A program made the position numbers and the translations under genes. A model generated the notes under the pieces. It saw only the letters and a list, made by a program, of their open reading frames with translations. It ran no database searches and was not told where the DNA came from. Shown here piece by piece: positions 1 to 64,000 of a DNA stretch of 64,000 nucleotides (position 1 is its first letter; each line of letters opens with the position of its first letter). Source of the DNA: Parvibaculum sp. (GTDB lineage Bacteria; Pseudomonadota; Alphaproteobacteria; Parvibaculales; Parvibaculaceae); contig NZ_JAUYUS010000045.1 in assembly GCF_030694575.1 (NCBI RefSeq), positions 1-64,000 on the forward strand, read 5' to 3'.

Positions 1-464
1 GCGTAAGCAGCTTCGAGTTTCGCGATGTCGAACTTGACCATCTGCATCATCGTTTGCATGACCCTCTGCGCTTTTTCAGCATCGGGGTCGTTTATCATGT
101 CGATGAGGACCGAGGGGGCGATCTGCCAGGAGACGCCGAACTTGTCCTTGAGCCAGCCGCATTGCTGCGCATGACCGCCTTCCAAAAGCCTGTCCCAGTA
201 GTAGTCGATCTCTTCCTGGGATTTGCAGTCGACCATGAACGAGACGGCTTCGCTGAACTGGAAGAGCGGTCCGCCATTCAAGGCCGTGAATTTCTGGCCC
301 TCGATTTCGAACTCGATGGTAAGCACCGTTCCGGCTTTCATGGGCGCTTCTTCACCGTAGTGCAGCACCCTGCCCTTTTTCGAATTTCCGAAGATGGAGG
401 TGTAGAAGTTCACTGCCTCTTCGGCCTGGGTATCGAACCACAGGCAGGCCGAAATTTTCTGCAT
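1..464 (-). CDS. VOC/PhnB-like (glyoxalase-fold, 3-demethylubiquinone methyltransferase-like) protein, truncated at window edge
   Basis: Hand translation from ATG at 464 (minus): MQKISACLWFDTQAEEAVNFYTSIFGNSKKGRVLHYGEEAPMKAGTVLTIEFEIEGQKFTALNGGPLF..., typical PhnB-like start; runs off position 1. Confidence 0.88.
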   Translation of the reverse strand, partial: MQKISACLWFDTQAEEAVNFYTSIFGNSKKGRVLHYGEEAPMKAGTVLTIEFEIEGQKFTALNGGPLFQFSEAVSFMVDCKSQEEIDYYWDRLLEGGHAQQCGWLKDKFGVSWQIAPSVLIDMINDPDAEKAQRVMQTMMQMVKFDIAKLEAAY

Positions 465-540
465 GATTTTACTCCTTCGATTGAAAACACGGGTTCTCAG
501 ACGACGGTACTTCCGGTTCAGGATGTGGGTTCGCGGGGGC

Positions 541-1089
541 TCAGCTTTCCGCCGCTGCCTTCAACCTGGCGAGACCGGCCTCGAAATCGGATCCGACCAT
601 CTTGTCCATGTCGATGAAGAGGCCGGCCACCTTGGAGAAGATGCTCGCCCCGCCTTCCATCGACCATGTGACGAGCGTTGCCTCGCCTTCGCGCTCCATG
701 GTGAACTCGGCGACGTTGTGCGCCTCCATGGGCGAGATGAAATCGAGCTGGATCAGGATGTGCGACGGCGGCGTCGCTTCGATAATTTCCATGCGGCCGC
801 TGCCGATGTCGCTGTTGCCTTCCCAGGCGTAAGTGGCGCCCTCGCCTTTCTCCGCTCCGCCGAAAGTCCGCTTCATGTTCGGGTCGCGATGCTCGTAAGG
901 CGACCATTCCGTCCAGCGGTGGAAATCTTCGATCAGGACATAGATTTTCTGCGGTTGCGCCTCAATCAGCGTGGAGCGCGAGAAGCGAAGCGTGTCGGGC
1001 TTTGTCGACGCATAGATGAAGAGAGCGGCCACGAGCGCGGCCAGCACCGCGACCACAGTGAGCAGAACCTTCAGCATGAGTGTCTCCAC
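541..1089 (-). CDS. SRPBCC (polyketide cyclase/START-like) family protein
   Basis: ORF with N-terminal TM and SRPBCC-style RFSRSTLIEAQPQKIYVLIEDFHRWTEWSPYE; adjacent to ArsR gene. Confidence 0.85.
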   Translation of the reverse strand: METLMLKVLLTVVAVLAALVAALFIYASTKPDTLRFSRSTLIEAQPQKIYVLIEDFHRWTEWSPYEHRDPNMKRTFGGAEKGEGATYAWEGNSDIGSGRMEIIEATPPSHILIQLDFISPMEAHNVAEFTMEREGEATLVTWSMEGGASIFSKVAGLFIDMDKMVGSDFEAGLARLKAAAES

Positions 1090-1118
1090 CGAGTTTATGT
1101 GTCCGATCGAATGGTGAA

Positions 1119-1484
1119 TTATTTTCCGGCCTTGCGGCCGCCGGCTCCCGCATCGGCATCTTCGCCTTGAGCCCGCTGCAGGAAGGCATCGAGGCGGTCG
1201 AGCCGCGCTGCCCAGACGCGGCGATACTCCTCGAGCCAGTCGTCCACTTCCCTGAGGGCTTCAGGCTCGATCCGGCAGGGGCGCCACTGCGCCTCGCGGC
1301 CACGCGCGATGAGGCCCGCCCGCTCCAGCACCTTCAGATGCTTCGAAACGGCCGGGAGGCTCATATCGAAGGGCTCGGCCAGTTCCTTCACGGATGCGTC
1401 GCCCAGCGCGAGACGGGCCAAAATCGCTCGTCTCGTGGGATCGGCGAGGGCCGCGAACTTGCTGCTCAGAGGGTCGGCATTCAT
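1119..1484 (-). CDS. ArsR family transcriptional regulator
   Basis: LSSKFAALADPTRRAILARLALGDASVKELAEPFDMSLPAVSKHLKVLERAGLI, classic ArsR HTH. Confidence 0.94.
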   Translation of the reverse strand: MNADPLSSKFAALADPTRRAILARLALGDASVKELAEPFDMSLPAVSKHLKVLERAGLIARGREAQWRPCRIEPEALREVDDWLEEYRRVWAARLDRLDAFLQRAQGEDADAGAGGRKAGK

Positions 1485-1487
1485 GGG

Positions 1488-1525
1488 TAATAAACCATCA
1501 GGTTATTTAACCTAATGGTTTATTA
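1488..1525. promoter_or_regulatory. Probable ArsR autoregulatory operator (inverted repeat)
   Basis: TAATAAACCATCAGGTTA-TT-TAACCTAATGGTTTATTA; 18-bp arms with one mismatch, immediately upstream of the ArsR start codon. Confidence 0.8.
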
Positions 1526-1560
1526 CGATCCGATGGAAAGAATGTCAAGCGCCGCCCAAG

Positions 1561-1845
1561 TCAGTTTCGCCGGCCGGCCCCGCCGGAGCCGAGCCTCAGC
1601 CAAGGTGTCGAGTGGAAGATGCACATCAGCAGGTACATCGGAACCATTCCGCTCAATGGGTGACCATGTTCCGTCGAGCAGATCGCCTCCATCGGCCCTC
1701 CGTCGAGAAGAGCCGTCACCAGAGCCATGATTGCGAAAGCCGGGGCAGCGGCGAGACCCAGCCATCCGGCCAGGTCGAGCGAGGTTCCGGTACGCTTGCC
1801 GTCATGTTTCGCGGCGGCCGAATTGGTGGAACCGACTCCGTTCAT
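1561..1845 (-). CDS. Small hypothetical membrane protein
   Basis: 94-aa reading MNGVGSTNSAAAKHDGKRTGTSLDLAGWLGLAAAPAFAIMALVTALL...; start overlaps the stop of the DUF899 gene (ATGA). Confidence 0.7.
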   Translation of the reverse strand: MNGVGSTNSAAAKHDGKRTGTSLDLAGWLGLAAAPAFAIMALVTALLDGGPMEAICSTEHGHPLSGMVPMYLLMCIFHSTPWLRLGSGGAGRRN

Positions 1846-2636
1846 GGCTTCACACCCGGATCGAGATTGCGGAAGGCAGCCTCTCCGGCGTCCGACACCT
1901 CGACCCATTTCGGGTCGGGCGCGGCATCCGCGGCGTAATTGTCGTGCCAGTTCCACCATTTGTAGGGCGGGCTCTGGGGGTAACCTTCGGGCGAGTCCTC
2001 CCATGTCTCCTGCCGGCCGAGGGGCGTGATGTCGAGATAGCTCCAGGTGCTGCCCATCGCCTCGTCGCCGCGGTTGTTGATGAAGCCGGTCCGGAATACG
2101 CGTTCGCCGTCGCGGATGAACACGTTGTGGCCGTGCCACTCGCCGACACCGAAGTCAGCATCGAAGCTGTCGGTGACCGTGTACCAGGGCATCACCCAGC
2201 CCATCCGCTCTTTCAGCCTGGCGATGTCCGCCTGCGGAGCGCGAGAGACGAAAACAAGGGTGGTGTCGCGGGCATTCAGGTGAGCGAGATGGGCGACCTG
2301 GTCAGCCACCATGGAGCAGCCCCGGCAGGCGCGGTCGGGCCAGCCGAGCACGCCGGGTTCGAAGAAGGCGCGGTAGACGATCAGCTGGCGCCGGCCTTCG
2401 AAAAGGTCGAGCAGGCTCGCCGTGCCTCCCGGCCCGTCGAACGCATAGGATTTCTCCACGGCCATCCACGGCATCCGCCGGCGTTCGGCGGCGAGCGCGT
2501 CACGGGCCCGCGTGTGGGCCTTTTCCTTCATGAGCAGCCGTTCGCGCGCGGCGTTCCATTCCTGTGGCGACACGATGGGCGGCGTGTGCATAGCGGGCCG
2601 TGCGCTTCCTCGATCGTTCGTGGATGATTTGGTCAT
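1842..2636 (-). CDS. DUF899 family thioredoxin-like protein
   Basis: IVSPQEWNAARERLLMKEKAHTRARDALAAERRRMPWMAVEKSYAFDGPGGTASLLDLFEGRRQLIVYRAFF, DUF899 signature. Confidence 0.9.
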   Translation of the reverse strand: MTKSSTNDRGSARPAMHTPPIVSPQEWNAARERLLMKEKAHTRARDALAAERRRMPWMAVEKSYAFDGPGGTASLLDLFEGRRQLIVYRAFFEPGVLGWPDRACRGCSMVADQVAHLAHLNARDTTLVFVSRAPQADIARLKERMGWVMPWYTVTDSFDADFGVGEWHGHNVFIRDGERVFRTGFINNRGDEAMGSTWSYLDITPLGRQETWEDSPEGYPQSPPYKWWNWHDNYAADAAPDPKWVEVSDAGEAAFRNLDPGVKP

Positions 2637-2769
2637 GATCCTTGCAACCTCCGTATAAGCCAGTGTCTTGCCTTCGGGCTGAAGCGCGAGCTATCGCCCG
2701 TTGTTGGTCATGGGCTAACCTGACACCGGGACATCGAAGGGTGAGAGTGACAAGTGTGACGGGATTCCG

Positions 2770-3990
2770 ATGGACTCGCTGATTACCGCCGCGGCGCGCG
2801 CGCTTGCGGCGGGCGACCCGCTCGGCGCGCTGAACCGGGTGGCGCTTCGCGACGATGCCCCCGCACTTGCGCTTCGCGGCATTGCAATGGCGCAGCTCGG
2901 CGAGCTTGCGCGGGCAAAGGTGCTGCTGCGAAGCGCCGCTCGCGCGTTCGGACCGAAGGAGGCGGTGGCCCGCGCGAGATGCGTCGTCGCCGAGGCCGAG
3001 ATTGCGCTCGTTTCGCGAGATCTCGGCTGGCCAGCCAAGGCCCTCGACGCGGCGAGGACAATACTCGAACAGCGCGGCGACCGGGTGAACGCAGCGCATG
3101 CACGGAACCTTGAGGTACGGCGCCTGCTCCTGATCGGCCGCCTCGACGACGCAGAGCGCATGTTCGCCGACGTCGATCCAGCCCTACTGCCCCCTGCATC
3201 GCGGGTCGCCCATGAGCTGACGGGTGCGGGTATCGCAATCCGGCGGCTGCAAACGCAACCGGCGAAAGCAGCACTCAGCCGCGCCAGAGAAGCGGCGCGC
3301 GAAGCGGACATTCCCGCGCTGACAGCGGAAGTGGAAAGCGCTTCGCTGGTGATGGAGACGCCCGTGGCACGCCTGATCTCTGACGGAGAGGAACGGTTTC
3401 TTCTGCTGGAAGAAGTCGAGGAACTGCTTGCGTCCGAGGCGCTTGTCGTGGACGCATGCCGCCACGCCGTCCGGAAGGCGGGCATGGCGGTTTCGCTTTC
3501 GACGCGCCCGGTGCTGTTCGCTCTCGCCCGCGCTCTGGGCGAGGCTTGGCCCGGAGACGTATCGAGGAGCACACTCATCGCGCGCGCGTTCGGGGCGAAG
3601 CATGCCGATGAATCGCATCGCGCACGTTTGCGTGTCGAGATCGGGCGGCTTCGCAGGGAGCTTCAGGCGTTGGCGGATGTGCATGCAACGAAGCAGGGCT
3701 TTGCGCTGACGCCACACCGCGCAGGCGACATTGTCGTGCTGGCGCCGCCTGCCGAAGAACGGCATGGCGCCGTTCTCGCCCTCCTCGCCGATGGCGAGGC
3801 GTGGTCGAGTTCCTCGCTGGCAGTCGCGCTCGGCGCCAGTCCGCGTACGGTCCAGCGGGCGCTGGAATCGCTGGCCGCGTCAGCCAAGGTCCAGTCGTTC
3901 GGCCGTGGGCGCGCGCGCCGCTGGATGACACCGCCGGTACCGGTATTCCCGACAGTCTTGTTACTCCCCGGTCCGCTGCCCGCCGACTAG
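2770..3990 (+). CDS. TPR-like helical repeat protein with C-terminal winged-helix DNA-binding region; probable regulator
   Basis: Ala/Leu-rich helical repeats, then SSSSLAVALGASPRTVQRALESLAASAKVQSFGRGRARRWMTPP (HTH-like). Confidence 0.7.
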   Translation: MDSLITAAARALAAGDPLGALNRVALRDDAPALALRGIAMAQLGELARAKVLLRSAARAFGPKEAVARARCVVAEAEIALVSRDLGWPAKALDAARTILEQRGDRVNAAHARNLEVRRLLLIGRLDDAERMFADVDPALLPPASRVAHELTGAGIAIRRLQTQPAKAALSRAREAAREADIPALTAEVESASLVMETPVARLISDGEERFLLLEEVEELLASEALVVDACRHAVRKAGMAVSLSTRPVLFALARALGEAWPGDVSRSTLIARAFGAKHADESHRARLRVEIGRLRRELQALADVHATKQGFALTPHRAGDIVVLAPPAEERHGAVLALLADGEAWSSSSLAVALGASPRTVQRALESLAASAKVQSFGRGRARRWMTPPVPVFPTVLLLPGPLPAD

Positions 3991-3999
3991 GATGAGCAC

Positions 4000-4632
4000 A
4001 TGAAAAAGATTGCAGCCGAAATCATCCGCGAATATGGCCCCTTCCCCGGTGCCGACCATGTGCATGGCCTCACATTCGATGGCCGGCACGTCTGGTTTGC
4101 CAGCGGAGACAAACTGAACGCCTTCGATCCGGAGACGGGAGAGATGCAGCGTTCGATCGACGTCGCCGCGCATGCCGGAACGGCATTCGACGGTCAGCAC
4201 CTGTTCCAGATCGCCGAAGACCGGATTCAGAAAATCGATCCGGAGACCGGCCGGGTACTCTCGACAATTCCCGCGCCCGGAGGCGGCGGCGACTCGGGGC
4301 TCGCATGGGCGGAAGGGACGCTTTGGGTCGGGCAATACCGCGACCGGAAAATTCATCAGGTCGATCCTGAAACGGGAGATATTCTCCGCACCATCGAGTC
4401 CAACCGCGTCGTCACCGGCGTGACCTGGGTCGACGGCGAATGTTGGCATGCCACATGGGAAGGCGACGACAGCGATCTGAGGCGTATCGACCCGCAGACG
4501 GGAGACGTTCTGGAGAGGCTCGAATTGCCGGCCGGTGTGGGCGTGTCCGGACTGGAATCCGATGGCGGCGACCGGTTCTTCTGCGGCGGCGGCCCCAGCG
4601 GCAAGGTGAGAGCCGTGCGCCGGCGCAGGTAG
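4000..4632 (+). CDS. Glutamine cyclotransferase/Vgb-like beta-propeller protein
   Basis: Repeated D-P-E-T-G blades (AFDPETGEMQRS, KIDPETGRVLST, QVDPETGDILRT, RIDPQTGDVLER). Confidence 0.8.
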   Translation: MKKIAAEIIREYGPFPGADHVHGLTFDGRHVWFASGDKLNAFDPETGEMQRSIDVAAHAGTAFDGQHLFQIAEDRIQKIDPETGRVLSTIPAPGGGGDSGLAWAEGTLWVGQYRDRKIHQVDPETGDILRTIESNRVVTGVTWVDGECWHATWEGDDSDLRRIDPQTGDVLERLELPAGVGVSGLESDGGDRFFCGGGPSGKVRAVRRRR

Positions 4633-4705
4633 AATCCCGGAGGGGGCTATCTAATCGGACGACGTGCGCAGGATGACCGGCACCCACCGGGCACGCCCTT
4701 GTCTC

Positions 4706-6256
4706 CTATTCCCACTCGATCGTTCCCGGCGGCTTCGAGGTCACGTCGTAGACGACGCGGTTGATGCCGCGGACTTCGTTGATGATGCGGGTGGAGACGT
4801 TGCCCAGGAATTCGTGGGTGAAGGGATAGTAGTCCGCGGTCATGCCGTCGGTCGAGGTAACGGCGCGGAGGGCGCAGACGTAGTCGTAGGTACGGCCGTC
4901 GCCCATGACGCCGACGGTGCGCACCGGAAGCAGCACGGCGAACGCCTGCCAGATTTCGTCGTAGAGGCCGGCGAGGCGGATTTCCTCCAGATAGACCGTG
5001 TCGGCCTTGCGGAGGATTTCCAGTTTCTCGCGGGTGATCTCTCCAGGCACGCGGATGGCGAGACCGGGTCCGGGGAACGGATGACGGCCGACGAAATCGG
5101 GCGGCAAGCCGAGCTCGCGGCCAAGTTCGCGTACTTCGTCCTTGAAGAGCTCGCGGAGCGGTTCCACCAGTTTCATGTTCATGCGCTCGGGCAGACCGCC
5201 GACATTGTGGTGGCTCTTGATCGTGACGGAGGGGCCGCCGGTGAAAGAGACGCTTTCGATCACGTCCGGATAGAGCGTGCCCTGCGCGAGGAATTCGGCG
5301 CCGCCGATCTTTTTCGCCTCTTCCTCGAAGACGTCGATGAAGGTGGCGCCTATGATCTTGCGCTTCTTCTCCGGATCGCTGACGCCTTCGAGCTTGCCGA
5401 GGAAGAGGTCGCTTGCGTCGCGGTGGACGAGCGGAATGTTGTAGTGGTTGCGGAAGAGGCTGACGACCTGCTCTGCCTCGCCCGCACGCATCATGCCCGT
5501 GTCCACGAAGACGCATTGCAGCTGATCGCCGATGGCTTCGTGCAGCAGCACCGCAACGACGGAGGAATCGACACCACCTGAAAGACCGCAGATCACCCTG
5601 CCCTTGCCGACCTGCGCACGCACCTTGGCGATTTCCGTTTCGCGGAAGGCGGCCATGGTCCAGTCGCCGGAGCAACCGGCGATCTTGTGCGTGAAGTTCC
5701 AGAGCATGTCGCGGCCGCGCGGCGTGTGCATGACTTCGGGGTGGAACTGGACACCATAGAAGCGGCGCGTCTCGTCAGCGATGGCGGCGAAGGGCGCGCC
5801 ACGGCTGATCGCGATGACCTTGAAACCTTCCGGGAGCGCGACAACGCGGTCGCCGTGGCTCATCCAGACGGGTTCCTTGTCGCCAACCTTCATCAACCCA
5901 TCGAAGAGCGCGCTCTCCGCCACGACCTCGATGGAGGCGCGGCCGAATTCCTGATGGTCCGAGCCTTCCACCTTGCCGCCAAGCTCGACGCACATGGTCT
6001 GCTCGCCGTAGCAGATGCCGAGAACGGGAACGCCCAATTCGAACACGCGGAGCGAGGCGCGGGGGCCGGTTTCGACCGTGACGCTCGCAGGGCCGCCAGA
6101 GAGGACGATCGCCTTCGGCTCGAACCTGTCGATCATGTCGTCGACCTTGTTGAACGGAACGATCTCGCAATAGACACCGCTTTCGCGGATGCGTCGCGCG
6201 ATGAGCTGCGTTACCTGGCTGCCGAAATCGACGATGAGAATGCGGTCTTCAGTCAT
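4706..6256 (-). CDS. guaA: GMP synthase (glutamine-hydrolysing)
   Basis: [63 protein letters not shown]-terminal KPPGTIEWE. Confidence 0.98.
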
Positions 6257-6263
6257 GTTCCGT

Positions 6264-6860
6264 CTACGGATTGGAGGAGGATGTTTCCGGGTGAGGGGCC
6301 TGCACGGTACCGTTCACGCCGAGTGCGCGGGCAAGTTCCTGCGTCTGGACGCAGGTGGCACAGACGATGCGGAGCTTGCGCAGGATATCTTCCGCGGCGG
6401 CGCGGTTGCCTTCCGAAATATCGAGCAGCCCGAGACGGCTGAGGGCGTCCGGCGAAACCGGGTCGATGTCGAGGGCGATGCGGTAGTATTTGCGCGCCAG
6501 TTTCGCGTTGCCGCCCGCCTGATGGACGGCCCCCAGTTCCGCGATGGCGCGACCGTTGGCCGGGTTGGCGACGATCGCTTCCTCAAGATATCGCTGCGCT
6601 TCGGCCAGTTGTCCTGAAGCGGCGGCCTCGACGCCCCGCGACGTGAGGCTGAGCGAAGCGCGCTCGGAGCGCGCGTCGACCGCGTGGGCTTGCAGGGGTA
6701 CGCACAGCGCAGCCGTCAGCACGAGCCACACCGGCACATGCGCGGAACTGAAAATCCTGTGGAGAAAAGCGGCCGCCATACGTCCAGGCCCGTGAAGGGT
6801 ACGAGCTTCGATAGACCATCCCTGCCGGAAACCGTCAAGCCCGATGCGGCGGCGCCTCAT
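6264..6860 (-). CDS. TPR repeat protein with signal/TM segment
   Basis: [61 protein letters not shown] overlaps the rsmB stop. Confidence 0.8.
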
Positions 6861-8158
6861 GGCTGAACCTCCCGGCGCAGAATGGCGACGAAGAAACCGT
6901 CGGTTCCGGTCGTGGCCGGCGTGAGGCGGAGCCAATTGCCGGACGGCGCAGGCGGGACCGACACCGGCTCCGGCCAGAGGGGCGCCCAGGGCTGCGGCGC
7001 GAAGGCCGGATGGGCGGCAAGGAAAGCCTCGACCTGCTTCTCGTTTTCCGACGGGAGCAGGGAACAGGTGACGTAGACAAGCCTGCCTCCGGGACGGACG
7101 AGACGGGCGCCGCGCGCCAGCACCTCTGCCTGCGCCGCCCGATAACCGGCGAGCATTTCCGGGTTCAGGCGCCAGCGAGCATCGGGGCTTCGCCGCCAGG
7201 CGCCGGTGCCGCTGCAGGGCGCATCGACGAGAACACAATCCGCGCGCGATTCGAGGTCGGCGAGGTCTCCGTCCGGCGTATCCTGCACACAAGGGCCAAG
7301 TGCCCTGGTTTGGAGATTGCGGATATCGGCACGGCGGACACGGGGGATCAGGCCGCCAAGGCGGCGGGCGTCGGTATCGCAGGCGTAGATCTGGCCGTGA
7401 TTCTTCATCATGGCGGCGAGCGCCAGCGATTTGCCTCCGCCGCCGGCGCAGAGATCGACAACCTGTTCGCCAGGCGCCGCACCCGCGAGCAGGCAGGCGA
7501 GCTGCGAGCCCTCATCCTGTATCTCGATCGCACCGTCGCGGAAGCTGGCGAGGCCGAGCACGTTGCCGCGCGAGGTGAGCCGGAGCCCCCAAGGTGACCA
7601 AGGCGTCGGCTCGGCGGAAAGGCCCTCAGCGGTCAGCGACGCCAGTGCCTTTTCGCGCGTCGTCTTCAACGTGTTGACGCGAAGGTCCGTCGGCGCGCGT
7701 CCCATCAGCGCCGCCATCTCCTGTCCGAGCGAGGAGCCGAAGGCGGCTTCCAGTTCCGGGTGAAGCCATTCGGGGTAATTGAATTCGATCCAGCACGCAG
7801 CGCCTTCGCCCGGCAGAGCTGCGGCGGAAAGTATTCGCCGTTCCTCCTCTCCCAGAGGTTCCGGCGCATGGCGCGCGCCGTCGGCGAGTGCGGCGACAGC
7901 GTCGACGCCCTGCCCCTCGACAAGGGCAAGCGCGGCAAAGGCGAGCAGACGCGCATCCTCGCCACCGATGGCAGCGGACAATTCGGCACGGCGGCGGAGA
8001 ACAGTGAAGACGAGATCGCTCACCGCCGCGCGGTCCTTCGAGCCGGCGTAGCGGTTGGAGCGCGCCCAGGTATCGAAGACACGATCCGCAGGGCGGCCAC
8101 TCTGGAAGATGTCGTTGAGGACGCTTATCGCGGATTGAAGACGTGCGCCGGGCGTCAT
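6857..8158 (-). CDS. rsmB: RsmB/NOP family 16S rRNA m5C methyltransferase
   Basis: VVDLCAGGGGKSLALAAMMKNHGQIYACDTD; CVLVDAPCSGTGAWRRSPDARW; LVYVTCSLLPSENEKQV; start chosen at MTPGARLQ. Confidence 0.92.
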   Translation of the reverse strand: MTPGARLQSAISVLNDIFQSGRPADRVFDTWARSNRYAGSKDRAAVSDLVFTVLRRRAELSAAIGGEDARLLAFAALALVEGQGVDAVAALADGARHAPEPLGEEERRILSAAALPGEGAACWIEFNYPEWLHPELEAAFGSSLGQEMAALMGRAPTDLRVNTLKTTREKALASLTAEGLSAEPTPWSPWGLRLTSRGNVLGLASFRDGAIEIQDEGSQLACLLAGAAPGEQVVDLCAGGGGKSLALAAMMKNHGQIYACDTDARRLGGLIPRVRRADIRNLQTRALGPCVQDTPDGDLADLESRADCVLVDAPCSGTGAWRRSPDARWRLNPEMLAGYRAAQAEVLARGARLVRPGGRLVYVTCSLLPSENEKQVEAFLAAHPAFAPQPWAPLWPEPVSVPPAPSGNWLRLTPATTGTDGFFVAILRREVQP

Positions 8159-8186
8159 GATGCGCGGCCCTGTGCGGCGAGCACGA

Positions 8187-9713
<1,527 letters not shown>

Positions 9714-9759
9714 CTATATCGGGGAAAGCAAAGGCGCATATCGCATCGCACCAAAACAA

Positions 9760-10524
9760 TCATTCGCCTTCTTCGACAATACTTTCAGGGCGGCCCTTAA
9801 AGCCTTGGGCCAGAACGTACATCTCAGCCGAATCGGCGCGGCTGGCCTTGGGCTTTACATGCCGGACGGTCTGGAAGTGATGCTTGAGCATGGCCAGAAG
9901 CTCATTCTCCGTTCCACCGCGTAACACCTTGGCGAGAAAGGTGCCGCCGGGCGCCAGAACTTCGATGGCAAAGTGGGCGGCAATGTCGCAGAGCGACATG
10001 ATACGCATGTGGTCGGTCTGCTTGTGGCCGGTGGTGGGGGCCGCCATGTCGGAGAGGACGACATCCGCCTCGCCCGCCAGAAGCTCCTTCACGCGGTCGT
10101 CCGCCCCTTCTGTCAGGAAGTCGAGCTGAAGGATGGTCGCCCCCGGAACGGGGTCCATCTCCAGATAGTCGAGGCCGATGACGCGGCCGTGCCGCCCATC
10201 GGCCCCCGCACCGCCAGTTTCCGCCTTCACGCGCGCGACAGCAACCTGGCACCAGCCGCCCGGCGCGCAGCCGAGATCGACCACGCGGCCGCCGGGTTTC
10301 AGGAAGCGGTATTTGTCGTCCATCTCGATGAGCTTGAAGGCGGCCCGGGAACGATAACCTTCGCGTTTTGCTGCATGGACGTAAGGATCGTTGAGCTGTC
10401 GCTGCAGCCAGCGCGTAGAGGAATTGCTGCGCTTGCGCGCCGTCTTGACGCGCACCTTCAGGGCGCGGGCTCCGCTGCCCGCTCCCTTACCTCCCTTGCC
10501 GCCGGTCTTTCCGCTGTCGGTCAT
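9760..10524 (-). CDS. rlmE: 23S rRNA (uridine-2'-O-)-methyltransferase RlmE/RrmJ
   Basis: [58 protein letters not shown]. Confidence 0.95.
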
Positions 10525-10538
10525 GTTCTTTCCAGTCA

Positions 10539-11897
10539 CTATGCGCCAGGTGCGGCTTCGGCCCGTTCCGATCTCCGGCGACGCCTGCGACGGCGGCGGC
10601 GCGCCGTGTCCGCGTCCATCAGCGACATCAGGATGCCTTCGCGAAGGCCCCTGTCGGCAACGCGAAGCCGGTCGGCTGGCCAGGCGCGGGCAATGGCCTC
10701 GAAGATGGCGCAGCCGGCCAGAACAAGGTCGGCACGCTCCTGCCCTACGCAAGGATGGGCGGCGCGACGCGCATAGTCCATGTCGAGCAGCGAGCGCGTG
10801 ACGCGCCGAACGTCGACCGGCGATATCCAGATGCCGTCGACGCGCGTGCGGTCATACCGGCTCAGTCCCAGATGGACGCCGGCAATCGTCGTGACCGTGC
10901 CGGACGTGCCGAGCAGATGGAAATCCTGTCCGTTCTCCGGCCAGGTCGTGGCCGCCTTCACGCGATCGAGAAAAGGCCGCAACCGGTCCGCCACTTCATC
11001 CACCATCCGGTCGTAGACCTCTCCCGGCACATCGATGCCACCGTGGCGTTCGGCCAGCGTGACGACGCCGCAGGGCAGCGATACCCAATCGCCTATGGAG
11101 GTGCGGGAAGCGCGCCTGTCGTTGCCTTCGGGAGCGGCGCCGTCCATCTTGACCCAGATGAGTTCCGTCGAACCACCACCTATATCGAAGACAAGCGCGG
11201 AGGAACAGGTCCGGTCGAGCAACGGCGCGCAGCCTGCGACGGCAAGACGCGCCTCGTCCTCCGTGGATACGATTTCGAGTGAAAGGCCGGTCTCCTTCTT
11301 CACCCGGTCGATAAAGACCGAACCGTTCGAGGCCGTGCGGCAGGCGGCAGTGGCGATCATGCGCGCACGCGTGACGCCGCGACGGGTCATCTTGTCCGAG
11401 CAAATCCTGAGCGCATCGATCGCACGCAACATTGCCGCGTCGCCCAGCGTACCGGTATGCGCGAGCCCCTCCCCCAGACGAACAATCCGGGAATAGGCAT
11501 CGACGACCTTGAAGCCGTCAGGCGAGCGGCGCGCGATCAGCAGACGGCAATTGTTGGTGCCAAGATCGAGCGCAGCGTAGAGCGTATCGGATGGATCGGC
11601 CGCGGGCCGCCGGTGCCGGAGGTCAGGCGCGACGGCGGAAGACGGCTTCGGGCTTTCAGCGCGAGCTTCGCGGCCGGACTGTCTTGCAGTATGCGCCTTC
11701 GCCAGGCCTCTGCCCCGGCGGCCACGCCTGCGGCGGCGTTTGGGCTCTCCATCGACGGCGGCAGGGCGTTCACGCACTTCCCCTGCTTCCGGTTCGCCGG
11801 AAGGCTCGTTTGCGGCGGGCGGGGGCTTCAGCACCCCTTCTGGAGCGGCAGCGGCCCCGCCAGGGCCGTTCAAACCGCTGTCACCTTTATGGTGCAC
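10539..11897 (-). CDS. Ppx/GppA family phosphatase
   Basis: [52 protein letters not shown]; basic low-complexity termini. Confidence 0.93.
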
Positions 11898-12142
11898 GCT
11901 ATTCTGACCCGGGCAGCGCAGGCGACAGCAAATACTGAGCGCGCTTCCTACCGGATTCCCTATATTTCAGTTGCAGCCAGTCTAGCAGCCTGAGCCGTGG
12001 GGTAAAGGACACGGCCCCGGTCTCAATGAAGCGCCCAAAGTGTTGACGAACGGGAGACCGGCGACTAGTTTCCGCGCGCGCAACCAAATGCGCGGCGATC
12101 CGGTTTCAACTGTATGGAAACCGGGTCGAATCCGGCGCTTTT

Positions 12143-12216
12143 TGGGGGATCGTCTAATGGTAGGACTGCAGACTCTGACTCTGCCTATCTAGGTTCGAAT
12201 CCTAGTCCCCCAGCCA
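12143..12216 (+). tRNA. tRNA-Gln(CTG)
   Basis: Cloverleaf read by eye: acceptor TGGGGGA/TCCCCCA, anticodon stem-loop GCAGA-CTCTGAC-TCTGC (anticodon CTG), T-arm CTAGG-TTCGAAT-CCTAG, encoded CCA. Confidence 0.95.
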
Positions 12217-12300
12217 CTTTAAAATAACCTTCCGATAATCGGGGCTTTTTGGCACTTCGCGCACCGCATAGGGCGAGCGCGATCGAGAGCAGGAATCGAA

Positions 12301-12338
12301 CGGGCTCCATCTTCGGATAATGCCGCCGATGGAGCCCG
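12301..12338 (-). terminator. Hairpin downstream of the TRAP dctP gene; probable terminator
   Basis: CGGGCTCCATC (12301-12311) pairs perfectly with GATGGAGCCCG (12328-12338); weak T-run. Confidence 0.5.
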
Positions 12339-12361
12339 TGAGATCAATCGTCCAACTGCGC

Positions 12362-13423
12362 CTAGCCGTAGCGGTAGGGCGCGCCGGCCTTTTTCATCGT
12401 GTCCGCATACTTCTTCAGAATCTCAACGACCTTCGCGTTGCGCGGGCTCTTCTGGGCGACTTCGTCCCAGAACTTGAGCGCCTCGGTTTCGATGGTCGCC
12501 CACTCCGCTTCCGGGATCGTGGTGAGTTCGAGCTTGCCGCCCGTGGTGCGGTAGTGCGCCTCACCCCACCAATACCAGTGCTGGCGGTAATAGTGCGAAC
12601 TGTCCATGCTGAGCTTGAACAGCGTCTTCAGATGCTCGGGCAATGCTTCCCATTTTTGGGTATTGGCGATGTAGGAGCCGGCCCATGCACCGGAGATGTT
12701 GTTCGTCAGATAGTATTTGGTGATGTCCGCCCAGCCGACGGTATAGGTCTCGGTCGCGCCACACCAGGCGACGCCGTCGATCTCGTTGGTCTGGATGGCG
12801 ACTTCGATATCTTCCCACGGCAGCGTGACCGGCACGACGCCGAAACGCTCGAGGAACTTGCCGCCCGTCGGGAAGGTGAAGACGCGCAGACCCTTGAGAT
12901 CGGCGACAGAGCGGATCGGCTTCGTCGTGACGAAGTTGCAGGGGTCCCACGAGCCAGTGCTGAGCCAGGTCACGCCTGGCACCTCGGCGTATGCTTCTTC
13001 CCAGATTTCGCGCAAGCCATACCATTCCCACAGCACGGGGACGTCGAGGCTGTAGCGCGAAGCGAAGGGGAAGTAGGCGCCGAACACCGACACGTCGATC
13101 GGCGCAGCCATGCTGTCGTCGTCGCTCTGTGCCGCGTCGATGGTGCCATTTTGCACGGCGCGGAAAAGCTCGCCCTGCGGCACAAGCTGGTCGGCGGTAT
13201 AGAGTTCGATCACCATTTCGCCGTTGGCGGCATTGTTGAACGCATCGATCGACGGCTTGATGACATGCTCGGCAAGCGAAGCGCCGGCATAGGTTTGAAG
13301 ACGCCATTTGATCGGCGCCTGCGCACGGACAACGTTGGGCGCGGCAAGTGCGCCGGCACCGACGGCGGCGACACCGGCTTTCTTCAAAAAGTCGCGTTTG
13401 TTTATCTTCGGATGGTCAGTCAT
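12362..13423 (-). CDS. TRAP transporter substrate-binding protein (DctP family), Tat-type leader
   Basis: INKRDFLKKAGVAAVGAGALAAPNVVRAQAPIKWRLQTYA...; EIDGVAWCGATETYTVGWADITKYY. Confidence 0.92.
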   Translation of the reverse strand: MTDHPKINKRDFLKKAGVAAVGAGALAAPNVVRAQAPIKWRLQTYAGASLAEHVIKPSIDAFNNAANGEMVIELYTADQLVPQGELFRAVQNGTIDAAQSDDDSMAAPIDVSVFGAYFPFASRYSLDVPVLWEWYGLREIWEEAYAEVPGVTWLSTGSWDPCNFVTTKPIRSVADLKGLRVFTFPTGGKFLERFGVVPVTLPWEDIEVAIQTNEIDGVAWCGATETYTVGWADITKYYLTNNISGAWAGSYIANTQKWEALPEHLKTLFKLSMDSSHYYRQHWYWWGEAHYRTTGGKLELTTIPEAEWATIETEALKFWDEVAQKSPRNAKVVEILKKYADTMKKAGAPYRYG

Positions 13424-13540
13424 ATGGAAGGGCTCCTTCTTCTCTGATGTTTCGGGTCGTATCCAGCCCCAGCCAGACCCGGCCCTCTCGCACGAAGAAA
13501 ATCCGCTTACTGCCTAATGTTGCCCGCAGGGCGTTATCCC

Positions 13541-14866
13541 CTATCGCCCGGAATACATTTCCGGAAGCCACAGGGCGATCTGCGGAAACGCCATTACAAT
13601 CGCAATCGTAACCAACATGATCCCCACGAACGGTACGATTGAGCGGTAGATGTCGACAAGCGTTATCTCTGGCGGCGCCATAGCCCGCATAAGGAACAAA
13701 TTGTAGCCAAATGGCGGGGTTATGTAGGCGACCTGGCAGGTGATCACATAAAGGACGCCGAACCATATGGGGCTGAACCCCATGCTGAGGACCAGCGGTA
13801 TGTAGAGGGGGGCGACGATCACCAGCATGGCCGTGTCGTCGAGAAACATGCCGAGTATGACGAAGGACACCAGCATCATGATGAGGATTTCCCAGGGCGT
13901 GAGGTCCCAGGTTTCCAGCATCAGGACCCTGATGGCGTTCTTGGCGCCGAGTCCGTCATAGACCGCACCGAAACAGAGCGCGGCCAGAATGATGAACATG
14001 AACATGCAGGTGATGCTGAGCGTCTGCCGCATCGTGTCGTCCATCACGCGCCATGTGAGACGGCGCTTGAAGAGCGCGGCCAGCGTGGCGCCGGTCGCGC
14101 CGACGGCGGAGCTTTCGACGAGGCTCGTGATGCCGGTGAGAAAAAGCCCCATCATGGTCGCGAAAATCACGAAGGGCGCAATGCCTGCGCGCAGCAGCCG
14201 GAATTTTTCCGGCCATGTAATGAGGTCGCGCTCCTCCTTGGGGAGCGGCGGGCCGAGCTTCGGATTTCTCCGGCATCGGATATAGATGTAGAGGGCGAAC
14301 AGCGACGCCATGAGCAGCCCGGGCAATACACCGGCGAGCCAAAGCTGCAAAACGGGCTGGCGCGCGATCATCGCATAGAGAACGAGAACAACACTTGGCG
14401 GAATGAGAATGCCGAGCGAGCTGCCCGCCTGAATGACGCCCGTGACCATGACCTTGTCGTAGCCGCGGCGCAGCAATTCCGGCAGCGCAACGCTCGCGCC
14501 GATCGCCATGCCGGCGACGCTGAGACCGTTCATCGCCGAGATGATGACCATGAGACCGATGGTGCCGAGAGCGAGACCGCCGCGAACGGGACCCATCCAA
14601 ACGTGGAACATGCGATAGAGGTCGTTGGCGATGCCCGACTCCGCGAGCATGTAACCCATGTATATGAAGAGCGGCAGAGTCAGCAGCGGATACCAGTTCA
14701 GCACCTGGAAACTTGCGTTGAACGGCATCTCGACGGCGCCGTCGCCCCACAGAAGGAGCGCCGCGCCGGCCGCAACGAAACCGATGGCGCCGAAGACGCG
14801 CTGCCCGGTAAGCAGCATCACCATCAAGGACGAGAACATGAGCAGGGTAATGAGTTCGTAGCTCAT
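13541..14866 (-). CDS. TRAP transporter large permease (DctM)
   Basis: Polytopic; GASVALPELLRRGYDKVMVTGVIQAGSSLGILIPPSVVLVLYAMIA. Confidence 0.93.
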   Translation of the reverse strand: MSYELITLLMFSSLMVMLLTGQRVFGAIGFVAAGAALLLWGDGAVEMPFNASFQVLNWYPLLTLPLFIYMGYMLAESGIANDLYRMFHVWMGPVRGGLALGTIGLMVIISAMNGLSVAGMAIGASVALPELLRRGYDKVMVTGVIQAGSSLGILIPPSVVLVLYAMIARQPVLQLWLAGVLPGLLMASLFALYIYIRCRRNPKLGPPLPKEERDLITWPEKFRLLRAGIAPFVIFATMMGLFLTGITSLVESSAVGATGATLAALFKRRLTWRVMDDTMRQTLSITCMFMFIILAALCFGAVYDGLGAKNAIRVLMLETWDLTPWEILIMMLVSFVILGMFLDDTAMLVIVAPLYIPLVLSMGFSPIWFGVLYVITCQVAYITPPFGYNLFLMRAMAPPEITLVDIYRSIVPFVGIMLVTIAIVMAFPQIALWLPEMYSGR

Positions 14867-15546
14867 GCGACTTCCTCGCCGCGCACTCTAGCCAGGTCCT
14901 TGAAGAAAATGGCTATGGCCTGCAACAACATGAGCGCGATGCCTACCGTCATGATGAGTTTGATGGGCCAGAGCAGCGGACCCCATGAGGTGTAGTTCAC
15001 CTGCTGATAAGTAATGGCGTATTCGGTGCTCGATATGCCGCCGATGAGCAGGACCGTCAGATAAAAGACGAGAAAGAATGCCGTGATCGTGTCGGTGAAC
15101 GCCATCTTTCGCGGCGACAGGCGGCCATACAGAAGGTCCATCCGCACATGCGAATTGATCTGAAGGGAGTAACCGCCGCCGAGAAGGTAATAGGCGGCGA
15201 GCAGAAACTGGCCCATCTCCATCGCCCAGCTGATGGGCATGTTGAACATGGTCCGGGAGATGGATGCGTAGAGCAGAATGCCGATCATCACGAAGATCAG
15301 ATACATGACGATCCGGCCAACAACGCGATTCACGGCATCGACATATCGGACGTATGCTCTTGCGGCTTTCGGCAATTTCCTGCTTCCACTCGAACTGAAG
15401 ATCGGGCCGGCAGAATCGGCATCGACAGCCAGATTATCCGCCCCCCGCAGCGTCAGCCACAAAGGCTGCACGGATTGGCTCGACAAGGCAACCGTTGTCG
15501 ACCGTCCGACGGCGAACTTTCGTGTCCGGTGACCCTTTCGCCGCAT
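14863..15546 (-). CDS. TRAP transporter small permease (DctQ); start uncertain
   Basis: Four TM segments; overlaps the dctM start by ATGA. Confidence 0.85.
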   Translation of the reverse strand: MRRKGHRTRKFAVGRSTTVALSSQSVQPLWLTLRGADNLAVDADSAGPIFSSSGSRKLPKAARAYVRYVDAVNRVVGRIVMYLIFVMIGILLYASISRTMFNMPISWAMEMGQFLLAAYYLLGGGYSLQINSHVRMDLLYGRLSPRKMAFTDTITAFFLVFYLTVLLIGGISSTEYAITYQQVNYTSWGPLLWPIKLIMTVGIALMLLQAIAIFFKDLARVRGEEVA

Positions 15547-15618
15547 GTGGTGATGTTTGAAGAGGCATGGGTGCCGCAGGATGAGGCATGGGCGGCACGG
15601 GAAGCCGACTCGCGGGGG

Positions 15619-16047
15619 CTACCGCGAAACGCGGGCGAAAGCGAACCCGCCCAATGCGCCGGCCACCATTTGCGTTACGAAGCCCAGCGTCGACCGCGCC
15701 CCGGCAATCGGCGTGATGTCGTAGACGATTCCCATGGTCGTGAGGGCGACCGCGACGGCGGCGGCACCCGCCACCACATAGATCAGGGTACGCTGGGTGC
15801 CCGCGAGCCGAAAGACGAGTGCGCCCGCAAGCATCGCCACGACAAATCCGAGGCCGATGATCGCCCCGTAAAGCGGGCCCATGCCGACGATGTCGTGCGC
15901 AGTCATTGAAAGCCGGTCAGACAGGGAGACGTCGGCTCCGACGTCCGCGAGGCCCGCAAGGACGAACTGCGTATGAGCGATGGAACCCAGCACGGTGGTT
16001 ACGACCACCGCCAGAACAAACGCCAGCACAATCTTGCCGATCTGCAT
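15619..16047 (-). CDS. Hypothetical integral membrane protein
   Basis: 142 aa, about four TM segments. Confidence 0.7.
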   Translation of the reverse strand: MQIGKIVLAFVLAVVVTTVLGSIAHTQFVLAGLADVGADVSLSDRLSMTAHDIVGMGPLYGAIIGLGFVVAMLAGALVFRLAGTQRTLIYVVAGAAAVAVALTTMGIVYDITPIAGARSTLGFVTQMVAGALGGFAFARVSR

Positions 16048-16130
16048 TCCCCGTCCCCACCGATTTCTTTCGAGCGTCTTCTCGCTGTATGATTACACAG
16101 AATAACAGCGGATGGGACGGGAAACAGCCG

Positions 16131-17261
16131 ATGACGAAGCGGGAACGGACATGGACTACAATTGCGGTTTTTCTGCTCATGGCGGTCGGCGGCGGCGTGG
16201 CATCTGTCCGCGCGCAAGAGACTTCGGCTGCCTATGAGGTTGTCTCCGTCGCTGAAGGGCTCGACCACCCGTGGAGCCTCACCTTCATGCCGGACGGCTC
16301 CGCGCTCATTGTCGAACTGCCGGGGAACATCCGGCTTGTCCGGGGCGGCGTGTTGTCGCCCGACCCGATCGGCGGCGTGCCGGAAGTCTATTTCGAAAGT
16401 CAGGGCGGGCTTTTCGACGTCCTGCTCGACCCGGCCTTCGCGGAGAACGGGCTCGTCTATCTTTCCTATGCGCACGGCACGCCGGGCAAGAACGGAACCC
16501 GCGTCGCCCGAGCGCATTTCGACGGGTCGACGCTCAGCGACCTCAATGTGATTTTCGACGCGCAACCGACGAAGGACACGCCCGTCCATTACGGCGGACG
16601 GATGCTCTTCCTGCCGGATGGAACGCTTCTGATAACCGTTGGCGACGGGTTCGACTATCGCGAGCAGGCGCAGAAGCTCGATGCCGACCTCGGCAAGATC
16701 GTTCGCATCAACCGTGACGGCAGCGTGCCCGAAGACAATCCCTTTGTCGGCCGAGAAGGAGCCCGCGCGGAGATATGGACCTATGGCCATCGCAACGCAC
16801 AGGGCATTCTCCGTGACGAAGCGTCGGGCATCGTCTACGAACATGAACACGGACCGCGGGGCGGCGACGAGATCAACATCATCGAGCCCGGCAAGAATTA
16901 CGGCTGGCCGGTCATCACCTATGGTCTGGATTATTCCGGCGCCCGCATTTCGCCCTATACGGAATATGACGGAATGGAGCAGCCCTTGCTCCACTGGACG
17001 CCATCGATCGCACCTGCCGGTTTCACGATCTATCGCGGCGACGTCTTTCCCGAATGGGACGGCGATCTGTTCGTCGGGGCACTGGCGGCCAAGCATCTGC
17101 GCCGCGTCGACATGGAGGACGGCAAGCCGGTCGGCCAGGAAGAGCTTTTCGGCGAACTGGGCCAGCGAATTCGGGAAGTCCGCACAGGTCCCGACGGCTA
17201 TCTCTACCTGGTGACCGATGGCGAGAACGGCAGCGTGTTGCGCATCGAACCCAAAAGATAG
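16131..17261 (+). CDS. PQQ-dependent sugar dehydrogenase (aldose dehydrogenase, YliI-like)
   Basis: VAEGLDHPWSLTFMPDGSALIVELPGNIRLV; YGHRNAQGI; EHEHGPRGGDEINIIEPGKNYGWPVITYG. Confidence 0.94.
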   Translation: MTKRERTWTTIAVFLLMAVGGGVASVRAQETSAAYEVVSVAEGLDHPWSLTFMPDGSALIVELPGNIRLVRGGVLSPDPIGGVPEVYFESQGGLFDVLLDPAFAENGLVYLSYAHGTPGKNGTRVARAHFDGSTLSDLNVIFDAQPTKDTPVHYGGRMLFLPDGTLLITVGDGFDYREQAQKLDADLGKIVRINRDGSVPEDNPFVGREGARAEIWTYGHRNAQGILRDEASGIVYEHEHGPRGGDEINIIEPGKNYGWPVITYGLDYSGARISPYTEYDGMEQPLLHWTPSIAPAGFTIYRGDVFPEWDGDLFVGALAAKHLRRVDMEDGKPVGQEELFGELGQRIREVRTGPDGYLYLVTDGENGSVLRIEPKR

Positions 17262-17264
17262 GTT

Positions 17265-18644
17265 TCACATACCGAGACGGCGGAGCGCACTCGTCGTCAG
17301 GTAGCGGTCGAATGCGGACTGGTCATTGACCATCATCGTGTGACCGCCCCTGATGCGGTTCACCTGTTCCAGGCGCGTGATCCTGTTGGTCTGGATGTTG
17401 TGGGCATGGACATGTGTCCATGACCAGTAGGGATGTGTGCCATCCATGACCGCCGACTGGCCCTTCTTGTAGAGCGAAAAGGCACCGTCGAACGAGCGGA
17501 ACACCTCGCCTTTGCGGTCGAAGGAGACCATCACGAAGGGCAGCATCGTCCGGGCGTCGAACCAGACGTGCTTCTTGCCGACCGGCGCACGCGCAAACTT
17601 TACCGGTTCCGCTTCGACGACGAGCGCCTCCGGCACAAGCTGGACTTTCGTGTTCCAGAAGCTGACGCCGTTCGGACCGCCATGCGTCTCGTGCTCCCAG
17701 TTCGGATGATCGGCTTCCCACCCTTCGGAGAGAGCGGCAAGTGCCGGGCCCTGGTGCACCAGCCGGTAGTTGCCCCAGGTAAGCAGCGGGTCGCCGGCTG
17801 CCCATGCGTCCGAGAGATACATCGTCGAGCCGGCGATGAGCGGCTCGAAGCGCTGATTGGTCGGGAAGCGGCGAATCCGTTTGAATGCGGGCAGGTACCC
17901 GTAGAGTTCCGGAAATTCGTTCTGGTCGTAGGGCCAGATATTGAGGAAGGACGTGCCCTTCTCCTCATTGGGATGCGTGAAGGCCACCGACTGAAAACGG
18001 AGCTTGTCGCGATACTCTGGCCAGTAAGGCATGGGATCGACAGAGACGCGGCCGACGGGCGCGAGTTCGGCCCAGATGGATTCATATGTGTAGTCGACGG
18101 TCCCGCCCGGGGCCAGATCGTACTCCTTCGTCGCGTAGACGGAGATGTCGTGGCGGCCCCAACTGAGCGTGAGGCCGGCGAATATTTCCAATGCGGTTTT
18201 CGGATCGGGAAACGGATTGCCGCCGATCCAGGGCTCGCCATCTGCCGTGACGACATTGCCCGTCGCATCGAAACGCGCCTTGCCCTTGTTGCGGAGCGTT
18301 GCCTCCAGATATTCCCACGGGCTCAATTGCATGAGATCCGTCGTCGTCTCGACGACTTCCAGCACGCGGCCCATTTCCTTGATCTGCCGGTAACGAATGG
18401 GATCGAGCAGGTCCTTCACGAGATCGACATTGCCGGCATCGATGCGACCGCCGGTCGAGACGGCGCCCTTCGTGTAGGCCTCGATGGAAAGAAGTTCTTC
18501 CGGGTAGGCGCGCGAGGCGTCACCATGAGCCTCCAGCGTCCGCCAGAGCGGGGCCGTGACGCCGAGGCTCACGATGCCCGTTGCGAGCCGCTGCAGGAAG
18601 ATGCGCCGCGAATAATCATGCGTGTAGCGCCGAATATGCATCAT
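17265..18644 (-). CDS. DUF1329 family protein (paralog A), Tat-like leader
   Basis: YSRRIFLQRLATGIVSLG; PWIGGNPFPDPKTALE; homologous to 21624..23003. Confidence 0.88.
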   Translation of the reverse strand: MMHIRRYTHDYSRRIFLQRLATGIVSLGVTAPLWRTLEAHGDASRAYPEELLSIEAYTKGAVSTGGRIDAGNVDLVKDLLDPIRYRQIKEMGRVLEVVETTTDLMQLSPWEYLEATLRNKGKARFDATGNVVTADGEPWIGGNPFPDPKTALEIFAGLTLSWGRHDISVYATKEYDLAPGGTVDYTYESIWAELAPVGRVSVDPMPYWPEYRDKLRFQSVAFTHPNEEKGTSFLNIWPYDQNEFPELYGYLPAFKRIRRFPTNQRFEPLIAGSTMYLSDAWAAGDPLLTWGNYRLVHQGPALAALSEGWEADHPNWEHETHGGPNGVSFWNTKVQLVPEALVVEAEPVKFARAPVGKKHVWFDARTMLPFVMVSFDRKGEVFRSFDGAFSLYKKGQSAVMDGTHPYWSWTHVHAHNIQTNRITRLEQVNRIRGGHTMMVNDQSAFDRYLTTSALRRLGM

Positions 18645-18687
18645 CTTCTCCGCCGGATGCTGCCGCCGCCGGTCAGGCGGATGGCAA

Positions 18688-18780
18688 CCGTCCGGAGCGC
18701 CAGTGCGCGCTTTTGGGGGTGACCGCGCAATACCGCATCCTGTAACGGTCTTGCGCGGTCCGCACCGGCGCTCCGGACGG
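18688..18780. repeat. Nested perfect inverted repeats in the intercistronic region
   Basis: Outer CCGTCCGGAGCGC (18688-18700)/GCGCTCCGGACGG (18768-18780); inner GACCGCGCAA (18721-18730)/TTGCGCGGTC (18751-18760). Confidence 0.9.
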
Positions 18781-18802
18781 AGCTTACGTCGATCGGAGAC
18801 TG

Positions 18803-20554
18803 TCAGAACTGATAGGTAATGCGGAATGTCAGTTCATCGGCCCAATCGATCGTATCGACGATGTCGTCATTGCCGCCGTCGCTCAGTGTGACGTTGGCGA
18901 AGACTTCAGCCGTCCATGCTTCGTTCGGCTTCCACTTCAGGCCCGGCTGTATCAGCGCGCCGCCCTTCACATCGTAGAGAACCGAGAAATCGGCCCGCCA
19001 GATGAGGTTCGGGAAAGGCTGCTGAAGTGCGAAGGCGACGGCATTGAACGAGCTCTCGCCATCCGGCAGGCCGCTGGTGCGGTTTCCGGTTGCCCCCATG
19101 CCGCTGAGATGACGGCCGAACATGTCGCTTTCCGACTTGAAGAGATACTGCAGCACCATGAAGGTCGCCGGAAACTCCTGCGAGAAGCGGTGATACTTCT
19201 CGAAGACCAGCGAAGCGACGTACTCGTCCTCGACAATGTGGTTTCGGCTCAGGTCGGGACTGGTGAACTCCTTGTCGGGCGTGTAGGTGAGTTCGCTCCG
19301 GATCACGAGCTGGTCGAAGAAGGAGTCCGAGCCGGCACTCACGACATAGTTCGCACCGAGACCGAAGATGTTCTCACGCTGGTAGACGCGTGCAATGTGA
19401 CCGCGGAGCGGGCCAAGAAGTTGGAAAAACAGGTCGAGCTCCGCAGCCGCCAGCGTCTGATTTGGCACTTCAGCTGCACCAAGGCCACCGGTCGCCGGCT
19501 GGAACTCGCGGACCGCCGTATTGAAGCCGGTAAACCCGTTGAGGCGGGCCATGCCTGCGTAGGTGAACCATTCCTCCGCAGAGTACACGCCCGTCGAACT
19601 CATGGAGAACGGCGTCCCTCCCAACACCGGATCGCCGGAGTCCGTCCAGTGGAAGACGCCGTCCGGATTGCGCCGGTTGACCGCAATCGCTTGCAGGGCG
19701 ACACCGCCGAGCTGCGCCTGGATACGGCCGCCGACATTCATTGCGCCCTCAGCGTCGTCGAAACCCTCCTGCTGGTGAATCGTGAACTGCGAAGGGATGA
19801 CGTTATAAGGCGTGTCCGGGTTCGCGAGGATCGACGGATTGAAAAGCTGCGTGAAGGCTTCGATCTCGATGTCGTTCGACACGCGGTAGGAACCGCGTAC
19901 ACCGGGCGACGCTACACGCTCGTCGGCGAATTCCTCAGCGACCAGATCAAGCAGAAGGTGGCGCCGCAAATCGAGGCCATTCGGCACGTCGAGGACGCGG
20001 AAGAACAGGGATTCACCCCAGGCGATCTGCTGGTTGCCCATACGGATCCAGAGCGGGCCCTCCGAATAATCGAGATAGAGCGCCGGCAAGTCGACCATGT
20101 AGTTTTTGCCGTTGGTCTCCAGGAATGTCGCCCGGCCGCCGCTCCAGAACGGCGTCTCGAAGAACTCGGGATCGCCATAGCTGTCGAAGATGTCGGGCTG
20201 GAAGTAACCGCGCAAGCGGGCAAAACCGTTCCAGTTCTCGTTGAAGTTGGCCTGGAAATCGACCTCGAGACGCGTCGCCATCAGATTGAAGGTATTGTCG
20301 GCGCGGTCGATCGGCCGTGTCGTCGTGGTGACGCCGCCACCCAACAAGGTCGAGTCCTGCGTGACGGTCACGCCGTTGTAGAGATTGCCTTGCTGATTAT
20401 ACGGGTTCTCTTCGTCCGTGAGCTTGATCGCCGGCTCCTGCCGGATGAAGCCCTGAACGTTGAAGTCGGCAGCACCTGCACTTGCCGTGAACGCCACCGT
20501 GAGCGCCACGCCAGCCAGAAGCCCCCCTGCGGCCTCGATAATTTTACGAGACAT
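18803..20554 (-). CDS. DUF1302 family outer-membrane-type protein
   Basis: MSRKIIEAAGGLLAGVALTVAFTASAGAADFNVQGFIRQEPAIK; long aromatic-rich beta-type protein ending LTFRITYQF. Confidence 0.85.
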   Translation of the reverse strand: MSRKIIEAAGGLLAGVALTVAFTASAGAADFNVQGFIRQEPAIKLTDEENPYNQQGNLYNGVTVTQDSTLLGGGVTTTTRPIDRADNTFNLMATRLEVDFQANFNENWNGFARLRGYFQPDIFDSYGDPEFFETPFWSGGRATFLETNGKNYMVDLPALYLDYSEGPLWIRMGNQQIAWGESLFFRVLDVPNGLDLRRHLLLDLVAEEFADERVASPGVRGSYRVSNDIEIEAFTQLFNPSILANPDTPYNVIPSQFTIHQQEGFDDAEGAMNVGGRIQAQLGGVALQAIAVNRRNPDGVFHWTDSGDPVLGGTPFSMSSTGVYSAEEWFTYAGMARLNGFTGFNTAVREFQPATGGLGAAEVPNQTLAAAELDLFFQLLGPLRGHIARVYQRENIFGLGANYVVSAGSDSFFDQLVIRSELTYTPDKEFTSPDLSRNHIVEDEYVASLVFEKYHRFSQEFPATFMVLQYLFKSESDMFGRHLSGMGATGNRTSGLPDGESSFNAVAFALQQPFPNLIWRADFSVLYDVKGGALIQPGLKWKPNEAWTAEVFANVTLSDGGNDDIVDTIDWADELTFRITYQF

Positions 20555-20615
20555 CTTCTCCCCTCCCTTGGATAACCCGAAACGGGTTGGAACCATCCTC
20601 AAGCCGTCATACGGC

Positions 20616-21560
20616 TCATTCATCCATTTCCAGAATTCGTCCTCGATGACCGACAAGCACCGGCTTGTCTCGAGCCGTCGAGGATGCGACCGCCTGATAC
20701 CAGCCGGTTTCAATGTCGCTGCGCGCCACCGGCTTCCAGGTGCGGCCGCCATCGTGGCTTGAGTAAGCGCCGCGAATACCGACGGCGAAGGCGCGCGTGC
20801 CGGACTGCCAGACACCCAGCAAATTCGTATCGGAAAGCCGCTCCCGCTCGCGCCAGCTCGCACCGCTATCGGTGGTGGCGAGAACGAGGCCCTCCTGACC
20901 GACGGCGATGCCACGGCCTTTCTCATCTATCGTAAAGTCGAAGATCGACGCTTCGCCCTTGTGCGCGACGGTCCATGAGGTACCGCCATCGGAGGAGCGG
21001 AGTATCAAGCCGAATTCGCCGCCGACGGTGATGACGTTGCCGACGATCTGGACCGCATAGAGATGCGGCTCGACGTAATCGTCGACGATCGGCATCCAGT
21101 CGAGTTCAGCGGCCGACCAATGCGCGCCGTTGTCGCGCGAAACGAGGATTGTGCCGAAGCCGCCGACGGCCGCGACAAGTCCGCCTTCGCCCAGAGCTAC
21201 CGCGAAGAGACGTGCGTCCGTGCCGCTTTCGAGCGTGGTCCATCCGGCGCCGTCCAGACGGAATATCTGTCCAGACTGACCGACGATGAAGCGCCGGCCA
21301 CCCGCGGCCGCCACGCCCAGCAAGGCGAGATCGGTCTCGGGCCGTACGTGATGCGACCAATTGCGGCCGCTGTCCTCGCTCGCGAGCACGGTGCCGCCGC
21401 CGCCCACCGCCATGCCCGACGAGCCGTCGAATACTACGTCGAAAAGCACGTCATGCGGCGTACCGCGATACCGGAGGTATGGATCGTCGGTCGCGGCCAG
21501 CGCCGCGAATGCGGGCAGCAGCGCCAGAACGAGACCTGCGGCAGCAAATTTTCTCAACAT
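20616..21560 (-). CDS. YCF48-related/BNR-repeat beta-propeller, exported
   Basis: Signal peptide; repeats of S-x-D-x-G-x-x-W (LASEDSGRNWSHH, LVSRDNGAHWSAA, LRSSDGGTSWTVA, LATTDSGASWRER). Confidence 0.88.
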   Translation of the reverse strand: MLRKFAAAGLVLALLPAFAALAATDDPYLRYRGTPHDVLFDVVFDGSSGMAVGGGGTVLASEDSGRNWSHHVRPETDLALLGVAAAGGRRFIVGQSGQIFRLDGAGWTTLESGTDARLFAVALGEGGLVAAVGGFGTILVSRDNGAHWSAAELDWMPIVDDYVEPHLYAVQIVGNVITVGGEFGLILRSSDGGTSWTVAHKGEASIFDFTIDEKGRGIAVGQEGLVLATTDSGASWRERERLSDTNLLGVWQSGTRAFAVGIRGAYSSHDGGRTWKPVARSDIETGWYQAVASSTARDKPVLVGHRGRILEMDE

Positions 21561-21623
21561 CTATCTTCCTCCCGAGGACAAGGGGACGCCGGCCTTTTCG
21601 CCGGCGCCCCCGCGACCCGGCTT

Positions 21624-23003
21624 TTATGTGCCGAAGCGGCGGATCGCCTGCGCCGTCAGGTACTTGTCGTAGATGCTCGGTCCGATGTTGTATTCGGGGC
21701 CAAAGCCGCCGGTGATCTGCTTCGCCTGGACGAAGCGGCTCATGCGGTTTGTCTGCACGTCGTGGCTGTGCACATGCGTCCACGACCAGAGCGGATGAGC
21801 GCCATCCATGTACGCCGCATCGCCGTCCTGGTATTGGCTGAAGGCCGGTTCGAACGACTTCCAGATTTCGCCGCGACGGTCGTATGTGAGATAGGACACG
21901 AACATCATGTTGCGGACGTCGATATAGACGCGCTTCTTGCTCACCGGCGCGCGCGGATAGCCGATCGGCTCCGCCTCGACGACGAGGACTTCCGGCACCA
22001 GTTCCTTGTAGTCCTCGAAGAAGGTCTGATCCTTCGGACCGCCGTGAACTTCACGCTCCCAGTTCGGATTGCGCTTGCCCGTCCAGTTGCCCGAGACGGC
22101 ACCGAGATGCGGCTTCGTACCGATCACCTTGTAGTTGCCCCAGGTCAGCATCGGGTCGCCGGCCGCCCACGCATCCGAAAGAAAGATCGTGATGCCGGGC
22201 ACAAGCGGCTCGAAGCGCTGGTTTGTCGGGAAGTTGCGGACACGCTTGAAGGCCGGCAGATAGCCGAGAAGCTCCGGGAACTTCCTCTGGTCGTAGTGCC
22301 AGGTGTTGAGGAAGGCCGTGCCTTTCGCGTCGGTCGGCGAGGTAAACCAGACCGCCTGATAACGCAGCTTGTCTTCATCGCCCGCCTGATAGGGCGACGG
22401 CTTGTTGACGAGGCCGACCGTGTTCTGCTCCGCCCAGATGAAGTCATACTGGTAGGAGAGCGTGCCGTTCGGCGAGATGTCCCAGTCGCGCACGGCATAA
22501 ACGGATTCGTCGTGGCGGCCCCAAGACATGGTGAGATTGGCGAAAGCCTCCTCGCCGGTCTGCGCATTCGGGAACGGATTGCCGCCGATCCAGGGCTTGC
22601 CGTCATCGGTTACGACGTTGCCATTGGCGTCGAATTTTGCGCGGCCCGCATTACGCAGCGTCGCTTCCATGTATTCGTGGGGATAGAGCTTCGTCACATC
22701 GGTCGTGGTTTCGACGATGTTGATGCGGCGGCCCATCTCCTTGACCTGGCGGTAGGCGATGGGATCGAGCAGGTCCTTCACCACCTCCACGTTGTCGGCC
22801 GTGATGACGTCTCCCGGTTTGACCTGCCCTTTTGTATAGAGCTCGATCGAGAGGAGTTCGTCGGGGTAGACCTTGTCGATCGTGCCCGAGCGCGCAATCT
22901 CCGGCCAGAGGGGCGCCAGCACCCCCGCCGCCGCCACTCCCTTCAGCGACTTTTCAAGAAAAGCGCGCCGCGAGAAATCGCTGTCGTATTTTCGAATTCG
23001 CAT
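21624..23003 (-). CDS. DUF1329 family protein (paralog B), Tat-like leader
   Basis: MRIRKYDSDFSRRAFLEKSLKG; ETTTDVTKLYPHEYMEATLRNAGRAKFDANGNVVTDDGKPWIGGNPFP. Confidence 0.88.
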   Translation of the reverse strand: MRIRKYDSDFSRRAFLEKSLKGVAAAGVLAPLWPEIARSGTIDKVYPDELLSIELYTKGQVKPGDVITADNVEVVKDLLDPIAYRQVKEMGRRINIVETTTDVTKLYPHEYMEATLRNAGRAKFDANGNVVTDDGKPWIGGNPFPNAQTGEEAFANLTMSWGRHDESVYAVRDWDISPNGTLSYQYDFIWAEQNTVGLVNKPSPYQAGDEDKLRYQAVWFTSPTDAKGTAFLNTWHYDQRKFPELLGYLPAFKRVRNFPTNQRFEPLVPGITIFLSDAWAAGDPMLTWGNYKVIGTKPHLGAVSGNWTGKRNPNWEREVHGGPKDQTFFEDYKELVPEVLVVEAEPIGYPRAPVSKKRVYIDVRNMMFVSYLTYDRRGEIWKSFEPAFSQYQDGDAAYMDGAHPLWSWTHVHSHDVQTNRMSRFVQAKQITGGFGPEYNIGPSIYDKYLTAQAIRRFGT

Positions 23004-23040
23004 TTCCTTCCTCCTCCCAGTAGGACAGGAACCCGCCGGC

Positions 23041-25533
23041 TTATGGCCGGAGCGGGACCACCTCAACCACTTCGTTTGTCGGGTGCTTCACCATCTCCGC
23101 AGCCTTTGCGCGGAGATTTTCGTCAGAGTTTTCGGATGCGAGGGCTTCGAGGTCGACGCCCTCGCTCACAAGCAGTTCCGTGGATTCGATAAAGCGCGGC
23201 CGGATCAACCAGACGAGCAGCGGCACAACGATGAGCGCAATGACCATGTTGATAAGCATGACCATGACGAGCAGCAGGCCCATGTCGGCGAGGAACTTGA
23301 GCGCCGACAGGAAGTACCAGGGCAGGATGCCGATGAGTACGATGGTGGCCGTGAAGAAGATGGCTTTGCCCGTCGTCGTGACTGCCGTGAGAATGGCGAG
23401 CGCCATGTCCTTCCGCATCTGGTATTCCTCGTAGATGCGGCTCAGAAGATAAATTCCGTAGTCGATGCCCACGCCGACGCCAATGGCGGCGATCGGCAAT
23501 GTGTTGACGTCGAGGCCGATGCCCATTTCCGTCATGACCGCTGCGAGAAAGAGGTTCGACAGGTTGACGGGGATGAGCAGGAGAATACCGGCGACCACCG
23601 AGCGATAGGCGATGCTGCAGGTCACCAGAATGACGGCGTTCAACAGGCCGAGGATGATCCACTGATAGCTGTCGACCGTGTCGTTGATCGATTGCTGGAG
23701 GGCGATCGTGCCGCTGCCGAGCCTGATGCGGAAATCGTCGTATTCGGTGCCGATGATCTCGAGCGCCGCCCGCGCCTGGCGCAGGGCCCCGTCGACCGTG
23801 TCCTGCTTGTTGTCCTTGTACCAGAGGGACACGGTGCCATTGCGCTGCTCGAAATCCGTCACATGGAGAAAGGCCTTCGGCCCGGTGCCGACCATCAGGG
23901 CGCCGGCTGCGGCGCTGACGGCGGCATCGTCGTGGTCGAGAGGCGCCCATTTCGGATTGCCGCCGCTGAAGAGACGATTTGCCTCTGGCAGATAGTCGGC
24001 AAACGACAGCGACGCTTCCGGCGGGTTCGGCTGGCTCTCGAGCAGATGCTGAAGGCGCTGCATGGTGAGCGCGGTTTCCGCCTTGCGGACGACGCGTTCC
24101 ATGTCGTCGGGCGATTTCGACTCGAAGATGATTTCCAGCGTGTTCAGGCCCGGAAAGTGGCTGTTGATATTGGAGACAGCCACATTGAACTCGGAGTCCT
24201 CCCACAGGAGATTGCTTCCCTCGACGGGGTTGCCGATCTTCAGGTCCGACAATTTTCCGATGCTGAAGACAGTGAGCGCGACGAGGGCCGCAGCCGTGAT
24301 CCAGGCCCGGGGACCGAAGGACAAATGCGCGATGAGGCGCAGCAGCAGCTTGATGCCGCCATGCTTCGCCTCTCCCTTGTTGGCGCCGACGAGACGACCC
24401 ACATTCTTCGGTTCGGGCAGAAGCATGATGAGCAGCGGCGTCAACAGCACGTTGGTCGGCACCAGCATCATCGCCCAGAAGCCGCAGAAGAGCGCGAAAC
24501 GCTCCATCGCCGGGATGGGCGCGACGCCGATCAACAGGAGGCCGATTGCGTCCGTAGTGATGCCGAGGACGCCCGGCACCATCATGACGCTCAGCGAGAT
24601 TTCGGCGGCGCGGCGACGGTTCTTCACATGGTGGAGAACCTCGTAGAAGCGCTCGATGAACTGCACGCAATGGCTGAACGAGCGCGCCACGAGCAGTAGC
24701 GGAACGACCATGATGAGCGGTTCGATGGGCTGATTGAGCCAGCCGACAAAGCCAAATCCCCAGACGGCAGCGACAAGGCTTGTCGTCAGCGGCGCAACGA
24801 CACCGACGACGTTGCGCATATAGAAAATCAACGCGCCCAGCAATGCGAGACCCGTAACGGCGAAGATGCCGAGCATCTGCCATTCGTAGAAATAGACCCA
24901 ACCTGTGAGGATCGGCTGCCCGGCGATGTAGACATCGTGCTTGTCGTCGCGGGCGTCCTTCACGAGCTTGTCGAGGTGCTCGAACGTCACGCCGTAGTCG
25001 AGCAGGCGCTCAATGAAGGTCGCGGTGATGAGGGTCGCCGTTTCGTCCTCGGAGACCATGAACGTGCGAACGTTCGGCGCCTTCAGCAGGCGGCTGCGGA
25101 ACTCCGCGATTTCAGCCGCCGTCCGCGGCGGGTGATCTCCCATCACGGGGCGGGAGTCGATACCGTTCGGCGTCGCCTCGGAATAACGCGCCTTCTCGGT
25201 GGCGACGGAGAGTATCTGGTCGTGATCGACGGCGGGCGTGAGATCGACATCGCGCGTCAGATCCCAGACCTTCTGCAACGTCTCGGCGTTGTAGATGTCG
25301 CCGTCTTTCCGCTTCACCATGATCGTGACGGTGAGCGGGTTGCCGAAGTTGGGATGGTCCTTGTAGGTCTGGACGAACGGATGGTTGCTTGGCAGCAGGT
25401 CGCTGAAGATCGTCCGCAGTTCGACGTTGCGGAGCTGAACCGCGAAGAATCCCGTGATCGCAATCAAGACAAGAAGCGACAGCCAGCGATGAGCCATCGT
25501 GGCCCGGGCTATTCGCGCACTCAACCGTTCCAC
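23041..25533 (-). CDS. MMPL/RND-superfamily transporter
   Basis: 830 aa, two repeats of large periplasmic loop plus TM bundle; GVGVGIDYGIYLLSRI. Confidence 0.92.
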   Translation of the reverse strand: MERLSARIARATMAHRWLSLLVLIAITGFFAVQLRNVELRTIFSDLLPSNHPFVQTYKDHPNFGNPLTVTIMVKRKDGDIYNAETLQKVWDLTRDVDLTPAVDHDQILSVATEKARYSEATPNGIDSRPVMGDHPPRTAAEIAEFRSRLLKAPNVRTFMVSEDETATLITATFIERLLDYGVTFEHLDKLVKDARDDKHDVYIAGQPILTGWVYFYEWQMLGIFAVTGLALLGALIFYMRNVVGVVAPLTTSLVAAVWGFGFVGWLNQPIEPLIMVVPLLLVARSFSHCVQFIERFYEVLHHVKNRRRAAEISLSVMMVPGVLGITTDAIGLLLIGVAPIPAMERFALFCGFWAMMLVPTNVLLTPLLIMLLPEPKNVGRLVGANKGEAKHGGIKLLLRLIAHLSFGPRAWITAAALVALTVFSIGKLSDLKIGNPVEGSNLLWEDSEFNVAVSNINSHFPGLNTLEIIFESKSPDDMERVVRKAETALTMQRLQHLLESQPNPPEASLSFADYLPEANRLFSGGNPKWAPLDHDDAAVSAAAGALMVGTGPKAFLHVTDFEQRNGTVSLWYKDNKQDTVDGALRQARAALEIIGTEYDDFRIRLGSGTIALQQSINDTVDSYQWIILGLLNAVILVTCSIAYRSVVAGILLLIPVNLSNLFLAAVMTEMGIGLDVNTLPIAAIGVGVGIDYGIYLLSRIYEEYQMRKDMALAILTAVTTTGKAIFFTATIVLIGILPWYFLSALKFLADMGLLLVMVMLINMVIALIVVPLLVWLIRPRFIESTELLVSEGVDLEALASENSDENLRAKAAEMVKHPTNEVVEVVPLRP

Positions 25534-26024
25534 TCGCTACTCCCCCTCAAAGGCTTTCGACACGATGGCGGGCGCCGCAAACGCGCGGGCCGCAATCAAT
25601 CCGTGTCGGGATAACTTCACCCTTCGCACCCTCACCCCTCCGGCCTTGTTCATCGGTTCGCAACCCCGATTCCGACCGTTTCAACAATGGTGGGTGACGC
25701 GGTCAGATCGCGCCCCGCCCTAAAGGATGGCGGCGCGGGAGCAGCGCAAAGAAGCTTGTAATTCAACGCATTATCCGGACACGTCCCCCGAGTTTGCTGC
25801 GCCGCATCACAACGCTGCGCACCTTCTCTCGCGTGCCCGGCTTCTCCACCCGATGTGGACTTTGAGCGATGACCGCAAGAGGCGGAACTACACGAACGGG
25901 GTGCGGCGCCTTCTCTTTCGAGCCGGCGGCGCGGGTGCGGGCCGCCCAATGGGGTGGGGTTGGCGGAGCTGCCGCTCACTAGGATTCGCGCAATAAAATG
26001 CAGCGCCGCGCAGGGGAGAGAAGC

Positions 26025-28025
26025 ATGGCCAATATGGGGGACCTGCTGTGGTCGCCATCCGACAAGATGGTTGCCGATGCCAATGTCACCGCCTTCATCG
26101 CGTGGCTCAACGAGCGCGGACACAAGTTCGGCAGCTATGACGAGTTGCGGCAATGGTCCGTCGACGACATAGCGGGCTTCTGGGAGGCGGTGTGGCGGTA
26201 TTTCGACGTCAGCTCCTCGACGCCTTACGAGTGTGTGTTGCGGGACGAAAAAATGCCCGGCGCGGAATGGTTTCCGGGCGCGCGGGTGAATTACATCCGG
26301 ACGCTTCTGTCCAAGGGGAGCGGCGACAAGACCGCGATCTATGCGGCAGGCGAGGAAGGCGCGGCGCGGAAGATCGGCTGGAACGAGTTGAAGGCGCAGG
26401 TCTTCAAGGTGGCGACGGCGTTGCGCGAGCTCGGCATCGGACCCGGCGACCGCGTGGTTTCCTACATGCCGAACGTGCCGGAAGCGGCGATTGCGTTCTT
26501 CGCGACGGCGAGCATCGGGGCGGTGTGGTCGAGCTGTTCGCCGGACTTCGGGGCGGCGAGCGTGATCGACCGCTTCAGCCAGATCGCGCCGAAACTCCTT
26601 TTCGCTACAGACAGTTACCGCTATGGCGGCAAGAATTTCGACCGGCGGGCGGAGGTCCGCGCGATGGTCGACGCCCTGCCCTCGCTGCAGCATGTCGTGC
26701 ATGTGACGGGTGCGGATCCGGACTATGGCAGCACGCCCGTAACGCCCGACGCCATTGCCTGGGGGAAGCTGGCTTCGCGGCCGGCGGTGAGCGAGGCGAA
26801 GTTCGTTTTCGAGGATACGCGCTTCGATCATCCCTTGTGGATCGTCTATTCGTCGGGGACGACGGGACTGCCGAAACCGTTCGTACACGGACATGGCGGC
26901 GTGCTGCTGGAAGCCCTGAAATTCACGCATTTTCACCTGAATCTGAAGCCCTCCTCCTGCATGTTCTACTTCACGACGACGGGCTGGGTGATGTGGAATA
27001 TCCTTCTTTCCGGGCTTGTCGCGGGGTCGGCGGTGGTTCTTTACGACGGCAACCCGATGACGCCGAAGCCGGACAGGTTGTGGGAACTGGCGGCGGAGAC
27101 GGGCATGACGCTCTTCGGCGCAAGCCCGACTTTTCTCAATGGACAGATGAAGTCAGGGATCGTCCCCAACAAGCTTTACGACCTCGAGCGGATGAAGAGC
27201 ATTCTCCTCGGCGGCTCGCCGGTGATGCCGGAGCACATGGAATGGTGCTTCGAAAACCTGCACCCGGACATGTGGGTGACGTCGCAGAGCGGCGGTACGG
27301 ATGTCGCTTCCGCCTTTGTCGGCGGGGTGCCGACGCTGCCGGTTCATGCCGGCGAAATCCAGGCGCGGTGCCTCGGCGTCGACGTCCATGCCTTTGACGA
27401 TGAGGGGAAATCCGTGATCGACGAGGTCGGCGAGCTGGTGGTCAGCAAGCCGATGCCGTCGATGCCGCTGTTCTTCTGGAACGACGAGGGCGGGCATCGT
27501 TATCACGACTCCTATTTCGATACGTATACGGATCATTGGCGGCATGGCGACTACTTCAAGGTCAATGAAAGGGGCGGCTGCTTCATTCTCGGGCGTTCGG
27601 ATTCGACGTTGAACCGCTATGGTGTGAGGATCGGCACAGCGGAGATTTACCGGACAATTGAAGGACTTGAGGAGATCGAGGACTCGATCATCGTCAATCT
27701 CGACCTGCCCGGGGGTAACTTTTTCATGCCGCTTTTCGTGGTGCTGAAAAAGGGTGTCGCGCTGGACGACAAGGTGAAGGAGAAAATCAACAAAGCGCTG
27801 CGGGAGAAGTACTCTCCGCGCCATGTGCCCGATCGGATTTATGAAATCGATGCGGTGCCCTATACGCTGACGGGCAAGAAAATGGAGGTGCCGGTGCGCA
27901 AGATCCTGCTCGGCGTGCCGGTGGACAAGGCGGCGAGCCGCGACGCCATGGCAAACCCTTCCGCCATCGACTATTTTCGCGATTTCGCGGCGACGCAGAC
28001 GGAGTATTCGACGGCCGCGGACTGA
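26025..28025 (+). CDS. Acetoacetate-CoA ligase (acetoacetyl-CoA synthetase) family
   Basis: VYSSGTTGLPKPFVHGHGG; FFTTTGWVMWN-type FYFTTTGWVMWNILLSGL; DSTLNRYGVRIGTAEIYR; LTGKKMEVPVRKIL. Confidence 0.93.
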   Translation: MANMGDLLWSPSDKMVADANVTAFIAWLNERGHKFGSYDELRQWSVDDIAGFWEAVWRYFDVSSSTPYECVLRDEKMPGAEWFPGARVNYIRTLLSKGSGDKTAIYAAGEEGAARKIGWNELKAQVFKVATALRELGIGPGDRVVSYMPNVPEAAIAFFATASIGAVWSSCSPDFGAASVIDRFSQIAPKLLFATDSYRYGGKNFDRRAEVRAMVDALPSLQHVVHVTGADPDYGSTPVTPDAIAWGKLASRPAVSEAKFVFEDTRFDHPLWIVYSSGTTGLPKPFVHGHGGVLLEALKFTHFHLNLKPSSCMFYFTTTGWVMWNILLSGLVAGSAVVLYDGNPMTPKPDRLWELAAETGMTLFGASPTFLNGQMKSGIVPNKLYDLERMKSILLGGSPVMPEHMEWCFENLHPDMWVTSQSGGTDVASAFVGGVPTLPVHAGEIQARCLGVDVHAFDDEGKSVIDEVGELVVSKPMPSMPLFFWNDEGGHRYHDSYFDTYTDHWRHGDYFKVNERGGCFILGRSDSTLNRYGVRIGTAEIYRTIEGLEEIEDSIIVNLDLPGGNFFMPLFVVLKKGVALDDKVKEKINKALREKYSPRHVPDRIYEIDAVPYTLTGKKMEVPVRKILLGVPVDKAASRDAMANPSAIDYFRDFAATQTEYSTAAD

Positions 28026-28028
28026 CGA

Positions 28029-28057
28029 CTGTCATCATATTGTCATCGAACTGTCAC
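28029..28057 (+). promoter_or_regulatory. Triple Pho-box-like direct repeat
   Basis: CTGTCAT-cata-TTGTCAT-cgaa-CTGTCAC; three 7-mers at exact 11-bp period. Confidence 0.6.
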
Positions 28058-28234
28058 AAGGCATTTTCAGGGTTGTCCGGCGGCTGCCGATGGCCGCTTA
28101 TCCCCGCCCTGTCTTGCGTCGCTTATCCCCGTTTTTGACCGGAGATGACCCGCGGACAAGTTCCTGTTTCGACGCGCGGTGCATCTGCCTGATGCCCGGC
28201 GGCGTAAAAATTCTGCTCTTTTGTTATCCCCGGT

Positions 28235-28268
28235 GAAAAAAGGCTGCCTCGCATGACACGAGGCAGCC
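28235..28268 (-). terminator. Intrinsic terminator, leftward (copy 1)
   Basis: Minus strand GGCTGCCTCG-TGTCATG-CGAGGCAGCC followed by TTTTTT. Confidence 0.75.
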
Positions 28269-28444
28269 GAAGTGTGACGGGCGCGCGGAGGGTGCGCTCC
28301 CGCGGAGGTCGTCTTTGCGTGGTTATTGTTCCGTATACGGCGGAGATGCGGAATTACCCGGATGGGGTGTGAGGGGGACGCAGATGGAGCGAGGGCTGTG
28401 CCTTGCTGCTTACCCCTCCTCGAAAAATTCTGCGCATTTTTCGA

Positions 28445-28466
28445 CCCCCGGGTCGAGCCCCGGGGG
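28445..28466. repeat. GC-rich palindromic intergenic element
   Basis: CCCCCGGG-tcgagc-CCCGGGGG. Confidence 0.7.
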
Positions 28467-28530
28467 CAGGCTCCTCCCGCAGGGGGAGGGTGGGAAGAGT
28501 TTTTGCCGACGCCGCTTCGCGGCTTCTGGA

Positions 28531-28551
28531 TTGCCGGATCAAGTCCGGCAA
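28531..28551. repeat. Dispersed-type palindrome TTGCCGGA-tcaag-TCCGGCAA
   Basis: Perfect 8-bp arms; resembles the TTGCCGGRTCAAGYCCGGCAATRACG element common in alphaproteobacteria (from memory). Confidence 0.65.
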
Positions 28552-28565
28552 TAACGAGTAAAGTG

Positions 28566-28603
28566 AAATAAAAATGGCTGCCTCATGTTTTCATGAGGCA
28601 GCC
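28566..28603 (-). terminator. Intrinsic terminator of the Apc-like operon, leftward (copy 2)
   Basis: Minus strand GGCTGCCTCATG-AAAA-CATGAGGCAGCC followed by ATTTTTATTT, 40 nt past the stop at 28643. Confidence 0.85.
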
Positions 28604-28642
28604 GAGTGATCCGGGAGGAGGAGGGATCGCTCCCGAGGATCT

Positions 28643-29407
28643 TCAGGCAGCCCGATCGCCCAATTGCTTGAGCCTCGCGAGCGCGGTCTCTGGAACCGTG
28701 TCCGCCGGCACTTCCATGAATAGCGGATTGTCGCCCGAGGGGAGGCCCGGCGCCCCCTCCGAAAAGACGGCTGGCAGAATTAAACCGGAACGGGCATCGC
28801 CCTGCCCCTCACCTTCGCGGTAGACGAGATCGAAGCCCGGCGCGGCGCCCCCCTGCCCCTTCAGGATGAGGATGGAGGGCACCTCGTAGTGGCGCGCGAC
28901 ATTGGTGAGGGGTTCGAAGAAGTCGAGGGCGCGGGCGTCCGTCTCCGTGAAGCGGAAGACGGAGAGACCGTCGCGGAAGAGCGCGCGGAGGAGATCGGCG
29001 AGCGAGAGGGCGAGATCGTCCAGCGTATCCTCGCCGATGTCGTCCGGCGCCAGGAAGAGCGCGGCGAGCGCACCGGGACCGGGGAGCGCGAGGGCGACGG
29101 GACGCGAACCCAGCGCACCGACCGAGGTTTCAATGCCGCGCTTCACATGGGCGCGGAAGCGCGGGTCGGCGAGCAGGCCCTCGATGGCGTCCGCATCCAG
29201 CGAGGCGCGGTCGATGCCTTCGAGGGTGCACCAGGCGAGGATCGCCTGCGTCACGTCCACATCGCTGATGGCGAGCGAGAGAAGCTGCGACAGCTCGCGG
29301 AGGAAGAGGCCGAGTTCGTCGGGCGCGGTCCAGGGATCGTCGCCGCCGCGCAGGACGCGGCGGCCGAAGGCATAGCCGTCGATCCAGAGCGGCGGCAGGC
29401 CGGCCAC
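28643..29407 (-). CDS. Possible fifth (epsilon/ApcE-like) subunit of an acetophenone-carboxylase-type complex
   Basis: 254-aa ORF 4 bp after the HyuB-type gene; assignment by position and size only. Confidence 0.6.
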   Translation of the reverse strand: MAGLPPLWIDGYAFGRRVLRGGDDPWTAPDELGLFLRELSQLLSLAISDVDVTQAILAWCTLEGIDRASLDADAIEGLLADPRFRAHVKRGIETSVGALGSRPVALALPGPGALAALFLAPDDIGEDTLDDLALSLADLLRALFRDGLSVFRFTETDARALDFFEPLTNVARHYEVPSILILKGQGGAAPGFDLVYREGEGQGDARSGLILPAVFSEGAPGLPSGDNPLFMEVPADTVPETALARLKQLGDRAA

Positions 29408-29411
29408 CTTC

Positions 29412-31655
29412 TCAGGCCTTCTTGCGGAGCGCGGCGACTTCCGCTTCGAGCTTGTCGATCTTCACCTGCAGCGGATGGGCCATGACGACGGGCGGGTTCA
29501 CTTGGGCGGCCGGGTGGAGCTTGTCCGGCGAACCGGCATGGACCATCGTCTTGTCGTCCCAGCAGCCGAAATAGGGAACCTTGCCGGTCGGCTTGTCCTT
29601 GACCCAACCTTCACAGAACGCGTCGAAGGGCTCGCTCTTCGCGATGCGCTCGCGGCGCGCCGCGTTGCGGGCTTCTTCCGTGGCCTTCTCGTCGATGTGG
29701 AGCGTCTCCTTGTCGTAGACGAGGCGGTAGATGCGCCAGGCGACGTCGTGGGAGATCAGGCCTTCGTCGATGTCGCGGATCACATCGGCCGGCAGGCGCT
29801 CCAGCGGATCGCCGAAGCCGCCGCCCGTCCCCTGCGCGATCATGTAAAGCTCGCCGCGCTGCGCCAGCGTGTAGCCGAGCGTCATGGGGTGGGTCGAATA
29901 TTTCGCATCCGGGAAGGGACGCTCGTTCATCAGCTCCTCGATCGAGTAGCGGAAGGAGCCGGGATCGTTCTTCAGCACCTCGAAGACGTTGACGCCGCTG
30001 ACGCGGGCGAGCGGATAGGTCGGGCAGCCATAACCGCCGAAGAGGCCCGGCACGTTGGGGAACTTGGCACCCATCGCCGTCAGCATGAAACCGAAGGCGT
30101 CGCTGTCGCGCATGGCGAGGATCATCTGATAGCCCATGCCGCCGCGCTGCTTACCGAAGCCCTGATTGTCCTTCATCATCTTCTTGGAGACAATCTGGAT
30201 GAAGGGCATTTCCTCCTCGATGAATTCCTGCTCGCCGAGATCGGACATGGTGGCGAAGATCGGTGCGCAGCCATGCTCGCCGTCGCGGTCCGCGAGCGCG
30301 CCGCCGCCCATGCCGTTGATGTCGGCGCAGACATTGCCGACCATTTCGCCGTGCTGCGTCAGCCCGCCGAAGAGGAAGGTGTTGATCATGTTGAACCAGG
30401 GCGCGAGCACCTTGGTGTATTTGTTCGGATTGGAATAGAGGAGCTTCATGGCGCAGACCTGGCCCGCGCTCCATGCCGTGAAGACCGACATCATGGATTG
30501 CGCGCTCGGCGTGCCGAAGCCGGGCTTCAGGATCGACGGATTGTCGAAGATGAAATTGACGGGCGCGAGCACGCCCTGATTGCGCGGAATGTCCGGCCAG
30601 ATGAAGGTGAGGAAGAGCTGCGCGAGCATGCCCTTCACGGTCACGTCGAGGCTGTTGTTGGCGCGGTTGGTGAATTCGGGGCTCGAGCCGCGATAATCGA
30701 AGGTCAGCTCGTCGCCCTTCTTCGTCATTTCGAGATTGATCTTGATCTGCACGTTTTCGCGCAGCGTGCCGTCGGTCCACCATGAATGGCGCGTGGTGCC
30801 GTCCGGCCATTCGAGAAGGCGGCGGCGGACTTCGGCGTCGGTGTCCTCCAGGTTCATGCGGAGCGCAGCGACGACGGCCTCGACGCCATATTCGGCGATC
30901 GCCTCGTGGATGCGCGTTTCGATGCGGCGGCAGACATACATCTTCACCTTCATGTCCGCGTATTGGAGCTTCGGTTCGCGGACGGAATTCTGAAGGAAGG
31001 TGACGAGATCGCGCTTCAGCTTGTAGTTCTCGGCGACCTTGAAGGGGGACATTTTCAGCCCCTCGTCCCAGATCTGCTCGGCGAGCGAGGGCATGCCGCC
31101 CGGCTCGATGGCGCCGTTCTCGCCTTCATGCACGGTGGCGCCGGCCCAGGCGACGATCTTGCCGTCGTGGAAGACGGGCATCATCATGGACTGGTCGGTG
31201 TTGTGGGCCTGACCGTAGCGGGCGTCGTTGACGATGAAGACGTCGCCTTCGTTGACGCCAACTGTGGCTTCCTTCGTCCAGTACTTGTTGATGAACTTGA
31301 TCGGGTACTGCACGAGGTTGCAGAAGATGACGACGCCGCCGGAGCTGGCGAGCGTGAGGTCTCCCGATGCCGTGTAGACGGCGGAGACGCAGTCGCCCCA
31401 TTTGGCGCCCGGTGCGGCGCCCATGTTTTCCAGCATCTCGTAGCTCTCGTTGACGCCGGCGAGGAGACGCTCGCGGACGATTTCGAGGCGGACGGGATCC
31501 GATTCCCTGGCGATGCAGGCGTCCTCGAATTCCGTGCGGGCTTCGAGGCCGTGATTGTTCATGATTTCGCTGTCGGGCGAGAGATAGAGGCTTGTCTCGC
31601 TCAGGAAGTTTTCGACGGCGGATGAGGCCGCGCCGATGTCCATGTCGTCACCCAT
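29412..31655 (-). CDS. Hydantoinase B/acetone-acetophenone carboxylase large subunit (ApcD-like)
   Basis: 747 aa; VFIVNDARYGQAHNTDQSMMM...ATVHEGENGAIEPGGMPSLAEQIWDEGLKMSPFKV; RGSSPEFTNRANNSLDVTVKG; QGTGGGFGDPLERLP. Confidence 0.88.
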   Translation of the reverse strand: MGDDMDIGAASSAVENFLSETSLYLSPDSEIMNNHGLEARTEFEDACIARESDPVRLEIVRERLLAGVNESYEMLENMGAAPGAKWGDCVSAVYTASGDLTLASSGGVVIFCNLVQYPIKFINKYWTKEATVGVNEGDVFIVNDARYGQAHNTDQSMMMPVFHDGKIVAWAGATVHEGENGAIEPGGMPSLAEQIWDEGLKMSPFKVAENYKLKRDLVTFLQNSVREPKLQYADMKVKMYVCRRIETRIHEAIAEYGVEAVVAALRMNLEDTDAEVRRRLLEWPDGTTRHSWWTDGTLRENVQIKINLEMTKKGDELTFDYRGSSPEFTNRANNSLDVTVKGMLAQLFLTFIWPDIPRNQGVLAPVNFIFDNPSILKPGFGTPSAQSMMSVFTAWSAGQVCAMKLLYSNPNKYTKVLAPWFNMINTFLFGGLTQHGEMVGNVCADINGMGGGALADRDGEHGCAPIFATMSDLGEQEFIEEEMPFIQIVSKKMMKDNQGFGKQRGGMGYQMILAMRDSDAFGFMLTAMGAKFPNVPGLFGGYGCPTYPLARVSGVNVFEVLKNDPGSFRYSIEELMNERPFPDAKYSTHPMTLGYTLAQRGELYMIAQGTGGGFGDPLERLPADVIRDIDEGLISHDVAWRIYRLVYDKETLHIDEKATEEARNAARRERIAKSEPFDAFCEGWVKDKPTGKVPYFGCWDDKTMVHAGSPDKLHPAAQVNPPVVMAHPLQVKIDKLEAEVAALRKKA

Positions 31656-31757
31656 TTCGGTTCCTCCCGAGCGTTTTCATTGTTTGCGGCATATGGCTTG
31701 CCGGTGCGAAGACCCCACACTCCCCCTGCAGGAAGAGGGATATGCCGGATGTGCGAG

Positions 31758-31856
31758 CGTCATTGCGAGGAGCGCGGGACGCGCGACGACGCAATCCAGG
31801 AGTGGCAAATGCCGAGCCTGCCGCTTCTGGATTGCTTCGCTTCGCTCGCAATGACG
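31758..31856. repeat. Imperfect palindromic intergenic repeat
   Basis: CGTCATTGCGAGGAGCG...GACGACGCAATCCAG and CTGGATTGCTTCGCTTCGCTCGCAATGACG as opposing arms. Confidence 0.85.
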
Positions 31857-31910
31857 GGATTGGGTGTGAGCAGTGTTCTCTACCCGCGTTCACCGGCGCA
31901 ATGCCCATGG

Positions 31911-31930
31911 GCCCCGGCTTTCGCCGGGGT
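31911..31930. repeat. CCCCGGC-TTTC-GCCGGGG palindromic intergenic element
   Basis: GGGCCCCGGCTTTCGCCGGGGTGAC; common alphaproteobacterial intergenic motif (from memory). Confidence 0.7.
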
Positions 31931-31999
31931 GACACTTCTATTTTTGGCCACTCTCTTGCTTCTAGCCGCTCATTGCTTCGCGCTGCCGCCGGCATTTTG

Positions 32000-34132
32000 T
32001 TACACCTTCACGAAGAGGGCGGCGCCGTAGCGGCCGATGCGGAGGCGCCAGCCGGGCTCGACGAGGTAGGTTGTCGAGGGCGAGATGACGACGGCGGGGG
32101 CTTCGATGACGGCGCCGAAAGAGAGGTCGGCGAGGTCGTAGAAGCCGGTGGCGAGCGGCGCGGCGTGGCCGACGAAGTGGCAGTCGCGCGTGGAGGACGG
32201 CACGGGCGCGGCGGCGAGGTCCGCTTCCTCCGGCAGGACGCCCTTGAACTTCAAGGTCGACATGCTGGAATAGGTCGCGACGCGGATCGTGTTGACGCGG
32301 ATGCCGGCTTCCGGCGCCTGGCTGCCTTCGCCGTAGCGGCGGCCGTAATCCTTGGAGAAGGTGGAGAGCACTTCCATCAAATCGTCGGCCGACTCGAGCC
32401 GGTTCTTCGCAGCGACGACGGCTGTCTGCGCGAGCTGGTTGCCATAGCGCATGTCGAGTTCGAGGCGGTGACGGATCGCATCGGCGGGGACGCCCTGACG
32501 GAGCAGGTCTTCGCGGCCCTTCGCTTCCAGCTCCTCGACCAGCGCGTTGAAGCGCGGGAAATCGTCGAAGAGCGCGCGGGTATTCGAGTCGTAGAGCGAG
32601 AGATAGAGCGAACGCTCGTGGAAATGGAGCTGGTCCATGTTGCCGGCGCCGATGGCCGAGAAGATGGCGCTGAAGGGCGGGACCATGACGCGGGTGACGC
32701 CGAGGACATTGGCGATGCCGCAGGCATGAAGCGCGCCGTTGCCGCCATAGGCAAGCAAGGTGAAATGGCGGGGCTCGTAGCCGCGCACGCGCAGTTCCTG
32801 CGCGATGCCGTTCGCCATGTCGTTGTCGACCTTTTCGCGGATGAGCTTCGCTGCCTCGACGGCATCGACGCTCATGGGCTCGCCGACTTCCTTTTCGAGC
32901 GCGCGGAGGGCGCGGCGTTCGTTCAAGGGGATCGAACCGCCGGCATAACGGTCGGCAAGGAGATAGCCGAGGACGAGATCGGAATCCGTGACGGTCGGGT
33001 TGCGGCCGCCGCGATTGTAGCAGGCGGGGCCGGGATCGGAGCCGGCGCTTTCCGGGCCGACGACGACAGTGCGGCGGAGACGGTCGTAACGCGCGACGGA
33101 GCCGCCGCCGGCGCCGAGCGTGACGAGGTGGACCATCGGGATGTTGACGAGCCAGCGGCCGATGACGGGATTGAAGTCGTAGAACTTCACCCCGCCCTTC
33201 ACGACGAGGCCGATGTCGAAGGAGGTGCCGCCCATGTCGGTGCAGACGACGTTGCCGAGGTCGGTTTCGGCGGCGAGATGCTCCGAGGCATTGATGCCGG
33301 CGACGGGGCCGGAATGGATCGTCTGCAGGGCGTCCGTCGAATTCAACTGCGCCATGCCGCCGGAATTGTGGATGACGAGCATGGGCTTGCGGTAGCCATT
33401 GTCGCGGAGGTTCAACTCCAGCGTCGAGAGGCCGTGATACATCGCGTTGTGCAGGAAGGCGTCGATGATGGCCGACGAGGTGCGCGCATACTCGCCCTTA
33501 CGGCCACCGACCTGGTGCGAGAGGATGATGGGCGCGGAGCCGAGGAGATGTTCGGGGAATTCGTCGCGGATGATTTCCTCGATCAGCAATTCATGTTCCG
33601 GCTGCACGACGGCGTTGACGAGCGAGACGACGAAGGCCTGCACGCCGTTATCCACCAGTTCGCGGACGCGGGCACGCACATCCTCATCATCGACCGGCAT
33701 CAGGATTTCGCCGGTTTCGGCGACGCGCTCGCGGATGCCGACGATCATCTGCACGGGAACGAGTGGTTCCGGGCGCTGCGCCATGGGCAGGTCGCGGCGG
33801 AGACGGTCCGGCAGGCCCTCGCCATAGCCGCGGCCGCGGCTCAGGGGCACCATCGCCTCGAAGCCCGCCGTGACGAGGAGGCCGACGCGGGGGCCGCGCC
33901 GCTCGATCAGGGCGTTGGTGCCGAGCGTCGTCGCATAACGCACGCTATCGACTTCGCGCATGACTTCTTCCAGCGAGAGGCCGAGCTGCTCATAGGCGAT
34001 CTTCAGCGAGGCGTTGAAGCCGAGGGCGAGGTTCTGATGCGTGGTGAGCGCCTTCGCCTCGACATAGGCGTCGTCCCAGACGAGCGAGCAATCCGTGAAT
34101 GTTCCGCCGATGTCGACCGATACGCGACGCAT
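32000..34132 (-). CDS. Hydantoinase/ketone carboxylase ATP-binding subunit (HyuA family, ApcC-like)
   Basis: MRRVSVDIGGTFTDCSLVWDD; RYATTLGTNALIERRGPRVGLLVTAGFE; CTDMGGTSFDIGLV; LLAYGGNGALHACGIANVLGV. Confidence 0.9.
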   Translation of the reverse strand: MRRVSVDIGGTFTDCSLVWDDAYVEAKALTTHQNLALGFNASLKIAYEQLGLSLEEVMREVDSVRYATTLGTNALIERRGPRVGLLVTAGFEAMVPLSRGRGYGEGLPDRLRRDLPMAQRPEPLVPVQMIVGIRERVAETGEILMPVDDEDVRARVRELVDNGVQAFVVSLVNAVVQPEHELLIEEIIRDEFPEHLLGSAPIILSHQVGGRKGEYARTSSAIIDAFLHNAMYHGLSTLELNLRDNGYRKPMLVIHNSGGMAQLNSTDALQTIHSGPVAGINASEHLAAETDLGNVVCTDMGGTSFDIGLVVKGGVKFYDFNPVIGRWLVNIPMVHLVTLGAGGGSVARYDRLRRTVVVGPESAGSDPGPACYNRGGRNPTVTDSDLVLGYLLADRYAGGSIPLNERRALRALEKEVGEPMSVDAVEAAKLIREKVDNDMANGIAQELRVRGYEPRHFTLLAYGGNGALHACGIANVLGVTRVMVPPFSAIFSAIGAGNMDQLHFHERSLYLSLYDSNTRALFDDFPRFNALVEELEAKGREDLLRQGVPADAIRHRLELDMRYGNQLAQTAVVAAKNRLESADDLMEVLSTFSKDYGRRYGEGSQAPEAGIRVNTIRVATYSSMSTLKFKGVLPEEADLAAAPVPSSTRDCHFVGHAAPLATGFYDLADLSFGAVIEAPAVVISPSTTYLVEPGWRLRIGRYGAALFVKV

Positions 34133-34152
34133 GGTGCGATCCTTGTTCCTGT

Positions 34153-34554
34153 TCAGTGCGAATGCGAGTGCGGGGGCGCGACGAAATCGGGCCCGAGGGC
34201 GGGCGCGGCGAGCGGCTCGCGCTTCGCCCATTGCGCTTTCAGCGCGTCGATATCGAGTTCGATGTCGTGGGCCGGCGGATGGCCCGGCGGCAGGTATTCG
34301 ACTTCGGCGAGGCGGCCGCAGGAGGGGCAGCAATATTCGAGGATGCGGCACCAGTCGCCATCGGGCGCGAAGGTGATTTCGTAGCGTTCGGGATCGAGGA
34401 TGGGCGCGTGGATTTCTTCCGGCGCGCGGTCGCGGACCAGGAGGCCCTTCTTGTAGTTATCGCGGGCGGGGCCGAGATCGTGGCCGCAGGCGGCGCATTC
34501 CCAGCGTTCCTTGCCGAGATCGATCGTGAGCGCGGCGGTGATGAAGACTTTCAT
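34153..34554 (-). CDS. Acetone carboxylase gamma-like small subunit (ApcB-like), Cys-motif protein
   Basis: 133 aa; WECAACGHDLGPARDNYKKGLLVRDRAP...CRILEYCCPSCGRLAEVEYLPPGHPPAHDIELDI, two CxxC motifs. Confidence 0.85.
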   Translation of the reverse strand: MKVFITAALTIDLGKERWECAACGHDLGPARDNYKKGLLVRDRAPEEIHAPILDPERYEITFAPDGDWCRILEYCCPSCGRLAEVEYLPPGHPPAHDIELDIDALKAQWAKREPLAAPALGPDFVAPPHSHSH

Positions 34555-34565
34555 TGTTCTGTTCC

Positions 34566-36494
34566 TCAGCGCTTCAGGAAAAGATCGCCATTGCCGCTGA
34601 CGACGAAGCGCCAGCCCTGCCTGACATGCGTGGTGAAGAAGGCTTCCTCGACGAGGCAGGGGCCGTCATGCCAATCGCCGGGGGAAAGTTCCTCGAGGCG
34701 GAAGAGCGGCAGGTCGGATGTGCCCTTGCGGATGCCGGAGGGTGTCGCCTTTCGCGTCTCGCCGCTTCCGGTGCCGCCGAGCGCGATCTTGTCGATCGGT
34801 TTGGTGACGCGAAGTTCGAGCCAGGTTTCGATATTGGCGCGGTCGAGCTGGCCGTTCAGTTTGGCGCGGGTGTAGCCGCTGCCATTCTTCGTCAGCACGG
34901 CGTAGTCGAGGCGGCATTCGGCGAGGTCGAAGCCTTCGGCGAGCATGCCGCGGCGGGCCTGTTCGGCGAGATCGGCCTTGGCACGGGCGAGCGCGCCGTC
35001 GCTGTCGCGCGCAAGTTCGGCCATGTAGCTGTGTTCGATGTCGGAGAAGGCGATGCCGTAGGCGGAGAAGACGGCGGCGAATTTCGGGATGAGGACCGTC
35101 TTCAGGCCGGCCATTTCGGCGACGCCGCAGGCGGACATGGGGCCCGCGCCGCCAAAGGCGAGGAGCGTGGCGCCGGGGTTTTCGCCCGCCCAGGATTTCA
35201 GCGTGGCGGCGATCTTGCCGTGATAGGCGGCGGCCATGGCTTCGGCGGCTTCGGCGAGCGGGAGGCCGAGCGGGTCGCCGACATGGGTCATGATGGCGCG
35301 GGCGGCGCGTTCGCGGTCGAGCACCATGCGGCCGCCGAAATAGGAATGGGGATCGAGGATGCCCAGCGCGAGGAAGGCGTCGGTCATGGTGGCGCTGGTG
35401 CCGCCGCGCGCGAAGCAGGCGGGGCCGGGCGCGGAGCCGACGCTTTCGGGGCCGACGAGAATCTCGCCGCCTTCGGCGCGGATGATGGAGCCGCCGCCCG
35501 CGCCGATGCTTTCGACGGCGGAGAGCGGAATGGAGACGGGCGCGCCTTCGATATGGCCGGCATCGGCGACGGCGACGGTGGCGTTGTCGAAGACGGCGAT
35601 GTCGGTGGTCGTGCCGCCGATGTCGATGGAGACGGCGGCGGGGACACCGTAATGCTTCAGGAGGACCGCGCCGCCGACGACGCCGCCTTGCGGGCCGGAG
35701 GAATAGGTCTTGATGGCGACCGTCTTCGCGACGCGGGTGGAATTGCCGTCGTTGCGGAAGATGAGGAGCGGCTTCCTCGCGCGGTGCTCGCGGAGCTTGT
35801 TCTCGGCGTTGTAGAGGAAGGTTTCCATCGCGGGATGGAGGAAGGCGTTGACGACGCTCGTCCAGACGCGCTGCTCGACCGTGCCGATGCGGGTGAGCTC
35901 CGTGGAGAAGAGGAGCGGCACGGCACCGAGAAGGTGGCGCGGGAAGGCGCGGTAGAGCGCGCGCTTGGCGGCCTTCTCGCGCGTGGCGGCCTCGGCGCCG
36001 GCGAAGGCGACGACGATGCGGCTTGCACCGGACGAGACGAGCTTCGAGACGGCCATGACGAGTTCGGAGGTGGCGGAGGACGCGGCGGCGGGCGAGACGA
36101 CGCGGACGCGGTCGCCGACGAAGGCTTCGAAGAGAGCGGGCGCGGCATTCATCGCGCCGGAGAGAAGCGCATCGTCATCCGTCAGCAGGCCGACGCGGGG
36201 GCCCTTGCGCTGCACGATGGCATTGGTGCCCTGCGTGGTGGAATAGCGGATGTAGTCGATGGCGCCGACGAGTTTCGGCAGGTCGACCTCGCCGTTGATT
36301 TTTTCGGAGAGGGCTTCGAGACATTTGACGAAGCATTCCGTCAGGTCGTGCGGCGTGGTGATCGTCTTGGCGTGGATCGTGGAGACGCCGTCCGTGGCAC
36401 AGACATCCGTCAGCGTGCCGCCATTGTCGATGCTTACAAGAAGCCCCACCGCTCGTTCCTCCCCACTCGTCTTTTCGGCAAACAGCGTTGCCAT
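34566..36494 (-). CDS. Hydantoinase/ketone carboxylase ATP-binding subunit (HyuA family, ApcA-like)
   Basis: VGLLVSIDNGGTLTDVCATDG; RYSTTQGTNAIVQRKGPRVGLLTD; SIDIGGTTTDIAVF; LLAFGGAGPMSACGVAEMAGL. Confidence 0.9.
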   Translation of the reverse strand: MATLFAEKTSGEERAVGLLVSIDNGGTLTDVCATDGVSTIHAKTITTPHDLTECFVKCLEALSEKINGEVDLPKLVGAIDYIRYSTTQGTNAIVQRKGPRVGLLTDDDALLSGAMNAAPALFEAFVGDRVRVVSPAAASSATSELVMAVSKLVSSGASRIVVAFAGAEAATREKAAKRALYRAFPRHLLGAVPLLFSTELTRIGTVEQRVWTSVVNAFLHPAMETFLYNAENKLREHRARKPLLIFRNDGNSTRVAKTVAIKTYSSGPQGGVVGGAVLLKHYGVPAAVSIDIGGTTTDIAVFDNATVAVADAGHIEGAPVSIPLSAVESIGAGGGSIIRAEGGEILVGPESVGSAPGPACFARGGTSATMTDAFLALGILDPHSYFGGRMVLDRERAARAIMTHVGDPLGLPLAEAAEAMAAAYHGKIAATLKSWAGENPGATLLAFGGAGPMSACGVAEMAGLKTVLIPKFAAVFSAYGIAFSDIEHSYMAELARDSDGALARAKADLAEQARRGMLAEGFDLAECRLDYAVLTKNGSGYTRAKLNGQLDRANIETWLELRVTKPIDKIALGGTGSGETRKATPSGIRKGTSDLPLFRLEELSPGDWHDGPCLVEEAFFTTHVRQGWRFVVSGNGDLFLKR

Positions 36495-36566
36495 TTATGA
36501 GTGTGAAAGTAGCGGCGCCGGATAGTCCTCGCCCCACCCGAAAGGATGGAATTTCGAGAACGAAAA

Positions 36567-39320
36567 TCAGTCGATGAGACCGAAGTGGCGGGCGACGGAA
36601 ACGGCCTGCATGCGGTTGCCGATCTGCAGCTTCTCGAAGATGTTGCGGAGGTGCCATTTCACCGTGTTGGTGGAAAGCGAGAGACGATCCGCGAGGGCCT
36701 TGTTGGAGAAGCCGTTGGAGACGAGGCGCAGGATTTCGCGTTCGCGGTCGGTGAGTTCCTCGAGGAGATGCGGCGAGGGACTGTCGTCGCCGAAATCTTC
36801 CTCCGGCATCAGCGCCGGCGCGAACTCGCCCGCCTCGCTGAGCAGGAGATCGAGATAGGCGGAGACCTGATCCTTCTGCGGCAGGTCGGGAAATTTCGGC
36901 AAGGCCGCGCGCGCTTCTTGCAGCAGGCGCACGGCTTGCGGGCCTTCGTCGAGAACAAGACGGACGAACTGGCCCTGCGCGCCGATCTGCAAGGCCTCGA
37001 TGAGCGCGCGGCGGGCGGAATTCGTCTGGCCCTCGACGTTGAGCGAGATCGCCAGCAGGAGATTGAGTTTCATGAAGCGGCGAAGGCGGCGCTGCGAGCG
37101 CGCCTTGCGGGCGGCGGGCTGGAGCAGCGCGCGCGCATCCGCGTGACGGCCGGCGAGAATGAGAAGGCGGGCCTCGGTGATCGTCTGCGCTTCGGTTTCG
37201 CCCGCGTGATAGACGAGGTCTTCCTCGCCCTCCACATCGATCTGACCGAGACCCGCAAAGCGCGTGCGCGCCTTGTCGAGATCGCCCGCGAGCGTCGCCT
37301 GCCGCACGAGTTCGGCTTTCGAATAGATGACGAGGCGGCGGAGATTGTAGCGGTGGCCGATATACATCATGCGGTCGAGCACTTCTTCCGCCTCGCGCTC
37401 CTCGCCGCGCAGGATGGCGATGCGAGCCATGGTGAGGAAGGCATGCGCCAGCGGCTCGACGATGGCCTGCTGTTCGAGCAGGAGGAGATGATCGTGGAGA
37501 AGCGTTTCGGCCTCGGCGATGGCGTTTTTCTCGTAGAGCGTCTCGGCGAGGCAGGCGGCGATGACGGAACCGGCGGTGACGCTGGCGGTGGCGCCTTCCT
37601 CGTTGTGGATTTGCGCCTGCTTCAGGCTTTTCAGCGCTTCCTCGTTGCGGCCCTGGGTCGAGAGGACGTTGGCGTAGATCCATTCGCAGTATGAGAGGCC
37701 GAAGAGGTTGTGCACCTTGTCATGCAGGGCGCGGGCATGGGCGAGAGCTTCGCGCGCCTCCTCGAACCTGCTGTTGAGATAAAGCCAGTAGGCCCGGGCA
37801 TTGAGCGCAACCGCGTATTCGAGCCCCTTGTTGTCGGCAAGCTGTTCCAGTGCCTGCTGCGCGGTACGGCCGATTTCCACGACCTGGTCCTGCGCGGCGG
37901 TGGGGAAGATGCGCGTGTAGTGGTGTACGCCCCATTCCTCCGGCGACGCATTCCCTTCTTCGAGCGCGGCGCGACGGAGAGCGACGATGCGGTTCGCCTT
38001 GGCGAATTCGCGGCGAAACCCGTAAGCGACGATGGCGGCGTTGAGGATGTCTTCGTATTTCTGGATCACGCCCGGCGAGAGGCGGTCGGCATAGCGGACG
38101 ATGAGATCGAGACGCTCCTCGGTGACGAGGCGCTCGATGATGGCGTTGAGCATGCTGGCAGCGGCTTCCTGATCCGTCGCCTCAATGTAGTGAAGGATCG
38201 CCTCTTCGGAGAAGCCGTGCGAGGCGTACCAGTCGGCGATCTTGCGGTGGCGCGCGAGCACTTCCGCTTCCGACATTTCGCGGCGAAGGCGCGTGAGCAA
38301 TACCTGCCGGAAGACGGTGTGGAAGCGGAACCAGCGATGGTCCATATCGACGGGGGTGAGGAAAAGACCCAGATGCTCGATCTCGCCGAGCGCGGCTTCG
38401 CCGCCGGGGCCACCGGAGATGGCTTCGAGAAGTTCGGGGCAGATGCGTTCCGGCATGCAGGCTTCGAGAAGGGTGCGCTGTATCTGGCCGGACAGGTTTT
38501 CAAAGACGTCGGTGGCGAGGAAGTCGATCAGGTCGGGGGTGACGCCGGACACAGGAAGGGGCCGCGCCCTGCCCGTGCGACCGCGCATGGACAGGCGGAT
38601 ACACTGAAGCGCGGCGGGCCAGCCATCCGTCGCCACCTGATACTTGTCCAGTTCCTCGTCCGAAATGTCGCGAAACTCGCGGAAGAATTCCGTGGTTTCG
38701 TTGGCGCGGAAACGCAGGCCCTCGACGTTCACGACGACGGCCTGCTCGCGCAACTGGAGGCGCGGCAGATTGATCGCCGGGATGACGCGCGTGCCGATGC
38801 AGAGCTGCGCCGTTTTCGGCATGATGCGGACGAGCTGCGAAATCACGGCTTCCATGCCGGGATGCGCGGCCTGCTCGAAATTGTCGACGACGATGACGAT
38901 GCCGGACTGGACGGCACGGACGACGCGGAGAAAATCCTGAATGGAGGCTGACGAGCTTTCCGGAAGGGCAATCGCCGGATCGCTCTCGCCGAGCGCGCCG
39001 GCGACGGCCTCGCAGAGAAGGCGGAGAAAACGCGAGGGATCGGAGTAATGCGATTCCAGATGCAGCCAGGCGACGGGGCTGCCCTGGCTTTCGCGCCAGG
39101 CGCAATATTGACGGAGCAGCGTCGTCTTGCCGAAACCCGCGGGCGCCTGCACGACGATGAGCCGGACGCCGGTATGGTTTTTCAGACGGTCGAGCTGATG
39201 CTTGCGCAGCACGAGATTGTTCGACGCCGGATTGCGCCCAAGCCTGTGCGCGAAGGAACGCGGCACGCGTTCTTCCCCTGCCCCGGCTTGCGCCGGCTTC
39301 GGTTCCAATGCCCCGGCCAT
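36567..39320 (-). CDS. MalT/LAL-type LuxR family transcriptional regulator
   Basis: Walker A QAPAGFGKTTLLRQYCAW; TPR-rich middle; C-terminal LTDREREILRLVSNGFSNKALADRLSLSTNTVKWHLRNIFEKLQ. Confidence 0.93.
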   Translation of the reverse strand: MAGALEPKPAQAGAGEERVPRSFAHRLGRNPASNNLVLRKHQLDRLKNHTGVRLIVVQAPAGFGKTTLLRQYCAWRESQGSPVAWLHLESHYSDPSRFLRLLCEAVAGALGESDPAIALPESSSASIQDFLRVVRAVQSGIVIVVDNFEQAAHPGMEAVISQLVRIMPKTAQLCIGTRVIPAINLPRLQLREQAVVVNVEGLRFRANETTEFFREFRDISDEELDKYQVATDGWPAALQCIRLSMRGRTGRARPLPVSGVTPDLIDFLATDVFENLSGQIQRTLLEACMPERICPELLEAISGGPGGEAALGEIEHLGLFLTPVDMDHRWFRFHTVFRQVLLTRLRREMSEAEVLARHRKIADWYASHGFSEEAILHYIEATDQEAAASMLNAIIERLVTEERLDLIVRYADRLSPGVIQKYEDILNAAIVAYGFRREFAKANRIVALRRAALEEGNASPEEWGVHHYTRIFPTAAQDQVVEIGRTAQQALEQLADNKGLEYAVALNARAYWLYLNSRFEEAREALAHARALHDKVHNLFGLSYCEWIYANVLSTQGRNEEALKSLKQAQIHNEEGATASVTAGSVIAACLAETLYEKNAIAEAETLLHDHLLLLEQQAIVEPLAHAFLTMARIAILRGEEREAEEVLDRMMYIGHRYNLRRLVIYSKAELVRQATLAGDLDKARTRFAGLGQIDVEGEEDLVYHAGETEAQTITEARLLILAGRHADARALLQPAARKARSQRRLRRFMKLNLLLAISLNVEGQTNSARRALIEALQIGAQGQFVRLVLDEGPQAVRLLQEARAALPKFPDLPQKDQVSAYLDLLLSEAGEFAPALMPEEDFGDDSPSPHLLEELTDREREILRLVSNGFSNKALADRLSLSTNTVKWHLRNIFEKLQIGNRMQAVSVARHFGLID

Positions 39321-39412
39321 CGGCACCTTCCTCCTCCAAGGACGGCGGAAGCCTCGCGGTTTCCGCACACCCGCTTCAATGCGGGCTTATTGCCGTCTTC
39401 TTCCTTTCAGGC

Positions 39413-40432
39413 TCAGGCGCGCTCCTTCCCGATGCGCACCATGAGCTTGCCGTTGTTGCCTCCCGTATAGAGAAGGCTGAGTGCATCCCGCGCATTCTCC
39501 AGACCGTCGACGATGTGCAGACGGTATTTGAGCTTGCCCGAACGCATCCACTCAATGAGCTTCGCGTGGTATTCGGCGAAATGTTCCGCGTAATCGAGAA
39601 TGACGAAACCCTGAATGGTCAGCCGTTTCATGATGACATTGCGGAACATGTAAGGTCCGGGCACCGGCTCCGAGGAATTGTAGGTGGAGATGAGGCCGCA
39701 GATGACGACGCGGCCGCCCTCGTTCATCAGGGTGAGACCGGCATCGAGCTGTTCGCCGCCGACATTCTCGAAATGGACGTCGATGCCGTTCGGCGCTTCG
39801 CGCTTCAGCGCGTCGAGGACGTTTTCCTTACGGTAATCGATGGCGGCGTCGAAGCCGAGCTCGCCGGTCAGCCAGTTGCACTTTTCCAGCGAGCCTGCGA
39901 TGCCGATGACGCGGCAGCCATGCAGCTTCGCGATCTGGCCGACAAGCGCGCCGACGGCACCGGCCGCCGCCGTGACGACGACGGTGTCGCCCGGTTTCGG
40001 CTTGCCGATTTCGAGGAGGCCGACATAGGCGGTGGGGCCGGCGACGGCGAGAATGCCGAAAGCATCCGCAAGGGGCACGCCTTCAGGCTTCGGGAAAGGT
40101 GCGTAGCCGACGCCGTCGGTCACGAAATAATCGGACCATGTGCCGAGGCCGGTGACGAGGGAGCCTTGCGGGAAAGCGGGATTGCGGCTTTCGGCGACCT
40201 CGCCCAGCACGAAGCCGAGCATGCGCGAGCCGGTGGGCAGCGGGTCCATATAGGTGTCCCAGTCGCTCATCCAGACGCGGTTGGTGGCGTCGAGCGAGAT
40301 GTAGAGCGTGCGGACGAGGATTTCTCCGTCCCGCAGCGCCGGGAGCGGATCTTCGCGCAGGACGAGCGTGTCCGCTTCGATGACGTCCTTCGGGCGCTTG
40401 TTGAAATACCAGTGATGAGCCGTTGCCGACAC
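39413..40432 (-). CDS. MDR superfamily NADP-dependent oxidoreductase (CurA/leukotriene B4 dehydrogenase-like); GTG start proposed
   Basis: KPGDTVVVTAAAGAVGALVGQIAKLHGCRVIGIAGS; AIDYRKENVLDALK; VHFENVGGEQLDAGL; SD-like GGGGGGAGG before GTG. Confidence 0.88.
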   Translation of the reverse strand: MSATAHHWYFNKRPKDVIEADTLVLREDPLPALRDGEILVRTLYISLDATNRVWMSDWDTYMDPLPTGSRMLGFVLGEVAESRNPAFPQGSLVTGLGTWSDYFVTDGVGYAPFPKPEGVPLADAFGILAVAGPTAYVGLLEIGKPKPGDTVVVTAAAGAVGALVGQIAKLHGCRVIGIAGSLEKCNWLTGELGFDAAIDYRKENVLDALKREAPNGIDVHFENVGGEQLDAGLTLMNEGGRVVICGLISTYNSSEPVPGPYMFRNVIMKRLTIQGFVILDYAEHFAEYHAKLIEWMRSGKLKYRLHIVDGLENARDALSLLYTGGNNGKLMVRIGKERA

Positions 40433-40624
40433 CTGAGCCTCCCCCCGCTTTTGACCCAGTTGTGTAGAATTTCCTCCACGAAACCAGGCACTTATCGTTT
40501 TCAGCACGCTATCCTCCCCAGATGGCGCCTTGTTGCGAGGATGCTGGGGCAGTTTTCCGCCACCATACCCACCCGAAAGGGTGGGCATGAGAGAATGGCA
40601 CATTTCAGGAAGCCCGGAGAGGGG

Positions 40625-41482
40625 CTAAGGCATGTTCGGGGCGATCTTCAGGGTGAGGCGGAGGTCGGCCGTTTCGACCGTCACGCCGGGCGGGAAAGGC
40701 GCGAAGGGCTGACTGCGCTGGATGGCCTCGGCGGCGGCACGGTCGAGCGCGGGGACGCCGGTGGAGGAGACCAGAACGGCGCGCCGGACCGCGCCGGAAC
40801 GGTGGACGACGAGATCGAAAACCACGATGCCGCTCCGGCCCCCCGCCTCGGGCGGGTAAGTCACATTGGCGACGATGCGCTTGCCCATCGCGTTCAGATA
40901 GGCGTCGCCACCCCCGCCGCCGCGCGTCGCCTGCTGGGCTTCCGCCGATGTTTCCGGGTTGCCGGCGCGCATGTCGTAACCGGGCTCGATGGTGCGGGCC
41001 CAGCCGGGGATGTCTGCCGCGGCGGGCTTTTCTTCCTGCGGCTCGACGGTGCGTTCATCCGGCTGCGGCTCGGGGTCCATCGCCTCGGGCGCGGCCGGTT
41101 TTTCCTCCACGGGATCGCCCGGCGGCGCGTCGCTGTCGCCGCCGGAGCGCGTGAAGGCTCTCTGCCCGGCCGGCTGCTCGGGTTCGGGCTCCGGTTCCGG
41201 CTGGGGTTCAGGCTCCGGTTCGGGCTTCGTTTCGGGCTGGGGTTGGGCTCGCGGCTCGGGCACGAGATCGACCGAAATCGCTTCGGGCTCCTGAAAAGGA
41301 GGCGCCTCGACCGGCGGGCGGATGATGAAGGGGAGCAGCAGCATGAGATTGAGGAACAGTGCGATGGCAAGCGCGATCGCGAATTCGCTCCATGCTTTCG
41401 GACGGGGCGGCGGCGGCGGCGCGACATGGAAGGTCGGCCGGGGCGGTGCCTCCGGGCTTGTGCTCACTATGCCAACAACCAT
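40625..41482 (-). CDS. Energy transducer TonB family protein
   Basis: N-terminal TM, long P/E-rich spacer, C-terminal VTYPPEAGGRSGIVVFDLVVHRSGAVRRAVLVSSTGVPALDRAAAEAIQRSQPFAPFP. Confidence 0.88.
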   Translation of the reverse strand: MVVGIVSTSPEAPPRPTFHVAPPPPPRPKAWSEFAIALAIALFLNLMLLLPFIIRPPVEAPPFQEPEAISVDLVPEPRAQPQPETKPEPEPEPQPEPEPEPEQPAGQRAFTRSGGDSDAPPGDPVEEKPAAPEAMDPEPQPDERTVEPQEEKPAAADIPGWARTIEPGYDMRAGNPETSAEAQQATRGGGGGDAYLNAMGKRIVANVTYPPEAGGRSGIVVFDLVVHRSGAVRRAVLVSSTGVPALDRAAAEAIQRSQPFAPFPPGVTVETADLRLTLKIAPNMP

Positions 41483-41624
41483 CTTCGAGCCCGGGTCTAC
41501 GCCTTTTCTGTCCGCCGCGTCGCCTATCTACCACGAACATGGGGGCGAATTCCGGCGAGCATAACCCGGCTTGCCCGGCGATGACACGGAGGGCGGCGGC
41601 GATTCAGGACAGCTTACGGGGAAT

Positions 41625-42527
41625 TCACGGTTCGATGCGGGTGCCTGCCCTGCCCGCCATAACCTCCGCGGCCTCGGCGAGGCTGCCGATAAAGGCGGGG
41701 CGGCCGGTCGCCTCGACGAAGCCGCGGACGGCTTCGACCTTGGGGCGCATGGAGCCGGAAGCGAAGGCGGCGGGATCGAGGTCGCGGGCGGCCACGGACT
41801 TGAGGAGGCGCTGGGCGGGCTTGCCCCAATCGGCATAGAGGCCGTCGACGTCGGTGAGGATCAGAAGGCAATCGGCGGCGAGTTCAACGGCGAGCAGGCG
41901 GGCGGCAAGGTCCTTGTCGATGACGGCCTCGATGCCTTCGGGTGCGCCGCCGGGACCGGGACGCACCGGGATGCCGCCGCCGCCGGCGCAGATGACGAGG
42001 CAACCGCTTTCGATCAGTATACGGATGGATGCGAGTTCGACGATACGCATGGGCGCGGGCGAGGCGACGACGCGGCGCCATGCCTTGCCATCCGGCGCGA
42101 CGGACCAGCCACGCTCCGAGGCGAGCGCCCGTGCCGTCTCTTCGTCGTAGACCGGGCCGATGGGTTTCGACGGCGCGGCGAAAGCCGGGTCGCCGGCATC
42201 GACCATGGTTTGCGTGAGGAGCGTCACGATCTCCCTTTCCGGCAGAAGGCGGCGCATCGCCTCCTCGATCACGAAGCCGATCATGCCCTGCGATTCCGCG
42301 CCCAGCACGTCGAGCGGATAGGGCGGCGCGTCCTTGTAGGCATCGGCCTCGAGCGCGAGGAGGCCGACCTGCGGACCGTTGCCATGGACGAGGATCATTT
42401 CATGCTCGCGGGCAATGGCGGCGAGCGATGCGGCGGCTTCGGCCATGTTGCGGCGCTGGTTGGCGATGCCCAGCGTTTCGCCGCGCTTCAGGAGAGCGTT
42501 TCCGCCGATGGCGACGAGGACCCGCAT
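41625..42527 (-). CDS. arcC: Carbamate kinase
   Basis: MRVLVAIGGNALLKRGE; EMILVHGNGPQVGLLALEA; LVICAGGGGIPV; EAVIDKDLAARLLAVELAADCLLILTDVDGLY. Confidence 0.96.
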   Translation of the reverse strand: MRVLVAIGGNALLKRGETLGIANQRRNMAEAAASLAAIAREHEMILVHGNGPQVGLLALEADAYKDAPPYPLDVLGAESQGMIGFVIEEAMRRLLPEREIVTLLTQTMVDAGDPAFAAPSKPIGPVYDEETARALASERGWSVAPDGKAWRRVVASPAPMRIVELASIRILIESGCLVICAGGGGIPVRPGPGGAPEGIEAVIDKDLAARLLAVELAADCLLILTDVDGLYADWGKPAQRLLKSVAARDLDPAAFASGSMRPKVEAVRGFVEATGRPAFIGSLAEAAEVMAGRAGTRIEP

Positions 42528-42531
42528 CCGC

Positions 42532-43641
42532 TCAGCTCCTCATGCCGCGCGGTGCGGGCTGTTGCTGGGTGATGCAATGGATGTTGCCGCCGCCGAGCAG
42601 GATTTCGCGGGCGGGCACGGGCATAACCGTGCGGCCGGGAAAGAGCGCGGCGATCTTGTCGATGGCCTCGCCGTCATGCGGGTCGCCGAAGACGGGCACG
42701 GCGAGGACGCCGTTGGCGATGTAGAAATTGACATAGGACGCGGCGAGACGCGCACCGGCAAGGCGGGGCTGCGTGCCCTCCACCGCATCGACGCCGCCGC
42801 TTTCCTCTTCCGTGATGTAGAGGGGACCCGGCTGGTGGAGCTTGTGAATTTCGAAGCGGCGGCCGCGCGCGTCGGTGGCGGCGGAGAGACGCTCGAAGGC
42901 ATCGCGAGAGATGTCGTATTGCGGGTCGGCCTTGTCGTCGGTCCATGTGAGGGCGACGACGCCGGGGCGCACGAAGCAGCAGAGATTGTCGATGTGGCCG
43001 CTGGTTTCGTCGTTGACGACGCCGAGGCCGAGCCAGACGATTTTCTCAAGGTTCAGATATTCGGCAAGCGTTACTTCGATCCCGGCACGGGAGAGGCCGG
43101 GGTTGCGGTTGGGATTGAGAAGGCATTCTTCCGTCGTCAGGAGCGTGCCTTCGCCATCGACATGGATGGAGCCGCCTTCGAGGACGATGGGTGCGCGGTA
43201 GCGGTCCACGCGCTCGATTTCGGCGACCTTGGACGCGACGAGATCGTCCTGGTCCCAGGGGAAATAGAGGCCGCCGCCGAGACCGCCCCAGGCATTGAAT
43301 ATCCAGTCGACGGTGCGGACCCCGCCCGCGCCGTCGACCACGAAGGTGGGGCCGCAGTCGCGCATCCATGAATCGTCGTTCGAGATTTCGACGACGCGGA
43401 TATGCGGCGGCAGCATCGCGCGCGCATTGGCGAACTGGCGCGGCGAGGCGCCGACCGTCACCGGCTCGCCGCGCGAAATCGCTTCCGCGACGGCGACGAA
43501 GGCGTGCTGGGCGGGCTTCGCACCCAGCCGCCAGTTGTCCGGGCGCTCCGGCCAGAGCATCCATGTGCCGGCATGGGGCTCGAACTCGGCCGGCATGCGG
43601 AAGCCGTCCGCCTTCGGCGTCGTGTCAAGCAATCGAACCAT
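42532..43641 (-). CDS. aguA: Agmatine deiminase
   Basis: [74 protein letters not shown] (catalytic Cys). Confidence 0.97.
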
Positions 43642-43663
43642 TCGTCTTTCTCCTCCGGCGCCG

Positions 43664-45058
43664 TCAGCCTGCCGGCGCGGCGACGCGCTTTGCCCGCATG
43701 ATCATCAACTCGCCGATAACGACCGTTATCGCGACGCCGATGACGATGGAGACGGCATATGTCATGTCGAACTCCTCCGGAGTGTAGATGAAGAAGACAA
43801 TGGCCTGAACGATGAACGCCATGCAGAGCAGAGCGAACACGAAGGCCCCGCCCTTGCCGCCCGGCACCCGGTAGGGGCGCGGCCGGTCCGCATCGATGCG
43901 GCGGAGCTGGAGGAAGGCCAGGAACATGATGAGATAAGGGAGCAGGAAGACGATGGAGGAGAAAGCGAAGAGCGTCCAGAAGAGGTCTTCCGCGTCGGCG
44001 GCGAGGAGGCCGTAGACGACGATCACCACCGAGGTCACCACGCCCGTCACGATGGCGGCGTTGGAAGGCGTTTTGTGCTCGGGGTGGAGGCGCGCGAACA
44101 TCGCCGGCAGGTTGCCGTCGAGTGCCGCTTCGGCCGCCGAGCGGTTGGCGCCCATGGTCCAGGTCACCATGTTGGCGAGGAAGGTGTAGAGCGCCATGAT
44201 GCCGAGTACGACGACGAACACGCCGCCGCCTTCACCGAGCAATACGCGCAAGGTGTCGACGATGCCGCTGACGAGGTTGATTTCGTCGAGCGGGAGAGCG
44301 ATCAGGATGCCAATGGTGGCGAAGAGATAGAAGGCGGCGATGAGGATGCCGGAAACGGCGATCGTCACCGGCACGTCGCGGGCCGGATTTTTCATCTCGG
44401 CGCTGGCGCCGGACATCAGTTCGAAGCCCATGAAGTTGTAGACGATGACCGGCAGGAAGGCGAGCGAGGCTCCCCAGCTCGGCGCCATGCTGGAGAATGT
44501 CAGCTCGTTGGCGACGCCATGATTGGCCGCATAGACAAAGCCGCCGATGCCGATGACCAGCATGATCGCGACCTTGAACACGGCGCCGACATTGGGCACC
44601 CATTTGCCGACGTCGAGGCGGACGATGTTGATCCAGACGGTGAGCCAAGTGAGCGCGACGGCAATGGCGATCTGCGTCCAGAGGCCGAGGTCCGGCATGA
44701 AGAGGGCGGCGAAGATACCGGCGAAGAGGATGAAGACCGAGGGCTGCCAGAGCGCCACGTTGATCCACCAGAGCCAGGCGGTGCGGCCGCCCCAGCGCGG
44801 CCCGAAGGCGCGGCGCACCCAGGCATAGATGCCGCCCTGATCGGGATAGGTGCTGCCAAGTTCGGCGGTGATGAGGCCGTAGGGCACGAAGAAGAAGATC
44901 ATGGTGAATATCCACCAGAAGACGGCTTGCGGGCCGATGGCCGCGGAGGCCGCCAACTGGTCGATGACGAGGATGGCGCAGACCGTGAACAGCGTCAGGT
45001 CGAGGCCGCGCATGACCTTCTTGTAGCCACGCGGATTGGCGGCGGATCGATCGGTCAT
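43664..45058 (-). CDS. APC family amino acid/polyamine permease (agmatine/putrescine exchanger candidate)
   Basis: 12-TM APC protein; lies between the carbamoyltransferase and agmatine deiminase genes. Confidence 0.88.
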
Positions 45059-45122
45059 TTGTTTTCTCCCGATAAGGTTGAACCTGTTACGCGTGGCACA
45101 CGCCGCTTCGCTCACGGCAAGA

Positions 45123-46133
45123 TCAGAAAAAGTCCGTCAGAAAATCCTCGACCAGTCCCTCGTGGCGCGCGAGCAGCGCTTCGGAGGGGCGCTTCAGGCG
45201 GGGGTAGACGAACCAGACCAGCAGCGCCTTCTCGGTGTGCAGCCTGTTTTCGGATTGATCGAGAATGATGGATTGAGGGCCGTCCATGACTTCGTCCGTC
45301 GCCTCGACGCCGCGCGAGGCGGGAAGGCAATGCATGAAGCGCGCGGTGGCCGGCGCTTTCGCCATCAGCGCCGCGTTGACCTGGAATTTCGGCATGAAAG
45401 CGGCGCTGCGCTCCGGTATCTCGCTTTCCTGACCAACCCACCACCAGAGATCGGTGTAGATGAAATCGGCTTCGGCGACGGCGGCGGCGGGGTCTTCGGT
45501 GAAGGAGATCGTCGCGCCCGACTCCGCGCAAGCCTCGCGCACCATGGCGCGGTGCGCTTCGGAGACCTGATACTTCGCGGGCGCCGCCTGCGTGAAGGAA
45601 AACCCCATGCGGGCACAGATGAACATGAGCGAGACGCAGACATTTGTCGCATCGCCGACGAAGACGAGCTTGAGGTCCTCGAGTTTCTTCCCCTTCGGCG
45701 CATGCTCCGTCATGGTGAAGACGTCGCAGAGGACCTGCGTCGGATGGTTGAAGTCGGTGAGACCGTTGATGACCGGGACGGTCGCGTATTTCGCGAGGTC
45801 GAGGACCGTCTGGTGCTTCAGCGTGCGCGCCTCGATGACGTCGACCATGCGGGAGACGACGCGGGCAGTGTCCCCGATCGACTCACGAGCGCCGAGATGA
45901 ATTTCGCCGGGGCGGAGATAGAGCGCGTGGCCGCCGAGCTTGGTCATGGCGACCTCGAAGGAGACGCGGGTGCGGGTGGACGGCTCCTCGAAGATCATCC
46001 CCAGGGACGCACCGTTCAGAAGCCTCGGACAGGCCCCGTCCTTGTCGGCCCGCTTGAGCAAGGCCGTCAGCTCCATCATGCGGAGCAACTCCTCCTTCGA
46101 GAAATCGAGGATATGAACAAAATGACGCAACAT
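45123..46133 (-). CDS. Putrescine carbamoyltransferase-like (OTC superfamily)
   Basis: MIFEEPSTRTRVSFEVAMTKLGG; TDFNHPTQVLCD; RFMHCLPASRGVEATDEVMDG; lacks the ornithine SMG loop (DLWWWVGQES instead). Confidence 0.85.
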   Translation of the reverse strand: MLRHFVHILDFSKEELLRMMELTALLKRADKDGACPRLLNGASLGMIFEEPSTRTRVSFEVAMTKLGGHALYLRPGEIHLGARESIGDTARVVSRMVDVIEARTLKHQTVLDLAKYATVPVINGLTDFNHPTQVLCDVFTMTEHAPKGKKLEDLKLVFVGDATNVCVSLMFICARMGFSFTQAAPAKYQVSEAHRAMVREACAESGATISFTEDPAAAVAEADFIYTDLWWWVGQESEIPERSAAFMPKFQVNAALMAKAPATARFMHCLPASRGVEATDEVMDGPQSIILDQSENRLHTEKALLVWFVYPRLKRPSEALLARHEGLVEDFLTDFF

Positions 46134-46351
46134 CCGGCGGGTCCCCTCTTTACGGAAATGCAGGTGCAGCCGAGTATGTGCGGAGAGCCGATACCGGGAA
46201 TTGATCTGCCGCAATTATCGAGGTGAAAATCCGCGGAATCCGCCGATTTTCAGGCACCAAATCGACGCATGACGCGCAATAGACGCAATTTGCAACTATC
46301 TACCGGCGAGAGGCCGGACCGGCAGGCCGGCGTTTTATCAGGAGCGAAAGC

Positions 46352-47224
46352 ATGACGCATATGACCGTCGCCGCCACGCAGATGGCCTGCGGCCACGACC
46401 GCGACGAGAACATCGCGCGGGCGGAGACGCTGGTGCGGGCGGCGGTAGAGCGGGATGCGCAGGTGATTCTGCTGCAGGAGCTTTTCGAGACGCCTTATTT
46501 CTGCAAGGACACCGAGGCCGACCTGATGCATCTGGCGACGCCGATTGCCGACAACCCGGCGGTACATCATTTCCGGGCGCTGTCGGCGGAATACAAGGTG
46601 GTGCTGCCGATCTCCATCTACGAGCGCGCGAACAACGCGCAATACAACTCCCTCGTCATGATCGACAGCGGCGACATTCTGGGTGTTTACCGCAAGTCCC
46701 ATATTCCCGATGGGCCGGGATATCGCGAGAAGTATTATTTCAATCCGGGCGACACGGGCTTTCACGTCTGGAACACGCGGGCGGGGCGCGTGGGCGCGGC
46801 GATCTGCTGGGATCAGTGGTTTCCCGAGACGGCGCGCATCCTGGCGCTGAAGGGGGCGGACGTGATCCTCTACCCGACCGCCATCGGCTCCGAACCCCAC
46901 GACGAGACGATCCATTCGCGCGACCACTGGCAAAGGACGATGCAGGGGCATTCGGCGGCGAACCTCGTGCCCGTGGTGGCGTCGAACCGTATCGGCCGGG
47001 AGGAAGGCCAAAGCTGCGCCATCACGTTCTACGGCTCGTCATTCATCACGGATGCTTCGGGCGCCAAGGTGGCGGAGGCGGACGAGCGCGAGGAGGCAGT
47101 TCTTACGGCGACGTTCGACGTGGAGCAGAACCGGCGGCAGCGCGTGAACTGGGGCGTGTTCCGCGACCGGAGGCCGGAACTCTATACCGATATACTGACG
47201 CTTGACGGCATGCCCCGCCGCTAG
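46352..47224 (+). CDS. aguB: N-carbamoylputrescine amidase (nitrilase superfamily)
   Basis: VAATQMACGHDRDENIARAETLVR; LQELFETPYFC; YRKSHIPDGPGYREKYYFNPGDTGF; AAICWDQWFPETARILALKGADVILYPTAIG. Confidence 0.95.
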   Translation: MTHMTVAATQMACGHDRDENIARAETLVRAAVERDAQVILLQELFETPYFCKDTEADLMHLATPIADNPAVHHFRALSAEYKVVLPISIYERANNAQYNSLVMIDSGDILGVYRKSHIPDGPGYREKYYFNPGDTGFHVWNTRAGRVGAAICWDQWFPETARILALKGADVILYPTAIGSEPHDETIHSRDHWQRTMQGHSAANLVPVVASNRIGREEGQSCAITFYGSSFITDASGAKVAEADEREEAVLTATFDVEQNRRQRVNWGVFRDRRPELYTDILTLDGMPRR

Positions 47225-47919
47225 CCGGCGAGCGAGATGTCGGCGACGATGGGGAGGTGATCCGAGACGCCGTCGGCGCGCGCGTCTGTCCAGCTTTTCA
47301 CGATGGCCGCCCTGCCGCCGCAATAGATGCGGTCGAGACGAAGAAGCGGCCAAGACGCGGGGAAGGTGCGCTCCATGGTGCGGACCGGAAGAACCTCCCT
47401 CAAGCGGCGGCGGACCCAGCCGAACGAAAACCAGTCGTTGAAGTCGCCCATCACAATGCAGGGAAGATGTTCTTCCTGGCGAGCGAGGTCCGCGAGCACG
47501 GCGGATTGCGTGCGGCGCTCCCACACGCTCAGGCCCAGATGGGTGGTGACGAGGCGAAGGGGCCCCCACGAGGTTTCGATATGGGCGGAGATGGCGCAGC
47601 GCGGCTCGCGGGTGCGGAACGACAGATCGCAGACGCTGGTGCCGTAAAGCGGAAAGCGGCTGATGACGGCGTGGCCGTAGTGACCGTCGGGCGCGGAGAT
47701 GGTGCGCGCCTCGGCGGCATGTTCGCCAAGCGCCTCCTTCAGAATGGAGAGCGGCGCCGCGCTTTCCGACCTGCCGCGCGAATCCACCTCCTGGAAAGCG
47801 ATGATGTCCGGATCGTGATCCTGGACCAGAGCGACGATGCGTGCGAGATCGTACCGGCCATCGCGGCCGACACCGCCATGGATATTCCAGCTCAGCACGC
47901 GCAGCAGGTCTCTCCTCAC
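47221..47919 (-). CDS. Endonuclease/exonuclease/phosphatase family protein (GTG start)
   Basis: RVLSWNIHGGVGRDGRYDL; DIIAFQEVDSR; CIVMGDFNDW; SDHLPIVADISL. Confidence 0.9.
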   Translation of the reverse strand: MRRDLLRVLSWNIHGGVGRDGRYDLARIVALVQDHDPDIIAFQEVDSRGRSESAAPLSILKEALGEHAAEARTISAPDGHYGHAVISRFPLYGTSVCDLSFRTREPRCAISAHIETSWGPLRLVTTHLGLSVWERRTQSAVLADLARQEEHLPCIVMGDFNDWFSFGWVRRRLREVLPVRTMERTFPASWPLLRLDRIYCGGRAAIVKSWTDARADGVSDHLPIVADISLAG

Positions 47920-50084
47920 TTCGAGCCCCGCCGTTTCGAAAGAAGGCGCTGAAGGCCGAGGGCAAGGCCTATCCATGCGGCGAGCGAGCCGAGGATGATG
48001 GCGACATCCATGAGCGAGGGGTCTTCGAGGATCGTGAAGACGCGGTCGCCGAGCACGGAGAGGACGAGGATGCCGGGTGCGAGACCGAGCACTGTGCCGA
48101 TGATGTAGTCGACGACAGGAACGCGCAGAGCGCCGGCGACGAGATTGACCAGCATGAAGGGCGCGACCGGCACGAGACGTATGGTCATGACGGTTAAAAC
48201 ACCGCGCTTGCCGATGCCGCGGCCGATGCGGTTTATGCGGGGGCCGATCAGGTTTCGCAGCATGTTCGCACCGAGCGAACGGCCGAGCGTGTAGGTGGCG
48301 ACGGCACTCGCAAGAGAGCCGACGCCGGCATAGAGGAGCCCCGGCCAGAGCCCGAAAGCAGCCGCCGTGGCGACGATGAGGACGGTGACGGGAAAGGCGA
48401 TGAAGCCAGTCAGCACATAGATGGAGATGACGACAAGCGGAGCGAGGGCGCCGGTCGCCACGCCGTCGAGGGAGGAGCGCAGCCGCTCCGGGTCCGCGAA
48501 TTCCGACAAGGGCGTGTAGCGCCAGAGCAGCACGAGAGCGGCGACGAAGAGAACGGCGCCCATGGCTTTCGCTATGGCGGAGATGCCGCCGGCCTTCTCG
48601 CCGTCGCCCGCGAAATCGACGATGTCGGCGAAGTGCTCGCCGGCAGCGACGGGACGGGCCGGGTCCGCGACCGCTTCCATGGCCGTGGCGGTATCGCCGG
48701 TCAGGTCGAGAGAATCGTCGACGGGACGCAGGCCGCGTGTCCCGTCGCGGCAATTGTCCATGGCGGCGAAGAGGGAGCCGGTGTCCCGGAGGGTAGCGAC
48801 AATGCGGGCCGGGTCGGCGCCGCAATGCTCGCCGAGGAGGCGGCCGAGGGCGGCCATGACGGCCTCGCGATGCTCGGGCCCCGTGGCCTCCAGCGCGATG
48901 TCGCATTCCGAATCCATGCCCATCGAGCGGTTGCAGAGATTGGCGGAACCGACGCGCAGGATGGTGTCGTCGACGATCATGACCTTGGAATGGACCATGA
49001 CGGAAACCGCACGCTCACCAGCGCCGACAGCCGGATGAAGAAGGCGGACGCGGTCCGTCACGCCCTCCTCCCGCAGGATTTCCATGAAGCGGACGCGGCC
49101 CATCAGCATGGTGCGATGCTCAAGCCATGTGTGATGCGTCTCCGGCACGACAAGGAGCGCCTCGAGCCCCGGCACCTGCCGCAGGCGGGCGGCGAGGCGG
49201 CGGGCGAAATCCGGACAAGTGAGAAACTGGTTCTCGACATAGACCCAGCGATGCGCGCGGGTGAGCATGTCGCCGTAGAGGGCTGCGATCTCTCGCACTT
49301 CCTCGCTGCCATTATAGGCGGGCTCGGTGCGGGCGATGCCGACGGATATATCGGAGAAATGCGGTTCGATGTGACGAGGCCAGGGATCGCCATCCGCGCG
49401 CGGCGGATCGAGCGTCTCGGCGGCGGCGCGTTCCCAGCGGCGGCGCGCAAGGTCACCGAGGGCGGCGGCGGCGTCACCGTCGACCATCATCTGCACATCG
49501 TGGAACGGCCGGTAAGGCTCTCTTCCCGGATCGACGCGAAGGGCATTGCCGGGGTCGTGGTCGGAGGTATCCCAGCGGCGCACGGTGATGTCGAGACCGC
49601 CGCAGAAGGCGAGCCCGTTGTCGATGGCGACGATCTTCTGATGATGGGAAGCACCGAGCGGGACGCGATCGTCGAGGCAGAGGTCGATGTTCACCGGCGT
49701 ATTCCAGCGGAAGGCGACGACGGGGAGCAACTCACGCTCCATCGCATAGATGACCGAGTAGTCCCAGAGAAGAAGCTTTATCGAGAGGCCGGGTTTTTCC
49801 TTTGCGAGGGCCTTGAGAAACTCGCCGAAGGTTTCGGGCAGGCCGTCATCCGCGCGGCCATCGGCGCCGACAAGCCGGGTGCGGCTGTCGATGTCCCAGC
49901 CGACGATGAGGAGCGTGCGTTCGGCATTGCGCATCGCGTGACGGAGGGTGCCGTAATATTCGGCAGCGTCCACGAGCAAATGCGCCCTGCCCGCGCGTTC
50001 GACGCGCCAGACATTGCGCGCGGGCTGCAGGAGCCCGCCGCTTTCCCGCTGCCCCTTCGCGACGGAAAAGCCCTGAACCGACAT
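47916..50084 (-). CDS. PLD-family phosphatidyltransferase fused to VTT/DedA (SNARE-associated) membrane domain
   Basis: Two HKD motifs (HHQKIVAIDNGLAFCGGLD; HSKVMIVDDTILRVGSANL), then C-terminal polytopic VTT-like segment. Confidence 0.92.
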   Translation of the reverse strand: MSVQGFSVAKGQRESGGLLQPARNVWRVERAGRAHLLVDAAEYYGTLRHAMRNAERTLLIVGWDIDSRTRLVGADGRADDGLPETFGEFLKALAKEKPGLSIKLLLWDYSVIYAMERELLPVVAFRWNTPVNIDLCLDDRVPLGASHHQKIVAIDNGLAFCGGLDITVRRWDTSDHDPGNALRVDPGREPYRPFHDVQMMVDGDAAAALGDLARRRWERAAAETLDPPRADGDPWPRHIEPHFSDISVGIARTEPAYNGSEEVREIAALYGDMLTRAHRWVYVENQFLTCPDFARRLAARLRQVPGLEALLVVPETHHTWLEHRTMLMGRVRFMEILREEGVTDRVRLLHPAVGAGERAVSVMVHSKVMIVDDTILRVGSANLCNRSMGMDSECDIALEATGPEHREAVMAALGRLLGEHCGADPARIVATLRDTGSLFAAMDNCRDGTRGLRPVDDSLDLTGDTATAMEAVADPARPVAAGEHFADIVDFAGDGEKAGGISAIAKAMGAVLFVAALVLLWRYTPLSEFADPERLRSSLDGVATGALAPLVVISIYVLTGFIAFPVTVLIVATAAAFGLWPGLLYAGVGSLASAVATYTLGRSLGANMLRNLIGPRINRIGRGIGKRGVLTVMTIRLVPVAPFMLVNLVAGALRVPVVDYIIGTVLGLAPGILVLSVLGDRVFTILEDPSLMDVAIILGSLAAWIGLALGLQRLLSKRRGSK

Positions 50085-50170
50085 GCGCGACTTTCTCCAG
50101 AATGATGTTCTCGAGGGGAGAACGCATCAACCGGAAAAAAGTCTCACATGCCGGGGAAATCGTTTTCGGG

Positions 50171-50578
50171 TCAGAGCTTGAGGCCCGTCGGACCCTCGAA
50201 GGAGGCCAGATCGAAATAGTCGCTGAAGCGCCAGATCTTCCCGCCCTTCAGCTCGAAGACGCCGTTCACCGGCAGGTCGACGCTACGGCCATCATGGAGG
50301 CGGAAATGATCGACGCGCTCGGCGAAGACGAGGTTCGGTTCGGCGCAAATGCGGATGATTTCGAGATCGGCATATTCGAAGGCCGACAGGAAATCCTCGA
50401 AAATCTTGCGGATGCCGGCAATGCCCTTGATCGGCGCGACCGGGACATTGTGATAGGTCGCGTCGGGCGCGAAGCAATCCATGATGCCGGGGACGTCGCG
50501 CTTCTGCCAGGCGCCGAGGAAATCGGCGACCACTTTCTTCGAGGCTTCCGCCGTCATGGTCATCGTGTTCGTATCCAT
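50171..50578 (-). CDS. Limonene-1,2-epoxide hydrolase/NTF2-like family protein
   Basis: NVPVAPIKGIAGIRKIFEDFL; VFAERVDHFRLHDGRSVDLPVNGVFELKGGKIWRFSDYFDL. Confidence 0.8.
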   Translation of the reverse strand: MDTNTMTMTAEASKKVVADFLGAWQKRDVPGIMDCFAPDATYHNVPVAPIKGIAGIRKIFEDFLSAFEYADLEIIRICAEPNLVFAERVDHFRLHDGRSVDLPVNGVFELKGGKIWRFSDYFDLASFEGPTGLKL

Positions 50579-50601
50579 TTTCTTCTCCCTCTTTGTGTTC
50601 G

Positions 50602-51363
50602 TTATTGAGCGGCGTAGCCGCCGTCGACGGCGAGCGCGTGGCCGGTGACGAAGCTCGCCGCCGGAGACGCGAGCCAGATGGCGGCTTCGGCGGCTTCCGA
50701 CGGCACACCGAGGCGGCCCATCGGCTTCAGCGCGAGCAATGCCTCGCGGAAACCGGGCATGTCATCGGCGAGGCGATCGACCATTGCCGTTTCGATCATG
50801 CCGGGGCAAAGCGCATTGACCCGGATGCCGGATTTGGCGACGTCGATGGCGACCGATTTCACCAGGCCGACGACGCCGTGCTTGCTGGCGACATAGGCCG
50901 CGAGACCGCCGGCGCCGACGAGGCCCGCGACGGAGGCCGTGGCAACGATGGCGCCCTCGCCACGCTCGACCATGGCCGGCAGGACGGCCGCCATGGTGCG
51001 CCAGGCGCCGACGACGTTCGTGTCGATGACGCGGAGGACGTCTTCCTCGGTGGGCTCCCACGGTGCTGCGAGGCGGCCCTCGATACCGGCATTGGCAAAG
51101 GCGATATGCGGGCTGGCACCGAACTCGGATTTCGCGCGGGCGACGAGGGCGTCGATGTCCGATTTCCTGCGGACGTCGGTACGCATGAAGAATGCCTTCG
51201 CGCCTTTCGCGCGCAGCGCCGCGGCAACCTCTTCGCCCGTTTCCGCGATGTCGCCGAGGGCGAGCGAGGCGCCTTCACGCGCGGCGCCCTCCGCCATGGC
51301 GCGGCCAATGCCCGCCGAGGCGCCGGTGATGAGGACCGTTTTTCCGCTGAAGATGCCGGCCAT
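50602..51363 (-). CDS. SDR family oxidoreductase
   Basis: MAGIFSGKTVLITGASAGIGRAMAEGAAREG; YVASKHGVVGLVKSVAID; VNALCPGMIETAMV. Confidence 0.95.
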   Translation of the reverse strand: MAGIFSGKTVLITGASAGIGRAMAEGAAREGASLALGDIAETGEEVAAALRAKGAKAFFMRTDVRRKSDIDALVARAKSEFGASPHIAFANAGIEGRLAAPWEPTEEDVLRVIDTNVVGAWRTMAAVLPAMVERGEGAIVATASVAGLVGAGGLAAYVASKHGVVGLVKSVAIDVAKSGIRVNALCPGMIETAMVDRLADDMPGFREALLALKPMGRLGVPSEAAEAAIWLASPAASFVTGHALAVDGGYAAQ

Positions 51364-52856
51364 CAGCCCTGCCCTCCGGCGCTGCGGATGAAGCCGTAAT
51401 AATTGTTGGAAGGCTCGGCGCCCGCCGCCACATATTCGGCTTTCACTTTGGACAGGCTGTCCGTCCGCCAGGCGGCGCCGGGCCGCGCGAGGTCTTCGAG
51501 GCCATAGAGGCGCGTGCCGTTTCCGGCGAAGATCGCGTTCTTCACCTCGCCGTCGCCCGCGCCGAGTTGGGCGAAGCCGTGGGCCTTGTGCATATCTTCC
51601 GGGATTTCGATGCGGCGCATGGCCTCGATCTGCCATTGCGGCGAGCCGTACCAGACACTGTCCGTGCCCCAGATGACGTGGTCGGCGCCCATGCCGCGGA
51701 TGATGACACCCATCAGGGCAGCGGCAAGGCGCGGATGCGTGACGGCGCAACTGCCGAAGGTGGTGCCGAGTTCGGCATAGACGTTGGTGACGCCGTATTT
51801 CTCCGGGATGTCGGCGAGATCGCTCACCCAGTCGATGCGGCCCGTCTGCTCGAACTGCGCCAGGAGCGGGTCCGGCGAGGTCATGAGCGGGCGGAAGCCG
51901 GAGTGATAGATGATGAAGTTCAAGTCCGGCCAGTCGCGCGCGGCGGCGCCGACATCGTCCACCATGGCGTGGCGCCAGTGGGTGATGACGTTCTCGTAAT
52001 CCTCCGGCAGCAGACCCTTGTGGATGCAGACATTGCGGATGCCCGCTTTCACCATGCGCTCGTAAGCCGGGTACATCAGCTTCTCGTCGTCGAGGCGCCA
52101 CGGATATTGCGAATTGTCGAAGGGATCGCCGAGCGTGTAGCCCTTCCAGCTGTCGGGTTTCAGGACTTCGATGGCGCGGTCGATCTCTTCCAGCCAGCCG
52201 GGTTGACCCGGCGCGATGACCGTGTGGGCCAGCATGCGGCGCGAGCCGGAGGCCTTGTTGACGAAATTGCGCGCGTCGGCGAGGCCGTCATTGTTCATGA
52301 TGACGTTCGGCCCGTGATCGGCGGGCGCGGCGCTGATGAGGCCTATTTTCGTGTCGCTGTCGAAATAGACCTCCTTCATGAAGTTGTCGAACTTGAAACT
52401 GTCGAAGGTGATGTTGTCGAGATCGGCGTTCCACTGTTTCGCGTAGTTGCCGAGATGGAGGATGCCGTCCCAGGTATAATCGTCGCGAACGAAATGGAGC
52501 TGCATGTCGACGATGTACTGATCGGCGAAGCGGGCGGCACGCTCGGCGGCGGCTGCCGGGTCCATCGCTTCGGCGTGGGCGACGGAGAAGACGTCGCCGC
52601 CAAAGACCTTGTTCATGACCATGAAGGAGGCGGCGAGGCCTGCGCCGGAGCGGAGGAAGGCGCGGCGATCCAGGCCGAGCTTTCGCCCCTGTTCATCGGC
52701 CGCGGCGAGAATGCCGTTTTCGACGCGGGCCTGATCCGGCGTCTGCGGCATCGGCATGTATTCGCCGTTGGAGACGATGCGGGTCGGAATCGGAATGCCG
52801 GTCGCGTCTTTTTCGGCGGGCGATATACGCCGCCTCTGCCTGTCTGTCAGCCACAT
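51363..52856 (-). CDS. Amidohydrolase-2 family protein with twin-arginine-like leader
   Basis: LDRRAFLRSGAGLAASFMVMNKVFGG; MQLHFVRDDYTW; NFIIYHSGFRPL; VIWGTDSVWYGSPQWQIEAMRR. Confidence 0.85.
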   Translation of the reverse strand: MWLTDRQRRRISPAEKDATGIPIPTRIVSNGEYMPMPQTPDQARVENGILAAADEQGRKLGLDRRAFLRSGAGLAASFMVMNKVFGGDVFSVAHAEAMDPAAAAERAARFADQYIVDMQLHFVRDDYTWDGILHLGNYAKQWNADLDNITFDSFKFDNFMKEVYFDSDTKIGLISAAPADHGPNVIMNNDGLADARNFVNKASGSRRMLAHTVIAPGQPGWLEEIDRAIEVLKPDSWKGYTLGDPFDNSQYPWRLDDEKLMYPAYERMVKAGIRNVCIHKGLLPEDYENVITHWRHAMVDDVGAAARDWPDLNFIIYHSGFRPLMTSPDPLLAQFEQTGRIDWVSDLADIPEKYGVTNVYAELGTTFGSCAVTHPRLAAALMGVIIRGMGADHVIWGTDSVWYGSPQWQIEAMRRIEIPEDMHKAHGFAQLGAGDGEVKNAIFAGNGTRLYGLEDLARPGAAWRTDSLSKVKAEYVAAGAEPSNNYYGFIRSAGGQG

Positions 52857-52886
52857 GGAAATTCCCTCCGGTGTTTGTTCTTGTTT

Positions 52887-54236
52887 TCAGTGGGCGCGAG
52901 CGAAAAGACCGTGCGCCAGGACGCGGGTTGCCAGCGCGGGCGCAAGCAGCGACGCGGGCGGGCGAAGCAGGTGCATGACTTCGAGGAAGCTCTTCGCGGC
53001 GCGGCGGTCGCTCCATGAGAGTTCGTGGACCTGTTCCAGATACCAGTTGGCGAACCTCGTCCAGAGCGGCGGATGGGGCGCGACCAGCGGATCGCGGTAC
53101 TCCTCGGTGGTGGAGATAAGCCAGCAGCGGTTGGCGAATTTCGCGTATTCGCGCTGGAAGACGGGACCGAAGCCCGCGAGATCGAAATTGCGGCGCTTCG
53201 CGCGGCGCTCGAGGCAATCGTCGAGAATGCGCGCCGCCGTGGCGCCTTGCGTCATGCCCTGTGCGTAGATGGGATTGAAGGAGCAGGCAGCGTCACCGAT
53301 GACGACGAGGCCGTCCGGCATGGTAGCGAGGCGGTCGTAGTGGCGGCGGAGATTGCCGGGGAAGCGGTGAAGGCCGGCTTGCGTGAGCGGTTCGGCGTCG
53401 CGGATCGCGTCGTAGATGTCCGGGACGGAGAGGCCGCGCGCGAATTCGAGGAAGCCCTCGTCATCGGCGGGAGGCTGATCGCCGCGCCAGCCGACCAGCG
53501 TGACGAGCCAGCGATCGCCCTCGACCGGGATGATGACGCCGATGCGGGCGTCGGGGTAACGCGGGTGAACGATCAGGGACTGCCAGTCGCGCGTGCCCGG
53601 CGGGATGCGGTAGGCGCGGGTTGCATAGCCGACATCGACGGGCAGCTCAGATATTTCGACAGTGCCGAAGCCGAGGACCGCGAGACGCTGTGGCGTTTTC
53701 GAATTGCGACCAGAGGCATCGACCACGAGGCCCGCGGCAATCTCCTCGCCATCCTTCAGGCGGACGCCGGTGACGGCGCCGGGGGCCGTGGTGAAGGTAT
53801 CGATTTCCGCGCGGTCGCGGATGGTGACGTTGCCGAGCGCTTCAACGCGGCGGCGGATCGCCCATTCGAGGAAACCCTTGCTCTGGCAATGCATGGTGAT
53901 GCCGCTCTTGAAGCGGGCCTTCCAGCCGCCGGCATAGAACCAGCGCGTGTCGCCCGCCATGTCGATGCGGCGGCCGCCGGCGGCGGCGAGTTCGTCCGTC
54001 AGGCCGGGGAAATAGTGGCTGATGACTTCCTCCCCGCAGCGAAGCAGCAGATGCACATGGCGCGATTGCGGCACGCCCTTGCGCCATTCCGGCTCCGCGG
54101 GGAGCGTGTCGCGCTCCAGTACCGTGACATGCGCGAAGTGGCGGGCGAGCGCCGCCGCCGCGATGAGCCCCGTGGTGCTGGCGCCGACGACGATTGCGTG
54201 CTTCTGCGCGAAGGCGTTTTTATTGTTGTTCGCCAC
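52887..54236 (-). CDS. FAD-dependent monooxygenase/oxidoreductase (epoxidase-like)
   Basis: AIVVGASTTGLIAAAALARHFAHVTVLERD; GLVVIGDAACSFNPIYAQGMTQGATAARILDD. Confidence 0.9.
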   Translation of the reverse strand: MANNNKNAFAQKHAIVVGASTTGLIAAAALARHFAHVTVLERDTLPAEPEWRKGVPQSRHVHLLLRCGEEVISHYFPGLTDELAAAGGRRIDMAGDTRWFYAGGWKARFKSGITMHCQSKGFLEWAIRRRVEALGNVTIRDRAEIDTFTTAPGAVTGVRLKDGEEIAAGLVVDASGRNSKTPQRLAVLGFGTVEISELPVDVGYATRAYRIPPGTRDWQSLIVHPRYPDARIGVIIPVEGDRWLVTLVGWRGDQPPADDEGFLEFARGLSVPDIYDAIRDAEPLTQAGLHRFPGNLRRHYDRLATMPDGLVVIGDAACSFNPIYAQGMTQGATAARILDDCLERRAKRRNFDLAGFGPVFQREYAKFANRCWLISTTEEYRDPLVAPHPPLWTRFANWYLEQVHELSWSDRRAAKSFLEVMHLLRPPASLLAPALATRVLAHGLFARAH

Positions 54237-54360
54237 CCGATTTCCTCCCGATTGCGTTGGCAGGAGGATCGGGCGCGGGGACTGCGCGCGGTATTACACG
54301 GATGAGGGGGCGGCGGCCCTCTTTAGAGGGAAAACGGGGGAACGCCGCGAATTTTCCAGC

Positions 54361-55002
54361 CTATTCGATGAGCTGCTGGCGGAGCGAAATGGCGACCGCG
54401 TGGGCGCGGTCGGAGGCGCCGAGCTTGTCGTAGAGGCTTTTCAGATGCGCCTTCACGGTGTCCTCGGTGATCGACAGCGTCTGGGCGATGAGCTTGTTGC
54501 TCTGGCCGTCCGCGAGGCATTCGAGCACCTGCAACTCGCGCGAGGTGAGCGTCGCTTTCTGGCCGGCGGAACGCGCATCCTGCGCGAGGCGGCGGAGCAG
54601 CGGTTTCGTCACCTCGGCCTGAAGATAGCCGGCACCGGCATGGACGGCGCGGACGGCGCGGAGCAGGTCTTCCTTCGAGGCACTTTTCAGCACATAACCG
54701 CTCGCACCTGCATTCGTCGTTTCCCACACATAGGCGGGATTGTCGTACATGGTGAAGACGATGATGCCCGTTTTCGGCGCGGCACGGACGATCTCGCCGA
54801 TGGCGGCGAGGCCGGTCATGCCGGGCATCTTGAGATCGAGAATGGCGACATCCGGCTTCAGCCGCGCGATGTCCTCGATGCCGGTGCGCGCTTCACCGCT
54901 CTGACCGACGACGGAAATATCTTCCTCCGCTTCCAGCATGTGAACGATGGCCTGGCGCAGCACGTGATGGTCGTCGATCAGATAGGCAGAAATTTTTTTC
55001 AC
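54361..55002 (-). CDS. NarL/FixJ-family response regulator
   Basis: Receiver VAILDLKMPGMTGLAAIGEIV; HTH LTSRELQVLECLADGQSNKLIAQTLSITEDTVKAHLKSLYDKLGA. Confidence 0.95.
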   Translation of the reverse strand: MKKISAYLIDDHHVLRQAIVHMLEAEEDISVVGQSGEARTGIEDIARLKPDVAILDLKMPGMTGLAAIGEIVRAAPKTGIIVFTMYDNPAYVWETTNAGASGYVLKSASKEDLLRAVRAVHAGAGYLQAEVTKPLLRRLAQDARSAGQKATLTSRELQVLECLADGQSNKLIAQTLSITEDTVKAHLKSLYDKLGASDRAHAVAISLRQQLIE

Positions 55003-56213
55003 GACACGCCTCCTCCCGGCACCGTCACCACGAGGGTGGCACCCTGCCCCGGCGCGCTGCGAACTTCAAGCGTGCCGCCGAGCGCCTCGGCGCGCTCGCG
55101 CATGGTTAGGAGGCCGAAATGGCCGGGCCGGACGAGGCGCGAATTGAAACCTTCGCCATCGTCCGCGATACGAAGCCGCGCGGCGCCGCCTTCCGCCGGT
55201 TCGAGAGAAATCGAGACATGGTGCGCGCCGGCATGTTTGCGGATGTTGAGAAACGCCTCCTGCACGATGCGGAAAAGCATGGCATCCGTGGCGGAGCGCC
55301 AGTTGCGCAAGGCGGGATCGATGTCGAGCGAAATTTCGAAAGGAGCCGTTTCACGCTGCGCCGCAACGAACTCTTCGACCGCGACGCAAAAGCCGAGATC
55401 GTCGAGAACCGTGGGATGAAGCTCGTTCATCAGCGCACGCACATCCGTCGACAGACTGTCGACCGCGATGCTCATCTCGCGATCGTTCGTGCGGTCGGCA
55501 CCCTGGCGCAGCGCGAACAGATGGCCGCTCATGCGGTCGTGAAGATCGCCCGCTATGAGGCGGCGCTCGTCCTCCTGCGTACGAATAAGGCGTTGCAGGA
55601 GGGCACGGGCCCGGTCCCTCGCAAAGCTCAAGGCGCGGGCGCGGTCGAGCGCAAGGTCGAGATTTTCCTGAGCCCAGCGCGCAAGCAGGACGCCGAGGGC
55701 GGCGGAAAATGAAAGGTGGAAGATACCGATGATGAGGACCGACAGATCGGCAGGTACGCCCGGTGCGACCAGATAGAGAAAGACGGTGAGGCCGCTGTTG
55801 AGCACGAGGAGGCCCAGCGTCTCGCGCCAGCCGAAGCGGAAGGCGGCGGCGAGAAGCGTGAAATAGTAAAAGGGAAAGAAGGGCGACGCGGGACCGCCGG
55901 TGACAAGGCATATCAGCGTGACGAGGACGGGGTCGCCGACGGTGGTGATGCGCGCGCTGGAGAGGATGGAGCCGGAGCCCGCAATGCGCCAATGCGCGAA
56001 AGCCGTGTAGGCAACACCACCCGCATAGACAATCCATGCCAGGCCGGCATCAGTCGCAGCGCCGCCGCGCCAGAGAATGAAAGCCCAGCCGGCGATGCCG
56101 AGCCAGCGGAGCCAGACGATCTCGCGCTCGGCCTTGCGGAGATGACCGAGCGAGACCTGCTCCAGAACGGAGTCGGCGGCGGGCTTGCCACTGGATGCGA
56201 GATCGGCGCTCAT
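54999..56213 (-). CDS. NarX-type membrane sensor histidine kinase (HisKA_3)
   Basis: LIAGDLHDRMSGHLFALRQ; HATPase MLFRIVQEAFLNIRKHAGAHHVSISL; overlaps the regulator by ATGA. Confidence 0.93.
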   Translation of the reverse strand: MSADLASSGKPAADSVLEQVSLGHLRKAEREIVWLRWLGIAGWAFILWRGGAATDAGLAWIVYAGGVAYTAFAHWRIAGSGSILSSARITTVGDPVLVTLICLVTGGPASPFFPFYYFTLLAAAFRFGWRETLGLLVLNSGLTVFLYLVAPGVPADLSVLIIGIFHLSFSAALGVLLARWAQENLDLALDRARALSFARDRARALLQRLIRTQEDERRLIAGDLHDRMSGHLFALRQGADRTNDREMSIAVDSLSTDVRALMNELHPTVLDDLGFCVAVEEFVAAQRETAPFEISLDIDPALRNWRSATDAMLFRIVQEAFLNIRKHAGAHHVSISLEPAEGGAARLRIADDGEGFNSRLVRPGHFGLLTMRERAEALGGTLEVRSAPGQGATLVVTVPGGGVS

Positions 56214-56261
56214 CGCGCTAGTGAGCAGCGAACGGAGGAAACCGTCAAGCGGAAGCGCGGA

Positions 56262-57227
56262 TCAGGGTGCGGGAGCGGCGAGCACCGTGCGAAAACCCAG
56301 ATGGGTCGTCGCCAGATCCTCTTCCTGCGGCTGGCGCGCGCCGGGCCGGTATCTCAGGCAATAATTCGGCGCACAGAGCCAGGAACCGCCCTTGATGACG
56401 CGCGCGGCCGGGGCGCTTTCATATTCGTCGGCGGTCCATTCCCAGAGATTGCCTATCATGTCGTAGAGGCCGAGCGCGTTCGGCTCGAAACAGCCGACAG
56501 GCGCGATGCCGACGAAGCCATCCTCGGCTTCGTTGATGACGGGGAAGAGGCCCTGCCATGTGTTGGCTTCGCGCGGCTGTGTGCGATCCGGCGCGGCGCC
56601 GGGCTTTGCTTCGCGCGCCGCCCATTCCCACTGCGCCTCGGTGGGAAGCGCCCTTCCCTTCCAGCGTGCATAAGCAAGTGCATCTTCATAGGCGATGGCG
56701 GTGACGGGAAAATTCTCGCGGGCTTCGATCGAGGTATCCGGGCCGCCCGGATGGCGCCAGTTTGCACCGGGTATGTATTGCCACCATTGCGAAATGTCGC
56801 CGGTACCGTTGACGTCGTTCGGCATGACGAAGACGACGGCACCGGGTTTTTGCATGTCGGGCGGCAAGCCGGGATGGCGCGCGGTGTCGACGGCACGCTC
56901 CGCGACCGTGATGTAATTCGTGGCCGCGACGAATTCCGCGAATTCTGCATTGGTGACTTCGGTGCGATCCATCCAGAAGCCGTCAACGGAGACTTCGCGG
57001 AGCGGCCCTTCTTCCGGATAGAAGGTGTCTCCCATGGTGAGCACGCCACCCGCGACCCAGACCATGCCCGAACGGGGCGAGCCATCGATGACGGCCGGGA
57101 GACACTGCATACGCTCGGCAGCGGAATGACGCGCTGCTTCCCGCCCGCCGCGCAGCCAGACGCTCGCCACGGCCAGCGCGGCGATGGCGAGCGCAACAAG
57201 CAGAACGGCAACAAGCCAGCGTTTCAT
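56262..57227 (-). CDS. Formylglycine-generating enzyme (SUMF1) family protein, membrane-anchored
   Basis: SGMVWVAGGVLTMGDTFYPEEGPLREVSVDGFWMDRTEVTNAEFAEFV; VIKGGSWLCAPNYCLRYRPGARQPQ, active-site-like Cys pair. Confidence 0.93.
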   Translation of the reverse strand: MKRWLVAVLLVALAIAALAVASVWLRGGREAARHSAAERMQCLPAVIDGSPRSGMVWVAGGVLTMGDTFYPEEGPLREVSVDGFWMDRTEVTNAEFAEFVAATNYITVAERAVDTARHPGLPPDMQKPGAVVFVMPNDVNGTGDISQWWQYIPGANWRHPGGPDTSIEARENFPVTAIAYEDALAYARWKGRALPTEAQWEWAAREAKPGAAPDRTQPREANTWQGLFPVINEAEDGFVGIAPVGCFEPNALGLYDMIGNLWEWTADEYESAPAARVIKGGSWLCAPNYCLRYRPGARQPQEEDLATTHLGFRTVLAAPAP

Positions 57228-57234
57228 CACATAC

Positions 57235-58896
57235 TCAGTTTGCCCAGAAGACGTATTCGTCCTCCGGTCCGCGGGGCGCACCACCGAGCGGGCGATCGAT
57301 CATGATCGGCGCTTCGATGAGGGCGGGCCAGGCAGGCTCCGACTGCCGGGCATCGATTTCGGCGAGCATCGCCATCATCGCCGCGAGTCTTTCAGGTTCC
57401 GCATCGGCGAGATTGTTGCGCTCTGTCGGGTCGGTGTCGAGGTTGTAGAGCCAGTTCTTTTGCGGGCGTTCGGAGGTCTGCAGTTTCCAGCCGCCGGAGA
57501 GCAGGACCTTGTAGTGGCCGGAGCGCCAGTAGAGCGAACGACCGGGATCGGCGGCGTTCGCGCCGGTTACCTGCGGGATCAGGTTTATGCCGTCGATAAC
57601 GCGGTCTCCTGCCGGTACCGCACCGGCGGCGGCCGCGACCGTGCTGAAGATGTCGACGTGTGCGACCGGGCGGTCGTAAGCCGCGCCGGGCGCGATGCGC
57701 GCCGGCCATTTCATGAAGAAGGGAACATGGATGCCGCCTTCGAAGAAGGAGGCCTTCCAGCCGCGATAGGGCTTGTTCAGGTCCGGCAGACCGACATAGC
57801 CCGCGCCGCCATTATCGCTTGTGAAGATGACGATGGTGTTTTCCTCGAGGCCGTTGTCCCGGAGCGCCTGCTTGATCTTGCCGACGCCGCGGTCGAGCGC
57901 GACGACCATCGCGGCATAGACGCGCTCGGTGTGGTTCTCGATGTGGGAAAGCGCATCGTAGTCCGACTTCAGCGCCTGAAGCGGCGTGTGCGGTGCGTTG
58001 TAGGCGAGATACATGAAGAAGGGACGATTGCGGTTCGCCTCGATCGCCTTCACCGCCTCGTCGGTGAAGTAGTCGGTCATATATCCGGAGGGCTCAAATC
58101 GTTCGCTGCCATTGAACTGGACGGCGAAGGGAAGATTGGCCCAGAGGAAACGGTCGATCGGATCGAAATCCTGGATCGAGTTCACGACGTCGGGGCTGTT
58201 TCGCGGCAGGAACATCGACGCGCCAGGGATGAAGCCGAGGAACTCGTCGAAGCCGCGCCTTTCGGGGCGGGAGGTATCCGTGCCGCCGAGATGCCACTTG
58301 CCGAGCATGACATTGTGGTAGCCCTTGTCCTTCAGCAGCTCCGCGATGGTGACCTCGTCCGCGGGCAGGCTCATGGCGTCCACTTCCGGAACGTCCTTTT
58401 CACGATCGGCAAAGTATTGCGCGCCGGAATCCTTGTTGAAGGTCGCAATGCCCTTCTGGAAGGCCTTGGGCGCGGGCGTGAACTCGAAGCCGAAGCGTGT
58501 CGCGTAGCGTCCCGTCATGATGGCGGCGCGCGATGGCGCGCAGGTGGCGTTGCCGGCATAGCCGTTGGCGAAGATGACGCCTTCGCGGCCGAGACTGTCG
58601 ATGTTCGGCGTCTGCACCGTGCCGCCGCCCAGGCCGCCTCCGCTGAAACTCAGATCGTTGAAGCCGAGATCGTCCACGAGGATGAAAACGATGTTGGGCG
58701 CGCGTTCGGCGGCGGGCATGGCGGCTTCAGCCGGCCCCTGCTCCCACACGACATCGCGATTCGGCTGAACCGGATCACGCAGTTCCGCCAGCATGCCCGG
58801 AATGTAGATCCAGTAGCGGCTGAGAAGCACGCCGCCAACAACAAGCACGACAAGGAGCGCGGCGAGCATGCTCGCCCCGCGCTTTCCGATTTTCAT
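57235..58896 (-). CDS. Type I sulfatase (arylsulfatase family), membrane-anchored
   Basis: NIVFILVDDLGFNDLSF; CAPSRAAIMTGRYATRFGFE (Cys-type sulfatase signature); LGKWHLG. Confidence 0.95.
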   Translation of the reverse strand: MKIGKRGASMLAALLVVLVVGGVLLSRYWIYIPGMLAELRDPVQPNRDVVWEQGPAEAAMPAAERAPNIVFILVDDLGFNDLSFSGGGLGGGTVQTPNIDSLGREGVIFANGYAGNATCAPSRAAIMTGRYATRFGFEFTPAPKAFQKGIATFNKDSGAQYFADREKDVPEVDAMSLPADEVTIAELLKDKGYHNVMLGKWHLGGTDTSRPERRGFDEFLGFIPGASMFLPRNSPDVVNSIQDFDPIDRFLWANLPFAVQFNGSERFEPSGYMTDYFTDEAVKAIEANRNRPFFMYLAYNAPHTPLQALKSDYDALSHIENHTERVYAAMVVALDRGVGKIKQALRDNGLEENTIVIFTSDNGGAGYVGLPDLNKPYRGWKASFFEGGIHVPFFMKWPARIAPGAAYDRPVAHVDIFSTVAAAAGAVPAGDRVIDGINLIPQVTGANAADPGRSLYWRSGHYKVLLSGGWKLQTSERPQKNWLYNLDTDPTERNNLADAEPERLAAMMAMLAEIDARQSEPAWPALIEAPIMIDRPLGGAPRGPEDEYVFWAN

Positions 58897-59001
58897 GACG
58901 CCTGTCCCTCCCCGGATTTAATGGCTTTCATTAATATAGTGAGAAGCCTGAGACGATGCAAGCGGCCAAGCCGCACCCGTCAAAAGAGGTCAGAAGGGGA
59001 A

Positions 59002-59880
59002 TCAGACGGCGGGGTGAACTTTCTTGCCGGTTCCGCGAAAGCGGCGCTCGCCCTTGAATGAGCTATTTGCGAAAGGGCGCCTCGCCGGTTCCTTGTCCAG
59101 GAAATCACGGATCAAAGGCATGACCTCATCCGGCCGCGAGACCAGAAAGAGATGGCCGCCCGAAACGATTTCGAGGCGCGCATTCGGGATGCACTGGGCG
59201 AGGATACGCGCATTGACCACCGGCACGATCTGATCGTTCTTGCCGGCGAGGACCAGCGTCGGCTGCTTGATGAAAGGCAGAAAAGGCAGGCTGGTCCAGC
59301 CGAGCCCCGCCAGCAGCTGATAAAAATAGCCGCGCATGGAAGGTGCACGCAGGCGCTTCGAATGGTCCGCGCCATCGCCCTCATCGCCATAGAGCGTTTC
59401 GAAGTGCTTCATCATGTAGTCGGAGTCCATGTAGCGGCGCGGATGCGCCAGCTTCATCAACGCCTTCGGCTTGCCGGGCACCATGAACATGCCCGCCGAC
59501 GTGGCAGCAAGTACGAGATGGCGCACGCGCTTGCCGAACTGGAAGGCGAACTGCTGCGCCATCGCGCCCCCCCACGAGACGCCGAGGACATCTACCTGGT
59601 CGTAGCCCAATTCATCAAGGACGCCCGCAGCCATGCGTGCGAATTGCCACGGGCGATAGGGGAAAGCGGCTGCAGGGGAGCCACCGACGCCGGGCGCATC
59701 GAGCGCTATGATGTCGCGATCCGACAATTCATCCGCAAGCGGAGCGATCAGTTCGATATTCGCGCCTATGCCGTTGAAGAACAGCAAGGGCGTCTGAGCA
59801 CCCGTTCCCTCCCAGACCGCGGTACGGAGAAGATGCGAACCCACTCTGATTTCGCGGTATCGGGGCTGACGTTCACTCAT
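59002..59880 (-). CDS. phaZ: Alpha/beta hydrolase, mcl-PHA depolymerase (PhaZ)-like
   Basis: LLFFNGIGANIELIAPLADEL; IALDAPGVGGS; VLGVSWGGAMAQQFAFQ; directly downstream of phaC. Confidence 0.88.
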   Translation of the reverse strand: MSERQPRYREIRVGSHLLRTAVWEGTGAQTPLLFFNGIGANIELIAPLADELSDRDIIALDAPGVGGSPAAAFPYRPWQFARMAAGVLDELGYDQVDVLGVSWGGAMAQQFAFQFGKRVRHLVLAATSAGMFMVPGKPKALMKLAHPRRYMDSDYMMKHFETLYGDEGDGADHSKRLRAPSMRGYFYQLLAGLGWTSLPFLPFIKQPTLVLAGKNDQIVPVVNARILAQCIPNARLEIVSGGHLFLVSRPDEVMPLIRDFLDKEPARRPFANSSFKGERRFRGTGKKVHPAV

Positions 59881-59946
59881 TCAATGGCGCTCACTCATAA
59901 TAATCCGGACAGAAAATCCGGGCGGGGCCGACTCACACTCAAGTCT

Positions 59947-61638
59947 TCAGCCTAATACATAAGTGCCCGGCGCAGGATCCAAAGGCTTGTATTTCCGGCT
60001 GCCGAGCTTTTTCGACGCAGGCTGCATCTCGCCGGACCGTTCGCCGAGCCATTTTGCCCAGCGTTCCCACCACGAACCGTTAACTTCCGATGCGCCGGCG
60101 GCCCATTCGTCCGCGGTGGATGGAAGTTTGTCATTAACGAAGTATTTGGCCTTCGGGTTCCCTGGAGGATTGAGAATCGCCTGTATGTGGCCGCTGTTCG
60201 ACAGCACGAATTCCTTCCGGCCGCCGAGCATCTGCGTCGTGCGGTAGCAGGCTTTCCATGGCGTAATATGGTCCGTTACGCCGCCGACGATAAAGGCGTC
60301 GATATCGACCTTGCCGAGATCGATCGGCTCGCCGAGGATTTGCTCCTTGCCCGGATTGGCGAAGGGCTGCGTCTCGTAAAGCGAGAGATAGTCCGAGTGC
60401 AGAGCGGCCGTGAGGTTCGTGGAATCGTTGTTCCAGAACAGCACGTCGAACGCCGGCGGCTTCTGGCCGTGCAGGTAGTTGTTGACCACATAGTTCCAGA
60501 TGAGATCGTTCGGTCTCAGCCACGCAAAGACGCGCGACAGGTCGGAACCGGCCAGCACGCCCTTCTTTGCCGATCGCTTTCGTGCCATCTCGATGCCGCG
60601 TTTGGTGACGAGCACGCCGACGTCGCTGTCTTCCATGCGGGGATCGAGCACGCAGACCCAGAAGGTGACTGAGTTTATGCGCTTGTCCTTTTTTGCCGCC
60701 AGATAGCTCAGAAGCGTGGCCGTGGTGATGCCGCCGGAGCAGCCGCCCGAAATGTTGACCTTCTCCGAATTCGTGATGGAGCAGACGACACCTATGACGT
60801 CGACAAGCGCCGCAACATATTCCGCAAGGCCCCAATCGCGATGTTCCGGACCCGGATTGCGCCAGCTCACGACGAAGACCTGGAAGCCCTGGGTCGTCAG
60901 GTAACGCGACATGCTCTTTTCCGGCGTGAGGTCGAGCACGTAATATTTGTTGATCTGCGGCGGCACGAAGAGAAGCGGGATCGCATGAACCTCGCCCGAC
61001 TGCGGCGTGTATTGCAGCAGCTCGAGCATTTCGGTCCGGTAGACGACGGACCCTTCGGTCGTGGCGATATTCTCACCGACCTTGAAGGGCGACTTGTCGA
61101 CCTGGCTCGGCATGCCGTGATTGTTGCGGAGATCGTCGATCGCGTTGCGGAACCCCTGGACCAGCGAAGTGCCTCCCGTGTCGAGCGCGAGCTTCACGGC
61201 GGATGGATTGCCGACGAACGTGTTGGTGGGCGCCACCGCGTCGATCATGATGTCCGCGACGAGCATGGCGCGGCCATGTTCGACGGGATCGAGATCGAGC
61301 GACTTGATGAAGCCGTGCACTTCCGTCTGGAAGGCAAGCCATCCCTGCATCAGACGGCGATAGACAGGGCTCTTCTGCCAGGCACTGTCGACGAAGCGGC
61401 GGTCCTTCGGCTGGGGCGCGAATTTCGCTCCGCCGCCGACGATGTCGACGACATTGCGGCCGAACGAGCCGATATGCTGCATGAATGTGAAGGGCTGACG
61501 CGCGGCGCCACCGACAATCGAGCCGATGGCCGAGAGAACGTCCTCGCGGCTGATGCCGACGATGGGACTGAGGACATTCGGCGTTTCGGCCGCTTCTTCG
61601 CCAAGGCCCGGAACGATATCTTCGCGACGCTTCGCCAT
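59947..61638 (-). CDS. phaC: Poly(3-hydroxyalkanoate) synthase, class II-like
   Basis: VNISGGCSGGITTATLLSYLA lipase-like box; IPLLFVPPQINKYYVLDLTPEKSMSRYLTTQGFQVFVVSWRNPGPEHRDWGL. Confidence 0.94.
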   Translation of the reverse strand: MAKRREDIVPGLGEEAAETPNVLSPIVGISREDVLSAIGSIVGGAARQPFTFMQHIGSFGRNVVDIVGGGAKFAPQPKDRRFVDSAWQKSPVYRRLMQGWLAFQTEVHGFIKSLDLDPVEHGRAMLVADIMIDAVAPTNTFVGNPSAVKLALDTGGTSLVQGFRNAIDDLRNNHGMPSQVDKSPFKVGENIATTEGSVVYRTEMLELLQYTPQSGEVHAIPLLFVPPQINKYYVLDLTPEKSMSRYLTTQGFQVFVVSWRNPGPEHRDWGLAEYVAALVDVIGVVCSITNSEKVNISGGCSGGITTATLLSYLAAKKDKRINSVTFWVCVLDPRMEDSDVGVLVTKRGIEMARKRSAKKGVLAGSDLSRVFAWLRPNDLIWNYVVNNYLHGQKPPAFDVLFWNNDSTNLTAALHSDYLSLYETQPFANPGKEQILGEPIDLGKVDIDAFIVGGVTDHITPWKACYRTTQMLGGRKEFVLSNSGHIQAILNPPGNPKAKYFVNDKLPSTADEWAAGASEVNGSWWERWAKWLGERSGEMQPASKKLGSRKYKPLDPAPGTYVLG

Positions 61639-61809
61639 GCGCGCCCTCCCCCTCTTGTTTCGACTGCGTCCGGCCTTCCCCTCCCGGAAGGCTGCCGCCC
61701 GGACGCGCCTTGTCTTTCACAGACGCAACAGGGGGATATGATGCGCCGGGCAGGAGGCCGTCACAAGAGGTTCATTGGGGGCTTTTTCGGCTGAAAACCG
61801 GCGTCCGCT

Positions 61810-62241
61810 TCAGCCGCGACGCGCGCCGATGTCGAGTTGGCCGGCCAAGCCGGCCTCGCGGTGGATCATGATTGCCTGGTATTCGGGGGACGAGATCATT
61901 GCCTGAAAAGCGGCGCGGGAGGGGTATTCTATGAGGGCCACCCGGTCCCACAATTCCTCGCATTCGCCTACCAGGATGCCGTCGACGACACCGAACCAGA
62001 TGAACTTGCCGCCGAGCGCGGAAATCAGCTTCGCCACCTCGATACCGTAGCGCATATAGGCTTCCTCGCCGGAAAGTTCCGCATCGCGGCCATCCGGATA
62101 GGCGGCACGCTCGCGGAATTTCAGGAGATTGACCAGAACCGCCGGACCGTCATCCTCGGTACCGGCCCGAGCGAAGAAGGCTTCCTGCTGGCCGGGAGCG
62201 GGGCGCACTGCATTTTCGACTTTCATCGTATCGTTCCTCAT
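61810..62241 (-). CDS. DUF1330 family protein
   Basis: AVLVNLLKFRERAAYPDGRDAELSGEEAYMRYGIEVAKLISALGGKFIWFGVVDGILVG. Confidence 0.8.
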   Translation of the reverse strand: MRNDTMKVENAVRPAPGQQEAFFARAGTEDDGPAVLVNLLKFRERAAYPDGRDAELSGEEAYMRYGIEVAKLISALGGKFIWFGVVDGILVGECEELWDRVALIEYPSRAAFQAMISSPEYQAIMIHREAGLAGQLDIGARRG

Positions 62242-62454
62242 TCGGCCCGTGGAGATTGACGGAATATCCCGGCGCTCACTATATTGGCACGTATTGTGTC
62301 ATTTTATCGGCGGGTTTTTCATGCCGGTCAAGCCGATGCAACCAAAAGAGCCGGACGGATTTCGCATCAAGATTTCGTGACGCGAGAAAAACCGCCGGAC
62401 ACCGGGGTGAGGACGCGACATCATGTGCCTATTCAGCAACCCGAGGAGAGGCAT

Positions 62455-63528
62455 ATGAACACGCAAATCAGGGAATTCGTCGTGAACCGTAGCGACCTGG
62501 CGCAGTCCAAATGGATTGGGCGCGAGGCAGAGGTCGAGGATGGCCAGATTCTGGTGGAGATCGAGAAGTTCGCATTCACCGCCAACAACATCACCTATGC
62601 CGTCGCCGGCGACATGCTGAACTACTGGTCGTTCTTTCCGGCGGAAGACGGCTGGGGGAAAATTCCGGTCTGGGGTTTTGCCCATGTGGTGCAGTCGAAG
62701 AACAAAGATGTCGCCGTGGGAGAAAGACTCTACGGCTATTTTCCGATGGCGACGCATCTCGTGATGCAGCCGGAGAAGGTAACGGCGGGCGGCTTTCTCG
62801 ACCTCTACAAATCGCGGCGCGAACTCCACCCCGTCTATAACAGCTATACGCGGAGCCAAGCGAAAGCGGTACCACATGACGACCTGCAGCCGATCCTGCG
62901 GCCGCTCTACACGACATCGTTCCTGATCGACGACTGGCTCGCCGACAACGGTTTCTTCGGGGCAAAGCAGGCGCTCATTCTGAGCGCGTCGTCGAAGACC
63001 GGGCTCGGCCTCGCTTTTGGCCTGCACAGGCGCCGGCCGGAGGGCCCGGAAACAATCGGCATCACCTCGCGCGGCAATATCGGTTTCGTGAACGGGCTCG
63101 GCTTCTACGACCGGACCATCGCCTATGACGATATCGCCTCGCTCGATGCGAGCGTGCCGACGCTCGTGGTCGATTTTGCCGGCAATGGCGAGGTATTGGC
63201 CGCCGTTCACAATCATTTCGGCGACAAGCTGGTGGAGAGCACGCAGGTAGGGCTTTCGCATTGGGATGCGGGGAGACCGCCGAGCGGATTGCCGGGAGCG
63301 AAGCCGCGCTTCTTCTTTGCGCCGGACCAGGTGCGCAAGCGCACGAACGACTGGGGCAAGGATGGCTTCGACAAGAAGCTCGAGGAAAGCTGGAACGCCT
63401 TTGCTGAACGGGCGGGCGGATGGCTGACCGTCGAACACGGCAAGGGTGAAGATGCGATCGCGCGCATCTATGCGGAGATGAGGGCGGGACGCATCAACCC
63501 GGCCGAAGGACACATTCTGACGTTCTGA
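62455..63528 (+). CDS. DUF2855 family protein
   Basis: KFAFTANNITYAVAGDMLNYWSFFPAEDGWGKIPVWGFAHVVQS. Confidence 0.87.
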   Translation: MNTQIREFVVNRSDLAQSKWIGREAEVEDGQILVEIEKFAFTANNITYAVAGDMLNYWSFFPAEDGWGKIPVWGFAHVVQSKNKDVAVGERLYGYFPMATHLVMQPEKVTAGGFLDLYKSRRELHPVYNSYTRSQAKAVPHDDLQPILRPLYTTSFLIDDWLADNGFFGAKQALILSASSKTGLGLAFGLHRRRPEGPETIGITSRGNIGFVNGLGFYDRTIAYDDIASLDASVPTLVVDFAGNGEVLAAVHNHFGDKLVESTQVGLSHWDAGRPPSGLPGAKPRFFFAPDQVRKRTNDWGKDGFDKKLEESWNAFAERAGGWLTVEHGKGEDAIARIYAEMRAGRINPAEGHILTF

Positions 63529-63560
63529 CAACCAGAAAAAATCATGGGGCGGTAGCGACT

Positions 63561-64000
63561 ATGACACTGACGACACCACTTATCCTGAGCGGCGCGCCTG
63601 GCTCGCCCTATACGCGCAAGATGATCTCGGTGCTTCGCTACCGCCACATCCCCTACCGCTTCCTGCTTTCGGGACATTCCGTGCCCGAGAACCTGCCGAA
63701 GCCGAAGGTCGCACTGCTGCCGACATTCTTCCTGAGCGAGGATGGCGGTCCCTATGAAGCGGCGGTCGACTCCACGCCGCTGATCCGGCGTTTCGAAAAG
63801 GCGTTCGACGGGCGGCATGTCGTGCCCGCCGATCCGGTGATCGAATTCATCGACTACCTGCTCGAAGACTATGCGGACGAATGGCTCACCAAGGCGATGT
63901 TCCACTATCGCTGGCACTACAAAGCAGACATCGACCGGGCGGCGGCCATTCTGCCGCGCTGGCGCGGTATCACGACACCTGAGGAAGAGCTGGTGAAGAT
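63561..64000 (+). CDS. Glutathione S-transferase-like protein (N-terminal part; runs off window)
   Basis: Hand translation: MTLTTPLILSGAPGSPYTRKMISVLRYRHIPYRFLLSGHSVPENLPKPKVALLPTFFLSEDGGPYEAAVDSTPLIRRFEKAFDGRHVVPADP. Confidence 0.83.
   Translation, partial: MTLTTPLILSGAPGSPYTRKMISVLRYRHIPYRFLLSGHSVPENLPKPKVALLPTFFLSEDGGPYEAAVDSTPLIRRFEKAFDGRHVVPADPVIEFIDYLLEDYADEWLTKAMFHYRWHYKADIDRAAAILPRWRGITTPEEELVK

Follow-up and report, generated by a model that had tools for sequence, protein, structure and literature searches.

The window, by which we mean the whole 64,000-nt stretch of Parvibaculum DNA that was analysed, carries on its minus strand five adjacent genes (36494-28643) that raise the question of which reaction, and which ketone, their products handle. 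The answer favoured here, at a probability of roughly 0.74, is that the genes specify a ketone carboxylase of the acetophenone carboxylase (Apc) type, five-subunit and ATP-dependent, the 3-oxo acid product of which would be activated by a dedicated ligase. The original prediction had read the genes as HyuA-type, small CxxC protein, HyuA-type, HyuB-type and unknown. All five ORFs are found with the predicted sizes and on one strand, and the Pfam assignments (HyuA, Acetone_carb_G, HyuA, HyuB and no family) agree with that series:

34566..36494, minus strand: alpha'-type subunit gene (ApcA-like HyuA, 642 aa); Pfam HyuA, 5L9W_b 2.8e-83
34153..34554, minus strand: gamma subunit gene (ApcB-like, 133 aa); PF08882 1.5e-39, 5L9W_C 4e-33
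32000..34132, minus strand: alpha-type subunit gene (ApcC-like HyuA, 710 aa); Pfam HyuA, 5L9W_B 2.6e-156
29412..31655, minus strand: beta subunit gene (ApcD-like HyuB, 747 aa); Pfam HyuB, 5L9W_A 3.5e-80
28643..29407, minus strand: epsilon subunit gene (ApcE-like, 254 aa); profile, hhalign and fold comparison
28576..28603, minus strand: terminator-like hairpin ending the operon; 12-bp stem and T-run

The 710-aa HyuA protein is taken from its ATG inside a longer ORF of 783 aa, and the gene of the 254-aa protein starts with GTG. The intergenic gaps are, in gene order, 11, 20, 344 and 4 nt, and the strong hairpin with its T-run lies 3' of the fifth gene (28603-28576). Between the alpha and beta genes, the 344-nt gap (31656-31999, minus strand) includes repeat-like palindromic sequence, CCCCGGCGAAAGCCGGGG and GTCATTGCGAGCGAAGCGAAGCAATCC. 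Several relatives have only a short gap at this place, which makes it look like an insertion. A simple scan found no sigma-70-type promoter. Upstream of the operon, in the same orientation, come a regulator gene (after a gap of 72 nt) and the gene of a CurA-type reductase (after another 44 nt), so that the transcription unit may start further upstream than the first subunit gene. The order of the five genes is kept in eleven other genomes of the genus and in seven further alphaproteobacterial genomes, so the array is not due to chance.

An Apc-like operon rather than the three-gene acxABC had been predicted, and both gene order and homology bear this out: the genes correspond, in sequence, to the alpha', gamma, alpha, beta and epsilon subunits of ApcABCDE from Aromatoleum aromaticum EbN1 (PDB entries 5L9W for the core and 9FOU for epsilon). 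Both HyuA proteins and the HyuB protein have 5L9W as their best PDB match. The gamma subunit aligns best with Apc gamma (5L9W_C, 4e-33) and then with acetone carboxylase gamma (1.3e-10), as the original prediction requires of the small protein. The NCBIfam Apc models are the top matches of the four core subunits, yet the scores stay far below the equivalog cut-offs, none of which is reached (bits/cut-off for ApcA-D: 334/1250, 136/250, 559/1500 and 312/1500). Unlike the gene order, the sequences of the large subunits are distant from those of Apc, at only about 27-40% identity, and the epsilon subunit is shorter (254 vs 303 aa). The beta subunit is longer (747 vs 684 aa, Apc having about 685 aa) and not shorter than that of Acx; as beta length is only an approximate guide (PMC5214803), it is treated as non-excluding for the Apc-type class. 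Acetone carboxylase (AcxABC of Xanthobacter; 5M45, 5SVB) shares with the window the combination of HyuA, HyuB and gamma subunits, the metal-ligand spacing and a 3-oxo acid as product, but it has three genes in another order, one HyuA, a longer gamma subunit and no alpha' or epsilon, and its proteins separate from those of the window in the trees.

The residues of the ATP, zinc and metal sites are conserved. The Zn-finger cysteines of the gamma subunit (C20, C23, C76 and C79) align with C22, C25, C75 and C78 of Apc-gamma. The ATP-site motifs are intact in both HyuA proteins; those of alpha' read DNGGTLTD, DIGGTTTD and GPESVGSAPGP, and the alpha motif RERVAETG aligns with the Apc-alpha fingerprint RERIDSSG. 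The beta metal site, D88/H151/D154/H176, occupies invariant columns of the alignment and coincides with Asp65/His123/Asp126/His148 of Apc; its counterparts in Acx are Glu89/His150/Asp153/His175, and the lactamase CapB has an equivalent site. The motif H151-x2-D154-x21-H176, earlier taken for the Mn-ligand spacing of acetone carboxylase, is indeed present in the HyuB-type protein, but its spacing is not specific to that enzyme: shared by Apc and CapB, it is family-wide, does not mark a carboxylase, and was rejected as a marker of acetone carboxylase.

Searched directly, the 254-aa protein has no match in Pfam, in NCBIfam or among PDB sequences, and a profile of its clade likewise finds none among PDB sequences. 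The profile was also run on 1,220 proteins from Apc-type and related loci. Here the top matches after its own clade are proteins encoded downstream of beta in Apc loci (2.7e-10, 1.4e-7, 9e-7 and onwards). In the reverse search an ApcE profile retrieves the 254-aa proteins of the genus (2.7e-7), and hhalign assigns the clade a probability of 98.4% against the ApcE group, whereas 18 unrelated families taken from these loci reach no more than 1.2%. In a Foldseek search of the PDB, the AlphaFold model of the protein (pTM 0.74) matches ApcE (9FOU) first, with an E-value of 1e-6, followed by methionine synthases and uroporphyrinogen decarboxylases with weak E-values; the alignment behind the model included ApcE rows, which makes this fold step, but not the profile tests, partly circular. 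A model of a bona fide ApcE matches 9FOU and next the methyltransferase 4AY7 and UROD. From profile comparison and structure prediction, the 254-aa protein is assigned as a divergent ApcE homologue with a predicted TIM barrel of the URO-D/MetE type, and a subunit missed by the family libraries is placed in the ApcE/URO-D fold. The profile comparison with Apc1-5 and AcxABC and the structural comparison with Apc5 that had been proposed as checks both lead to Apc, for the core subunits through 5L9W and for the fifth through the ApcE-position proteins and 9FOU. Some ApcE-position proteins pass the Pfam cut-off for URO-D (7.5e-20, 2.2e-13 and 9.7e-12), so that in some lineages epsilon is recognisable from sequence as a URO-D relative; they are encoded at L119:12005-12946, L103:8965-9975 and L110:11990-13006. 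Epsilon is the fastest-changing of the five subunits in the genus, with a median identity to the window protein of 60% vs 84-90% for the others, and Apc-epsilon has likewise been reported as fast-changing (PMC5214803).

In the beta tree the window protein belongs to a single group (support 100), which comprises Parvibaculum and five other alphaproteobacterial families (six genera and six families in all) and stands apart from Apc, from the three-gene acx systems and from the genome's own 5-oxoprolinase. The branches of this tree are long, and the order of the window clade relative to Acx and the locus L037 is left unfixed. In the alpha tree ApcA proteins are joined by the first HyuA protein (support 99) and ApcC proteins by the second, which indicates that the alpha/alpha' duplication is older than the split between the window clade and Apc. 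A grouping of the HyuA/HyuB pairs with hydantoinases or 5-oxoprolinases had been named beforehand as the outcome that would speak against a carboxylase; in both trees the window proteins stand apart from the 5-oxoprolinase of their own genome. Apc was represented in the genome scan by close relatives of EbN1 (beta 71-88% identity), EbN1 itself being absent.

The window clade also has its own residues at the two kinase pockets. The alpha pocket (T72 I272 H273 P276 I324 H335 L336) is near-fixed in the clade and specific to it, differing from both Apc and Acx. At the seven positions of the proposed acetophenone site, which in Apc-alpha are L81 F281 N282 P285 I333 Q344 T345, the clade has T-I/V-H-P-I-H-L vs L-F-N-P-I-Q-T in bona fide Apc; five of the seven differ and, the I/V exchange aside, are fixed otherwise. 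At the proposed bicarbonate site of alpha' the clade has S/G-D-D vs E-D-K in most of the Apc branch. Because the NCBIfam cut-offs are missed and both kinase pockets have fixed residues of their own, the cluster is classified, on its sequences, as Apc-type in architecture yet as a separate clade and not as Apc sensu stricto, so that the predicted Apc likeness holds for the five-gene organization and fails for membership of Apc proper. The window clade is a sister lineage of like architecture, probably with another substrate. To our knowledge, no biochemistry has been described for any of its members.

Two further observations concern the Apc-type loci at large. L062, L082 and L118 (a deltaproteobacterium, a Desulfobacula and a Paenibacillus) have, next to a full Apc cluster, an additional beta gene of the Apc type, which in some is accompanied by an alpha-type gene. 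L061 and L086 are contigs that bear the label Klebsiella pneumoniae MAG and have Apc-type genes like those of environmental gammaproteobacterial MAGs, and are probably mislabelled bins.

The five genes are flanked on both sides by the following genes:

39413..40603, minus strand: CurA-type MDR oxidoreductase (enone/alkenal reductase family); NCBIfam CurA 346/440 bits, below the cut-off; 44 nt upstream of the regulator gene
36567..39368, minus strand: MalT/LuxR-type regulator; Pfam TPR_MalT and GerE; 72 nt upstream of the first subunit gene
25998..28025, plus strand: acetoacetate-CoA-ligase-type enzyme (second AACS); TIGR01217 798 bits, cut-off 521
23041..25533, minus strand: HAE3 RND transporter (AmeD-like); Pfam MMPL, TIGR00921 best family
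21624..23066, minus strand: DUF1329 protein (AmeB-like); Pfam
20616..21560, minus strand: YCF48/BNR-repeat protein (AmeC-like); Pfam
18803..20926, minus strand: DUF1302 outer-membrane protein (AmeA-like); Pfam
17265..18644, minus strand: second DUF1329 protein; Pfam

The five-gene cluster occurs in 12 of 27 Parvibaculum genomes. Exactly these 12 have the MalT regulator, the second AACS (at least 74% identity) and a CurA copy of 77-100% identity, other CurA copies being at most 50% identical; the RND transporter is found in the same 12 and in G034. This co-occurrence (12/12 vs 0/15) corresponds to p = 6e-8 if the genomes are independent, which, within one genus, they phylogenetically are not. 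Carboxylase, second AACS, MalT regulator and CurA copy form an all-or-none island in Parvibaculum.

A generic AACS is present in nearly all genomes of the genus and is 41-45% identical to the second AACS. In three genomes of another family the genes are arranged on one strand in the order A-B-C-D-E-AACS-MalT, with the AACS gene directly after E. The ligases of these operons and the second AACS of Parvibaculum form one clade (support 100/99) away from generic AACS. Of the five families beyond the genus, four show no AACS within the approximately 20 kb read, and one of these four has another AMP-binding ligase. The second-AACS clade has the nearly fixed motifs GWVMWN, GASPT and AS[AG]F, which differ from GWMMWN, GTSA and SCF in classical AACS. 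We take these motifs to surround the acyl site, as in the acyl-CoA synthetase superfamily, and their alteration suggests a different acyl group.

A CoA ligase gene is linked to the cluster in Apc as well, and both systems are usable in aerobic metabolism; the window ligase is of the AACS type, and the MalT-type regulator stands where Apc has a two-component system. The clusters of G460 and G307 likewise have a MalT-type regulator close by; in G426 a sigma-54 activator is found instead. Two types of ketone carboxylase stand in tandem in L123 (G460; 8130-19720, minus strand), where an acx-like set of three genes is the immediate upstream neighbour of the five-gene Apc-type set and a MalT-type regulator.

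Beyond the AACS gene, the RND, DUF1329, YCF48 and DUF1302 genes (17265-25533, minus strand) have the composition of AmeABCD, the monoterpene-efflux cassette of Castellaniella defragrans (PMC6394551). Both cassettes lie beside a catabolic island, but AmeABCD is tied to terpene metabolism whereas the window cassette adjoins a ketone carboxylase. The same four families are also found near the Apc-type locus L093 of a deltaproteobacterium, and L131 (G021; 7206-15979) combines an AACS-type ligase (51% identity to that of the window) with DUF1302, DUF1329, YCF48 and RND genes and is without a carboxylase. On the other side of the island (41625-45115, minus strand), a carbamate kinase-like ORF, named by eye, a gene of the PAD_porph agmatine deiminase family and an amino acid permease gene stand in a row, which suggests an agmatine deiminase pathway.

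Subunit homology and order, the ATP-site, zinc and metal-site residues, the alpha/alpha' duplication and the link to ligase, regulator and island genes are observed directly. The mode of catalysis, the tasks of the two kinases and the substrate we infer as follows. The enzyme would have a core of alpha, alpha', beta and gamma and a separable epsilon subunit. By analogy with Apc, alpha would act as the kinase for the ketone in its enol form, and alpha' as a second kinase for bicarbonate; the latter role is less certain, because most of the Apc branch has an invariant Glu and Lys in the alpha' pocket and the window clade has neither. Epsilon, which on the Apc model would be required for turnover, would help, possibly together with the beta metal site, to join the enol phosphate with carboxyphosphate or CO2 to a 3-oxo acid. 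The dedicated AACS-type ligase would convert this acid to its CoA thioester, which a thiolase would cut into acetyl-CoA and acyl-CoA.

If the cluster were a five-subunit acetone (or butanone) carboxylase, it would form acetoacetate, to be converted to acetoacetyl-CoA by the neighbouring AACS. The linked ligase does score fully as an acetoacetate-CoA ligase (TIGR01217), and each cluster-bearing genome of the genus has a single PF08882 gene. However, the genus already has a generic AACS, the dedicated one has shifted acyl-site motifs, the alpha pocket is unlike that of Acx, and in G460 the five genes are immediately preceded by an acx-like set, which suggests that the two systems have different substrates; on balance we regard acetone as the less likely substrate. 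Far less probable is a true acetophenone (aryl ketone) carboxylase as in Aromatoleum. The five-gene order and the best similarity to 5L9W agree with it, but the scores fall far short of all four NCBIfam Apc equivalogs, five of the seven proposed pocket residues are changed, and the linked ligase is AACS-type, unlike the ligase beside one bona fide Apc locus, which carries a C-terminal domain of the PaaK type. An ATP-dependent lactamase or hydantoinase is hardly credible. Lactamases do occur among the HyuA and HyuB families, and CapB shares the beta metal site, but hydantoinases lack gamma, alpha' and epsilon subunits (PMC5214803), hydantoinases and 5-oxoprolinases being two-gene hyuAB or fused systems without the gamma subunit found here, the trees separate the window proteins from the 5-oxoprolinase of the same genome, and the linked gene encodes an acyl-CoA ligase.

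For the Apc-type ketone carboxylase with its dedicated ligase, the pocket residues indicate a substrate that is probably not acetophenone; it may be more hydrophobic or bulkier than acetone, and an enone is a possible precursor. We favour a hydrophobic ketone, with low certainty as to its structure. Tentatively, and at somewhat less than even odds, the clade could be a functional subfamily of five-subunit carboxylases in aerobic hydrocarbon degraders, acting on neither acetone nor acetophenone but on a bulky or hydrophobic ketone, such as an isoprenoid or long-chain methyl ketone reached via an enone, with a dedicated 3-oxoacyl-CoA ligase evolved from acetoacetate-CoA ligase. Literature on isoprenoid-ketone carboxylation and on Parvibaculum with squalene yielded nothing useful.

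The host had been presumed to be an aerobic alphaproteobacterium, which fits Parvibaculum: the type strain of the genus, P. lavamentivorans DS-1T, is aerobic and grows on alkanes and surfactants (PMC3368416). The complete cluster and island are also present in the genome taken as that of DS-1T (G013). This strain does not grow on hydroxyacetophenone, cyclohexanone or several tested terpenoids (PMC3368416), which speaks against these compounds as growth substrates of the system.

Aryl methyl ketones are carboxylated before CoA activation by HpeCBA, XccBCA and AcvABCDEF, also in aerobes; these are biotin enzymes, described as having no homology to Apc (PMC9618137), and HpeCBA and AcvABCDEF were rejected as aerobic analogues for that reason. 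Ketone catabolism seldom begins with aerobic carboxylation, and at the time of the family's definition (PMC5214803) just one characterised Apc was known. The window adds, from an aerobe, a lineage of Apc-type carboxylases that is paired with a dedicated ligase. Because this clade has a distinctive pocket signature and ligase and occurs in an aerobic host that can be cultured, genetics could address its substrate range and the roles of alpha, alpha' and epsilon.
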